From positions 33,978,001-34,042,000 of the forward strand of contig OX485804.1 in the NCBI GenBank assembly GCA_950295325.1: DNA of 64,000 nucleotides. Direction: 5' to 3'. Shown one piece after another: positions 1-64,000 of this stretch. Within the stretch, counting starts at the first letter, position 1. Each line of letters opens with the position of its first letter. A program made the position numbers and the translations under genes. Under the pieces are notes generated by a model. It was not told where the DNA came from. It worked only from the letters and a program-made list of their open reading frames with translations, and did not search any database. Origin of the DNA: Polytrichum commune (Eukaryota; Streptophyta; Polytrichopsida; Polytrichales; Polytrichaceae).

Positions 1-325
1 AATGACATAAAATTTCTTGGAGGTGAAAGATTACTTGATTTCTAAACTTTTCTTAGACCAACAAAATTCCAAAAAAATTGATCTTCTATGCACAAATGAG
101 CTCCGAAAAACTGTTATGAACGCATTTTAATTTTTTGATCTTTACACGGCTGCAATGTTTTGTCCATATCTTTTGCATAAAGACTTATTTTGACACAAAA
201 CTTGTTGGAGGTGGAAGAAGGATTGATTTTCCAACTTTTGTTAGTTGGACAAAATTTTATAAAACTTCATCTTCTATGCTCAATTGGACTCCAAAAATTT
301 GTGTACAACACATTTGAAAAGCCTC
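1..325. repeat. Diverged tandem duplication, about 188 bp offset
   Basis: The stretch 1-130 recurs at about 190-325 (shared TTGGAGGTG, ATCTTCTATGC and CTCCGAAAAA/CTCCAAAAA, offset 188 bp). The two short plus-strand frames over the second copy are probably chance. Such blocks are common inside plant LTRs, but no element ends are visible. Confidence 0.5.
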
Positions 326-604
326 ACCTAGAGTCTTGCTACTTCTTAACCCATATTCATTGTGGACTAATGTAAGTGAGCTTGATTACAAAAGGAGCAC
401 CTTCTCTCTTTCAAAATTCACATATGCTTCCACTGTAAGTAAAACTCTAGTGAGAAGTAAAAATTTCTTACTTTTTGGCGATTTTGAAAAATAATTAATT
501 TTATATTCGGCAAAAAATGCCAATAATTTCCCAAAATTTTCGGCATCTATTTTTAGAATTATTTTGTGCCGAACCTGCCCTTAACGTACGGTATTGAGCG
601 TGAA

Positions 605-835
605 CGTGGAAGGAGGGCAAATGTGGAGTGTAGAGGTGGAAAAAGGGTTGGATCCTTAATGTGGAGGTGGAAGGAGGGCGGATCTTGAGTGTGGAGGTGG
701 ATAGAGGGCTGGATCTTGAATATAAAGGTAGAAAGAGGGCAGATGTAGAGTGTAGGTGGAAAGAGGGTTGGATCTATAATATGAAAGTGGGAGTGGAATG
801 AGGGTGGATCTTGAATATGAAGGCCGGATCATCAA
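605..835. repeat. Degenerate GGAGGTGG minisatellite
   Basis: About seven degraded units of roughly 30 bp with the theme GTGGAGGTGGAAGGAGGGC then GGATCTTGA. Units differ by many substitutions, so this is old. Confidence 0.7.
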
Positions 836-1185
836 ATTGATAAGAGATTATAAAGATGTAGAACAAAATGAGGTTGGCATTTGAGAAGATAACAATATAT
901 GCAAAGAATGATAACTCATTTCATGACCACTACTTAATGATTATGGGGAGCAGAAGTGATATGGGAAGAAACAACTAAAGCTCTACAATATTGATAGGTT
1001 TCAAATCTGAAGTTCATTCTTGTAATTTATTTGAATATATGTAATTATATGATGCAATCATGTCCTCAATTTTTTTGAAGAAACAATACTCTTGTCTAAA
1101 GGCATATCTAATAGATTATATTATCAACAAATAAACAAAAGTTATTGAAATTAATTATGAAAGATAATTATATGGACAATTTGGG

Positions 1186-1253
1186 CAGACTTAAGCTGAG
1201 GGTGATGGAGTAGGGCGTTAACACCCTACTTCATCACCCCCAACTTAAGTCTG
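1186..1253. repeat. 68-bp near-perfect palindrome
   Basis: CAGACTTAAG at the left mirrors CTTAAGTCTG at the right. The arms continue inward through GGTGATG/CATCACC to the centre GTAGGGCGTT / AACACCCTAC, with only a few mismatches. It shares its core with the tandem array at 3.8-4.7 kb. Confidence 0.85.
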
Positions 1254-1352
1254 TATAAAGAAATACAAGCTCCATTGAATGTCTGCGAATGTTCCCTGAC
1301 CGTAATGGATACAAAAACAAACATAAGCGAAATGTACCTTACATGTGGCAAT

Positions 1353-1422
1353 TTTGATATCAGTCGGGGTCGCGAAGGTAGGGCGTTAACGCCCTACCTC
1401 TTTGACATCAACTGATGTCCAA
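1353..1422. repeat. Second long palindrome with perfect 22-bp core
   Basis: The core at 1377-1398 is a perfect palindrome (GGTAGGGCGTT then its reverse complement). Arms extend outward through GATATCAGT and ACTGATGTC with mismatches. It belongs to the same palindrome family as 1186-1253. Confidence 0.8.
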
Positions 1423-1439
1423 ACAACCGCATGCATGCA

Positions 1440-2005
1440 TATTCTTTGGAAGCCAATTTTTGGAGCACAGTTTTAATCAATGAAGTAGGGCCTCAACGCC
1501 CTACCCCAGCAACCCCAACTAAAGTGTATAGTGTAACAGTACGAAGCAAGCTAAAAAATTTAAAAAAATCCAAAACTCATAGATTTTATAATTCTTAGGT
1601 AGAGAGTACCTCACGCATGTCAACCCAAAATTATTTGATTTTTTTCGTACATAGACTTCATCAGCTTGCGTACTTGTTAAAAAAATCAATTTTTTTTCTT
1701 CAAACATCAAATTACAAGAATTTTTCAAAAGTACTAAAATTTGCGACATTGTAGATTTCTACAAATCTACCCATAGGCTACATTTTAGAAACTTTCAAAA
1801 TTGTTTTCTTCTTCATGAGTGTAACTTATTCTAAGATTATTTAAGGATTCAAATCATTTATTTCCATAACATGTTATAAGTTGTCTAGTTTTTTAAAATT
1901 TTAAAATTTATTTTTATCAATTTTAATTTCTCATTTCATTATATAAGCTTTCAGTTGGTTATCATTAGGTGGGGCGTTCACATCCTACCCCTTTGCCATT
2001 AACTA
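1440..2005. repeat. Two more degenerate palindrome-family copies
   Basis: Cores GTAGGGCCTCAACGCCCTAC at about 1486 and GGTGGGGCGTTCACATCCTACC at about 1969 are mutated versions of the same palindrome, each with partly matching arms. The DNA between them is AT-rich with no supported gene. Confidence 0.6.
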
Positions 2006-3700
2006 TCATATGTCTTTTTTTGTTTCTCAAAATCGTCTCATATTGTTTTTGTAGCATTAAACACACCTGTAGAGTAAATTTTTGGGCTATAGTCTGAACC
2101 AAGATTTTGAACTGAGCTTTTTGAGGAATAGATGAAAATGTTGGACTATAGTCAGATGAAAGTACTTTCGTAGCGGTATTAGCAACCGAATGGCCTGAGA
2201 AAGGAGTTGCAACCGTCCAAAATGAAGAGGGATAAGAGACTATCGCTGGAGAGAGAAAGCAGGCCATAATCAAAGAGTTTTCCAGGCAATAGGCTAGAAT
2301 AGTCGTAATCAGCGAAGAATGTGTAGAATCGGCCAAGTGCCGCAAATTGAAAGACATTACTTCAACTCTGTGATAGAGTGCAGATTAGACATTGTAATCA
2401 GGCTATACCCACAAAGTAATTGAGTTATTTTACGGAGATGTAAGTGTCTGAAAGTGACAAATTGGGTGCAAAGAATGTTTGCACTGAATAGATTGAAGCG
2501 GGAGATTAGAGCCACAGTGTGAGTGAGAATCCAGGAAATTAATTGTTTGATAAGCAAGTAGTCTGATAGAGCATGTGCAAGTAAAGGCATCTTGGAATAA
2601 GAACCGATACGGTAGGTCTGAGAGACAGGAAGGTCTGAGAGAGATGAGAGGTTAAATAAGCCATTGAAGAGAGGAATAGAGTGATGCCGAAGCAACCAGA
2701 ATATAACCAGATAGCGTTCAGATACAAAGAGAAGACGCATGGATGCTATGTCAAAGATTAACCTAATTAATATTGTCGAGAGCGAGTACGAGAGCAAACC
2801 TACGGCCAGGAGCGAAGTGATGTAAGAGAATGCCACAAAGCTTTAGCGCAATTGTGATACTATGAAATAAGAGAAAGACAATAACCATTTGAGGAAGTTA
2901 GCGACCTGCGAGAGAGAGGTTAGCAAGAGAGAGGGAAGAAATTAAGAAAGACCATTGCCAGCGAGAGAGACGCATGAACACCAAGAGTCAATTAGGCTTA
3001 GTGTGAGAGAACGGCTGAAAGCAAAGGTTATTAGAGTGGAACGGAGTGTAGTTTAATGATGAGAGCCGAGACGTGCTAATCCTGGATGTGAGAGAAGTAT
3101 GGGCTGAGAAGTGTAACACACATCATTACTTAATATGTGAAATTGCCGCATGACATTGAGATGATCGACTAAGAAATGAGTGGTTGATGTTAACATTTGC
3201 TTTAAGCTAATACATAATATAGCCATGTATGTTTGTTTTATCTTGAATTGTGCAAAGATTGCGGACCAGGATGTTATGTGTGATGGTTCATGAATGAGAT
3301 AAGTTCCTAAAGGAATATTAATGCAAGCAAAATAACTAATTGAACCCTTGAGTTTAATGAAATTAATTGAATTAGAATGGATGACATTGTATTGTTGTTT
3401 TATGAAAGCCATAAGAGACTAACCCCAATAGGATGAAAATCCATTGGAAGCCTATTGCCAAGATACAAAAAGACTATTGCCAAAGCTTTTGAGCTTCACG
3501 ACGGAATTAGAAAGTATAAAACTAGAGTAATAGGAGTCGTCAGACAGGACAGACCCACGCAGGACTCAAAGCACCAATGAACCATAAGAGTGGAAATTAA
3601 ACGTGAGGAAGAGGAAATAAAGTAGTAAAAGACCTAGGTTGTTATTAGAGTCCTAATCCAATGTGACATTAACCCTTATAGACACTATCTCAGTCCACTT
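1965..3700. other. Purine-rich unassigned block
   Basis: The plus strand is rich in GAGAG, GAGAGA and AGCGA. This opens three long minus-strand frames (3412-3053, 119 codons; 2836-2357, 159 codons; 2357-1965, 130 codons), the last two joined by TAATG. Their products are Ser/Leu-rich, as expected from the complement of a GA-rich strand. They show no motif, so I do not call them genes. The block may be a degenerate repeat. Confidence 0.4.
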
Positions 3701-3774
3701 GGAGACTTAATCCTTGGGTTTGTTGTTTTAAGTCATACTAAAAAACTACCTACAACACCTTTAATTGGCTTTCA

Positions 3775-4700
3775 TAAGATAAGGCGTTAACGTCCTACCC
3801 TTTCGTTATATGTTTTTTTTAATTTTGCAAAATTATTTTTATTTTTTACGCAATGCATACACCTTCACTTGCTTCTCATTAGGTAGGGCGTTAACGCCCT
3901 ACCTCTTCACCTTCAACAGTCACATGTTTTTTTGGTTTTTCAAAATTAATTAATGTTGTTTTTTAGCATTACATATACCTTCACTTGCCTCTCATTGGGT
4001 AGGGCGTTGACATCCTACTCCTTCCTCTTCAATTATCATATATTTTTTTGGTTTTGTAAAATTATTTCATCTTATTTTTTAACATTGTATAACTTCACTT
4101 GCTTCTCATTAGGTAGGGCGTTAACACCCTACTCCTTCACCTTCAATTGTCACATGTTTTTTTGGTTTTTCAAAATTATTTAATGTTGTTTTTTAGCATT
4201 ACATATACCTTCACTTGCCTCTCATTGGGTAAGGCGTTGACGTCCTATTCCTTCCTCTTGAATTGTCATATGTTTTTTTGGTTTTGCAAAATTATTTCAT
4301 CTTATTTTTAAACATTGCATACACCTTCACTTGTTAACGCCCTACCCCTTGGCCTTCAACTGTCACATGTTTTTTTGGTTTTTTAAAATTAATTTGAGGT
4401 TGTTTTTTAGCATTACATATACCTTTACTTTCCTCTCATTGGGTAGAACATTAATGTCCTACTCCTTCCTCTTCAATTATCATATGTTTTTTTAATTTTG
4501 CAAAAAAAATTCATGTTCTTTGTAACATTATATATACCTTTAGTTGCGTCTCGTTGGGTAGAACGTTAATGCCCTACTCCTTCCTCTTCAATTATCATAT
4601 TAATTTTGCAAAATCCTTTCATGTTCTTTATAATATTATATACACCTTTAGTTGCCTTACATTAGGTAGGTAGGGCGTTAATGCCCTATCCCTTTTCCTT
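3775..4700. repeat. Nine-copy 115-bp tandem array built on a GTTAAC-centred palindrome
   Basis: Cores lie at about 3780, 3882, 3997, 4112, 4228, 4333, 4441, 4557 and 4672, with most spacings 115-116 bp (range 102-118). The best copy (3882-3903) contains the perfect palindrome GTAGGGCGTTAACGCCCTAC. Around the core are CACTTGCYTCTCATT on the left and CYTTCACCTTCAATTRTCA on the right, then an AT-rich spacer with TTTTTTTGG and TAGCATTACATATACC. The 76-codon plus frame across two units is a by-product of the repeat. Confidence 0.88.
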
Positions 4701-4925
4701 CACTTCTCATATATATATATATTTATTGTATTATTATATTTTATTACATTATAAGAACTTTAAATTCACTCTCATTGGATATGTTGTTACCACTGTACTC
4801 TATCATTTTCATATATTTTTAATATATTTTTAATATTTATTACATTTTGTTCTTATGCATGGAATTTATTTCGTTACTATCTATTATATATACTAAATTT
4901 TTCTTTTGTATTTTTAGGTGGAAAT
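4701..4925. other. AT-rich spacer before the decayed gene
   Basis: No gene seen. It contains ATATATATATAT at about 4710 and ends with TTTTTAG just before the ATG at 4926, which could be a splice acceptor or only an AT-rich leader. Confidence 0.4.
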
Positions 4926-7900
4926 ATGGAAATTTCGGAAACCCAACATTTTTCTTCTTCTACAAATGTTAATGATCGTAAACTACGACTTTCTGATACA
5001 AGTCTTTATGTTTCCACTCAACCTAGAATTGAAAAGACTACTCAATGTAGGACGATGAATGGCAAATAAAAAAATTCACGATGAAATTGTTTCTTCAAAT
5101 TTTCATGATGAGGTACTCGAAGCTTCTGAAGACAATGATAATTTTTCCTATCAAGCTAAGAATTTTGATAACATGACCAAATGGAAAGTGAATACTAGCG
5201 CTATCATTAGTGAGTTGCATGTGGCTCATTTTTGTGTGCTTCTTTATTATATGGTTGCAATGTCCGTTGTTCGTCCTGCTCTGAAGACTGACATTCTGAA
5301 GCTGGAAAGCAAATTTTTTCAAGGCTATCGAGATGAAGATTGTATATTTTATTTGTTTGTAAATAATGAGACGGCTTCTCTCAAGATGTTACTCCTCACC
5401 TTCTTTATTCACAGCCTGCTCATTAAATAAAAGCCAATGACATATGTAAAGATATGTTTCAATCTGATCATGCCCTTTATTACTTAAAAAACAAAATGTT
5501 TTTGTTTAGGACGGAAATCATAAATTATTGGCATGGAATCCTATATTGATGTAGTGCATAAATATTATTATTCAAGACATGTGCATGCCAATTCATATAT
5601 TTTGGATCCAAAAGATGAGGTCCCAAGTCTTTTGAGCGCTATGCACTACACAAATAAGTATGTTTATTTCCCTTATTTTATTGAATTTTAAAATTTTCTT
5701 TTATGATATGTGTTTCAAAATTATTATTGAATATTTTGTGTTTGTTACAGATTACCGAAAATTCTCATGTCTCTACCAACCTTATACACACTCTTGTTCG
5801 TATGCAACATATTGGGAATATGCCTCTTTTATTTATTTTTAAAAACAATTTCATGATGATGTGTATAAAAAATGTCCTGTGAAGCCCAAAAACATGTAGT
5901 ATTTGTAGACTTGTAACGTTCTCTTGGACCACATGTACATTGTAAGTATACTACTCGTCTTTTCTATATTATAATCTTTTAGTAAATTTTATCAAGTTCA
6001 ATCTATTTTTCTTATGTGTTTTTTTGTTGTTGCATATTCTAGTAACAATTTGCGGAAGCTGGAGACTTGGGACTCCGAAAATTCAACGAAATCATACTCC
6101 TTAAGCAAAGAACTTCAAAAGTTGTTATATAGCATTGCTATCACTGAAGCTATTAAGGAGAAACGTCATAAGCTATACATTTTTTATTGAATAACTTCAA
6201 ATTTCCGACCCTATCTTCAGTCATGATTCTCTTGAACAAATGTTCAACTTCACTATAACAAATCTCTTACTATTGAAATGACACAAGAAAAATCACACCG
6301 TCTTGTTATTTATATTGTTGATCCTAAATACAAGGTTTCTTAGCTAAAATTGTGGAACAACTTTGTCTATGCTAGTGATTCTTTATATTTTCCTAGATCA
6401 TCATTTTCCAATATGGTGTTTAATGAATGGTTGCACAAAGCTTCATTCTAGGCCCAGCTAAAAAAACATGTTTTTCAAGAATACTCTGATATTCTGGCAT
6501 GATTATGTGATATGTATTCTTCGACTTTTCCGGCAATTGATTCATTATCAAAAGATATCAACAAATGAAAGAATATCGATATGAAATTTCTCTTGCATCA
6601 TGAATTTCAAATTGGACTTATCAAGAAACAAAATTCATAAGAGGGTCAACCTTTTGAGAAACTTGGTTCGAAACGAATAATATTCATTTATTTTTTTTTG
6701 TAGATTTTTTTTTAGTGTTGCTATATTTATTTTCTATTACATTATATGAACAAATACATATAAATGATTAATATGATGTATATTAATTGATAATAAATCT
6801 TTTTGATTTGTATTGATTTCAAATAAGTACCTCACAAAGTTTCCAGATTTTATGAAGATTTGGAAATATACATATTCTGAATATTGCATGTACACCGCAA
6901 AAATCCTTCAAGAATGAACTAGGCCTTATATTTGACAATTGTGAATGGTACCTCAATTGTCCCAAGGCCAATACTCTTATAAAATAATTATTATCGTGAC
7001 AATCTCTTGATACTATGCCAATTAATCCAAAAGATACAGTGGATCTTCAATCACAGATTGGCAAACTCAAAATCAACCAAGATACCGGACTACCTCCACC
7101 ATTCAAATCCTGCAAAAAATCAAAGAAGGTTGATGCACCACAAACAAAAATAACATCTAAAACTTCCTCCAAGCATGATCATGCATCTTTTCCTTCTTCA
7201 CGTTCAGATCTTTTATTTTTTCCTTTTATCTTACGTCCAATTTTTTTAATATATATCATATTTTTCTTTTCCTTAAGAAACTATTCATTCAGCCTTTGAT
7301 AACATATTTTTTTTCTACAACATCAACAATTTTACAACCTTTTGCATCAATCCAAACACAACTGTATTTCAATTCTAGTGTTGATGTCATTCATCCGGGG
7401 GTCACTGCAACATATAGAGAAATGATCATTCCTAAGAGTTTGTCTTTGGCCAACCAATGAGTGCAAACAAATCCAAACATTCTACTGGATCTCTCTCCAA
7501 TCAAGATTCGGGACCACCTAAATGGACTCAAGTAATGGAATTCATCAAACTTGTATTCACATTCTTTTCTTTCAATTCATTTGAAAATCTTCTATTATAT
7601 ATTGATTTCAATCAATCTAATCAAAATTATACTTATTTTGATATTTTTTGTATCATATATTTTCAAAATTCCGATGGTCGTGAAGATTCTATTACAGGTT
7701 CGAGAAAGACCAATGTTATAGATCTCATTTTTACTGATACCCAATACATTGCCATCTTGGAATGTTAAACAAAATAAGTATTTCTTACATCAATGTCTGT
7801 TGCACACGAATATCTTTCAGATGATGGTGTCATTATTATTTTCAGTATTGTTCATCTTGAAAATTAGAAGAACTCGATACATGCCTCAATTAAGCACAAA

Positions 7901-8880
7901 TGATGGCTTGAAAGACAATATATTGCATCAATGCGAATAATCATGTTGTTGATCCAGATAATCCAAGGCAAACAGTAAGTATCTTACCAATCAAAATTTG
8001 TAATATTTTTAATTTAAATATATTTTTTAATTTAAATATATTTCTAACATATGTTTTACTTAATTGCAAAGCAAGGTTTTTGCATACATTATTGCTCGAA
8101 GATAAAATGATCCTACGAAACGTCAACAAAATTTTAAATTTTGAAAGTTTGAAGGCTCTGAAATGGACGTATCTACTACGAATGTAGTAATCAATATAGT
8201 GACAGATAATGACCTTATCATGAAAGATAAAATTATGGGAAGGACATGGAGAGGTGGATGGCAGAAAACTCCTCGTTTTTTTTCAAATCTTTATGGAATG
8301 TCTCTCTAAAAAATGTAGTCGTGTTATCGACCTCACCTGCTGTTCAAGAGGTTCAATTTTGGCATCTCATGCATGTGGTCATCACCTACTTGCATTTGAG
8401 GGAGACCAAGAAATATTTGACTGTGTGTTAAAACCTATTTTTAATAATGTTCCAAAATATAACGTTGAAGGCCCCCAAATCGGAGTTGCTGATGATGATG
8501 TTTTGCCAGATGAGGAATTAGTGTCTTTTGATTGTGAGTAAGTTATAGTGTGGATTTTTCAAATTTATGTATACAATATCAATCATATTACATGTTGTTT
8601 TGCACTCAGAAAACTTATCAAGAAATCAATATTTGTTTTTTTGTTTAGATAACATGAATTACTTCGTAGTTCTACTCTTAGTCCTCGTTTGCCACCTTAT
8701 GCAGAAGCAGTAACAATACATATTGCTAATACTTCAGAATCATCATATGATTCTGTCACCAAAAAACCTCCACCCTTCAATTTCGTCCTAGTCCGAATGG
8801 AGAAGTTTATAATGACATGTAGAGATTTCTCTCTTTGTAACACAATGTATGATTCCAATCTATTGTTGGAATATACATAA
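4926..8880 (+). pseudogene. Decayed ParB-like / beta-class DNA-methyltransferase-like gene
   Basis: Coding pieces in different frames lie along the plus strand, split by AT-rich introns and lesions. 4926-5069 opens with an ATG but soon changes frame. 5059-5430 carries GYRDEDCIFYLFVNNE. Around 5455-5655 the pieces LKNKMFLF, DGNHKLLAWNP, YIDVVH and LLSAMHYTNK follow, with frameshifts near 5508 and 5542; DGNHKLLAW is like the ParB/sulfiredoxin motif DGxHRLxAW. 6052-6660 is coding-like with several in-frame stops. 7457-7768 contains VIDLIFTDTQY, resembling methyltransferase motif IV (DLIxTDPPY). Then AHEYLSDDGVIIIFS, and at 8254-8541 RVIDLTCCSRGSILASHACG with LLAFEGDQEIFD, resembling motif I. Motif IV before motif I is the beta-class order of N4/N6 amino-methyltransferases. 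DTQY replaces DPPY, so catalysis is unlikely. The product is broken and probably not made; family assignment is inference from motifs. Confidence 0.55.
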
Positions 8881-9234
8881 CTTAGCCAAGTCTATACTAT
8901 GTCTTCTTACACTCCTTAACCTCGGGTAATGTCACATCCTTGTACTTCTCTAAAGTCTACCCGACCGCTTTGGCCACGCATGCCTTCAAATATATCCCTC
9001 TTGTGAAGCGAGTCCTTGCCGTCGACTCCACACTACTACATAAGTTCTCGCTTATTGATTCCATGAATTACACAAGTTTAAGTATTCATAAATATTTGTC
9101 ACTTATTGTAGTTTTATCCTCACGCTTCAACCACTATATTGGTTTAATGAACTAATGGTTATCCCTAATGGAACCAAGCAAACTTCCTTTGTTCCCCTAG
9201 ACTTTACTAGCTAATAGTGTAACTTTCCCATTAC

Positions 9235-10050
9235 TTCTCGGAATATCCTGAAATTTTATCTGTAACTAGGGAGACAAAGCAAAAAAACATCTCACCAATT
9301 TGTGAGCCTATCCCATTTTCTGTCCGACAGTTATGACCATTTTAGTGTGTTAGTCTACCCAAATTTCAGAATGTCATAACTTCCTCTCACAAGCTCCAAA
9401 AAACTTCAAATTTTGGGAGTAATCACAAAAACTAATTGTTTATGACCCCCTGAAATTTCAAACTATTTTCATTTTCTGCCAAAACGTTATGGCCTTTTTA
9501 GTCTGCAACTTTTAAAAACACTTCAGAATGATATATCTCCTTCTCATCTACTCGGAATGACTTGAAATTTGTACCACGACTAGGAAACCTAAGAACAACG
9601 CATCCCTCAAAATTTCATGTGTTTCCAAGCCTCTGTCCAGGAGTTATGCCCATTTCAGCTCGAAAATGTAGGCGAAGTTCAGAATGTCATAACTTCCTCT
9701 CACAGGCTCCAAAGAACTTCAAATTTTGGGAGCAATCACAAAAACTAATTTTTTATGATCCCCTGAAATTTCAAACTATTTTCATTTTCTGCCAAAACGT
9801 TATGGCCTTTTTAGTGTGCAACTCTTGAAAACACTTCGGAATGATATATCTCCTTCTCATCTATTCGGAATGACTTGAAATTTGTACCACAACTAGGAAA
9901 CCTAAGAACAAAGCATCCCTCAAAATTTCATGTGTTTCCAAGCCTTTTTCCAGGAATTATGCCCATTTCAGCTCGAAAATGTAGGCGAAGTTCAGAATGT
10001 CATAACTGCTGCTCCAGTACTCCAAACATCCTCAGATTTTGACCATGTTC
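9235..10050 (-). repeat. 313-bp tandem repeats inside the LTR-like block
   Basis: The phrase CAGAATGTCATAACT recurs at 9367, 9680 and 9993, exactly 313 bp apart, with closely matching flanks (CTCCAAARAACTTCAAATTT, GGCCTTTTTAGT, GACTTGAAATTTGTACCA). About two and a half units are present. The 88- and 83-codon plus frames here are repeat by-products. Confidence 0.88.
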
Positions 10051-10390
10051 ATATAAACAAGTTGTTTACTAACCCTTTAAATTTCAACGAAGTATATTTT
10101 TCTGCTCGGAAGTTATGCCCCTTACAACCTAGACTACTCAAGAAATACCCAAGAAATATGAACTCAAATACTACAACTTGAAGCCATAAAATATCTTAAA
10201 ATTATTCACACCAAAACTAATTCTAACAAGAGGTCAAGCCCTCTTCAAGGCCAACTAGCCTTGGCTTTCCAACTAAAAACTAAGCACACACATGTGCTCC
10301 AATCTTGCTTCCAACACACCCACACTTATAACACGTGGGGTGCCTTGGAGCATGAAGGGAAGAGAGGATGAGTGAGGGAAGAATGAGGGA

Positions 10391-10398
10391 TTATATAG
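10391..10398 (-). promoter_or_regulatory. TATA box of the LTR-like block
   Basis: The minus strand reads CTATATAATCCC about 340 bp into the LTR-like block, the expected place for a pol II start that would transcribe toward lower coordinates. Confidence 0.4.
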
Positions 10399-10741
10399 TG
10401 AGTTTGAGGGGGTGAGCACCCTCAAGGCTCACGATAAGCCCTCGAGATCTCCTCCTACTTTATAGGCTCTAATCCTATCTCCTAAGCCTTCCTCCCTCAA
10501 ATGATCAACAAGGATCCTAATTCAAACATTTAACTAACCTTGGCTTTCTAACTACCACACTTTACCAAGGTTTGTCCTTCTCCTACTTAAATTCACTCCA
10601 CAAAAGCCTAATGCTTCAAACTAAGCTTTCTTCAAGCTTCACTCTTTTTATATTTTTGTGAATAATCATAAATCACCAAAACACCACTTGTAATGTTTTG
10701 CAAGTGTTAACAACTAATGTGGGCATCAATTTGGGCTCACA

Positions 10742-13700
10742 TCTGGTCACAATTCAGATTTTTCGGACAATATGATTATTTCCAAATACTTAGATATTGA
10801 GGCTATATAGAGTGATACATCTATTAGCTGTGATAAATCATGAAATGCAGTTGTATTAGTTAATTTATTTGCAATTGAGTGACCTTCATTGTGTTTTGTG
10901 ACACATTTTGATATTGTATATTTTTTATTCATTGGATGATTGATTTCAAATACTTTTTATTTGCAAAAAAAATGTCTCCATTCACTAGGATGCACATAGA
11001 AAGTTTTATATATTTTTTTAAAAAAAAATCATAAAAAAAATCATTTATATAAGGGAGGTTATTCTAAGAAATAATTTTTAAATGAAATAATTTTTTGACC
11101 TTCAGATCATTCAATTTTTGACCTTCACAATGTATTCAAATGGTATTACATTACATAATCACTTGTGCATTTGTTTCCATGGAAATAGGTATATAGTTTG
11201 GTTTTGCATGAAATAATATATATCATGTTCATTGTAATTCCATTTCTATATTACAAAAATCTAATATTAATAATATTTTCATTTTTGTACATTCAAGTGT
11301 TCTAGGCTCATGGACCTAGGCTCACCGCTCATTGCTCATGAACCTAAGCTCATTTGAGAGTGAGTAAGTTTTAATACAATAATTATTGATTCAATTCATC
11401 CATTTCATTAATTCATTAGTTGATTTCATTAAATTTCATTAGTTCAAGAATCTTCCTATAATTCCAAAATCAATTCGCAATGTATAGGTGTTCAAATATA
11501 TAATATAAATAACGAGGCAAAAGATAGTAACATCTTCAATGCTACTAGCAATGAATAAATTTGGTATCTATTGGATTTCATGTTGTTTGTCCTCCCCACC
11601 CCTCTTATTACTAAACCCCAAAATCACGATTCTTTAGGCCAAAATTCCACGGTTATAGGATACTAGTGGCCCTATGACCAAATATTTCACCTTCCTCACC
11701 ACTCATTGCTCACTGCTCACAAGATAGCACTCCCCCAACGTTATTGAACCAACGTATCCAATGTGGAGTTAATGTTCTCTACTTATGTGTTGGGAGGGAA
11801 ATTTTAGCACGTTGTTTGAATTACAATCTTCTTTCCAATTTTCTTTGGCAGTACAAGTAAAATAAGGTACTTTTAAACGATTCCCCCAAAAAAATTATAT
11901 TACTAATAGGGTGTATTAAAATATAAGCATTTACCTTTATTTTGAAAAATACCATACCTTATAATCTTTTCTGCAAGGTAAATAGCCCCCCAATAAATAA
12001 GTCATGAGCACACGTGTATGCATTAATATAAGAGGGAGTGACCCCCCCCCCCCCCCGGAGCAACATAAATTACTTGGTTTTGCATATCAATGTGATTTTC
12101 AAATGTTTGTGATTTTCCCTTAACAATATCCAAAGTTAGTATATAGATTTGAATCACTCTCACTTCAACTTATGCAAGGTAATGGAGTTGTGTATTTGGC
12201 CGTGCTTGTGTCCATCACATCAGCTCTGCTAATTGTGTTCATTATTGGATCTTAAATTGATACCTTTATTGTGAACGTATAGTCCAATCTTATTGCAACA
12301 CATGCTTCTATTTGGTGTCCAGTCTGAACTAATGATTGTTCATGTCTTTCTCGGGCCTCCCTCCCTCCCTCCCTCAACCTCATTTCTTTCCTCTCATCTT
12401 GTAAATGTCTTGTCCTACTCCCTCTCTCCTTTCCTTCCTACGTCACTCATTTCTTGGGTCTTCACTTGCACTCATATACATTGTCTTTATCAAAGCTCTA
12501 GGCCAAAGTTCAAAGAAAATGACTATATGTTCCAAGGAAAAAGAAAAGGCATCCAGAAAGAGATGAAACATTCAAAAAACCAAAAGACAAGCAACTTTTA
12601 GTTAACACAAAAATTAAGTCAACGGCGCTCTCGATTGTCCAATGAACCCTTCAATCTAAATGCAACCGTCATGATTGTCCAATGATTTTGCACTTGACCT
12701 AATACTAGGTTCCTACCTCAATGTTGCTAGCCTTATCCCTACTTACCATACCATTGGTTGCCTCTTATTCTCATTGGTGCCTAACATCTAATCTCTTAAT
12801 ATTGCATGGAATCCATAGCCTAATAACTTCAAATGGTTGACTATATTTAGACTCATGTAGGTTGAGAGCTTATGGTAAGTTCATCTATTTCTAACACCCC
12901 CCCCAAAACCCTTTTTCCATGACCTACATATTTGGAACTAAATATTCTCTAGGCTAGTGAAATTTTTGTTCATGACAACTTGCTTTTAATTGCACACATG
13001 ACTCTCTCCACATGTTGGTTTTAGGAGTCTTTTGTCTAGTTATAGAGATTAATATATCTAAGTACATGCACATGAGTTCGATATTAGCATAGCACGTGCT
13101 TCATTCCAAGGCAAGCTATGCATGAATATAGGGGTCTATTATTTTATGCTTAAAAAAGATATTGTAGATATAAAATTTTGTGGAAATAGAAATTTTCAAT
13201 TCCAAATTTTTTCTCTTCCATTTGTCCAACTGCAGTTAAAAAACTCCATCACAAAGTGCATCTGGATGAAGTTACGTTAATAACAATTTGGGTTGGGAGC
13301 TACTTTCTCCATCTCAAAATGATTGTCCTACCTCAGAGATTTTTTTTGTCCCAAAATGAATGTCTGGTTTATTTGCCCGGCTAGAAAGTTGAGGCTCAAA
13401 GTCAAATATTTTCATGCCAAACTTTCATCATCAGGATGCCTTTCGACATTGCAACTTTGGGGGTGTTTCGGAATACTTGTTGTTTTTTATTTTTAAATTC
13501 ATACTTACAACTACTCGGTCAACATTCAACAAGCCTTAATCTCGCCAAGGTTTGAAACACGGATATTCATTTTGGGATAGAGGAAGTTATATATATATGG
13601 ATCTTAAATGGTCATTTTTTCCAACTAGCTCACCTTCTTCTAGGATATGAAACTATGAATGGAGAGATCCGAGCATTAGTTACAAATGGACTAGTTGAGT

Positions 13701-14400
13701 TTGAGTTTGGGCAAATCGCCAAGCATTTTAGAGGAATCTATAGAATAAATCTTAAATTTAATGAAAGGGAAAAATCAGCAAATAATTGGTTGGAACTAGG
13801 ACATGGAATCATCCAATTTCGCCCAAAATCTTCCCGGACATTAACATGAAACACGTGGTTAGTATGAGGTAGTTAACAAACCCAAAGCAAGGCCATAGCT
13901 ACTTTTCTCATAAGTTTAGGAGCCCATATGAATATCTTATTCATTATCGAAGCAAAGATTTTTGTACTCATTCAAGAGTCATAAAGGTCCCTCCAATTAT
14001 GTTGGCTTTAGACCGGAGAATGATTATCATATGTAAACACAATGAAATAGAGGTGTCCAATGAAGACAAGTAGTAAAATTAGGCACATTTATCTTAAAAG
14101 GCTTTCATGGAGAAGGGTATGGCATGTCTTGTTGAGACCGCCGCAATCATCAATCCACCCACACTAAACTGCAAGTATTAAAATTGAAGTTTTATTTCAA
14201 CTAGAGTGGGGCACACTAATTCTAAGAATCCACATCTTCAAATGAATGTGGACCACACTAATTTTGAATTAATCAAGACCGACTCTTGCTTAGGGGAAAA
14301 AAAATGGTGTGTATTTGAGTGGGCCATAAGATATCACTATATTCGGTAATTGGAGGCTTTTTCATTATTTTGCAACTATGTAAGGATATAGCATGGGGGG
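10742..14400. other. Gene-poor AT-rich stretch
   Basis: No supported gene. It holds GCTCA-rich short repeats (11300-11350 and 11690-11720), a C15 tract (12042-12056) and a CCCT microsatellite (about 12357-12375). Short frames such as 12293-12601 and 13655-13849 lack motifs or plausible splice partners. Confidence 0.5.
12042..12056. repeat. C15 homopolymer
   Basis: Fifteen cytosines in a row within AT-rich DNA. The length should be treated as uncertain. Confidence 0.8.
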
Positions 14401-14887
14401 ATCTGTGGGACCACGCGAACACCAAAATATCCGGATTGGCGTTTTTGAGTGCCTAATCCGGTTTTGTCCGGATGACCCTAGTATCATCCAGGGATTCTGT
14501 GAAGTGTAGGAGGTTTAGAACTCTCCGTACCCGCTTACCTTCTACTCCTTAGCCGAATTTCCGGAAACCCCGGTTTCCGGACTTTCGGTTTTTTTGGGGA
14601 CACTCTCCTTCTTCCGGAGTTTGCCTTTCCGGATCGTATTTTTAGGTCTTAATTATAATACTTACTCACCCCTCTGATTCAGATGTACCTGTCTACGTTC
14701 TACCCTCTAGAATAGGTGGTTTCTTCCGGTGAGGACGTCCCTTATAAGATTGGGATCCGGATATTCCCTCACAACCAATCTGGATTGGCCGAATCCGTCT
14801 TGGCAGGTCACACAGGGAGATCCGGGTTATATCTTAGGATCGCAACGACCGGAGTATTCCAGATTCCACCCGGAGATCTGACTCGAC

Positions 14888-15360
14888 GGGGTAAGTGGGT
14901 GATCCATACCACCTTCCGGATTGCCCCGTCCACAAGCGGTGAGACTTCATCAGAAGATCAGATTGGCGCAAGTCCGGATTCCTTCCGGATCTTTGCCCAG
15001 TCCTCCCCACGGCTATCTCACCTAGATGTTACCCAAACATCCGGATCCATGAGGTTCCCCTCCCACTACACTCCGGAGATGGCCTCCAACCTGGAATCCT
15101 AACTGTTCCGGTCCTTCCCTCCTCCTTCTGACGGATCGATCCGGCTATCACTTCCTGGGACTCTACTCAATCTAGGCTAACTGGGCGATCCGTACCACTT
15201 CCCGGATTGGTCCGTCTAAAGGCGGTGGGACCTCTTCAGAAGCTCGGATGGCGCAAGTCCGGATCTCGCCCAATCCTCCCAGCGGCTATCCCACCTAGAC
15301 GTTACTCAACCATCCGGAATAGTGAGGTTTCCCTCCCACTACACACAGAGAGGATCCGCA
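14888..15360. repeat. Two diverged 190-bp repeats, about 283 bp apart
   Basis: 14888-15080 and 15175-15360 share GTGGGTGATCCATACCAC/GGGCGATCCGTACCAC, GATTGG, GGCGCAAGTCCGGAT, CGGCTATCYCACCTAGA and CCCTCCCACTACAC in the same order. They lie in the 3' part of the CCGGAT-rich element. Confidence 0.75.
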
Positions 15361-15506
15361 AGGCAATAACTAGTTCTGATCCGGGTCCCTTCTCCTATGT
15401 CCTATCCGGAACTCCTATCCCCTCATGCTCTCCATCCTCCGCTAACACTCTTAGAATCATTCGTACGCAAAATCAAGCAAGGACAATCAAGGAGTGAGAG
15501 ATCAAA

Positions 15507-15516
15507 AAAAAATTTA
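15507..15516 (-). terminator. Possible polyadenylation signal for the 543-residue ORF
   Basis: The minus strand reads CTAATAAATTTTTTTTT about 400 bp after the ORF stop. AATAAA followed by a T-rich stretch is a plausible 3'-end signal. Confidence 0.35.
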
Positions 15517-15916
15517 TTAGAATAGGAGCAATCAAAGTAAAACAATGGAGAAGGAACCCTTCTCCAACTCCTTATTCAGCCTTAAGTAGAGGCCCTAATT
15601 CCCTAAACTGAGGGCGGCGGCCCAGGCGGCCGCCGCTACGAAAAACCCTAACTGCATCCGTTCTCCCAGATTTCCCGGATCAAGATCCGGATTTTCCACT
15701 GACAAAACCCGAGGGAGAATTTTATTCCTCATCTTCAAAAACTCCTAAGTTCTATCTTCCTACTTCTATTCTGACTAACTGATCTAACTATCATCCTGCC
15801 CTAAGAAGAGCGGTGCTTCTTCTGAGCCGCTCCCTCCTTTGAATGGCTGTCGAGTCCACTAACGGCGGATGAGCCCCTTCCCGGCGATGCCTTCTGCAGC
15901 CGGGTGAGCATCCTCC

Positions 15917-17548
15917 TCATGTTTGGAGAAGGGGCAATCTCATCCTCCGAATCCGCTGCTCTCTCGGTCCGCGGTCTTCCGGATCCTGGTGTTCCGGAAA
16001 CTGTACTACCCTTCCGGACGCTCCGGATCGGGGAAGGATCGCTTCCGGTGCGTTGTTCTGGATTCTGGATTTCCGCTTGGCGGAACTACCTTCTGGATTC
16101 ATCGTCCGTGAGTATTTCACGAGGATGGGGAGGATTTGCCTAGCGGAGGCGGGTTCTCCGGACTCCATCATCCGGTCGTAGAGATGCGCCTTGTTGACGA
16201 TCTCTGCCGGATCCCCCACCAGCTCCCGGATCCGGCTGAAGACCACTGCCTGCTCCGCGTGGTACTTCCGGATCTCCTCGCTCTTCTGACTCAGCTCCTG
16301 AGTCAAGGCCGCTACCTGCGCGGTGAGGTGAGCATTCTCCATCTTGGCTTGCTCGAGCTCCTTCCTGTCCGCCCTCTTTGCCAATTCTCGGAGAATGTTT
16401 CCGGATCCGCAGTCGTCCAGGGCCTGGTTCGCTCCTCGGACGATGTGTTCCAGCCGGTAGTACTGGTTTTGTAGGTCCTCCAACCCCTCCTGGACCCGCT
16501 TGAAAGGATTTTCCGGAAAATCCCAGGCGGAGAGATCCACATTCCGCCAAGTGGTCTCCCAACTGGGTCCGGCTTCCGGATGATAGTGAGGGGGAGGAGA
16601 GCTTGGCCTCTGGAGGGTCGGTGGCGGACTTCCTGGTGAAGAGGGAGGGGCTTCCGGAATGATGGGGTCGCTGGAAGTCTCCGTCTCGAGGTCTCCAGCT
16701 TCCGGATGGAGCTTGTAGGTGACCTCGTCCGCTGCTATCGTCAGCAGGTCCTCCTCCTCGGCCGTGATGCAGTCGAAATGCTCATAGAGGTGCAGAATGA
16801 AGGGGGAGAGGAAGGAGGGTTTCCGGCCTATATGGGGGAGGGCCCGCCCTACTATCTCTTGAATGATCAGCCCCCAATTCACTAGCCGGACTCCGGACAT
16901 AGCTCCGAACAGGGTGTTAGCCATGGTAAGGCTAATCCGCTTCGGCTTGTCCGGGTTTAGGATGGGCAGGAGGAACTCTAACACCCTCCGCTCTCTTAGG
17001 TTCCGGCAGTTCCCGGGGTGAAAGCCGTCCTTCGGGTCCGCGTCCCCTCTAAATTTTCCGGCAAACAGGCCATCGCGGCGGCCGGCCCATCCTTCCGTAA
17101 TTCCCCTCGGAAACCCGTAGACCCTATTCCAGACATCCGGAGTCCGACTATCCGGATCCCTCCTCTTGGTTCCTAACCACTGATTTCCTCTCTCGAACTT
17201 GAACTCCCGGAGAGTATCTTCCGCTCGGAGGTTCCAGGGTTTGGCGAGCAACCCCGCGCAATCCATAACCCGGAGATCCTCCGCTAGCTCTTGCAACTCC
17301 CCGTCCTCCCTCGGAATTGCAGGGATGAGGGCTTTGAGCGGAACCGGGATGGGTTCCCTCCGATCCTCTTCCCGTGCTTCCGGCATTTTTCTCCCTTCTC
17401 TCAATTTCCGTCTCAACTGCGGAAACTCTCTCCCCTCCGGATTCCCTCTCTTCCGCCTAATTGCTACAGAGTCCCGGCAAGCCAACTGCCGGTGACTGGA
17501 AAGTGCGGAGTCCCAGCAATCCAACTGCTGGCGGCTCGAAAAAAACAC
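15917..17548 (-). CDS. Transposon-type protein with coiled coil (543 aa)
   Basis: A single uninterrupted frame of 543 codons. Residues 1-110 are basic and Arg/Glu-rich. About 115-290 form a globular part (VYGFPRGITEGWAGR, FHPGNCRNLRERRVLEFL, KPKRISLTMANTLFGAMSG, LSPFILHLYEHFDCIT) like the gag-like or putative plant transposon proteins common in plant elements. About 295-330 is Pro/Ser-rich, 384-443 is a strong heptad coiled coil, and the tail is basic. It has no zinc knuckle, protease or polymerase motif. I do not know the exact family. The start is uncertain: the first ATG is at 17548, but an ATG at residue 54 is also plausible. The same DNA holds open antisense frames, caused by the high GC content. 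Its intactness suggests fairly recent insertion. Confidence 0.6.
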   Translation of the reverse strand: MFFSSRQQLDCWDSALSSHRQLACRDSVAIRRKRGNPEGREFPQLRRKLREGRKMPEAREEDRREPIPVPLKALIPAIPREDGELQELAEDLRVMDCAGLLAKPWNLRAEDTLREFKFERGNQWLGTKRRDPDSRTPDVWNRVYGFPRGITEGWAGRRDGLFAGKFRGDADPKDGFHPGNCRNLRERRVLEFLLPILNPDKPKRISLTMANTLFGAMSGVRLVNWGLIIQEIVGRALPHIGRKPSFLSPFILHLYEHFDCITAEEEDLLTIAADEVTYKLHPEAGDLETETSSDPIIPEAPPSSPGSPPPTLQRPSSPPPHYHPEAGPSWETTWRNVDLSAWDFPENPFKRVQEGLEDLQNQYYRLEHIVRGANQALDDCGSGNILRELAKRADRKELEQAKMENAHLTAQVAALTQELSQKSEEIRKYHAEQAVVFSRIRELVGDPAEIVNKAHLYDRMMESGEPASARQILPILVKYSRTMNPEGSSAKRKSRIQNNAPEAILPRSGASGRVVQFPEHQDPEDRGPREQRIRRMRLPLLQT

Positions 17549-17620
17549 AACATCACCACTCGTTCTCTCAACAATTTGCCTCTTGTGAACAAGAAAAAAA
17601 AGTGGGAAGGAGAAGGAAGG

Positions 17621-18478
17621 GACCCTTAACCCTTAAAAGAGGTTGCATGGGATGGGTGGTGCGCGTAGAATCTCAGTATTTTGGTGTAGAGGTGCATTTG
17701 GTGGTTGATATTTAGCCCTACTTTAGTGCGACTACTGTGCAACTTTTTTGTGGACGTGGGTGTGGAAGTGTGGATGATAGCTGTGGAGTTATTTCTTGTA
17801 ATGGTTATGCAGAGTTTTATTGGCACATTTCTAAGTGCGAGGGGGTCCGGTGTGTTGTGGAAACTGAATACGTATCCGTAGTTGGCGTATACGGGGTGGG
17901 TTGGGGGGTGAAGGTACGCTATATTTAGTACGTGGGCTCGTACTGGTAGGACGATGTGACGCCAGACAGGGGGTCCTCCGGTGGGTTTGGTAACCGGTGC
18001 GGCCTGTTCTCTACGGTAACCGTTGTGTGAGGGGACCCTGTGGGCAATGGGAGTGTGTCACCTGGACGAATGAATAGCGGCTTCTGAACCGACAACGACA
18101 ACCGACAACGACAACCGACAACGACAACCGACAACGACAACGAATGAATAGCGACAACGACACTACCGGCCGAAGCGGTCATCAACGGCCACCAGAAAAT
18201 ACGGTGCGTCATCGCGTTGTTCGTACCCGCAGAGCTCAACCGGTGTATGTATTCTCCCGCGCAGCGTAGAAATACTCATACGACATCACTTACATCGACG
18301 CCGACATCGCCACACAGCTCCGAAAATTCATTGGAAAATCAGGTTGCCTGGCTCTAGGCAGTGCCGAGACATCTCCAGTTCGGAGCTTACACTAATTCGG
18401 CGAATAATGCACACACGCAGCCCAATAGTAGAAACCGTAGGCCATTTTGGCCTGCAACCTCCTTTAAGGGTTAAATAT
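17621..18478. repeat. Inverted short repeat around 800 bp
   Basis: The reverse complement of 17621-17650 (GCAACCTCTTTTAAGGGTTAA) matches 18453-18474 (GCAACCTCCTTTAAGGGTTAA), and both continue into CCTTCC-rich DNA. The block between may be an inserted or inverted segment. Function unknown. Confidence 0.55.
18088..18141. repeat. ACCGACAACGACA minisatellite
   Basis: Four to five copies of ACCGACAACGACA in tandem, within the upstream part of the CCGGAT-rich element. Confidence 0.85.
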
Positions 18479-18852
18479 CCTTCCTCCCTCTTTCTTCCCT
18501 TATTACCGTTTGGTTTAACGGAAAACGGTTGCTAACTGTTTTCCGACGGTTTTTCCCCCAACCGTCATAAATCCGTTGTAACCGCCACTTCCGGACCGTT
18601 AGTTAATCTTGGCGCGACCGTTACTTGGTCCGGACCATGATCAAACGGTCCCCCTAACCCATTTTGACGGACCGGTAATAATACTCCTTTTTATCCTTTT
18701 TATCGCGCGAGGCGGATTTAGAATGCCATATTTCCTGGTACAATTAATTTAACCTAAGAGACCCTATTATTCTCATATAAGCAGGGTAAAATACGGAAAA
18801 TGGATCCGTATTTCCGTATTTCCATATTTCCGTCGAATGTTGGACCCCCACA

Positions 18853-20990
18853 GGACCACTCCATTGTCAAGTTGAACACTACGTGCAACCAAAAAAAATC
18901 TTCTTTTGGTAAGTTGCACCACCAAAATGGGTCAAAATTTTATCAAATTTTTTTCATGAGTAGATATACACAATACCTATGACATAGTTAAAAATGGTAA
19001 CTAAATTTGGTGATTTGTTTTTTTCATAAAACATACCGTTTCTAACTAGAATGACATAGAATTGAACTAAAAAATTTACTAAAAAAATAAAGATGACTAA
19101 AAATTTCAAAAAAATATACAAAAGATACTATCAATGGTTATGTATATGTAGAAAAAATATCATAAATTTTAAAATTATATATGGCATGTAATATAGGGGT
19201 AGCAAACTTTGTCCTCACGTGGTGTCAACTTGACAATGAAGTGTCCTCACGTGGTGTCAACTTGACAATGAAGTGACCTCCCCGTGGGATATAGTTTTCA
19301 AATATAGAAAAAAAAACACACACAAAATATATTCAATGTAACTTAATTAAGAAATTTGTATGAGTGGCACTAACCAATTTGGCACAAATACATGTCATCA
19401 CAATAAGAAATTGAACCAGATATTAAACCATTTGCATTTATTTTGAGACTTTCCAAAGTCTTTGATTAACAAATATAGTGATAGACATATCAATGCTCAA
19501 AACATAGTGTACAAGGCACCTGAGCACTAGAGGCACTTTTAGCATAAGGGCACTTTGAGCACTATGGTCTCTTACCTAAGCTAAGACAAATCATCCAATC
19601 AGATTTTTGGTTTTAGCAATTACATTATTAGAACAACAACATCAAGATCACATGAATCAAAGCATGTCTAATTTCTATTGAAATATTCAAAGTAAAAAAA
19701 TACATAAATCTCATTTGACCCTTCTTATTAGTCACATAGGCAAGTGCAAAGTAGAATGAGATCTCGTTGTTGGGAGCACATGTAGACGGGTGTGATAAAG
19801 TGAATGCATGTATCACTCATTTGTATCTAATATCATTACTACCAATCATTTAGATGTTGGTAGTGATGAGTCACATATTCATGCAAGTGCTTGAGATCTA
19901 TGATGTTGTATGGAATTTGTTATATGTTGGGAATATGCAATATGCAATCATACATGATATATTGGATGAGCATGAGTTGGGTGATCTTGTAGAAAAATAG
20001 TTCAAGTGAAATCGATTAAATCAACCACCCACTTTGCGCTAGCACACAATAACATAATAGCTTTCAAGCCCAACATAAATCAGGGCCACAACCACTTGAG
20101 TCAAACAATTTAAGTTCACATTATGAAAATAATTGAATTTCATGCCAACAACCTAGAAATAGATTGTAGGCAATGCAATGGCTAGTAATGAAGTTTATTT
20201 TTCACTAATTGCAAATCCTAACGAGAGTAAAATAATTGCATATGAGTGCTAACTGACTAACAAATGGCAGTTGTGGTAAAGGAGCCAAGGCAAGTTGTTA
20301 ACCTTTACTTCTACTGATGGTAATAAAATCAACGTTTAGGATACCTAGCGAACACCAAGAGGTCATAGGGAATTCACCATTGAACAAGCAAAGAAATAAC
20401 TTAAAGTATGAAATTGCAAGGAAGAGGTTTTTTAATTATTTTCTAACCTCCGTAATGTCACCCTCTATAATGTTACTTCCTCTCTTATATCCCAAAACTC
20501 TAGGAAATGGATGTGCTCAGTTTTTCCTAGGTATTATAAAGGAGACTATTCTAGACTATTGTCCAAGGTCACAGTTTGGGTTATTGCCATGACTAAATAT
20601 TATTTAATTAATTTGGGATTACTTGTGAACTGTAATTAAAATCATCTAAAAGTCAAATGGACAATTGTTTTGGCACATACCTAACTTGCTATGGAAAAGA
20701 AAAAAAAAATTGAAACCGTACAGGTGGATGTCCTTTAGTCAGTCCCAATAAGGATAATGACTGGTAGGAATCATTAAGCTTCAAGACAAATTAATTAACC
20801 CAATAATCTGCATGGTTTTTACTACAATATTTCATGATCCATTAAATTATCATTAATTTTAGAAGAATTATGATTCACATTGGGAATCCCTTGGCCTTGG
20901 TTATATGGCTCTACTAGCACTCAAAAGACAATTGATGAGTTGAGACTCTCTGCATTAAAACCTATGGTATAACAATTCGTTACTACCGGA
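18853..20990. other. Gene-poor AT-rich stretch
   Basis: No supported gene. It contains a perfect 33-bp direct duplication at 19209-19274 (starting TGTCCTCACGTGGTGTCAAC). The 91-codon frame at 20317-20592 has no motif. Confidence 0.45.
19209..19274. repeat. Perfect 33-bp tandem duplication
   Basis: TGTCCTCACGTGGTGTCAAC...GAAG occurs twice back to back without mismatch, so the duplication is recent. It contains CACGTG, an E-box/G-box core. Confidence 0.85.
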
Positions 20991-21000
20991 CGATGGTTGG

Positions 21001-21010
21001 CTATAAAAGG
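21001..21010 (+). promoter_or_regulatory. TATA box CTATAAAAGG, probably from an LTR remnant
   Basis: GGCTATAAAAGGGAGAAA is a near-ideal plant TATA context. No gene follows, and the surrounding DNA resembles the R/U5 part of an LTR, so it probably marks an eroded retroelement. Confidence 0.3.
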
Positions 21011-21477
21011 GAGAAATTGTGCACTTGTATGTATTGTACTGAGTGATCTTTGTAATCCACCTTTAATTTCCATATTATCCCATAAAACCCCTGAAACCAA
21101 GTCTACTATAAATTCCGATACTTAGAAATCATTATGACCTATCAATTAACCTCATAGTGACACCTAGAACCCCAAACTGACACTTATTTAGTTTTTCGCT
21201 ATGTGTTTTGTTCAATTGTACCCAAACCAAAAATCCTATCTGCACCATCATCTACCATTGTAGGCTTACTGCTCTAATTATACGCTAGATGTGTTGGATT
21301 GACTCTTTCTATGGTCCATGGAGTGTGGAACCATGCTTGCCATGAAAAGGGAGCTACAACTTGTGTCTGAAACTTTCTTAGCCTAGTGTTGAACTTGCAG
21401 ATATGCTTGCAAGATCCAAAGCCGGGTTACATGAAACTCCGTCACGATCCAAAACACATCCTCCTATAACACTAAAA

Positions 21478-22007
21478 TTCCTCAACAAAACACACAAGAC
21501 TCAAGACCCGTGACCATTGCACTTCAAGTACTCTCATTGGTGGGAGAGGTGGAGCCAATCTAACTTCTCTTCACACTATGCTCAAGGGACCAACGGAGCA
21601 TGTGAATGCAAGAAAAATGTAAAGTCTACATAAAGTCCTACATGGCATCAATAGGGTCATGTTTCATAGTCACTTGGATTATTTTCAAAAACCAACTCTT
21701 GGAGGTAGGCCTAAATCAAACCAAAGATTATCGCACTCCTAAATCAAACCAAAGACCATGGCACTCCTAAATCTCACAATTGTTGATTTGTTATATTTTA
21801 CCATGTGTGAGGAAGCCGCGTGAATAGAAATTCCTTGAAATAGAATTTGGTTGAGGGCTGGGTCATATATGATTAATTTCACACTACACTTGAGGGCATG
21901 TGACCATAGTATATGATATTGGACGTGTCTTGGACAACCTTTGGACACTTCTTTCGGGCTCTCACAATTTCATGGTCACGGTTCTTGGCTCGTGTGTGAA
22001 GTGGCCC
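21478..22007. mobile_element. MITE-like TIR element, copy 1
   Basis: About 530 bp, collinear with the copy at 24084-24583. Shared phrases include CACTTCAAGYACTCTCATTGG, TACATGGCATCAA, CTCTTGGAGGTA and CTCACAATTTCATGGTCACG. Its right end reads GTGTGTGAAGTGGCCCT; the left end is eroded (CAAGACTCAAGACCCGTGACCAT). No coding capacity. It has a 40-bp internal duplication (CCTAAATCAAACCAAAGA twice near 21710-21750). Confidence 0.75.
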
Positions 22008-22009
22008 TA

Positions 22010-23102
<1,093 letters not shown>

Positions 23103-24083
23103 TTTATCCAAATAGAAAGTGCACCTGTCAAGACATTGACTTTTTATTATCTCAACCAAGACATTCTGCAGACTCTAGGCACCGTTCAATGGGGGCCAAC
23201 ACCAAGTGGGGCAATTCTACTCTCTTATTGGAAAAGGCCATGGACGTTGCCTACCAAGATGTCCTTAATGAATTCGACTCGATTTGGGGAGTCAAAGGTC
23301 TTATTTTTGACCTGGAGCAACTTAGTGGTCACGTGGAAGGTTAGACCATATATGGGCATTATTTCTTGATTTCCCCTTAGGTTGTGCTGGTTCTCCTGGG
23401 GTGGTTGTGTTTTGGTTCCATTTCTTGCAATTGAATCTTCAATTTGTGCGAATATATATATTGAAAGTGTGTGCATTTGATATGTCATCCGACTACCAGT
23501 GGTGGGGGTTATGTCTAGCTTGGTAATGAGATTATAGAAAGAAAAGAAGCATTGGTTAGGTCAACAAGACCGTCAAGGCCGACAAGTTGGCAAGGGGCCT
23601 ACCGATTAAGGGAAGCAAATGGGCATAAACCCTACTCCCATGGGTGGACTATTCAAGCCATGTACAAATCAACATGATTGTAAGAAAGGTTATTGTTTGA
23701 GGCATTACCATACATAGTATACATAAGGGGATTTTTTTTTTTCAGTGGGTACATTTGAGAAAGTCTATTATTAAATTTGAAGTGTAGGTAGGTTTACAAA
23801 AGGGGACCCTAACATTTAAAGAAATTTTTGACTATAAATGTGTTAATTTCATCTAATTCTCATTTTCATTCACTGTTGTCATTTGGGAATAGTCCTTAAT
23901 GACTGCCCTTTCCAAAGTTGTTATGGTTTGCATTTGGATTCTAGATTCTTTTTTTTACGAACAATAGGCTCTCGGAATGCTTGTGGACTCAACTAACATG
24001 GGACTTAGCACTTGGGACCCGTGTGAACCTGTTCTAAATCGTCTAATTGAAAGTTGGGCATGGCATGCCATCGAATTAACTCA
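23103..24083. other. Unassigned stretch
   Basis: No supported gene; short frames only. A T-tract interrupts a repeat-like segment near 23720. Confidence 0.4.
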
Positions 24084-24583
24084 GGTCCACTTCACACACG
24101 AGAGTGAGAGCCCATGACCATTACACTTCAAGCACTCTCATTGGTGGAAAAAGTGGAGCCAATCCAAGTTCGCTTCACACTATGCTTGAGGGGACCAACA
24201 AAGTATGTGAATGCAAGATGGATGTAAAGTCTACATGGACTCCTACATGGCATCAAATGGATCATGTTTCAGGGTCACTTGGACTATTCTCAAAAACCAC
24301 CTCTTGGAGGTATGCCTAACACAAAACTGGGAGACCATCGCACTTAGAACGCTCACAACCGTTGATTTATTCTAAATTATCACGTGCGAGGACCCGCATG
24401 AATAAAAATTCATTGAAATAGCATTTGATTGAGGGCCCGGTCACATATGACTATACACTACACTTAAAAGCCCATGACCACACTACATGATTTTGGAGGT
24501 GGCTTGGGACGGCCTTTGGGCACTTTCTTTTGGGCTCTCACAATTTCATGGTCACGGCTCGTGGCTCGTGTGTGAAGTGGCCC
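24084..24583. mobile_element. MITE-like TIR element, copy 2 (better preserved)
   Basis: Starts GGTCCACTTCACACACGAG and ends CTCGTGTGTGAAGTGGCCC, terminal inverted repeats of about 19 bp with one mismatch, with weaker pairing further in (CCCATGACCAT / ATGGTCACGG). TCA flanks both sides and may be a 3-bp target duplication. Non-coding and non-autonomous. The superfamily is unclear. Confidence 0.75.
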
Positions 24584-24880
24584 TCAATAAGCTATGAGAA
24601 TGACAACAAGGGCCACTTTTGCCAGCCAAGCTGGAAAGAGTAAACTTGCCCTGCTGGCATTGTCGCGAACGGTAACATTATAGGGCCTCTGCCCACCCGC
24701 CCTGCCCGCCTGCCCGGGCCCAATTCTCATAAAGCTTTGTGATGACGTTGTTTTAAATTCATTCCTCCCAAATCCTCATGACTCGCTGGCTGCCACCTGT
24801 CTCGACTGTCAAGGAGAAGGTCCAGATCCGCATGCAACATCTGGATCATGAGCTTGCTGAGATTGGTGCTGCTTATTATT

Positions 24881-25455
24881 TAAGGGCCGGTTTTACACCA
24901 TGGACCATGAAGTCGGACCATGGAAGATGGCCTTTTCCCATGGTCCGACTTCTTAACAAATTAATTTACAAAGTCTTTGGGCCCCTCACTAGTTGTAAAC
25001 CGAATGTGGACCAAGAGGAATGATCATGCACCAAAGAGTGAATGGCCTGATTTTTAAATAAGCCATGTTCAAAAAGGGCAGTTTTGAAAAAGAAAAAAAG
25101 AAAAAAAAATCAAGTTTGACCATTCTCTTGTCTTCTCTTGTCTTCGTCTTCTCTTCCTTCCTAAAACTATATATATATATATATATATATATAACAACAT
25201 TTCTTTGCCATGGGTTCTTGCCTTTTTCTACCAAAGCACCGTTTTGGCCTCTCCTACCGCAAAACCCGTTGGACCATGTCAGTGGATACATGTACACCTT
25301 AAAGTATGTCTTCTGGGGACCTCAAACTTCATGGTCACTTTGATATTTTTTCCTTGGTTTGAACCGAAGTGGTCCTGGGACGAGTTCAATAGCCAATCAC
25401 AGATTTTATAGGGCCTTGGGACGACTTCATGGTCCATGATGTAAACAACCCCTTA
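24881..25455. mobile_element. 575-bp hairpin-rich MITE
   Basis: The left end TAAGGGCCGGTTTTACACC leads into ATGGACCATGAAGTC. The right end is GACTTCATGGTCCAT then GATGTAAACAACCCCTTA. These pair as imperfect TIRs of over 30 bp. An inner perfect hairpin (GAAGTCGGACCATGG...CCATGGTCCGACTTC, about 24909-24953) sits just inside the left end. An (AT)13 tract lies at 25168-25193. TAAGGG ends suggest a hAT-type element, but I see no clear 8-bp duplication. Confidence 0.65.
25168..25193. repeat. (TA)13 microsatellite
   Basis: Uninterrupted TA dinucleotides inside the MITE at 24881-25455. Confidence 0.9.
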
Positions 25456-25980
25456 GTAACCTCTAACGGCAAAGATAGTGGTTGGAAGTGCTTTTCAACA
25501 ATATTTTGTTGAAGGTCAACTTAAGAAATTGTAATTTTTGGGTCACTTTGTAACATTATTCAACTGCTATCAGCCGTTCCGTTCTGATACTATTCAATGA
25601 TGGTGCTTTAGCCAAATCTCACTTTGTTTTTCAAGCTAAAGTTACAAGCATCCGTAAGGTATAATTCTAGCACTTTACATGACATAATCATGGTCACCTC
25701 AACATGGTCACTTAGCTAAATAATGTGATGTTGCACATGGTCATGACATTACTTAGTAGCAAACCACTTTATTACGGGGTTGGGAATTTTGCAAGCATAA
25801 TGTTCCTTTTATGTTGGGTCGTCTCACAAAATGAATACTACTCAGCCCAAATTCGATTCATTTTGCACCACTGTCGTGTAAACTAAGATCGTTAAACACA
25901 ACAGATCGAGTGTCGTCATCAACATCAATTAGCAAAATAAACATAGCAAACTAATATGCTAAACAACCACCTCTTCAAGA

Positions 25981-26012
<32 letters not shown>

Positions 26013-28120
26013 GAAAGAAAAGGGAAGGGGCTTACCTGGGGCTTGGCTGGCGCCGCCCGCCCGGCTTGCAAAGCAGGAGCTCCAGGAGGGTCCGGTGAGC
26101 TCCGGATCCGTCCGGAGCTCAACAAAAATAAAAAACAAATCGGATTTGAACTAAGAAAAAAAATTAAAACTAAAACTAAATCGGATTTGATTAAAAAAAT
26201 TAAACTTTGCTTCCACAATTTGCAAGCAAGAAAGATGTGACTTGAGATTCCATTTGGTCTCAAGATTCAACCATCAACAATTCAAGAAAACACAAAGAGA
26301 CACCAAAAGAGAAATGCGGAGATTTCTCTCAAAATCTTCTTGAGGGTTGCAAGGAATTGCAAACTAAGCTTTCATACACTTGTATCACTCATTTGCTCTT
26401 ACTACTGGGCCATTCTAGCTCCGAAATACAACCAAAAATGAAAAATAAGCCCATTGTTGTCAAGTATAAGGGTTTCTCTCTCCAAGCTCAAGAAACTAAG
26501 AAGTCTCCTTACAAAGCTTAAGAAACTCTAAAATTCACACACAAGAGTCAAGCTATCTCTCACTCCACGAAGGGAGAATCCAAGAGTGCAAGTGATGGAG
26601 AAGGAATGCAAAGGCTTTACTCATGATCTACTACACCATAGCCATAAGATAGCAACAAGAACTCTCTCTCTCTCTCAAAACACACTCACAAGACTTGACT
26701 TGACAACAATGGCAAGTCAAGATGCCTTCCTCTCCACATAACCCCAATCCTATGTGGATTTCATCCATGGAGTGGATGAACAACTAACTAGGACTCCCAA
26801 TGGAGTCCATAATCCATCTAAACACACATGGACTCCTAATGGAGTCCATTTACTCCTAATTTGACGTGACTTAGCCCCCGATGTCGCCTCACGTGACACC
26901 ACTAAAAGGACAATTTGCCGGCTATAAAGTTATCTTTTCCCGCCACAATTTGTTGTAATTGGTTGGTGACCTAAGTGGGCGTTGCCAAGGGGCCCATGTG
27001 GGTGGCTTGCTTGCTACAAGTATGAGGGTCATGAATCAATGCGGCTTGGAATCACTAAGAGTTCACCATCCTCTCACTATGCAAACACCATTTAGAAAGG
27101 GTGTATTCATGAGAGGTTGAGTAATGTTATGGAACCATGTTAGGTCACCTCATTGCTAATTTTCAGCCTCCCTTTTTCTTTGTAAATAAAAGAGATGCCA
27201 TGTTTCATGGGGACCTTGCAACAACACTAAGACTGACACCGTCGTTTTTTGGGCAATCACATGTTATTTATGGTCCTTGGCCATATTCTTCTCTTGCCTA
27301 GGGTGAGGGAGCATGAGGCTTAGGAATGTTATGGTAAGTGGGCCTTAAACAAACATTTTAAGCTCTGCACCCACTTCTCGTACAATATGAAACATCCGAC
27401 TAATGCAAGGATTAACCAATTCAAATTATGCCCAAAGCCAATTTCCCAATGTATTCTAGACCTCATATGAATATCTAACTCATTAACAAAGTGAAGATTC
27501 TTTTTCTTGCGTAATGATCATATACGTCCCCTCAATTATGTTGACTATTGAACCTAGCATGGTTAACAACTTTTGAACATGTGATCCAATCACATTCAAA
27601 TACAAACCTTTCTAGTGTCCGCTCTCATATCCACACTAACCATACACTACTCAATATAGGTGTCCATTTAAGATGAGTAACCGAAGTAGGCCCGCTTACC
27701 CTAGTAAAGTTCTACACTCTCTCAAACAAAGAGATTGACAATATGTATTAGTACATATTCTTTATGGAAGGTGAAGTAGATGATGGTATCCTTCAATTCT
27801 ACTTCCATTTCATTTTGCTACAAAAAAAACATCATATGAAGATAGTCACTTCAAGGTAGTTTTGGCTTTTTCCAACCAAGTTATTAGAATCGTACTTTCA
27901 ACCCATTAAATTAAAGCTTAAAGCGGTTCTGATTTACCTTGGAATTGTAGTTAAATCTCTAATGAAAAAACTGCTTCTTAAATGTTTTGGCAGATATCAA
28001 TGACAATGATCCCTAGTCCAACTATATGGATATAGTCTAAAATTTACGCTATAGAATTCACGCATAGAATGTGCCAAGAGACTCATAAGATGGCAATGAT
28101 CCTAAAAGTAAGTTATTATA
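25456..28120. other. Gene-poor stretch with T24 tract and GC-rich patch
   Basis: Nothing I can call a gene. T24 at 25981-26004 is followed by a GC-rich patch at about 26040-26130 (GGCGCCGCCCGCCCGG, CCGGATCCGTCCGG) with a style like the CCGGAT-rich element at 14.4-18.9 kb, perhaps a small remnant. 26240-26900 is CA/CT-rich and LTR-like without ends. Confidence 0.4.
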
Positions 28121-28387
28121 TATCAATCAATAAATAAATAACCAATGTCGGGCAATCCGCTGTGAATTTGAGCCTGTTGGCCCTACCCTGTTCAAGAATC
28201 CTCTTGGTGCAGGGTGGGGTTTATTACCCTACCTTGCGGTGGGTGGGCTCTTGGCATCCTACTTAACTAGTTAGTTTTTTTTCAAGTAAAGAGAAGATTT
28301 CATAGCAGGAATCGAACCGCTAACCACTCCAGTTGGAAATGGGCACCTCTTCACTATCACCCGGTACTTTAGGGTCATCTTGGACCG
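28121..28387 (-). mobile_element. tRNA-derived SINE, copy 1
   Basis: On the minus strand an A-box-like GATAGTGAAGAGG (about 28350) is followed by a perfect B box GGTTCGATTCC (28318-28308). Then comes a tRNA-unrelated body and a tail GGTTATTTATTTATTG. It is collinear with the copy at 49007-49262. RNA polymerase III would transcribe such an element. There is no anticodon arm of a working tRNA. Confidence 0.75.
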
Positions 28388-29240
28388 TTATTATATATCA
28401 CATCCTCATTTGCATGATGTGAAACATACCGTCACCATCAAATATCCAACCCTTTATTGCCTGATCCAATTTTCATATGTTCAACCATATCTTGTACCCT
28501 CAAGATGATAGTAGATTGAATGTTCTATTTGATGTCATGGAGATAACTTTTCGCTGAAAAATATTCCCTTTCACAAATTTTAAGTACAAGAATCTTTAAA
28601 ACACCAAGAAGTAGATAATTAGGTAGTTGAATGGTCCATTCAATTAGTTTGGGCCATCAAAATATTCCCTACAATAATGCCCCTCAGTCGCACATGATAT
28701 ACAACCCTCCCAAAGGAATCAACCTTCCCCTCCCCCCCCCCCCCTCAAATTTGGATGAACACGTCTTATTTTTCAACGAATATGTCACATTTGAATGCAA
28801 GTGTGTAATATCATCAACACATGGCTTCATCACTCCAACCATTGTCACCATTTTGACTTTCATAGAAAATTTGAGAAAAAGAGGGAGGTCCAATATAGTT
28901 GTTGATGTGGATGAAACAAACTTTAACCCATGCAAGCAATCAAATTGGAACATTGCAAGTTGCAATCTATGCACATAGCACATAACATTATTCAATTGTA
29001 TGCTTGTGTTCCATTCTATATTTAGCATCTAACATGGGCCTCCACTATCTTACCTTCATGGAAAGAAATTTAGAAATCAGGACGAAATTGACGTCAATAC
29101 GAATAATGAATAGTGTCAATTTCAACAGTGTTGGTATTTTCAATGACATTTTTTCTACTAACAATATTTCAAAGAATTATATTGGATGAACCATGTTTCC
29201 TACGAATATTCCTGGGATGAACGGTAATTCTTACACATAG

Positions 29241-29491
29241 TGGGCTGGGGATTCGTGGCACTCACTTAAAATCATCCATCCAAGATATCGTGGATGAAGT
29301 GGCTCCAATAAAAAAAAGCCCCCCTATGGGGTTGAGGGCCGATTCATTCGAATGTGACGTCACTAGACTAATTCGGGGCCTTTGACTCTATTTCCGGAAT
29401 CAAATTGCCCAAAAATAGCCATTTAGATGATTCCTGTGTTTTTTTCATCTGCACGGATGATTTTAAGTGAGTGCCACGAATCCCCGGCCCA
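29241..29491. mobile_element. 251-bp MITE with 36-bp TIRs and CATAG duplication
   Basis: The left end TGGGCTGGGGATTCGTGGCA continues CTCACTTAAAATCATCC; the right end is its reverse complement with one mismatch. CATAG flanks both ends (29236-29240 and 29492-29496). The interior is non-coding with runs A8 and C6. Near-identical TIRs suggest recent insertion. Confidence 0.88.
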
Positions 29492-29496
29492 CATAG

Positions 29497-30850
29497 TGCT
29501 GGGAGTACGAGTCCATCCAAATTTCCAAGTTCAGCCTGATTGTATGAATAAGAAAAGAACATTCCCCAATTCGTTCGAGAGGACCCACAAAATATAATTG
29601 ACATATTCCAAGATCATGGAACCGACCCACATGGCTCAATAACGTTATGAATGCAGCATGGCAAATGTAAAATGTTAAGGAGTACTTTGTACTATGAGGC
29701 ATTTACTATGAGGCAGATGAATCTTGGGAAGCAATTGAATGCCAAAGCTCTTCATGGAGAAAGCTAAGTCCCAATGGGGGATTTGAATGGAGGGGGTTAC
29801 ATGTTCCTTTCGGTCAATGAATGCCGTCCGCATCGGCTCCTAAGCTTTATTGGATGAAGTGCGATGGAGATGATAAGATAGGAGGACATCATGGGATCCA
29901 AAAGAAAGGGGGGGGGGGGGGGTCAATTTCACCGCCCTTACTTAAATGACTAACTTACAAGTCCGAAAGGGAAGCCAGAGGATGTGGACTTCAATGGATG
30001 TTGAGGACTTGAAGATGCCCATAAGGAAGATGGGTCTAGAGTGACACGTTTTCTTAATCGGACCCCTATATTTGAAGGGCACGTGGTTCAGTGAGAATCA
30101 AAGAGCAAACATCATAAGGACACATGTTTAAAAGAGATGGACTGCGTCTTCAAATCTTGATAGCTACTCTGCACTCAAAAGTGAACACAGTTGGGAGGAC
30201 CTATGGATCATATCAAGAAATCAACAAACATGCACTTTTGATAACCATAATTAGATCAGGAAATGGTAGCATATTAAAAATTATTACATATCAAAATTTT
30301 GGATTTTCGCATTTGTAGCATGTGCGTGCACAAAGAGGGCATTGATTGTGACTATGATTTACAAATCATACATGGAGTCTTGGTGTTCATTTCCTCGGCA
30401 AAGTAGATATATTATGGGTATATCAAGCCTATGAAACATTGGACCCATTTGAGAATGCACAACAAGAGTGTACATATATAGAAAATTATAGAAAGTTAAG
30501 TAGGACTTAAGTTGGAGATAGTCATCCAATTTTATTATATTCTTCATCTAGTCTATGGATAGTTCATCCACCATCATCGTCCGTAAACAAGTCATCCACA
30601 TCATCCGCAAAAGCAAAGCAAAAGGTGGATGGATGCAAGAGGGCTTTTGTGGATACGAATACATCGAAAAATGGGCTTGCTCTAACAAATACTTGGCGTC
30701 CCTACTTGTTCTACACAAAATGCCATTCCGGGGTCTATTCCAAAAATCCAAACCTAATCACATACCACTCATAATATAGGAGTCCAAATTAATACTATGT
30801 TGGATTTAGGCATGTTTGCCATAGCACCTAACCTTAAGAGTCTCTCCAAG
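29497..30850. other. Unassigned stretch with G14 tract
   Basis: No supported gene. It includes a G14 tract near 29909-29922 and the first copy of a diverged 235-bp repeat at 30029-30261. Opposed short frames near 30550-30780 lack motifs. Confidence 0.4.
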
Positions 30851-31209
30851 ACTCCTACTACGGGGGTACTACGCTCCTCTAGATAGAAAGAGAGCGTGCA
30901 CAAGGGGCTCAATAATGTTTGGACTTGATGAAGAGTATACTACCAAAGTGCCTAATCTTCATACTAAGGTAGATGGGTCTTAAGTGGCTCATTTTCTTGA
31001 TCGGCCCTTTTTTTTTTTTATCACTATTTGGTTCGGTGAGGATCAAAGAGGAAACATCATAAAGACACATGTATGAAAGAGATTGGATTACATCTTCAGA
31101 TATTAATAACTACTCTACATTCAATAATGAACACAATTGGGAGGACTTATGTATCCAATTAAGAAATCAACAAACATGCAATACTGATAACCATAACTAA
31201 ATCAAGGAA
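30029..31209. repeat. Diverged 235-bp direct repeat, about 945 bp apart
   Basis: 30029-30261 and 30972-31209 share GATGGGTCT, TTTTCTTRATCGG, CATCATAARGACACATGT, TTGGGAGGAC, TCAACAAACATGCA and TGATAACCATAA in order. A partial third copy is at about 48745-48840. Confidence 0.75.
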
Positions 31210-32446
31210 GGTCCGATTTTCAATCCGTTTTTTTGGCAGATGTTTCATTATAGTAGAATTGCTAAAGCGGCAAGTGTTTTGTTGTGTGAGTGTAAGACCA
31301 TGAAAAATGAACCAAATAACACCCACATACCTTACATAGGTGTCGTCTTATCTAGGCGATTGTGATGGAGATTATGTATGGGTACCCCGAAGATGCGTCT
31401 CACTATGTGTAACTCATTTTATGTGTGCTAGAAATTCCGATTTGAAATTTTGTATGCAGTTGCAACCATGCCATCTATAACAACATCTACATTTTGTATG
31501 TTAATTTTTAATTTTTCTTATCCAAAGGGTGTTTTCTAAAATCAAACTATATCAAGAGGGAATGCCCATATCAGACCATTGATTTACACTTTATCAATAA
31601 AAACCAAAGTTTACTTAAATTATATTCATAGATAAATAAAATTTGCAAGGGGAAATTGTGGGGAATTTTTTGTTGAAGTCTACTTTTATAATAAAATAAA
31701 ATAATCATATCTTAGATTTGAAACCGCCCAGGGAGGACAATATTATGCTCCGAGTATGCTCCTCTAGATAAAAGAGAGCACACACCAAGGGCATAGTAAT
31801 CTTATGGGCTTATTTAGGAGTGTACTACACCGTTTATGGCATTTAGTGTCACATGCATAATAGTTACACTTACCCTATTTTGAGGCGTATGCTAGGTAAC
31901 ATTAATGATCAACAACTTCACCATTAGTGTCACCTCATGACACTTGGATTCAAGTACGCTGACTAATATCTCGACATGAACTCTATGTTCAATAATGTGA
32001 TGAGGTGTATGCCTATGTACACAATGGCCTACAAGTTGACTGAAGTGTACACAAATGACACTTGATATTAGTATACTCAAGAATATCTTCTTGTTGCATA
32101 CTAAAATGTAAGCACACAACACTTGCCATTAATATTCTCAATATAACATCTTCCCTTTGCATACTAGGACAGAAAACTATCATCTTGAGTAGCATCATGT
32201 GCTAAACTAAATGTCACAAATGTAAACTATTCTTCACTTTACAAGGTTACTTATGTTGACGAATAAATATCATATTGGCAATTAGTGAAGGTGGTATTTT
32301 GAAACCTCTAGGCATCTAATTTAGGCCCTTCGCAAGTAGTGTACATGGCACTAAATACCAAAACCGGTGTAGTATGCTCCTCTAATAGAAAAAGAATGCG
32401 CACTAGGGGCTTAGTAATGTTGTGGGTTTGCTTAGGAGTATACTAC
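30866..32446. mobile_element. Three 80-90-bp foldback elements
   Basis: Copies at about 30866-30953, 31751-31828 and 32369-32446 begin GTAGTATGCTCCTCTA (or a variant) and end AGGAGTATACTAC, 13-bp inverted ends. Between them are AGAGNGYRCAC, AGGGGCT and AGTAATGTT. They are too short to code and behave like tiny MITEs or hairpin repeats. Confidence 0.7.
31210..32368. other. Unassigned stretch
   Basis: No supported gene apart from the second foldback copy. A set of TGTACAC/ACACTTG phrases around 31900-32200 repeats loosely and gives rise to short minus frames. Confidence 0.4.
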
Positions 32447-32769
32447 CTAAGGATAAGTGCTAGTCTAGATAGTGGTCGCGCATTGATCGCGGCTGCGGAG
32501 GAAGCCGGCACGCTTCAAGCTCGATTGAGTAAGTTAAGCGATCGGCGATGGAGATCATTTACACTAAGCGAGAGGGCACCAGGCTCGATCGGAGCTGGCC
32601 AGCCAGCGGCCGGAGCTGCGGAAGGAGGGAGGGAACGGACGTTGCAAGGGACAACGGGGAAGGTGGGAGGTAGTTGCGAGCGTCGTTGTGGCGGTGTGCT
32701 CTTCTGCGCTCTACGTGAGCCAAGAAATATAGTATTCAGACTAGCCTCCCGGCAGCCTTCTTCAATTTG

Positions 32770-33620
32770 GCTACACATACTACGCACGAATCACGATTGC
32801 ATATTATTCTACAGCACTCAAGAATAAAAATAAGATCATCACCGTGGCTAGTATTGTCCAAATAACGCAAGTCGCCTCTACGGTGGTCCCACTCATAATA
32901 GAGCGTGTGTAGAGAGCGTTGCCGTACAAGGAGCAGCCGCGGCTTACAAGACTGCTCAGAAGGGGCTGACAAATGGCGAGAAGTGGCCGTGTTTTGGTAA
33001 GTGATCGAATGCCTTTTCCGGCCTCGAGCTAGCAGACACGACGAGGAAAAAATTGTAGGAATGGAATATGGCACCATGAAGCTGGCGTTGCTAGACTTAT
33101 TGTTTACGTGATTCTTCCATCGGCCTCTCGAGTTTAGGACCTTCGGCTCTGGAGGTCAGAGGAGAAAGCAGTAACTACGGAGGAGCCGAGACGAGGTTGC
33201 TCCACGTAGGCGCAGTTAGTGACGCATGCCTCCTACACTTTGACAATCACGAGGGGGTGCTGATTCTAAAGTACTTCAAAAATAAGTTCTCGGCGAATAG
33301 AAAGAAAGTCACCGCTACGGTGGTCCCGCAAAAAGATAGTGTTTCCTTGCCTAACAAGAAGCAGCTGCTGCTTACAAGGCTGCAGAAAGTGGCATAAAGA
33401 ACCTTGAGTGTGGTGCGGCGGTGTTTTGTGTTTGTGCTTGGATATCTCTGCGGGAGCGGACGCGAGGAGGCGAAACGTAGGAATGGATGGCCTCGTGAAG
33501 CTAGCGTGAGAACTGTTGTTTACGTGATTCTTCATCGGCCTCTCGAGGCTAGGATCTTTGTTCAGGCTCCGGAGGTCAGAAGATAAAGAGACGAGGTTGC
33601 CGTACGACCTGCACCCCGAC
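32770..33620. repeat. Two diverged tandem monomers of about 430 bp
   Basis: CTACGGTGGTCCC occurs at 32878 and 33315, and TTGTTTACGTGATTCTTC at 33100 and 33516 (offsets 437 and 416). GGCTTACAAGRCTGC/GCTTACAAGGCTGC, GTAGGAATGGA and CATCGGCCTCTCGAG also keep order. Confidence 0.82.
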
Positions 33621-33886
33621 ACTCAGGAGGGAGTGCTTGTGCAGGCAGTTGAAATACTCTCTGTGAGTTGGAAATCTAATATCTTATGCTGACTTCCGTA
33701 TGTAGAGAACCACATGATCCTAGGGGAACAAAGTCAATGAATGCAAGGAGGAATTTCTAAGTTTGGAGTATTAGCAGGTGGAGGTTGATTTGGTATGGGA
33801 AGGTAACTGCAGTAAGGAGTGCATCCAGTAGTGAGCTGAGGAGGCTACATATCCCTCCTCAGTGACAATCTCTGGGAGTAGGCATT

Positions 33887-34439
33887 TTGTTGCAGACTGT
33901 AGTAATAGAGAAAACCTCGGATCGACTTCGGCTTAAAAGTCCATTTGCAAATCTCTTGCGTTTTCAAAACTACGTGAGAGCTGAGCTTTGTCGACGCATT
34001 CGTTTGAGACGTCCAGGGCAGTTGTTGGATTCGACCTTTAAAAATATACAACGCCGACCTGACCTTCAATTGCACACAGATGGAGGACTATCCGGGACAA
34101 AAGCGTCAGCAGGATATGTTACAGTTCTCCCTTGCATCTTCTTTTGCAGCGGCGATCGTAGTAGGTTGTGCCTTTCATTCACTGAAAGCCGGCTGGTACA
34201 CATACTTGATCGGCCTATTCTGGACATGGTTGATCAATATTGTAGATTGGGATTACTTCCTATGCGAACCTACATCTTGGAGTGAAGGAAAGTATCTCGA
34301 TATCAACGGCTTTTGGGACTTGGAAGTGCGAGACAGAATCACCAGGCAACGATCGCAGATAACTATGAGTGGAGGGCCTCCTAGAATGACAATCAGTGCA
34401 AGAGAATTGCCGGAGCTCGCATTTAAGAGACCGTGGTGA
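33887..34439 (+). pseudogene. Possible RNase H remnant
   Basis: The frame 33887-34285 (132 codons) has a basic stretch then LQLHTDGGLSGTKASAGYV. TDGG-x-ASAG resembles the start of retroelement RNase H domains. The frame shifts near 34130, after which 34080-34439 reads on with Trp/Tyr-rich sequence. No full catalytic set (D, E, D, D) can be traced, so this is a broken copy at best. Confidence 0.35.
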
Positions 34440-35999
34440 TTAGGAAGAGGTTTCAGACTGTATTGATGCTGTGGAGCAGGTCAGACTCTTGCAGAACTAC
34501 ATGCTGTAGTGATGCAACAATTTCGGTACATCGTCACCGAGTTATGAATTCTCGGAGCTGCGCCGCTGGATGGAACATCAATCCGGTTCCAATATAGAAC
34601 GGGGAGGGAGGCGATAGTGCTCTCAGAAACCGCGAGTGCCTAGCCGTGCAGAATAAATGCCCAGCCCTTTTAGACAGTAATCTGTTAGTCGTTGCGGTAG
34701 GGTCCGATGGCTTCAGTGAAGAAAAAGAAAGCAGACAGTGCATGATTCCTCTGTCCACATGTACAATATTGTGGCTTCATAAACAAAGAAATTGTACAAT
34801 GTCTCTTCATCATGAAGAATATAATGAAATTTTGAAAGATTGAACAACATGTATAGTACCTTCACTCCTAGAGTTCATTGTGTGAGAGCTCTTAGCCATT
34901 CATGCTAGGCTTTGATCATTTCTTTCTTAGCAGAGGGCAAAGGTTCAAGCGAGAGCAAAAGCAAGAGTTAAATCATCGACGTAATAGAGTTGTAGTAGAC
35001 TGGGTAGACGACCGTCCAGGGATATAAGATTGATTAAGCATATCATTCTTGCGTACCTATGGAACATGGAACTAGCTGCTGATTGTATCGAACGAGTTGC
35101 TTGTAGCAGAAGCAGGCGAATCTGTTTTGTTTTGGCTCAACAAATAGTGATTCTTATGTTTGTGCATCTGTACGCGCTGAAAGGTCAGTTTAGCTGAAAA
35201 TGTTCTTGGGCGCGTCTGTCCGGCTTCTCTTGGACTTGAAAAGTTGGTAAAGAAAATCTCTGAGAGTGCGTTTGAGGAATCTTGATTATCATATGATACA
35301 AGGAGAATTGCCTTATTGATCTTTTACTACCCTTCGAGAGCCACTTGGTCGCTGCTCTTCAATAATACAATACTAGACCTGGGAATACCATTGTCCTCTT
35401 GCTACTCCAAATTTCTATACTAATGTGCATCTGCCGTGGCACAGGGAAGTTGCGGTTGATGGCCTCATTGCGGGGTACTGGCCATAAAGTTGCAAGCTCA
35501 ATAGCTTGAGGTACTTATTGAGGTCATAACTATTTGGCGTCTGAGATGACGTTTCAGGATCGGAGGATGATTTTCCTAATAGCATAACTATCGTCCTCCT
35601 CCTGCGCCTTGGATGTCCATGATGAGAGGGTCTATTAGAGATGGCGCTCAAATGGATGTATCCGGTAACCCCCTCTCAGGCCTCCCGGCCTTCGGGGATC
35701 ACCTAGTCCGTGAGTGGCCAGCAAGCGAACTGGAGAATGCTCGGCTCGGCTCTTGGAACTACAATCGTTTGCAGACAGACAGACACTTTGGAAGTACTTG
35801 CTTGTCATCTTCAAGCAATACTAGGGTTTGAACTTTTAGTACCTTCCTGACACAACGACTACCCATGCGCAGTCATTTGGTGTAATCGAGAGGGGGGGAT
35901 GTCCAGTTGTGTACTTTACCCTGCGTATGCCAATTGATCTCGTGCCATTCCATACTGCAGTTTTAACTTCTAGAGGATAACTGAATGTTGTGTACTTTG

Positions 36000-37014
36000 G
36001 CAGCTTTGAAAACTTCGTCAGCTTTTCAATTAGCAGTCACAACCACCGTTACAGGCGCTGCCTTCCGCCCCCTTGACAGTATGATTGGGCATGTGATCAT
36101 TAGCGCAAGCAAGACACAGCTTCCACATGTACAGCTGCTTTAACATTGCCAAGCTATGTCACTGAGACATCTGTATGCTGCTACTTGTGAGTAATACTTC
36201 TAATGACACATCAATCGCATTTCCCCTGCTGTCGATCTACTGTACCAAATCTGCGAGGATGGCTAATGGAGGTGCGTTGTCTCCCTTCCAGCTCTCATAA
36301 TGTTCTCCAACATTAATAGGGTTCACACTGGCCTGATTGTATTCGAAAATTACAACTTCATTCAGGAACTCCAAGGAATGAATGTTTAGAAGATGACAGA
36401 TAACAAGCATCCTGCTCATCACCACCAAGGTTTGTGAATAATTTGGCGATAGAGATCAGGTACACACCTCCACCACAGCCAACTAACAGAATTTACTGCT
36501 CTATGATTGTAGAGAATCTAAAACATCTTGGCTATGTCCCGAACATATGGGGAACTCTACTACAAAATAGCCAGGAAGAGGTCAAACCATACTAAAACTT
36601 TGATAGTGAATTGTTCGCTCTCAAAGTGCCCCAAAACTATACAGTTAGGACATCCTTCAAACTACTTCAATAAAAGTGCTATCAATTTCTTCCCCACCAC
36701 ATAGCAATCATACCCTCCACACTTCAGGTGCAAATGGCACTCAACTTGTTTTAAGAATTGGAATGGCCCAAATCAGGCTTGATACACACATGAGTCTGAG
36801 GTCAGAGGAATGTTTTGAGCTCATGATGATGCTACTCTAGCCAAATGGGACTAGCTGCTTTGATAAAGATGCAACAAAGGTTGAAATCTTGTGCTTATAA
36901 TTACGTTGTGAATATGAAACCTGTTTCTTCTATAAATCACTATGTTAGTAAAAGGTGTTTGAATGTGCTCCTACAGATTAGATGGCGGGAAAAAAATGCT
37001 GGGAAGCTGCCACT
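36000..37014 (-). other. Downstream flank of the helicase gene
   Basis: Presumed 3' untranslated region and flank. I could not pick a convincing polyadenylation site. A 63-codon minus frame at 36428-36237 has no recognisable motif and is not called. Confidence 0.3.
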
Positions 37015-37242
37015 CTAGGTAATTCTCAAACCGGGGACATTTCTCAGTCCCATCATGCCAACTGTCTTCCGCAATAGAGCTGGAGGCTCCCGTAATCCCA
37101 AAGTAGAGCTGAACAGATTGGCCCGTTTCACAAGAGTGGACTTATCCCACTTCAAGACCGTGCACGAATTGTAGTAACCCAACCAGGCCTGGTAAGCCTT
37201 TTCCTTGGCATCTTCACTCACCACTTGTAATCCCTTGTTCAC
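37015..37242 (-). CDS. RH48: RH48-like helicase exon 11 (C-terminus)
   Basis: 228 nt with the TAG stop at 37015-37017. It codes [11 protein letters not shown] and the terminal GLRNVPGLR, the hallmark tail of this plant helicase group. Acceptor is GTTTAG. Confidence 0.9.
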   Translation of the reverse strand: MNKGLQVVSEDAKEKAYQAWLGYYNSCTVLKWDKSTLVKRANLFSSTLGLREPPALLRKTVGMMGLRNVPGLRIT

Positions 37243-40200
37243 CTAAACATCATCCAAAAGAAACGATCTTGAGTTTCACTGGTGATGGAAGGGAGACAAC
37301 GCACAGTCCTGATCTGATGACACCACTCCACTCCTTACTTCTGAATTCTGTGCTAATGATTTTAGATAAAACAATAGGCCAACGGCAATTACATGCTTTA
37401 GGAGAATGAACCCTAAACATAGTAGAACTTTCGTTAACAAATGAAACTGTTTTAAGCTCAGGATTAGTCAGGTCAGTCCAAATTTCAATTGAGATATCAG
37501 AAAAACGTTCTCACACATGCATAACAGATGATCAGTTGAAGGCCCACAACACAAGAGTCCTCTGACTAGTAATGGAGTTACCTTAGCTTCCACAGCAGAG
37601 GTCATCTGCGGAGTCTTTGATTCTGTGATGCTGATGTCTTTTAATGACCGCAAAAACACTTCCTCCCATGGCATCAACAAAAGCAGTCCTCGGCCCTCCT
37701 TACCAGCCCTTCCTGTGCGACCCAGTCGATGAATGTACTGCTCTCGTCCAGCTGGTGTTCCTACCTGCCAAAAATGGCATTGAGGTAGTCTAAAGAAATT
37801 AGCATGCTGAATTGGTCTACATATAGACCACTACCCTAATACCAATACACATTCCTTTCACCACACTGTGCAGTATCACCTGAGGTATGGAATATGATAA
37901 CCAAGTAACCATTGATATTTCTCTGGAACCAGGAGAACAGACAGAGATCATTGTGAGCTGCAGAAATACAGGTTTGCTTCCAAGTGGTTTAGAGCAGAAG
38001 GCAGGTGGTTACCTGCAACACAAGTGTCACGTCGGGGTAGTCTACACCTCGAGCAGACACATCTGAGGTGAACATAATCACCCCGCCCTCGTGCTTCCTG
38101 AACTCATCGGACACTTTGGTACGAAATGATTGTGATTTTCGAGAGTGGATTTCCAGAGTGTTCAGGCCCATTTTATTATACAACTCTGCAAATAGGGCTG
38201 TGACTCTGGCAGTTGTACAAAACACTAGCACCTGCAGCGTGAAGAGGTCAGGCAGGCCAAAGGGAATGTGACATCAGTTCCAGATTGTGATACCTATAAC
38301 ACGCCTCCCAATATCACATTATAATGTGCACTTAAACCATGACATCAGTCCTGTCCCTGTAATTCAAAAGGAAACTTCACAAGTTTGCCCAAAAGCAAAG
38401 CAATGCAATGCCCAAAGGCGATTAAATTAAGGAAGAAAAGCAAACCTTGAAATTTGGCTCTTGAACAGCATGATCCTTTAGCAAAGCATAAATGGCAGCC
38501 AAATGCATCTCTAATGGCAGCACAAGAAACTCTTGTTTAACCTGAATATAAAAAAAAAAATCAAGTTCATGATCAAGTGCATTTACGTAAGGAGATTAGA
38601 AATAAGAAAAAGAAAAAAAATATGTCATGGGCAAACAATCGGATTTCTGATAACTAGTCCAGATTTAAAGAATATATAATATCATTTTACTCAGTATGAG
38701 ACAGGTTCGTGCAGAGTATCCAAACAACCTTCTCTACAAGTATACTTTTCTCTATCATTTCAATGAGAAGTCTACCAAATCTGTACCACCTCTTCCACCA
38801 TACATGGTGCTCCATGACAAAGATGTGCACACATGCTTATTCAAAAAAGCAATGACAATTACAAAAATTTGCCAAGGCTCACCCTCTACAAACATATGAA
38901 CAGACTTAAACAAATGTATTTGGTCAATTTTTGAAGATGTACAGTATCTTGACTTTCAAGAGTTCTCAAGCAAGCCATCAAGTGGTGACACCATTGATTT
39001 CTGTATCACATGCAATCACATGTGAGGTCCTACCTTGATATGAGTCTCTTCATCATCAACACCAACTGTGTCAATGTAGGCGTAATCTTTCTTGAGTGCA
39101 ATTTGGCACATGCTCTTTACCTGCATCAGACATGCGAAAGAGGAAATGGTGAGAAACCACAGCCTGCTTGTTCCATTTTGCAATTGCACAAGTTGAGTCA
39201 AAATCTACAAGTGCACATTCTTTGTTTAAAATTTTGAACTATTGTGCCATCAACTCCGGTTTGCATGCTGTGAAGGAATATACAGGATGTTCTTGATCCA
39301 TTTGTCCTCTATGCAATAACAGAGACAGGTTTCTAACAGAACATTACTACATAAGACTTCTTGAGCTACGCAAAGATTGTTGTGTTGTTTTCAAAAAGTG
39401 CACTTTAAAAGCTCCATACATGACACAGGAAGGAATGCACAAGAGAACCTCATTGGGCACAGTTGCTGAGAAGAGAAGTGTTTGCCGCTGCTGTGGAAGA
39501 ACTTTAATGATACCATCAAGACTTTTCCGGAATCCCATGTCCAGTAGTTGATCTGCTTCATCAAGAACCAGAACTTTGAGATTCTGCAGCTGCCTCCTTA
39601 CATTTGGGTTTGACTGGATGTGGTCAAGCATCCTTCCTGGCGTTCCCACCAGAATCTTCACAACAACAACATGATTTACTTAGTTGAAAAATGTCTCACA
39701 AGTACAAACAGCACAAAAATGAAGACAAGGAAATACATAACAGCTTCAGCAGTTTTAGAGATGCCAAATTCTTGAGACCTATTATGTAATGGCAATCACA
39801 ACCACTGGGAAAAGCCAATTGTGTGACTAGTTGTCAACAAATGTGCAAATGATTCAACAGACTTACTTGACATGGCTGCTTCTCAAGCCTCTTGGTCTCA
39901 GAAGCCATGTTGGTCCCACCAATCACAACTTGCACCCCTAGACCGCGTTGAAAGGTGGTGAGCATCTTAGCTTCAGCAGCAACTTGGCTGGCAAGTTCCC
40001 GAGTAGGGCAAATCACTACAACGTAGATAGGACTGATCCCCGTTTGAGGGTTTTGAGCTTTCAAAATAGATTCAATTGCTGGCAACTGCACACACACAAA
40101 CAAATTGAATAAACATGTCCTCAGCAGAATTGGGGAAAATCTACACATGAATCTGACACAACCTAAATATTCCACACATTTATTATACGAACAAAGCTTC

Positions 40201-43200
40201 TTCATGGATAAAGGCCAATGAGAACAGACAACTAAGAAACACATGATATCTATGCAGCTCCTCTTGCCAGAGAAGGATGTAAGCTTTCAGTGCCTGTTCG
40301 ATACTGACTCAAAGACAACAGGAACACAAGTACAAGTAAGAGTCTTCAAGGAATGTACCAGGAAAGCAACAGTCTTGCCAGTTCCAGTCTTTGCCTTAGC
40401 AAGCACATCCTGACCTGCAAAATTCAGATATTCAATATCACCAGAAGGCTGTATACAAGGTCACAATCAATAGCATCTCTTTTAAGGAAATACACACATT
40501 TAAAGGCTTCTACAAATTCTACAACAATCAGTTTCCTCATGCAGATTACATACCCTTCAAAATGACTGGTAGAGTAGCATCCTGAACCACTGTCATGGTG
40601 TCAAATCCAGCCACCTCATGTAGGGCCTTGATGGACAGTGGAGAAATCTTGAAGTGATCAAACCTGTTAATCCATTAATGGAACAAACAAAACATTATCA
40701 ACGTACTGTTACTCAGCACCGCCAATCACTAAGTAATGAGTACTGCTCGAGATACACTAATAGCCTTCTTCATAACTAGTAAAAGGGTGTAACAAACCCC
40801 TGATCTTCTCAGTGAAGGCACCCATAACCTAGGAACTTCCTCTTGATCCTAGAAGGATGATTACAAGGAGCTGACATGTTATGCTATTTCCCTCTCCTAA
40901 GAGGCCATTAATTACCTTGTTTTAGATAAGTGAGATGCAAGTGGCTTCTCGATCACAAGAGGTTCTTCTTCTTCACTGCTCTCTGGTGACTCTTTGTGTT
41001 TCTTGTTGACTGTCATATCTGTATCCACGAATGCAGCTTGTGGTGCACCTCGTCGTTTGAATGACCCTGCAATAATAGAAAGAAAGTAAGAAGAAAAAAA
41101 AATCAGGATACTAATACCATCATACAACTAACAAGGCATTTGCCATGAGCGAAGGGACATGTGCCAAGGCTAATAAGATATCTAGTGCTGTATTTGGTGC
41201 ATGACTTGTAAAAAAAACAAAAACAAATCAGTTTTGAATTTGCAGCTTGAATTTCTCTGAAGTACAGCAACACAGCAAGTGGCAACCACTGTACTATGTT
41301 CTGCATCATGCCTTTAAATAGGTAAAAACCATTCACCGAATGGAGACCTGGCATGAGAATAGCGTACAGATTGCCAGTGTCTACAAGTTTCTCTTCATGA
41401 ATTATCATCTGTGGTCTAGTGAGAGGTTTTGGCTTACGACTCGATTGAAGTCCACCATGTAAGAAGATTTTGCTGAATTGATTGGTAGTAAGCGCATGCA
41501 CAGGGCAGCCAAATAGCAATGAATATTCTGGCCAGTTTATATTCCCCTGAATGGAATGTCAATGGAGAATGATGAAATGGAACCCAATTCCAATTACCCT
41601 ACTCACTACTGTACTGTACTAAACCTTCATAACAGTTTATTATGCAGATTCACAAACTTTTATTGAGCATCCCAGTAGACACTGCACGCTCAAAGATCTC
41701 TCCAAAGAACTTATGAGGAACTTTTGGAAGGCACAAATGCTCTTCAAACTGACATCCATGATTATTTTGAATCTAACAATGTCCTTAACAATTCCCATTG
41801 ATATCTCATTTTGAGCATGACTGCTTTACACTTGCTTAAACTATTGAGAGCTTGAGGCTCGAGATTTAGTCAAGCTCTCAATAGTTTGAGCTCCAGATGA
41901 AAGCCTGTCAAATCCAAGTATCAACCTCCCAAAAATTGCACAGGTCAAGCTCTCCACTCGAGCTCTACTGTCAAGGAGCGTAAGAAACTATTTGCATGGC
42001 ACAAAAGGGTCTCGAAACTGACATCCATGACTGTATTAAACCCCAACAACACTGTCCTCAAAACTTACTACCGGTAGACACTGCACGCTCAAAGCTCTCT
42101 CCAACGATCTTGTCAGGGATTCTCAGATGGCACAAAAGGGTCTCGAAACTGACATCCCTGACTGTATTGAATGTCAACAACGTTGTCCTTAACACTTACT
42201 AACATTAGACACTGCACGCTCGAAAGCTCTCTTGAAAGAACTTATAAGGAATTCTCACATGCCACAAAAGGGTCTCTAAACTGGCATCCATGACTGTTTT
42301 AAACCCCAACAACGATGTCCCTAGCACCCACCACCAGTAGACACGGCACGATCAGAGTTCTCTCCAAACTCCTTCTACGGAATTCTAACATAGCACAGAG
42401 GGTGTCCAAATTGACATCCACAACTGTAAGGGGCATTGTTATTACTGTAGACACTGCACGCTTAAAACTCTCTCAAAAGAACTTAAGATTGACATCCGAA
42501 TTGACATCCATGACTGTATTAAACCCCAAAAACAATGTCCTCAAAGACTCACCACCGGTGGACACTGGACGCTCAAAGCTCTCTCCAAAGGAACCACTGT
42601 GAATACCAGCCTTGGGTAGAAACCTCGCAGAAGGCCGCGCATCCTGCCTGCTGAGCTCCACAGCGCCATCCTCACCTGTCCACAAATCCTCCGCTCCACG
42701 CTTCTGGAACCTATCAGCCAAAGCTTTAACCCTCGCATCGGGGCTCAAGGGAGGGAAAGGAGCCATGGCATTAGGGGAAGCTCGTTCCCATGGCTTCTCC
42801 AAAACAGGGGACACCGCCATAACCTCTGCCCTTCGCCTGTCCTCGTACAACTGCTTCTCCCTCATCAACCTTGCCTTCTCATTTTGCTTCTCCTTCTTCT
42901 TCTGTGCCCTCTTCCACTGCCACTTGCTCACTCCCCCTGGAAATGTCCTTGGGCCTCCTCCCATGGCCCTTGCGCCATCCACCATGGTTACCTCCTCGGG
43001 TCCCATTGGCCTCAGCTTCAACCCTAACCTTGTGCCCACCAAAAATGATGTCCCGGAGCTTTGCAATGGGGATCTATACACTGGAACACGAGTAAGTGCA
43101 AGCTTAGACACGAACTTTCCTACACTCACTGATGTTCTAGCAATGTATGGCTTGGGGTATAGAAGTGGCCCGGGCATGGCACGAGACAGAATTCTTGCGC

Positions 43201-43207
43201 CTGCCAT
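37015..43207 (-). CDS. RH48: DEAD-box ATP-dependent RNA helicase, RH48-like (11 exons, complete)
   Basis: Eleven minus-strand exons join in one frame to 2211 nt, 736 residues plus a TAG stop: 43207-42553, 41066-40916, 40663-40554, 40414-40359, 40085-39867, 39655-39449, 39120-39034, 38541-38446, 38231-38013, 37764-37582, 37242-37015. Every junction is GT-AG and keeps phase. The SF2 helicase core is complete: Q-motif region (about 269-308), Walker A AKTGTGKT (313-320), PTREL (351-355), GG (380-381), TPGR (402-405), DEAD (429-432), SAT (460-462), VLVFCTT (528-534), [10 protein letters not shown] (582-591) and HRLGRTGR (612-619). The N-terminus is rich in Arg, Ser and Ala with no early acidic residue, as in a mitochondrial or plastid transit peptide. 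[11 protein letters not shown] followed by KWQWKR and a charged helix is typical of the plant RH25/26/31/48 group, whose members are 563-850 aa. Such enzymes unwind RNA using ATP. To my knowledge maize RH48 acts in mitochondrial intron splicing; that role here is inference. RH26 or RH31 orthology is the alternative. Confidence 0.93.
37582..37764 (-). CDS. RH48: RH48-like helicase exon 10 (motif VI)
   Basis: 183 nt (61 codons), acceptor TTGGCAG, donor AAG|GTAACT. It holds HRLGRTGR, the arginine-finger motif, followed by the LLLLMPWEE segment. Confidence 0.9.
38013..38231 (-). CDS. RH48: RH48-like helicase exon 9 (motifs IV, V)
   Basis: 219 nt (73 codons), acceptor GCTGCAG, donor CAG|GTAACC. 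It codes VLVFCTT and [14 protein letters not shown], the RNA-binding and ATP-coupling motifs of domain 2. Confidence 0.9.
38446..38541 (-). CDS. RH48: RH48-like helicase exon 8
   Basis: 96 nt (32 codons), acceptor ATTCAG, donor AAG|GTTTGC. It starts the second RecA-like domain. Confidence 0.87.
39034..39120 (-). CDS. RH48: RH48-like helicase exon 7
   Basis: 87 nt (29 codons), acceptor GATGCAG, donor AAG|GTAGGA. It codes the inter-domain segment ending with DEETHIK, which matches the segment after SAT in this helicase group. Confidence 0.88.
39449..39655 (-). CDS. RH48: RH48-like helicase exon 6 (motifs Ib, II, III)
   Basis: 207 nt (69 codons) holding TPGR, the catalytic DEAD box and SAT. 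The acceptor (GTGAAG) and donor (GAG|GTTCTC) are weaker than usual, but they are the only choices that keep frame with family-like joints on both sides. Confidence 0.88.
39867..40085 (-). CDS. RH48: RH48-like helicase exon 5 (motifs Ia, GG)
   Basis: 219 nt (73 codons), acceptor GTGTGCAG, donor CAA|GTAAGT. It codes CPTRELASQ (motif Ia) and VVIGG. Confidence 0.9.
40359..40414 (-). CDS. RH48: RH48-like helicase exon 4 (Walker A)
   Basis: A 56-nt micro-exon coding AKTGTGKT, the ATP-binding P-loop. Acceptor TTTGCAG, donor CTG|GTACAT. Without it the frame and motif I are both lost. Confidence 0.9.
40554..40663 (-). CDS. RH48: RH48-like helicase exon 3 (Q-motif region)
   Basis: 110 nt, acceptor AACAG, donor AAGG|GTATGT. 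It codes the conserved aromatic FDHF start of the helicase core, then the segment ending TLPVILKG that leads into motif I. Confidence 0.88.
40916..41066 (-). CDS. RH48: RH48-like helicase exon 2 (acidic linker)
   Basis: 151 nt. The acceptor is a pyrimidine tract ending TTGCAG and the donor is AAG|GTAATT. It codes a basic stretch then a Ser/Glu-rich acidic linker ([10 protein letters not shown]) before the helicase core. Phase 1 in, phase 2 out. Confidence 0.88.
41675..42558 (-). repeat. Tandem copies of the exon 1 end and splice donor inside intron 1
   Basis: On the plus strand the anchor GTAGACACTGCACGCTCA or close variants starts at 41675, 42074, 42205, 42337 and 42447. The true exon end has the matching GTGGACACTGGACGCTCA at 42558. 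Spacings of the last five are 131, 132, 110 and 111 bp; the isolated 41675 copy is 399 bp from the next, about three units. Units also share the first intron bases, including the phrase ACTGACATCCATGACTGTAT. The array therefore arose by copying a segment that spans the exon 1 donor. Most copies lost the exact GTGAGT donor; one reads CGGTAGTAAG and could act as a cryptic site. Confidence 0.85.
41838..41887. repeat. 18-bp stem hairpin in helicase intron 1
   Basis: AAACTATTGAGAGCTTGA is followed after a 14-base loop by its exact reverse complement. It lies inside the degenerate part of the intron repeat array and may be a collapsed inverted pair of repeat fragments. Confidence 0.8.
42553..43207 (-). 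CDS. RH48: RH48-like helicase exon 1 (N-terminal region)
   Basis: Codes residues 1-218 plus one base. It starts at the ATG at 43207, the first in this frame, and carries the presumed transit peptide, the [11 protein letters not shown] segment and the Lys/Glu-rich helix. The donor is GTG followed by GTGAGT at 42552. The open frame runs on to 42473, but the helicase frame resumes only with exon 2, so the donor is set by phase and consensus. Confidence 0.88.
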
Positions 43208-43990
43208 GCAATTTCCCTTCTACAGCATACAACCTTGCAATTAATCAATCACAACAACAACTACCTAATTCTCCGAGCTGCAAACTCCAAAATCCCCAAA
43301 CCCTTATGCCGAAATCCTGCCACAAATTCCAGCAAGCAGAGACTAAAACCGTGAGACGAACAGCAAGCAAATATTTTTCAGAATGTTGCAACGTGCTTGC
43401 TATCTAGAAGTTGAAGAATTGTGTAGTTAGACTAAAGTACTAAAACAAACAACTCGAACCCCCAACCTTCGAACCCTAATGTTGGAATTTGGCCTCAAAT
43501 TGCAGCAAAGACAGGGCAGCACATGAGTGAGAAACTAGTGGTAGGCAAATTGTTTTCCAAAATTTCTGATGTGCCTGTTGCTAATAAGTTAGAGGTGAAA
43601 GGATGGTGTGGGTGACTTGGACTACTCAAAGTTGAAGTGGATGCGGAATTGGACCTTGAGAGGCCTGGATGCAGTCTGTGCTGCGAAAAGCAGCAGCTGC
43701 TGCAAAGGAGGGTTTAGGGTTTAGGAAGGGGGACAAGACAACAAGGAGCGGCTGGGAGAGGAGCAGCATCCCCACCTGTTCCTGTCAGGAACATCTGGTG
43801 AGGTGGTAGATTCTGCTGCTTTTCTGGTTTTCTTGCTATTTCGAAGATATTTTACGCCAGGTGCCAGCCTAGGGTTGCCCAGGGTGCAGTAACTTCGGCA
43901 CCTTTTACACCAGTGTCGGTCGCCGGTTATCAAGTTTCTAAGCTTATACTAAAGGGCGCTTTAGATGGGGATCCACGGTCCAAGAACATA
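43208..43990 (-). promoter_or_regulatory. Presumed promoter and leader of the helicase gene, with double telo-box
   Basis: Upstream of the helicase ATG. On the minus strand 43725-43711 reads CCTAAACCCTAAACC, two overlapping telo-boxes (AAACCCTAA type). In plants these are often found near starts of genes for translation and ribosome or RNA biology. No clear TATA box is visible, so the start of transcription is unknown. The 70-codon antisense frame here is not supported. Confidence 0.45.
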
Positions 43991-46100
43991 GGGACCAATT
44001 TGAAGCAATTATAGCCCACCCCACAATTACTGGTGCGGGCCACCAGTGAACGGTGAGTACCAACACTGGTTATATTCAGTGGCTCTCGCTGGCTAAATTA
44101 AATTAACTCTAAAAGTGGTCCCATGTTGGTTCATTGATGGCCCACACCAATAAGTGTGAGTGGATTATTAGAGGCAAATTGAATCCTTGAACTGGACCCT
44201 ATCTTCCAAAATGGTTTGTTGTTGGCTTTGTCTATAGGACACAGACTATGCATCAACTTTTATGTTCCAAGAACAAATTTCCTAGCCACTACGTTCACAC
44301 TTAGATGTTACTCGATCCTGCTATTTTTGGTCCAATTTATTTAATATGGATGGTGAAAGTTTGCATACCTTGGACAACTAACCAATTAATTCATTTATTA
44401 GTTAACTAGTTGCCTTTATTCGTTTATTCATTTATTCATTTATTCGTGATGTGAGTATTGTGTATGTTGTAATGCATTGATATGAAATGCAACAAATGCA
44501 TTACTATACACCATGATTTGTTGGCTTTCTACTTGTTATAATAAAATAAGGGATGTGTAATTATGAAGGTCACAAACATTGTGCCTACTAACATGATCTA
44601 TAAAATATGCAAAAATCAAGAAATTTGGCAATGAAAGGGATGTTATAATTATGGATTGCCAATTTAACACCCCCACTAATTACCTCTTGAACTCAAGTGG
44701 TGTTAACTCGACATATAGAATGATCTTCATAGAATAAATAAAATATAGTTGTAAATGCAAGGAATAAAAATGTCAAAATATCAACATTCTATTTTATAGG
44801 TTTATGCACAACAATATAATGAAAATGAGAAAGAAATATCAATGTTACTGCATCGACATGAGCTGCATAATAAGGTGTGTGGCCTTTTATTGCCTAGACA
44901 TCACACTAGAGGATGGTAGAAGGCAATCTTATCGAGCCAATTACAATATAGATTGTGAGACTCTAAATATATCAATAAATATTGACAAGATGTATGTGGT
45001 GAATGAGAGATTATATAGGTTCACGTTCATTGCCACAAGGACGATCACGAATGAAGTTAAAGTTATGTTCTTTAGAGTCGTGAATTCTAGGAATTAAGTT
45101 TTGCATTTGATGTGAAACACAATAATGTGCAAATTGGGTAGCAAATTTTGAGTTTATACATCATTTTATTGAAATATTCTTCAATTGTTTAAACAATTCT
45201 AACTATATAATTGTTTTATTCCAATTGTTTAAACAATCTTCTTCAACAATTAGACCTCCATCATAATTCTTTTTGGGTGTGAGAGCAAAATTTTCAAGTT
45301 ACTTCGATCTCTTAGCAAATGTTGAACATGAATTATTTGATAGAGTTTTTGTGAAGCAATGAATTTTGAATTCAAGCAATCAACATCAAGGTTGTCATGT
45401 TGAACGACACTGATGACTTTGCCATCCACTATTTCGTCCAATTCGATGGCACATGACAAGAGGGTTGTCACGTGTGACACAACTAGGATAATATAAGTTG
45501 TAAGTTGTTTTTTAATCATCCATTTGACTTGCATAGTCAACCAACCAGCTCGACCAGTCAATTTTTTCAATATTAAACAAATCATTTTTTTTTAAATCAC
45601 TAGGAGACCTATTGGTTGAGCCAATGTGGAGTTGTTTGATTTGCAAACCTGATCAATCATCTTTTAAAAAACATGTATACTTGACAATAGAAATGACTTA
45701 TGAGGCCCACCAATTGTTTAATTTGTTGTTTTTTTATAAACCGACTCAATTTCAATAAAGTACCCATAACCATGGACCACCATTCACCTCATAATCCATG
45801 GTAATAGGGTCCGATTCAATATTTATTATCTCTCATACATATCATATTCAACATTTATAAATCAAACGTATTGCATTCGTTGCTTAATATAGTATATTGT
45901 TGGACATTTTGTTCCTCGTTGCTCACATATCACTACTCACCCGCTAGCTTCCCTCTAGTATACATTGGTGTCAACCAATGGATACTGTTATTATTTCAAA
46001 GACCAAGGATGCATGAACAAAGAGGTGGGAAGAGAAGAAATCAACTTAATTTGATTGCACAAGATGCTTGGCAAATCATACCTCAAAGAGGTGGAGATTA
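43991..46100. other. Gene-poor stretch upstream of the helicase
   Basis: No supported gene. The 97-codon frame at 44804-45097 has no motif. CAATTGTTTAAACAATT palindromes occur at about 45184 and 45222. ATTCATTTATTC repeats occur at 44420-44445. Confidence 0.4.
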
Positions 46101-46124
46101 GTCGCGAAAAACTTACCAACCTTA

Positions 46125-47152
46125 TGCCCCCTCTCCACCTGCCTTTAGCTAAGCCTAAAAGTTGGTTTTTAAAACCTGGCCTTCACACCATCGACATTAT
46201 CTAGTGCCGAGCCTAGTTGGCAAATGATGTGGCATGGTTTAGAAGTGGAGGTTTTAAGCCTCAAGCAACAACCCTCCCATCGGTACCTAGACATGAGGCA
46301 AGAATGTAGGACCTTTAAAAGTGTCGCCTCCCGCCCTTGTGATTGGGTGCTTTATAGTCTTAGCTATGAGGGTACGAGGAGCTCCATTAACAAAAACTGA
46401 TGGTAATGCCCCCTCCCCACTTGACATTAGCTAAGCCTAAAAGTGGGTTCTTAAAAATGAGTGTTCACACCATCGACATTATCTAGTGCCGAGCCTAGTT
46501 GGCAAATGATGTGGCATGGCTTAAAAGTGGAGGTTTTAAAACTACCGACCCTCCCATTGGACCTAGACATGAGGCAAGAATGTAGGACCTCTAAAAGTGT
46601 TGCCTCCCGCTCTTGTGATTGGTTGCTTTTAGTCTTAGCTATGAGGGCACGAGGAGCTCCATTAACAAAAACCGATGGTAAGTATTAAGGCATTTGGGAT
46701 GGGACAAAAACTATCCAACATTCATTGGTTGGTAGATAAAACAATGAACATGTGTGAAAGCTACTTAACTAAAACCTACTTGGAAATCTCCGGAGCAAGT
46801 TCTTGTAGGTGCATTGGGATAGCCGGACGTGTCCGCTATAACCGAGGGAGCTTTACCCGGGTTTTAGGGAAGTCTTTGGTTATTTGCTAATGTCAAGTGG
46901 GGAGGGGGCATAAGATAGATGAGTAGAAAGAGATTTGGGGATGGGAGAAAAACTATCCAACATTCATTGCTTGGTAGATAAAACCATGAACATGTGTGAA
47001 AGCTACTTAACTAAAACCTACTTGAAAATCTCCGGAGCAAGTTCTTGTAGGTGCATTGGGATAGCCGAATGCATCTGCTATAACCGAGGGAGCTTTACCC
47101 GGTTTTTAGGAAAGACTATGGTTATTTGATAAAGTCAGGTAGGGAGGGGGCA
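46125..47152. mobile_element. Outer Harbinger-type MITE (split by a second copy)
   Basis: The ends are TGCCCCCTCTCCACCTG and CAGGTAGGGAGGGGGCA, flanked by TTA on both sides (46122-46124 and 47153-47155). A 3-bp TWA duplication with such TIRs is typical of PIF/Harbinger (Tourist-like) MITEs. Removing the inner copy and one TAA leaves about 521 bp, the same length class as the inner copy. No coding capacity. Confidence 0.9.
46407..46910. mobile_element. Inner Harbinger-type MITE nested in the same family
   Basis: 504 bp with ends TGCCCCCTCCCCACTTGACA and TGTCAAGTGGGGAGGGGGCA (perfect 20-bp TIRs), flanked by TAA at 46404-46406 and 46911-46913. Its two halves match the two halves of the outer copy in order. 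The target GATGGTAA is present in the same place within the inner copy itself, so the insertion point can be mapped exactly. Confidence 0.92.
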
Positions 47153-47155
47153 TTA

Positions 47156-49006
47156 GCAAACAATTATTTTTGCAATTAAGTGTTGGTAGTGTGCAAGATA
47201 TTCACATGGAAAAAGAACATTTTTTATGAATCACGTATGCAAGGAAAGCAACGATTAGATGTGGCACGTCTCAAGATCTAAATATTACATGGAATGTGGG
47301 GCAATTATTTCCTCATTTCAGGAGGATTACTGACGAATATCTTGAAGATTTTGGAGGTGAAGGTGTTCTAGAAATTGCTCAGAAAAATGATAATTTGAAA
47401 CAAAGTTTATGTTGGTGGATTTGAGCTAGAGTTCAAATAGTTGTGGTTTATTTCCACTCTATGAATTGATGTAATATTTGTGCATTGACTCTATTATTGC
47501 TCATGAAACGTTTATCCATTGAAAGCTACAATGAGAGTGAAGACTGTGATTTGCAATGGTTGGTGGGTGTATGATTTTCGAGACCTTTGTTGGCTTTGTC
47601 CCATATCGTGAGATAGAGGCATTGTGGAGAATGCCTTTGAGTGGTAATAGGGCCAAGGTAATGCATGTCATAACTTAATTGATGAGATTTGGTGAAGCTC
47701 AGTGGAATATCCAATTTAATATGAAAAAGCCAGTAATCATAAAAATAAAAAATAAAACTTTTAAAATGTCATTTTAGGATAGAGCCCCTCTCGTGGCAAA
47801 GCCATATTTCCTTGTTATTTGTAAGTGTGGCATAATGCATGAAATCCCATGCCAATCATTGAAATAATGTTTGATATAATTTGCATCCTAACAAATCTGT
47901 GATGAAATATTGTCATGAATGATTGAATTTGGATGAAAACTTACTTAGTAAACGACGATAATTGCAACACTATAAATTTATAATTTCAAAGATCTTTTTT
48001 GAGGAATGACAAATAATAGTAGGTTAACATGTAGTGTTGGTGACACTACACTGGGGTTTACAATTAAAATTGGTGACAGTAAATATAATTCTTAGCGTAG
48101 TTACAAACGAACTAGTTCAGTTTGAGGAATAAGCGGTCAAAGTTCAAGATTTCAGGAAAATTTTCCAATTATTTTAAAGGGATTTATAGCACGTACCTTC
48201 GTAATCTTTCATGAAAACAATTATTTATTACATAAGCTCACCTCCCAACCTAGAGACACACCACAAAACATGATGTGTGTTCTCTTTCCCCCGAGCCATA
48301 TTTATACATAGTATCTATGAGATACTTTTAGAAGATTCAAGTCTTTCTATACATAGACTAAAGTCTCCTTGTCTATATTCTAAAATCACTTTTTCTTTTC
48401 ATAGATAAGAATCATCCAACTTCTCGTCCTTCTCGTCCTTCTCATCCTTCGATTTCTCATTCATCCACGCTTCTTAGTCTTGACCGTTCATCCTTGCAAT
48501 TCATTTCCATCCTCAACAATACGTTTCCCAATTAGTCCATTATAGCATATATCCCAATTTATGAAAGGAAACCGAATGATATCAACATGTAACCGAGTTT
48601 GACTTGGAAACACTAGGATCTCAATAGCATATTTCCCAATTATCTCCCTGGGCTCTGGACCAAGTACCTGAACTCCTCCATTCTCCTCATCAAGCACTTA
48701 TGTTCACGAAAAATTTTTTTAAAAAAAAAAGAAAAAGAGAAAAAACACATGTGTATGAATGAGATTGGATTACGTGTTCGAAATATGAAAACCACACTAA
48801 TTGACAACATAATTGGGAACCTAAATGGCCATTTGACAAGCACAAAAGTCTTTCACTTTGCTAGTGAACAACAAAATCTTATGAGCTCCAAAAATTATGA
48901 GGAACGTGGCTACGGCCTTGATTTGGATTTGCTAAATACAATCTTGTACTAATCATATGTGTCATACCTTAGGAGAAATGAGGGTATTTAGATAACGTAA
49001 CCCACC
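47156..49006. other. Unassigned stretch
   Basis: No supported gene. A CTTCTCGTCCTTCTCGTCC short repeat lies near 48420, and a partial copy of the 30-31 kb repeat at about 48745-48840. Confidence 0.4.
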
Positions 49007-49262
49007 ATAATAATAATAATAATAATAACATTGTCGGGTAATATGACGTGAATTTTAGCCCATTGGCCCTACCATGCTCAAAGATTCCCTTGGTGTAGGG
49101 TGGGCTTTACTACCTACCTTGCGGTGGGTGGACTCTTGGGTTTTCCGTCAATTAGCTAAAATATTTCACAGTGGAGAATCAAACTGCCAACCCCTTCGTT
49201 CGGTTTTGGGTACTCCTCCACTGTCATCCAGTAGTTCATGGTCATCTCGGACCTAAAGCAAC
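49007..49262 (-). mobile_element. tRNA-derived SINE, copy 2
   Basis: Matches copy 1 over its whole length (ends GGTCCGAGATGACC; shared TAGGTAG, CACCCACCGCAAGG, GGGCCAA, ATTRCCCGACA). The B box is decayed to AGTTTGATTCT. The 3' tail is (TTA)7, so the AAT microsatellite at 49007-49028 is simply the SINE tail. Different tail repeats in the two copies fit independent retropositions. Confidence 0.72.
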
Positions 49263-49496
49263 CCATTTAAAGACCCATCCATCTTATACCACAAGCACCC
49301 CGACTCCTCAATTCTCCTCATCAAGCACTCATATTCACAAAAGAGTTGAATAGCATCTTCATATTAGAGAATGTTTATAAGGTTGCTCGTGCATTCCATG
49401 TCTTGTACATGGAGCAAAACTATTGGATGACACAAATCCATGTGTATTGTGAGCATGTATAATCAAGTTGTTCATTGTTTCTTTGGGTCACTTAGA

Positions 49497-49890
49497 GCAA
49501 GCCCAGTGACTTCCTGCACCTGCATATGCATCCGGGAACGGAAAGTGGGCTCCATCCGGGATGCAGAAGCAGATGCAGGTAAGTCGGCCACTCATGCTTG
49601 CAAGACAGAGAATTAATTTACCCTAAACTACCCTTGTACCGGAAGCCATGCACTACAAAGTCGGCAGCTGGTTTGTCTTATATGACAAGTACCCTTAATG
49701 ATGGGCGTCTTATTCAAATAGCATATTCCCTGCACAAATCGACGTTATGCAGGGAGGGCGTCAGTTCCTACTTAAGTTTTCATCCAAATTTACAGTTAAC
49801 AGGGACCATTGGGCCACATTCCTGGATCTGCATCTACATCGCGGATGAAAAAATGCAAATGCAGATGCGGATCCAGGACCACTGGGCTTC
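49497..49890. mobile_element. hAT-like MITE, 394 bp
   Basis: Starts GCAAGCCCAGTG and ends CACTGGGCTTC, with longer imperfect arms (CCTGCACCTGCATATGCATCC against GGATGCATTT-like phrases on the other side). Flanks CACTTAGA and CCCTTAGG match at 6 of 8 positions, like an aged 8-bp duplication. The 99-codon plus frame inside is not supported. Confidence 0.65.
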
Positions 49891-49898
49891 CCCTTAGG

Positions 49899-50687
49899 AC
49901 AACTTGACATTGAAGGAAACATGTGGCAACCTCAACAAAACTTGGGCCCAGGGGGTGCACCTTCCATAAAATGTATGAGTATACATGAATGCACATAAAG
50001 GGTATTAAAGTGATTTTTTTTGGTACTACGTATACATATACTACACAAATTATAACTCGTGGTTATGTACATATATGGAGGACCACCAAGAAAATATACA
50101 ACATTTGTACTTGTATGGTAGGGTCACTAGAGTTTATGGGATAAGTATTTAATCGTTGGATGGAGTACACTATTAAGAATCCAATTGACCTGATGGACCA
50201 CCCATCAAACATGTAGATTGGTTTATGTTGATATAAAAAAGGAACCAACAATAAGTGGACTTACAATCTTACAATCATTTGATGGTAGATTTAGAAACAA
50301 CAATTGGATCAACTTCTATGGCATATATTGTAGACATAGATATTTATGAGTTACATCCATGGAATGAAAAAGTCTTCATGAATCCTAGGTTGTACATTAC
50401 ACATGATATTGGGGGTTCATTATTATCCAAGCGTATATTTGTATACTTGTGTAATGACTATATACGAATGCAATTTTTTTGACGTATACATATCGTCACT
50501 TGTATTTTTATCATTGATATTGTACATGTATTGTTTGATTATACAAAAAAACTTGTATTATAGAGAGATTCTAGAGTATGTTGCGAACAAATGTGGTACT
50601 TGGTTTTTAATGAAAGGTGCACCCTTGACAACATGGGGACATAAGGTAAATAGGTCTTGAATGGTTACTTTCCTCAACTTACCCCTT
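49899..50687. other. Spacer before the large CACTA element
   Basis: AT-rich DNA with TATACATATA-like repeats. The frames at 50255-50660 have no motif and are not called. Confidence 0.4.
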
Positions 50688-51560
50688 CACTATGCCAAAA
50701 ACATGTTTTTTTGACTGGGGTTTTTGACTGGAAATCGTATAAAACCAGGTACTTGACTAGGACTACTGTAGTCACAAAGTCAGTAAAATGCTTGTCAGGT
50801 CGGACCAGTCGCTTGCAACAAGCTGACTATGGTTTATTATGTTGGCATTTCGTTCCCTATGCGCGTTCCCAAGGCCCTTTTGGGACCTCGATTGGCACTG
50901 CCCTTGGGACATTGTCTGTCTTCACTACATATAGTCACGCACTGTTGACTAACATTAGTAAACAAGTAGTGCCCACTGTACTAGAGATAGTCACGATATA
51001 CTGACTATACCTAGTAAATGCTTAGTCATGTCAATAATTACTCTAGTCATAATAAATGTGTATGATCCGTAACAAAATAGTCATCTTTGGTACAACATTC
51101 CACTATATTTAGTCACATTAGTCGGACTAGGATTAGTCAAAGAGTAGTTGAGGATTAGTAACGGGTTAGTCAAGCTCATATCTATGTGTGGTCTCCACTA
51201 CATTTAGGGTTCAATTCCCAAGGCATTTTGTTGTTGTAGTTCATGGTGGACAATCTAGGGTTTACTTTGACTAAAACTAGTCACATTATTGGCATTCAAT
51301 AGTCATCAAACATAGTCTTCTTCACCACCAACAATCATTTCAGTAATTCACTTCAATTGAAAATGACTACGCAAAGCCACTTCTATTAATTCACTTTAGT
51401 TGTACATTCCAGATTGGTGACTGATTCTAGTCACTACATGTGAATGGTTATGGTCTTTATTTTTAATATTGTTATTATAAGTAGTCAAATTAATATGACT
51501 AGTGATAGAAGTAGATGCATATTTATGTATGTTTGACTGTACTATTTGTGGTAACAAGCT
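50688..51560. repeat. Subterminal AGTCA/TGACT repeat field
   Basis: More than twenty AGTCA or TGACT pentamers in both orientations occur in under 900 bp directly inside the CACTA terminus. Examples are TAGTCACAAAGTCAG, TTAGTCGGACTAGG and CTTTGACTAAAACTAGTCAC. Likely binding sites for the element transposase; that role is inference. Confidence 0.7.
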
Positions 51561-51704
51561 CAGTTGCGCATCTCAACCATTCCATAGAAACGAATAATGG
51601 TGGGATTCCATACATGGGTAAAAAGACCAAGTTATATTGACAATAAAAATTTATGGGTGTAGTCCTCCCATAAGCAAGCTGAGGTTCCTAGAGAATAACA
51701 GGAG

Positions 51705-52025
51705 CTAAGCTTCTGGACTGTGGTGCAAACATTCTGTGGGCCACAAAATAAACTGCCCAACGGCGTCGCCAATTTTTGTGATTGGTGGATCATCTAACAT
51801 TATGCTCCGATATAACACATATGCATCATCGTGGCTCCGCAACACTTCCACGGACACAATCCCTTCACAGATGATTACTCCGTGCACTGTCCCCCCCGGA
51901 AGACTCGTGACCCTCCCGTCCCCTACTAAGAGCGACTCCTCGTCCACTCCTATTCCCATGATTTTTACAATGTCTCCTGATGCAAAGGGTGGCACTGCTT
52001 CTGTCTCCTTCAATGTGTCTTTTTC
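51705..52025 (-). CDS. CACTA gene last exon, DUF8039-like domain
   Basis: 106 codons plus TAG, acceptor TTTGTAG. GDGRVTSLPGGTVHGVIICE, then SVEVLR, LYRSIMLDDPP and IGDAVGQFILWPTECL follow the pattern of DUF8039 (V-GR-...-HG-LG ... V-V ... A-G-FV-WP), a domain seen in plant proteins that also carry Transposase_24. Function of the domain is unknown. Confidence 0.7.
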   Translation of the reverse strand, partial: EKDTLKETEAVPPFASGDIVKIMGIGVDEESLLVGDGRVTSLPGGTVHGVIICEGIVSVEVLRSHDDAYVLYRSIMLDDPPITKIGDAVGQFILWPTECLHHSPEA

Positions 52026-52295
52026 CTACAAAAACATCAACGAGTTTTAGGGGTTAGTTATAATTCTGACCATGGATACATGACTTCTCTTTTGTTGACT
52101 ACTACCAGCGAGCAAAGCAAAAACTGCAAGAGTGATTATTAATAGTCAGAGTTTCTACTAAAGTGTCTATGATGAAGTGCAGTATTTCCACATGGTGACT
52201 ATAGTTAGTCACACTGTTCCAAGACTTGACTAATCTGTCACAATTCCAAGAACAATGTCTATGTAAAATTTGAGAATGTGATAGATACGTCGTAC

Positions 52296-52584
52296 CTTTG
52301 TGGTTTTGGCTGCACCTTTTTTTTTGGGGGGGGGGGGGGCGCTTTCCTGCATCATCCCCTTTGCCGTCCTTCTCTTTGGGTGCCTTCACATCACATGTCT
52401 TGGCTCTCGGAGGTGGTTGCTTCTCCTCCACAACCTTCTCTTTACCAACCCTCCTTGTTTCCAACTGAGTTTTGCCAATCTTCTTCGAATTCTTTTCCAC
52501 ATAGTGTTTAGTTCGTAATTTCCGTAGCATTTATGGTTCATGGATTCAAATCTGTAGCTTCTGCAACTCCGTGGCCCGCGGCCT
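52296..52584 (-). pseudogene. CACTA gene exon 7, 3' half
   Basis: Continues in the same frame from the inner-element junction: RPRATELQKLQI, TGA 52548-52546, TAA 52533-52531, then a long Lys/Glu-rich stretch (KIGKTQLETRRVGKEK, VKAPKEKDGKGDDAGKR). A homopolymer (G14 on the plus strand at 52326-52339) next to an A-run probably breaks the frame near its end. Donor AAAG|GTACGA. Confidence 0.6.
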
Positions 52585-52889
52585 CACTACTACAAAACAC
52601 GTCTTTTATTCCAACACCTACTTCACTACATGTCTTTTACTACTATAAACAGTGATTGGAGGAATTATAGAAATCCACATGGGCTCATTTGATGTCCGAA
52701 TTAACTTTGCGGAGTCATAGTAGTAAAGTGGGACAACAATTCAGTTGGGAACGCTCTTGTAAACGTGTTTGGGAACGTCCAGTAGAACGTGCATGACTGT
52801 GGGTAGTGAAGTGGTCCACATGGAGAGAATGTTAAGTCCAATTGTCATGTGTTTCATGGTTTTAGACATAATATTCACAAAAAATGACC

Positions 52890-53115
52890 CGTTAGTGTGT
52901 ATGAGTGTGTGAGTATGAGTGTGAGGGAGTATGTGAAAGTATGAATGAGAATGTGTTTGAGAGTGTGAATGACAATGTATGTGTGTGAGTATGAGAGTGT
53001 GAGAGTGTGAATGAGAATATGTGACAATGTATGTGTTAGTGTAAGAATGTGAGTAAGAATGTGTATGTGGGTAGGAGTGAAAATGTAGTTGTGAGTGTGA
53101 GAATGGAAGTGTTGA
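52890..53115. repeat. GTGTGAGTATGAG minisatellite
   Basis: A degenerate run of GTGTGAGTRTGAG and GAATGTGTGT units within the inner CACTA element. No coding signal. Confidence 0.75.
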
Positions 53116-55080
53116 TGGACGCCGTGGGTCGTTCCTTTGTAATTAGCTAAGAAGACTCACGATGAGACATCATGTAAATTTATATTCGCTTGAGAACTAC
53201 CGTGTCTCATTAATATGCTCGGTCTCGAATTAGTAATCTCTCTCTTCTCCTTGTGATATGAATATAATTATTGGAGTGAACACATTCTCATTATCATATA
53301 TTCTCACTCTCAATGTAAGGCATCATTGATAATAAGAACAATTAGATTAGAGAAGGTTTCAAGAGGTATAACAATATCGTTGATAACAATATAATTTTCA
53401 ATAGGTTATATAAGTCTTCAAGGAATTAAGTTCGTAGTTCATAAACGTCAATCACATACTTTATAATATTACTCCATAACTTATAATAATAAGAAAGATA
53501 TTGTGTTCTTGAATCTTCCTTTTTAAGCTCAAGTGTTACTACTTATAGTATTGTAACTTTGATACGTGTAACATATAGTGATTATAACCTTATATCCAAA
53601 ACACCATTGATTGTTTTGCAATGTCACGTTTTTACTTCAAAGTGTTTTTGATGACGAGAGTAATTATAACTCTCTTGAGTTTTGCTCAAGAGAGAGAACT
53701 CTTCTCTTTGATAGTTAATCTTTCACTTGTAATGACATCCAACAACTCACAAGAATCTTAAAGGTAAGAAGTTTCAATAACAATTGTTGTGAGTAGTTAA
53801 TCAATCAATCTTTGTTAGTATCAATAAAATCTTTGTTACTATCCTTACAATTTACTTAAAGAATTGAATATGAGTAAGTTCAACTATCATCCATAAGTCA
53901 CATAATATATATAGGTAGTTTATATTGAGAAGTTTCTCTCAATTAATTGTATCTCTTTCTTAGTAATATTTAAGAAGTCTTACTCTCAATTTAATTGAAA
54001 TATGCATGCAAGTCTTATCAACTCAATCTTAATCACTCTATCACTTTATATTTGGATAATTTCCTTTTGAGGAGTTCAATGATAACTTCCACTTTTAAGA
54101 GACAATATTGTTTCCTTCATTCACGTTGTATGAATTGACGTTTGCTTCATCATAACAACATCTCTCAAAGTTCCATTGATTCTTCGAATATCCTTGAGCG
54201 CTTTGTTCTCACCCTCACACACTAATCTTTTGAGTTCTTACTCAAAAGAGTCTACTCGATCTTCTCTCGGTTGCTTAATCACTTAAGTTCCAAGTACCGC
54301 TTAACAACTTATAAGTCCAATTGAGAGAGAGAGAGATAGATCACACATATTTGTGGAAAAGATAGTATATTGCAAAAGTACTCCGAGAGGAGAGATACAA
54401 AAGGAACTCAAGTATTTTTGACACTCAAATTTAAGATAGCTTCGTCGTATTGAAAATGAGGTGTAGTCTCCTAAAAGTGTTCCCTTTATATAGTCTTTTC
54501 TTCCTAACCCAAAATCTATATTTAAAATGGTTGTTAACTCCACTTTCCTAGATAACTACCTATCTCCGACATAGGTAGATGATATCTATTATAAACAATT
54601 ATAACCGTTTTACCACTCTAATGTTCGTTTTTCTAAGATTCCACTATATCTTTGTCGTGGATACATTCCAAATCCTTTTTGAGAATCCATCAAATCTTCA
54701 TATTGATTGATTTAAATTCCAATGATCATACTAGTAGAATGTACCATATTCCTATATACTCCTTAATACTTATATACTCCTCGTAATTGCTTAAATATTC
54801 TTATTTCATAATTGTCCTTGAACAAAATCTCGTATACTCATACTAATGGAATATAATCCTAGTCCTATATACTTTCTAATATCCCTATATACTCCTATAT
54901 ATTCCTCATATAAGACCTTTCATACTTACATAGTGATATTTTATCTTTAAGTTCTAAGTTTCCTTCACTAGGCCGCTGGGGACCCATTGCCGTGGGTAAG
55001 GGCCCTATAACCGCGCGACTTCCTTGTATATCCGTGGAAAAGGGGCCTAAAACCGTGGCCGAGGGCTCTCCGAGTTCCTC
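53116..55080 (-). mobile_element. LTR-like block inside the inner CACTA element
   Basis: AT-rich DNA unlike the rest of the element, with a minus-strand TATA box (CTATATAAAGGGA, 54493-54481) and Ser/Leu-type frames only. It is bounded by GC-richer CCGTGGG-like segments near 53122 and 54975-55060. No certain ends or duplication, so this is tentative. It may be a solo LTR nested a further level. Confidence 0.3.
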
Positions 55081-55205
55081 TTATCTTCGGTGCTCATTCT
55101 TCGTTTCGGTGGTGATTCTTTTCTCCTCTTGGTGATGTATGTTGTCGTTGGCTTCTCCATTGTGCCTCTTTTCTCTCTTATAATGTTGTTACTCAACAAG
55201 TGTAA

Positions 55206-55924
55206 GTGTGGATATGAGAGACAAACCAAAAGTGAGAAACTTAGAATGTGGAACCTAATATTTGCAATATTAGGGTTTACCATAAATGTGTGAGGAAATA
55301 AATGAGAATGTGTGTATGAATATGAGAGTGCTAGTGTGGATATAAGAGATAAATCAAAAGCGAGGAACTTGAAGTATGCAACCCCATGTCTTCACCAAAT
55401 CCAATGACAAAGGTATGTTTATATATTTGTGTGAATGAAAATGTGTGTATGTGTGTGAATATATGTGTGAGTGTAATGATAAGATTGTTAGTGTGGATAT
55501 GAGAAATAATCCAAATGTTAGGATTTGGAATGTGTAATCTAATGTCTTCACCAAATTCATTGACAAAGGTATGTGTATATTTGTATGAATGAAAATGTGT
55601 GTGTGTGTGTGTGTGTGAATATATATGTGAGTGTAATGATAAGATTGTTAGTGTGGATATGAGAAATAATCCAAAGGTTAGGGTTTGGAATGTATAACCT
55701 AATGACTTCACCAAATGCATTGACAAAGGTATGTGTATATTTGTATGAATGAAAATGTGTGTGTGTGTGTGTGTATATGTGTGTGTGAATATATATGTGA
55801 GTGTAATGATAAGATTGTTAGTGTGGATATGAGAAATAATCCAAAAGTTAGAGTTTGGAATGTATAATCTAATACCTTCACCAAATGCATTGACAAAGGT
55901 ATGTGTATATTTGTATGAATGAAA

Positions 55925-55960
<36 letters not shown>
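55206..55960. repeat. Five-unit tandem repeat growing from 128 to 170 bp
   Basis: GTGTGGATATRAGA starts units at 55206, 55334, 55491, 55651 and 55821 (steps 128, 157, 160, 170). Units contain AAYCCAAA, CTTCACCAAAT and ATTGACAAAGGTATGT and end in a TG tract that lengthens from unit to unit. The 131-, 70- and 62-codon minus frames here are repeat by-products. Confidence 0.88.
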
Positions 55961-55962
<2 letters not shown>

Positions 55963-56466
55963 GGGGACCTAAACCAAAGCGTATACGTCTGAGTGAAGAC
56001 GAGAAATTAACTTTGGAGGCCAGTGCAATGCTGTAGAAATGTTACGTTCTCACGAAGGGGGGTTGCATTATTCTGAGTGTTTATGCTAAGTTATATTTTT
56101 ATGTAAACATAACTCCACATGGTGAAGTATCACTGTAGCCAGTATGCAATAATGGCCATTGTCGTATTTTTTTATTACCCGTAGTCACTGACGCTTACTA
56201 CGTATAGTTATTGGCCTGTAACATAGTTGTCATATATTACTAGAAGCAGTAATGTGATAGTCATAAAGCCATGGAGTGTTTAGACATTAGAGATGGATTT
56301 CAAGAAATATACATTTATGTAGGAAGTGATGCATACCAAGAACCAGCTGTAGGAAATTCTAAAACTTTCGGCCATGTTCGGTAGAACTAACATTAATGTC
56401 CTTCTTTACATTAGTTTACAATGCATTAATCAATGTAAGGCTAAAATGGTTGAATAAACATTACAG

Positions 56467-56624
56467 AGAAATTGAGGTCTAGCCCATCAAAAAAAGGCTC
56501 GAAGAAAATGGAGAAAGAAGGAGACAAAAAATTGATGGATAAGCGTCGGGGTGATAAACCTCCCCTTGCCACGAAGGGGAGGTTACAATTGGCCAAACAA
56601 AGGGCCATTTCATTATTTGGGCAG
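56467..56624 (+). pseudogene. Lys-rich exon-like fragment in the inner CACTA element
   Basis: Acceptor ACATTACAG and donor GGGCAG|GTGACT enclose an open frame of 53 codons rich in Lys and Arg (SSPSKKGSKKMEKEGDKK, KPPLATKGRLQLAKQ, AISLFGQ). It runs opposite to the outer gene. It may be the last trace of a protein gene of the inner element; no partner exons were found. Confidence 0.35.
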
Positions 56625-57971
56625 GTGACTGGGTAAGGTTGTGTGCGGATACGTGAGTGTGGAGTGGATTTGTAGACCTATGTTGATTTTTAGATATTGA
56701 CCCCTTTGGAATTTAGTGCTTACCATTGTTAGTAGTAATTTGTGAAACATTCATGACATACTATTGTATAAATATGATTTGGTTTTTTAACATCATTACC
56801 ATGTTTGTGTGACTGCATTTCGTAGGTGACTGTATTTTGTATGATAAGTGAAAATATATGGTGCATGCCACAAACATATGACCTTGTTGAGTCATCCTCA
56901 TGTTACTAGTTGCAGTAAACGCAATCATTTGCATCATAAACATGGCACTTAGCAAAGTGAACATGAAGTTAACTACTAGTAATAAATCCTAAAGATATAT
57001 AAAGACCATATGACCTCACAACGTAGGGAAAACACTAAAGTTTGTTGTCAACATTACTTTGCATAGTAAAGTAGATATCACTTCGTCAAGTAAGAAATAT
57101 ATGTCATGTCCATATTTATTCACTCCTACTAGTCACAGACGCTTACTACGCAAAGTTATTGTCTAGTATGACCAGTGGCAATATAATGTGTATGCCAGGA
57201 ACATATCACTATGTCAAGTGAACCCCATGTCACTCGATACAGTAAACGCAATCATTTGCATTAAAAACATATGACTTGGCAAAGTCATATACACTTCACT
57301 ACTAGTAATACATAACAAAGACATACGACAACCACATGACCTCACAACGTAGGCCAGAAATCACTGGTTGATGTAAATATTATTCCACTCAGTGAAGTAG
57401 ATATCACGACATGTAGTAAAAAAAATATGCATTTGTTGTATTTATTTACTATTAGCAGTCAGAGACGCTTACTACGCAACGTTATTGACTTCCCGCTTTG
57501 TTGTCCGTGATTACGGGAAACAATAATGTGTGAAAATTAATTCAACTAATCATCGTCACGATGAAACTTATTTGTTTCAACCACGTTGTTAACATTGACT
57601 AGTAATTTGGAATGTATATATATGCATTTTACATGTTATGACTCTGTGTAGTGAAGTGCAAACACCATACATGACTGGTGCCAGTGCCATAAGTCCACTA
57701 GGCCTAGTTATATGAACGTGTGTCTTATCTTACTTATATTGACGAGGTGTAGTGAAGTAGGACACGACTTTAAGAAGTAAAGCACTTGAGCACCCCAAAC
57801 TTCACTGCCATTGGGAACGTGTCCATTGGGAACGTCCTGTCCGACATGACTATGACCACACTTTACTTCTTGTCTGAAACGACTGGTCGTTTTCCACGTC
57901 AGTAAAGTCTGGGTTTTTTCACTTGTAGAAGTTGAAAAACCCAGTTGTAAAAGACGTGTTCTGTTGTAGTG

Positions 57972-58130
57972 CCTCTTCTTCGGAGTTCCTATCCCACCCT
58001 TTTTGTCAACTGCAACATCTGGGGCCACCTTCTCCCTTGAACCCGAACTTACCTCCTTATAATTGCCTTTGTCCAATTCTGGAACCTCCTGTTGTGATGG
58101 ACTTCCATCTTCTACCTTCCGTTTCTTCCC
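57972..58130 (-). pseudogene. CACTA gene exon 7, 5' half (cut by inner element)
   Basis: 53 open codons rich in Lys, Ser and Val (GKKRKVEDGSPSQQE... ending GIGTPKKR). The exon is then split by the inner CACTA element after AGG. The other half begins at 52584 on the far side. Confidence 0.65.
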
Positions 58131-58323
58131 CTATACAGAGAATCCAACTGACTAACATTAAGTCAACAATAGACAACATTCCAAAGCAAGCCAATTCAAG
58201 ATAATGAAGTCCAGAATGCAAACTCGAGAGAACAACAACATCATCAACTTCTAATGCCAACATTATATGTATTTGGATATGTTGTGGTCATAAGATCTAT
58301 GTTCAGAGTGTTGTAGATGTCAC

Positions 58324-58434
58324 CTTTTGCTCATCTGTAGTGTGTGCGTGTACCACAGGAGCGTTGTCATTTTCAAGACATTCTTCTATTGAATCTCCTT
58401 TGGATTTTGATGAGGCCAATTTCTGGACTGGGAA
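58324..58434 (-). CDS. CACTA gene exon 6
   Basis: 37 open codons (VQKLASSKSKGDSIEECLEN...), acceptor TTTGTAG, donor AAAG|GTGACA. Confidence 0.55.
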
Positions 58435-58522
58435 CTACAAAACATGGGCAATAATATGTAGTCAAGGTTTAGGGTGTAGGGTGGTCACATACAACAATTG
58501 GCCAAAGCATATTCATGTTAAA

Positions 58523-58950
58523 CTCTGCTGAGAAACGCTACCAAATTCAGCAAGCACTCAGATGTACTCTGGTGAAGTCCGTCCAATCTCTGTGAGGTAA
58601 TCATATTCTCTCCTGTGGACTGATCCGGAGCCATGCTATCCGTGTTCGGAGTTGACTGCCGTTGCTCGAATGATGGAGGCCGCTGCACATTGCAAGTATT
58701 ACGGTCTTCCACAAATGGTATATTTAGGGCTGTCATGATTGCCTTCACACTTGCCTCTATCCCATCCATTCGGGTATAAAAGTCGCGCTTCATTGATTTT
58801 ACTTCCATTGCAAGGGATGGAGATAACAATTGCGCTGGCAGATATGTGGGACACATTTGAAGTGCCTACCGGTTGCTTCCTGCGAGCCTTTTGTCGTTGC
58901 ATCTCATATTCAATCTCCTCACGACTTGGATCCCGTTACAACTCTACTAC
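58523..58950 (-). pseudogene. CACTA gene exon 5, stop and frameshift
   Basis: Acceptor CTGCAG. VVEL then TAA at 58938-58936, then RDPSREEIEYEMQRQKARRK. The frame shifts near 58860 to SLAMEVKSMKRDFYTRMDGI and a Ser/Gln-rich stretch ending LLNLVAFLSR. The 3' splice choice (AGA|GTTTAA) is weak. Confidence 0.55.
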
Positions 58951-59194
58951 CTGCAGTAAGACCGTCTTGCATTTCATTGCATTAATCAGACATAAACCAA
59001 TTACATTGTATGATATGTCTGCGTAAACAAGTTGGAGTTGATTATAACTTGACTACAACTACAACTACAACAGTGGAAGTTGACTATAACTTGACTACAA
59101 GATCACTAGATATTGTTTGTCGTGTTACTAGGACTTCACTGGATGTGGACTAGACCATGTCTACAATATGAAAACATCATGACAAGAAGTTCAC

Positions 59195-59578
59195 CAGATT
59201 TGCCGTGACCTCTCCTTCGGACCTGCCAGCATGAGAAAGCCGCTTCAGTTGAGCTCGATTCTACGTCAATGTCTCTGCTTACTTGACCTTCTTCTCATCT
59301 GCGATTAGTGCCGAGAGGTTGACCCAATGGTCTTGCATGATGTGCTTTGGTTTCTCTCTGCCAGCGACCATTAATTTTTTCATAGCATACCTTTTCATCT
59401 TTAACTGTGATTTCAAATTGGCATGAAACGACCATTCCGTAACGTGTCCAATGCCACCTTCATACTTAAAGGTATTATCCACCATCTTCTTGATATTCAA
59501 GAGTGCCAATGGATTCTGGTCGTTGTAATTATCCACACTGAAGTCCAGGTCCAATGCATGGCCTCGTAGGCATTTCAA
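59195..59578 (-). pseudogene. CACTA gene exon 4, Transposase_24-like, two stops
   Basis: Acceptor CACCTAG, donor CTG|GTGAAC. It codes LKSQLKMKRYAMKK, DHWVNLSALIADEKK and, after TAA 59281-59279 and TAG 59263-59261 in the same frame, NRAQLKRLSHAGRS. The W-x2-L ... NR-x-L ... H-x-GS layout fits Pfam Transposase_24. Confidence 0.6.
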
Positions 59579-59589
59579 CTAGGTGACGG

Positions 59590-60899
59590 TGTCGTGATGT
59601 GGGCCGACTACTAGTTAGAACTTAGGCATTTTATATGTTATTGTTATTTTCAAATTGATATTTATATGATGATGTAAGTTAGTTGTTTAATTTGAGAACC
59701 GGTCTTAAGTTTAAGACAATGTGACTCGGTAGATGGATGTAGTAGGTAGGATTTGGGAAAGATAGGATTTACCGGTGGACCGTTACCTAATTACCTAGGG
59801 GTTCTAGAAAGCCTAACCTTTTAGTTTTCTATTTGTTAGCGGGATAAGGTCTCTAGAAGCCTTAAACCCGAACTTTCCTATTGGCTTGCCGGATTAGCCT
59901 TTAACCCAAAACTTTCTTATTTCTAGGGGGATAAGGGTTCTAGGAACCTTTAATCCGAACCTTTCCTATTTCTAGCAAGATAAGGGTTCTAAAAAACCTT
60001 TTACCCAAAATGTCTCATATTAGTTAGCCACTTGGGGTTTTAGAAATCCTTACCCCAATGGATTTTTATTGGCCGAAGGGGGCAAGGAAGAAGAGTATTT
60101 AAGAGGTGTTAGAAGTGTGTTAAGGGGGGAACGTTAGCATTTGGAGTTAGTACTTGTGTAGAGTTGAAGGAACTTTGAGCATTTTGAGAAGAATAAGTGT
60201 TTAGGAAGCTTATCTATACAAGAGGGTAAGGGGGTGAGAATTTTAGAATGACTAGGTTGTACTAAATGCATTATTTGTATTGTTTTATTCATTATTAAGG
60301 GAGCAAAACTTTGGAATGAAGGATTTGTGAATTGTGGATGATTAGAGTGTTTGATTGTTATGAAAATTTGAAAAGATGTTCTTTATGATATATAGAAGTT
60401 GAGATAAAAATTTGGAAGCTTCAGTCTTTGGAGAGAAAAATTTGTAAAAAGTTGAAGTGAAGGGTGTCTAGGAACAAAGGCAACTAGGATAATAATGTTT
60501 GAAAATATGGATATTTTTTAGTATTATAGCTATGGCTACAAAAATTTGACACTACCTTTTGATCTTATCTATCTATTATGTGTCAAAATTTGAGATTTAT
60601 TAGACTTAATGGTTAGAAGTTATTAGAATTTTAGTGACCGGATGTTATACCACAACATTCATGCTAGGAAATTAGAGTTAGAAAAGCATGCATAATTTTT
60701 TAGTACGAGCTCGGTTTGTGCTGAAATTTGGTGTGGATACTTTTAGTAAGGTACTTAATAAGTGTACCAAGTTTCACTTGAAGAAAGTAAGTTAGGTGAG
60801 AGTTATACTATTCTGAAGTTTAGTAGGACAACATTGAGAGGGATTTACAACAAGGGTGTAGGAGAAGGGAAAGGTACTATAAAATTTTAAACACTATCA
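59590..60899 (+). mobile_element. LTR-like insertion in an intron of the outer CACTA gene
   Basis: About 1.3 kb of AT-rich DNA between donor 60923 and acceptor 59579 of the outer gene, in the opposite orientation. It has CCTTTAA/CCCGAACCTTTCC tandem phrases at 59790-60000, a TATA-like TATTTAAG at 60096-60103, a leader, and AAATTTG-rich 3' DNA. The start may be TGTCGTGATGTGGG near 59590; I could not find a matching end or duplication. Confidence 0.4.
59795..60010. repeat. Degenerate tandem repeat in the LTR-like insert
   Basis: GGGATAAGG-TCTAGRARCCTT and YAACCYGAACYTTCCTATT recur four times at about 60-70 bp, with substitutions. Confidence 0.6.
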
Positions 60900-60923
60900 T
60901 TAAAAAAAAAACCCTGTGCTTAC

Positions 60924-61546
60924 CGGATAGTGCACATTTTCTTGACATAGGTTTGCCGTGCATGGACTTCCATTCATATCTACTTCTACTGTGTATCGTT
61001 TTCTTCCATGTTGCTCTCGGACCAGTGCATCTTGTTGCTGCTGCCGTGAATGCAATAGCCTTTGGTGGCGCTTATCAGAATCCAAGTTGCGTGGATTACC
61101 ATCGAATTCTACTCCCGCAACAGCCTCTTCGGTGAGCTTAGCCGCTTGACGTTGCTGTTGACCCTATATACCTTCAACATCTCTAACTCTTTGCTCATAA
61201 TCTTTAGGTCCATGCTTACATAGTCGTCCATCCCAACTTCAGAGGTCTTTGCAGGATAATGTGAACCATCGAACCTCCTTGCAGGCGGTGGAGCAAAATC
61301 CTCAAATACGTTTTCCTCCTCCAGGAAGTCATGGTCGTCCTCATCGTGGGATGATCACATCACACTGGTCGACATGTTGCGTGTTTCCTTTGGTATTGCC
61401 GAATCTTGTTGTCGCATTGATTGTGGCACCGTAAATTTATTACCAGGGGGTTTTGGTGGCCGTGAACAAGCTTCTTCAGCTGTGCTCTTCGCACTAATAT
61501 GCCTTTTGATTTGCCACTTCGCCGGCTCTGACAATACATGTTTCCC
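60924..61546 (-). pseudogene. CACTA gene exon 3 with stop and frameshift
   Basis: Acceptor TTTTGCAG, donor CCG|GTAAGC. The frame reads GKHVLSEPAKWQIKRH... to a TGA at 61357-61355, continues in the same frame with an Asp/Glu-rich stretch (SSHDEDDHDFLEEEN), then shifts near 61165 into a Gln/Arg-rich frame (QQQRQAAKL, RQQQQDALVREQHGRK) to the donor. Confidence 0.6.
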
Positions 61547-62287
61547 CTGCAAAACATCACGTGACACTTTGAATTTGAGGTTGAACATCAACTGAAATTT
61601 GTCAAAACATAGACACTTTAGTTAGGCCTTTTGGAAATAGTAAATGTGACTCTAAATACCATAAACAGTGTAGATGGCAAAAACAACCTTTACTGTCATA
61701 CATCCTAATTTAAACACAATGTCAAAATGTTGCCACTCAAGTGTATGAGCCTGCTTGTAGATTTGCTAAGTTTGGAGAACTCTGAAATTTATGCACATGA
61801 TAAGGGTTCAAATGCTCAAAGTATCCATGTAGGCCTTTCTACCTTAGTGGTTTGAAACAGAAATAAGGGATACAACTCAAATCGACAATCCTACAATATC
61901 CCTGATGCAAGAGGTGACCAAAACCTCAACCCCAGTGCCTCACTTTTTTCTCTACCTGGCTGGGGTGGGCTTTCAAATTAATTATACATTTCTGGAAGAA
62001 AAAAAGATCTTAATAAATGGAGACAAATATGAACAAGCGTTGTCAATCCTAAACGTTGTGAAAAAGAACCCAAAATGAGAAGAAAAAGCCTAGCAACCAC
62101 GTCCTAAATACAAAGAGGATTCATGGACTTATTCCAGGTTCTATGCACGTATTAGGGACGTTAGATAATTAGACACTCTTCTGGCATCACTAATAGGAGT
62201 TACATTTCAAGAGTGGTGACTAAGGACATTGAAGTTGTGAAAAAACTAGACTGCAAGTAATTCCAAGACTAGACTACATATACGCAC

Positions 62288-62371
62288 CTTTGAAGGAGCT
62301 TGAGGTGCTGGAGATGTTGGCAACAATGCGTCCGAGTACCTTCTGGTCCTCCTCCTCTCTTCTTCTAATGC
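62288..62371 (-). CDS. CACTA gene exon 2
   Basis: 28 codons (ALEEERRRTRRYSD...), acceptor TGTAG, donor AAAG|GTGCGT, phase 0 on both sides, so it joins exon 1 directly. Confidence 0.6.
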
Positions 62372-62589
62372 CTACAGTTCTTATGCAATAATTAGTACTT
62401 AGTTTCTACTGTTTCTACACGTAGTACCAGTCAATACGAATTCTTAGAGGGACTATTTGATCAAGCAATAGGAATTTGTAAACAACTGGCATGCACAATG
62501 GTGAAATATCTAGCATGAGAGACTATATATAGTCACCCTATTTACAGACAATGTACACAATGTACACAATGTGACAAGACATAGCCAAT

Positions 62590-62757
62590 TTCTCCAGTGA
62601 CTTGACTATCAATAGTCAACTTTTACAGTGAATTGACTATCAGTAGTCAATTCTTCCAGTGAATTGACTATCATTAGTCAATTTCTCCAATGAATTGACT
62701 ACAGTGAATTGACTATTAGTAGTCAACTTTTACAGTGAATTGACTACAGTGAAGATG
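62590..62757. repeat. Tandem TTGACTATYAGTAGTCAA repeat in CACTA intron 1
   Basis: Five units of roughly 25-36 bp of the form CAGTGAATTGACTATCAGTAGTCAATT, each a small palindrome (TTGACT...AGTCAA). The motif equals the subterminal AGTCA field at 50.7-51.5 kb. It lies within intron 1 of the element gene. Confidence 0.8.
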
Positions 62758-62982
62758 CCATGGAGTAGTGTGCAGTAAGGAGACTCATCTCTTCAATTTC
62801 CTTGACACAACCCTTAGATGCAGATACCTCGAATTAAGTCTACATTCATACAATATGTGTAATTAGGTTTCCCCCCGCTAATCGATCAACACTCCCCACT
62901 CTTTTGAATATTCACACGTCTACACTGCTTGGAAGCGTAGGCAAGAAAACCCCAAAATGAACACAATTTTTGGAAAACGCAC

Positions 62983-63471
62983 CTTTGTCTGGGATTGAGT
63001 TATTACTGGCGTCGGGGATGGTGCTCTCCTGGACCTCGTAATCCTCGTAACCTCCTGCTCCTCTGGTTGTAGTTGCAAAGGACCACGACCAGGGTTTGAA
63101 GCACGCCTTTCCTTCTCCTCCTTCGCTTGTTTGCAAACTTCAGATGCAAGTGCAGGTAAGCCTAGGTCCTCCAATCTCTTGTTGTTCCTCTCTATATTCC
63201 TCAACCGAGACGCCTCATATGTTGTTAGGGGAACCTTGTCCGATGCTGGAGGGGAGTCGCACTCCTTTTGCGAGCAATTCTCTGTCCGGCACCTGCTATC
63301 CCTGCTTGGTGACTCGCCGCCCTCACTTGTAGTACCTGTACCTGCGCCCTCACCTCCGCTGCTAGTTGTGGTGCCCTCGCTCTCGCTCCATGGTCCGCTC
63401 TCACTCTCGCTCCTTGTGTCGCCTTCACTACTCTCGAAGCTAGCATTCTCAAAGCCCTCTTCCGTGTCCAT
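62983..63471 (-). CDS. CACTA gene exon 1 (acidic N-terminus)
   Basis: 163 intact codons from ATG 63471, donor AAAG|GTGCGT. The first 75 residues are Ser/Glu/Gly-rich. Then comes the conserved TTYEASRLRNIERNN-LEDLGLPAL segment and a basic, Pro-rich tail (RSRRAPSPTP). It is part of the disrupted gene 51705-63471. Confidence 0.7.
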
Positions 63472-64000
63472 GTCTAGACAACCCGAAGGTGCAGAGGAAG
63501 GACACGGTGGTGGTGGCCGCCCAGAAAAGGAACGCCATTGCTGCAGCGATTGTTTTCTATACCAACCACCTACACCCTACACCTACACTGCATGCACAAG
63601 AAGTAGTTCACTTTGGTGGCAGTCGGGGAGAGTGTAACCGTCGAAGCAATAAGTGTTGAAGATGGCGGGGAGGGGGGGTTAGGGTGCTCTACATGGCGGG
63701 GAAGGTTAGGGTTAGGTTAGGGTCTGGGACCGTTAGGGCAGCTGTTGCGCATTTTGAACACCGACTAACAAATGATAAGTCCGAGACTGTTAGACTAACA
63801 TGGCCTGGCCCGGTATGATTATACTCCCAACTCTCAACAGAGTTGAGTGACTGTGGGGGATATACATGATGCAATCATCATGAGTTTGAGCTATTCAGAA
63901 TTCAATTTGAATAATATCACACGTCATCTGATCATGTGTGATATTCAAATTTTGAGGGCTGAAAACAAGACATTAGAAGTTGCTTCCAATGGAATCAATC
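63472..64000 (-). promoter_or_regulatory. Upstream region of the CACTA gene with TTAGGG runs
   Basis: Precedes the gene ATG at 63471. On the plus strand GGGTTAGGG (63677) and GGTTAGGGTTAGGTTAGGG (about 63704-63722) read on the minus strand as CCCTAACCTAACCCTAACC, telo-box-like sequences often found in plant 5' leaders. No right-hand CACTA terminus is seen up to 64000. Confidence 0.35.

Follow-up and report, generated by a model that had tools for sequence, protein, structure and literature searches.

A decayed gene with ParB-like and methylase-like parts in Polytrichum commune belongs to a multicopy DNA transposon

The window analysed here, a 64-kb stretch of the Polytrichum commune genome (contig OX485804.1, positions 33,978,001 to 34,042,000), contains the remnant of one copy of a DNA transposon (Table 1). 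Positions 4926-8541 are the decayed second gene of this element, hereafter the accessory gene, and the copy is dead, as the initial annotation had stated. That annotation had placed at 4926-8880 a gene of a family perhaps mobile or once acquired by transfer; the gene does not stand alone, and the element exceeds these coordinates, extending to 11735 on the right and past the window edge on the left. Related copies could be aligned to it by blastn from position 592 (L189) or 1220 (L190) up to about 11736. Its 3' end, ...AGATAGCACTCCCC at 11735, is exact in 15 of the 20 fetched loci and recurs with one and three mismatches in two more. No inverted copy of this end, and neither terminal repeats nor a target duplication, was detected in the fetched stretches, which leave out the left end of the element. 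The first of two nested insertions is missing from L187, L188, L189, and L190, all of which match either side of it; ACACCT, found at 2063 and again at 3755, may be its 6-base flanking repeat. For the second, the candidate repeat is 5 bases long (GTCAC, at 8755 as well as 10746).

Table 1. Features of the transposon remnant (window coordinates)
Feature	Position	Strand	Evidence and remarks
Remnant of one DNA-transposon copy	592..11735	+	592 is the leftmost aligned base; left end outside the window
Perfect 24-base palindrome, core GCGTTAACGC	1376..1399	.	Repeat search; core at 1383
Nested insertion, probable	2069..3754	.	Both edges inside repeat units, limits approximate
Tandem repeats, units of about 116 bases, carrying GTAGGGCGTTAACGCCCTAC-type palindromes (intact or worn)	3808..4712	.	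TRF, repeat search, self-blast
Start of accessory gene, decayed, two frames	4926..5430	+	Frames 4926-5069 and 5059-5430; counterpart is intact ParB-like exon L191:3917-4429
ParB-like segment with DGNHKLLAW, three frames	5431..5658	+	WDGNHRF in 12/12 group-A loci; WDGNHRLLAW in L189
Intron	5659..5747	+	Acceptor ttgttacag, donor worn; frame joins NK / ITENSHVSTNLIHTL
Next exon, end of ParB-like region	5748..5870	+	L191 frame 4420-5430 carries TENSHVSTNLVHTLYRMQNIG
Middle and linker exons, decayed	6041..7560	+	blastn: 80% to L190 over 4197-8755, 76% to L189 over 4333-8755
Motif IV position of methylase-like domain	7715..7753	+	DTQY in place of DPPY; matrix rank 2 in window
Strand after motif IV, LSDDGVIIIFS	7799..7858	+	Matrix rank 6 in window; same frame as motif IV
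Motif-I exon, RVIDLTCCSRGSILAS...LLAFEGDQEIFD	8224..8541	+	Matrix rank 1 in window; query for genome-wide matches
Second nested insertion	8756..10743	.	L187-L190 and L192 align either side without it
Conserved 3' terminal stretch of element	11446..11735	+	Terminus CACTCCCC; 81% to L175, 88% to L192

All peptides quoted in the initial annotation were located on the plus strand in the order given there: DGNHKLLAW at 5510, VIDLIFTDTQY from 7715, and AHEYLSDDGVIIIFS from 7802 (frame 2), then RVIDLTCCSRGS from 8320, followed by LLAFEGDQEIFD (frame 1). The junction at the intron also splits two frames in the intact locus L191. Motif IV and the following strand are separated by 28 codons in the window copy, as compared with 29-45 in the training set. 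The four longest plus-strand open frames of positions 4900-8900, taken as a sum, exceeded those of all 1000 randomised sequences; the corresponding values were 76/1000 for the minus strand and 47/1000 for the longest frame alone. An AlphaFold model of 8224-8538 alone had a mean pLDDT of 36 and was useless.

Position-specific matrices were built from phage and viral beta-class methyltransferases (82, 59, and 73 of the 88 sequences gave the three blocks) and used to scan the 64 kb in all six frames. The top chain of motif IV, the following strand (V), and motif I in the window sits exactly at the methylase-like peptides, with a score of 33.2. None of 1500 first-order Markov randomised windows reached this value (best, 25.4), and the 25-sequence version of the test gave 0/300. 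Searches with the window pieces, single or stitched, revealed no Pfam family at E values of up to 10. They gave one PHROG match of unknown function (E 0.071), one designed protein in the PDB (E 6.4), and, among phages, two matches for the ParB region (E 2 and 4) and none for the methylase part. The 88-sequence HMM was marginal on the stitched pieces, with better-scoring shuffles in 1/200 (whole), 3/200 (motif-IV part), and 0/200 (motif-I part) cases, and the 25-sequence HMM gave these pieces no score above shuffles. The window copy is by itself too worn, and kinship with methylases was proven via its intact relatives; the absence of profile matches, which was to refute the initial annotation, holds for the window pieces and not for the family.

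Use of the motif-I exon as a query against the 408-Mb genome yielded 150 scored matches, drawn from 466 first-look candidates, on contigs C1-C7. These include the window copy, and about 115 of them are stop-free as counted by eye. Over 4.4-4.5 kb, three loci (L174, L176, and L177) show 99.1% identity to L175, and all four share the 3' end and then continue into differing flanks. The family consists of many copies, some of them recent, and the earlier suggestion of a mobile family is borne out.

A divergent gene is located upstream of 88 of the 150 motif-I matches, at a median distance of 8.1 kb; same-strand and convergent arrangements numbered zero and one, respectively. At C1:9662150, a divergent transposase-like match is 9.1-9.6 kb away. 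As we read it, this partner gene, which in the window element would lie on the minus strand beyond the window, looks like a transposase gene. Pfam searches up to E 5 with its two exons in L194 gave no fitting match and no MULE transposase domain. With regard to the ParB-methyltransferase accessory class, the linked divergent gene is seen directly at these 88 of 150 matches; that it encodes a transposase, and that the fusion is akin to ParB (see below), are putative readings.

The 88-sequence methylase HMM scored one joined representative per group at 33.6 bits (group A; nominal E 3.8e-8) and 23.2 bits (group C; nominal E 5.5e-5), with Z set to 24736 and 0/500 shuffles as good in either case. 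Comparison of three rows with the methylase profile in hhalign gave a probability of 97.2% (E 2.8e-11, a value that lacks a shuffle control). Pfam N6_N4_Mtase was the top match, below the cut-off and in one profile region, for L169 (E 0.13), L184 (E 0.06), and L185 (E 0.012); two methylase exons of L191 produced other weak Pfam matches. The same family was matched above the cut-off at C1:9662150 and C4:44111740, in 577-aa open frames, covering profile positions 1-216 in one and 164-216 in the other. Motif IV precedes motif I in the window copy, L169, L191, and L184, which is the beta order recognised in the initial annotation. Judging from these comparisons, the methylase-like domain evidently descends from bacterial beta-class N4/N6 amino-methyltransferases.

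Motif IV reads QFPD in all 12 group-A loci and DIPK in the group-C loci L184 and L185, in open frames; a further locus, L166, has QFSD. The motif-IV half of group C is unsupported alone (23/500 shuffles as good), and DIPK therefore rests on a hand alignment and on its position before the motif-I part. For group B, motif IV was read from the window copy only (DTQY). The catalytic (D/N/S)PP(Y/F/W) is absent from the copies read in the three groups (window, A, and C). Because QFPD and DIPK stand in open frames, DTQY cannot be taken simply for a product of decay of the window copy, as had been assumed, and the intact paralogues read here do not keep DPPY. The SAM loop, expected to be FxGxG, is degenerate in group A (DLTCSTGAS, with R for G in L191) and in the window (DLTCCSRGS), and nearly kept in group C (DWHCGVGGS). 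The catalytic site seems to have been lost in the copies read.

The exons of group A are evidently under constraint at the codon level. Their pN/pS values, which pool non-independent pairs, are 0.18 for the ParB-like part (9/12 loci; L179, L182, and L183, with a broken upstream frame, are excluded), 0.36 for motif IV (12 loci), and 0.53, a mild value, for motif I (12 loci). In a separate run, the ParB-like exon had a value of 0.19 and a middle exon one of 0.26.

The ParB-like part carries DGNHR in 12/12 group-A loci and DGNHK in the window copy. Against ParB it obtained 4.6 and 6.0 bits in hmmsearch (equalled by 3/1000 and 1/1000 shuffles) and a probability of 12.8% in hhalign (highest of 40 shuffles, 1.4%). 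The intact exon had no match to Pfam ParB_N up to E 5, and no ParB was among the five PDB matches of the ParB-like part up to E 10. With the IbrB/YbdM ParB family, the intact exon showed a weak signal and the window pieces none. A DGxHR-type segment does precede the methylase part, as described initially, but its apparent kinship with ParB is weak, and membership of that family is less secure than had been claimed.

The palindrome array of Table 1 occupies the spacer ahead of the accessory gene and includes a perfect core at 3888. The GCGTTAACGC core was found twice in the 64 kb (0.006 expected) and 57 times in the 12 group-A loci (0.024 expected); none was detected in the fetched stretches of group C, L192, and L193. 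Genome-wide, 502 18-mer palindromes were counted, as compared with none in the reversed control, and of the first 50 in the list, 44 were judged by eye to fall between paired gene matches. A single spacer, C1:4875631-4879257, contains 14 sites. Groups A and B have different outer arms, with symmetry largely kept in each (5.42 and 4.67 of 6 pairs, respectively). These palindromes are candidate parS-like sites, which may be bound by the accessory protein.

The explanation that we favour, and regard as reasonably probable, is a two-gene DNA transposon whose accessory protein, a ParB-like part joined to a methylase fold without catalysis, binds the element's own palindromes and serves as an anti-silencing factor or transposition helper. 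The accessory gene and the transposase-like gene are read outwards from the shared spacer. The ParB-like part would bind the palindromes there, and the bound protein would mark or clamp its own element and so act as a sequence-specific helper. For the abundant group, this would make the methylase fold a binding or competing domain and not an enzyme; methylation may persist in members whose methylase is recognised at the Pfam level. Given the existence of groups with open frames yet without the catalytic motif, methylation of the element would not seem to be the necessary function. By analogy, self-recognition and anti-silencing might proceed in the style of VANDAL/VANC.

A possible, less probable alternative is that the palindromes are operators through which the divergent promoter is autoregulated, or sites bound by the transposase, the accessory protein being limited to repressing or helping transposition. 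Their placement in the spacer of the two divergent genes agrees with this, but 14 sites in a single spacer are more than expected of a simple operator; nothing here separates this alternative from the favoured explanation. More speculative is a partition-like system, in which the ParB-derived, non-catalytic methyltransferase-fold fusion would load on GCGTTAACGC arrays and coat the element against host methylation, the outer arms changing symmetrically between families so that each would recognise only itself.

It is unlikely that the accessory protein works as an active amino-methyltransferase and methylates the element that encodes it, group A catalysing with an altered motif IV. Such activity was proposed for algal elements in the accessible part of PMC12477816, and the two above-cut-off loci with 577-aa open frames would agree with it. 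A rotifer enzyme of the same class, however, was inactive after a change of SPPY to APPA, according to the available text of PMC8885841. QFPD, DIPK, and DTQY at the position of DPPY/SPPY/NPPY in group A, group C, and the window, and CSTG or CSRG in place of FxGxG in group A and the window, likewise argue against activity.

Large viruses can carry ParB-like and methylase genes, which would fit an element that is part of an endogenised giant virus and not a transposon. This reading is very improbable and was rejected: at least 150 matches are dispersed and have a single sharp end and a single linked gene, and two window pieces had no relatives in viral contigs in a search sensitive to close relatives only. 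Chance matches in AT-rich DNA, an idea in keeping with the missing Pfam and fitting PDB matches of the window pieces, can be dismissed as next to impossible given the randomised windows, the 150 genome-wide matches of the motif-I exon, and the methylase-profile scores of its intact relatives.

New here are a candidate parS-like site array and a loss of the catalytic motif that is conserved. The at least 150 matching copies, some of them recent, together with a candidate binding site that differs between families and with groups that lack the catalytic motif in open frames, make the role of ParB-methyltransferase accessory proteins directly testable. Among the papers found, as judged by titles and abstracts, only PMC12477816 concerns such a protein; its reference 50, apparently a 2011 chapter on eukaryotic DNA methylation, may already treat land plants; the words ParB and methyltransferase are absent from the available part of PMC13317346. 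No palindrome arrays of such elements were found in a literature search that was not aimed at palindromes.

A viral contig (L067) encodes a fusion of ParB and N6_N4_Mtase that, as in our family, forms one protein with the identical domain order; unlike ours, it has intact DPPY and FLGSGS and lies just below the Pfam ParB_N cut-off (24.5 vs 26.3 bits). The anti-silencing protein VANC is not known to be related to ParB or methyltransferases. As far as the accessible text of PMC10398659 goes, VANDAL elements of Arabidopsis resemble ours as mobile elements that encode an extra protein and whose noncoding region has tandem repeats with family-specific short motifs, which diverge fast between families. 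MpDN4MT1a/b of Marchantia, likened here by description, are also N4-type DNA methyltransferases acting on plant DNA, but are host sperm genes (PMC8566409, in part). The N4CMT of bdelloid rotifers is likewise a bacterial beta-subtype amino-methyltransferase acquired by a eukaryote; in contrast to ours, it is an active host gene product with a chromodomain and intact SPPY (PMC8885841, available sections). Closest are the algal transposons already published, in which a ParB and methyltransferase gene lies opposite the transposase and the methylase is predicted to be functional (PMC12477816). A ParB-like part and an N4/N6-type methyltransferase form one protein there, on the strand opposite the transposase, an arrangement putatively shared by our family. 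Palindromes are not mentioned for them in the accessible part of that paper; the Polytrichum family, in comparison, is without DPPY wherever copies were read in three groups, has at least 150 matches in one genome, and carries a palindrome array in its spacer.

The methylase-like remnant in the window appears to be the decayed second (accessory) gene of a DNA transposon. All of the peptides quoted in the initial annotation, which had placed a ParB-like motif ahead of a beta-class methyltransferase-like domain (motif IV, DPPY type, before motif I, the FxGxG SAM loop) at 4926-8880, were found on the + strand and in the order stated. E. coli YhdJ served as the seed for collecting 88 beta-class enzymes of phages and viruses, from which matrices for three methyltransferase blocks were derived (blocks obtained from 82, 59 and 73 of the 88). 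When all six frames of the 64 kb were scanned, the remnant's motif-I block came first (score 11.3 vs 4.4 for the next), with motif IV in second place and the strand following it in sixth. The latter two share one frame with 28 codons between them (29-45 in the training set). The top ordered block chain of the window lies at 7715, and its score was reached by none of 1500 randomised windows. Searched as pieces, the window copy returned no family from Pfam and no fitting family from PHROG or PDB; the stitched pieces gave marginal HMM scores.

The ancestry of the gene was therefore judged from its relatives, which comprise three groups. The window occupies C2:33978001-34042000 in an assembly of 407.8 Mb, whose seven long contigs measure 42-78 Mb. 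A motif-I exon query of that assembly gave at least 150 scored matches among 466 candidates, counting the window copy; by eye, about 115 of the 150 listed were free of stops. Most matches belong to group A (mostly 43-51% identity to the query, frames mostly open), in which L174, L176 and L177 share 99.1% identity with L175 along 4.4-4.5 kb. Group B unites the window copy with five relatives (L145-L149; 66-69% identity, one to four stops apiece), and group C consists of the divergent L184 and L185 (38-39% identity, open frames). The element terminus GATAGCACTCCCC matched exactly at 15 of 20 fetched loci, with one mismatch in L192 and three in L189, and was absent from L184, L185 and L187; the DNA beyond it was unlike among 13 loci compared.

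The intact accessory gene reads RPALKGDITKLEADFFNGYRDGDRVFYI...KMFFIWDGNHRFFAWKNYID...LLTAMHDIN, an intron and TENSHVSTNLVHTLYRMQNIG, and continues through middle exons to AVDLVFLQFPDG...SILSDDGVLIVFS and RVVDLTCSTGASILATRACGRHLLAFEGD. By sequence comparison, the methyltransferase ancestry claimed in the initial annotation is secure for the family; the ParB-like part displays a DGNHR motif with weak profile support. Representatives of groups A and C scored 33.6 bits (nominal E 3.8e-8) and 23.2 bits against the methylase HMM, each equalled in 0 of 500 shuffles, and hhalign of the family with methylase gave 97% over 165 columns. Scored separately, the motif-IV and motif-I halves both match in group A; in group C the motif-I half alone does (motif-IV half equalled by 23 of 500 shuffles), and those of the window copy were equalled by 1 and 4 of 500. 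Pfam N6_N4_Mtase was the top match, under its cut-off, in three of five methylase-exon searches, and exceeded the cut-off at two chromosomal loci, where members with an intact methylase could reside; the C1 locus may be such a member of the same transposon class. Genes above cut-off on two of the minor contigs (57, together ~1.7 Mb) are possibly bacterial contamination in the assembly.

Features of the window, the assembly and a viral contig
Feature	Location	Strand	Remark
Accessory gene remnant	window 4926-8541	+	group B
Terminus GATAGCACTCCCC	window 11735		
Probable nested insertion splitting the element	window ~2069-3754		
Probable nested insertion splitting the element	window 8756-10743		
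Tandem unit, 313 bases	window 9365-10007		95% alike; within second insertion
571-aa GC-rich open frame	window 15920-17632	-	Pfam: only ZapB, below cut-off, no solid family; gag-like by eye
SPC12 signal-peptidase subunit exon, host gene	window 34008-34436	+	E 8.7e-10
DEAD-box RNA helicase exon	window 39837-40286	-	E 6e-8
N6_N4_Mtase match above cut-off	C1:9662150-9662797	+	in 577-aa open frame
Transposase-like match	C1:9652578	-	divergent, 9.1-9.6 kb from C1:9662150 methylase match
N6_N4_Mtase match above cut-off	C4:44111740		
N6_N4_Mtase genes above cut-off, minor contigs	C10:4592-5212, C10:15117-15353, C12:29682-30278		Pfam search
ParB_N + N6_N4_Mtase fusion protein	L067:2841-4019		viral contig; like domain order

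Upstream of the accessory gene and on the opposite strand, L194 encodes GFMADSAQANWNAVR...RERTCLFHW plus a second exon. These exons had no fitting Pfam family; we read the partner gene as a putative DDE transposase. It gave at least 150 scored matches of 1729 candidates genome-wide. Among the matches listed, a divergent partner lies upstream of at least 88 of 150 methylase matches (5.4-14.7 kb away, median 8.1 kb), same-strand pairs number 0 and convergent pairs 1, and the window copy is one of 62 methylase matches without a partner.

The initial annotation asked whether intact relatives keep DPPY, which is DTQY in the window copy. All 12 group-A loci compared carry QFPD at this position, and another group-A locus, L166, has QFSD; in a hand alignment, both group-C loci show DIPK. 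The pN/pS values in group A, calculated from non-independent pairs, were 0.36 and 0.53 for the two methylase exons (12 loci), while the ParB-like exon gave 0.18 in nine of these loci (L179, L182 and L183, with frames broken upstream, were omitted), giving indications of constraint despite the missing DPPY.

The spacer between the two genes bears palindromes, CCCTGTGCGTTAACGCACAGGG in group A and GGTAGGGCGTTAACGCCCTACC-like in group B. Their core GCGTTAACGC was seen 57 times vs 0.024 expected in 12 group-A loci and 6 times vs 0.006 in six group-B loci; it was absent from L192, L193 and the fetched group-C stretches. The outer arms are unlike between groups A and B but keep most of their symmetry, with 5.42 (A) and 4.67 (B) of 6 pairs matching; other GTTAAC sites gave 2.78 (18 sites) and 1.80 (5 sites), respectively. 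Symmetry is perfect at 33 of 57 group-A and 1 of 6 group-B sites. Such symmetric change in both arms would be expected under selection for a dimeric binder. The 18-mer CTGTGCGTTAACGCACAG occurs 502 times genome-wide (reversed control, 0). By eye, 44 of the first 50 listed places fall between paired gene matches, one is found 4.4 kb upstream of a methylase match that has no partner, and five are near none.

The ParB-like protein may bind these candidate sites and thereby mark elements of its own family so that they evade silencing or transpose efficiently; lacking DPPY, the methylase fold would then have a role in binding, not in modification. The ParB plus methyltransferase architecture is not new, because it has already been published for algal transposons with such a gene opposite the transposase (excerpts of PMC12477816); those excerpts contained no mention of catalytic-motif loss, the palindrome array or copy number in this genome. 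As far as described in excerpts of PMC10398659, VANC of VANDAL transposons binds tandem motif repeats and removes silencing marks, and the moss family resembles that system: its transposon, too, has a second gene, together with a noncoding spacer in which tandem motifs are specific to each family.
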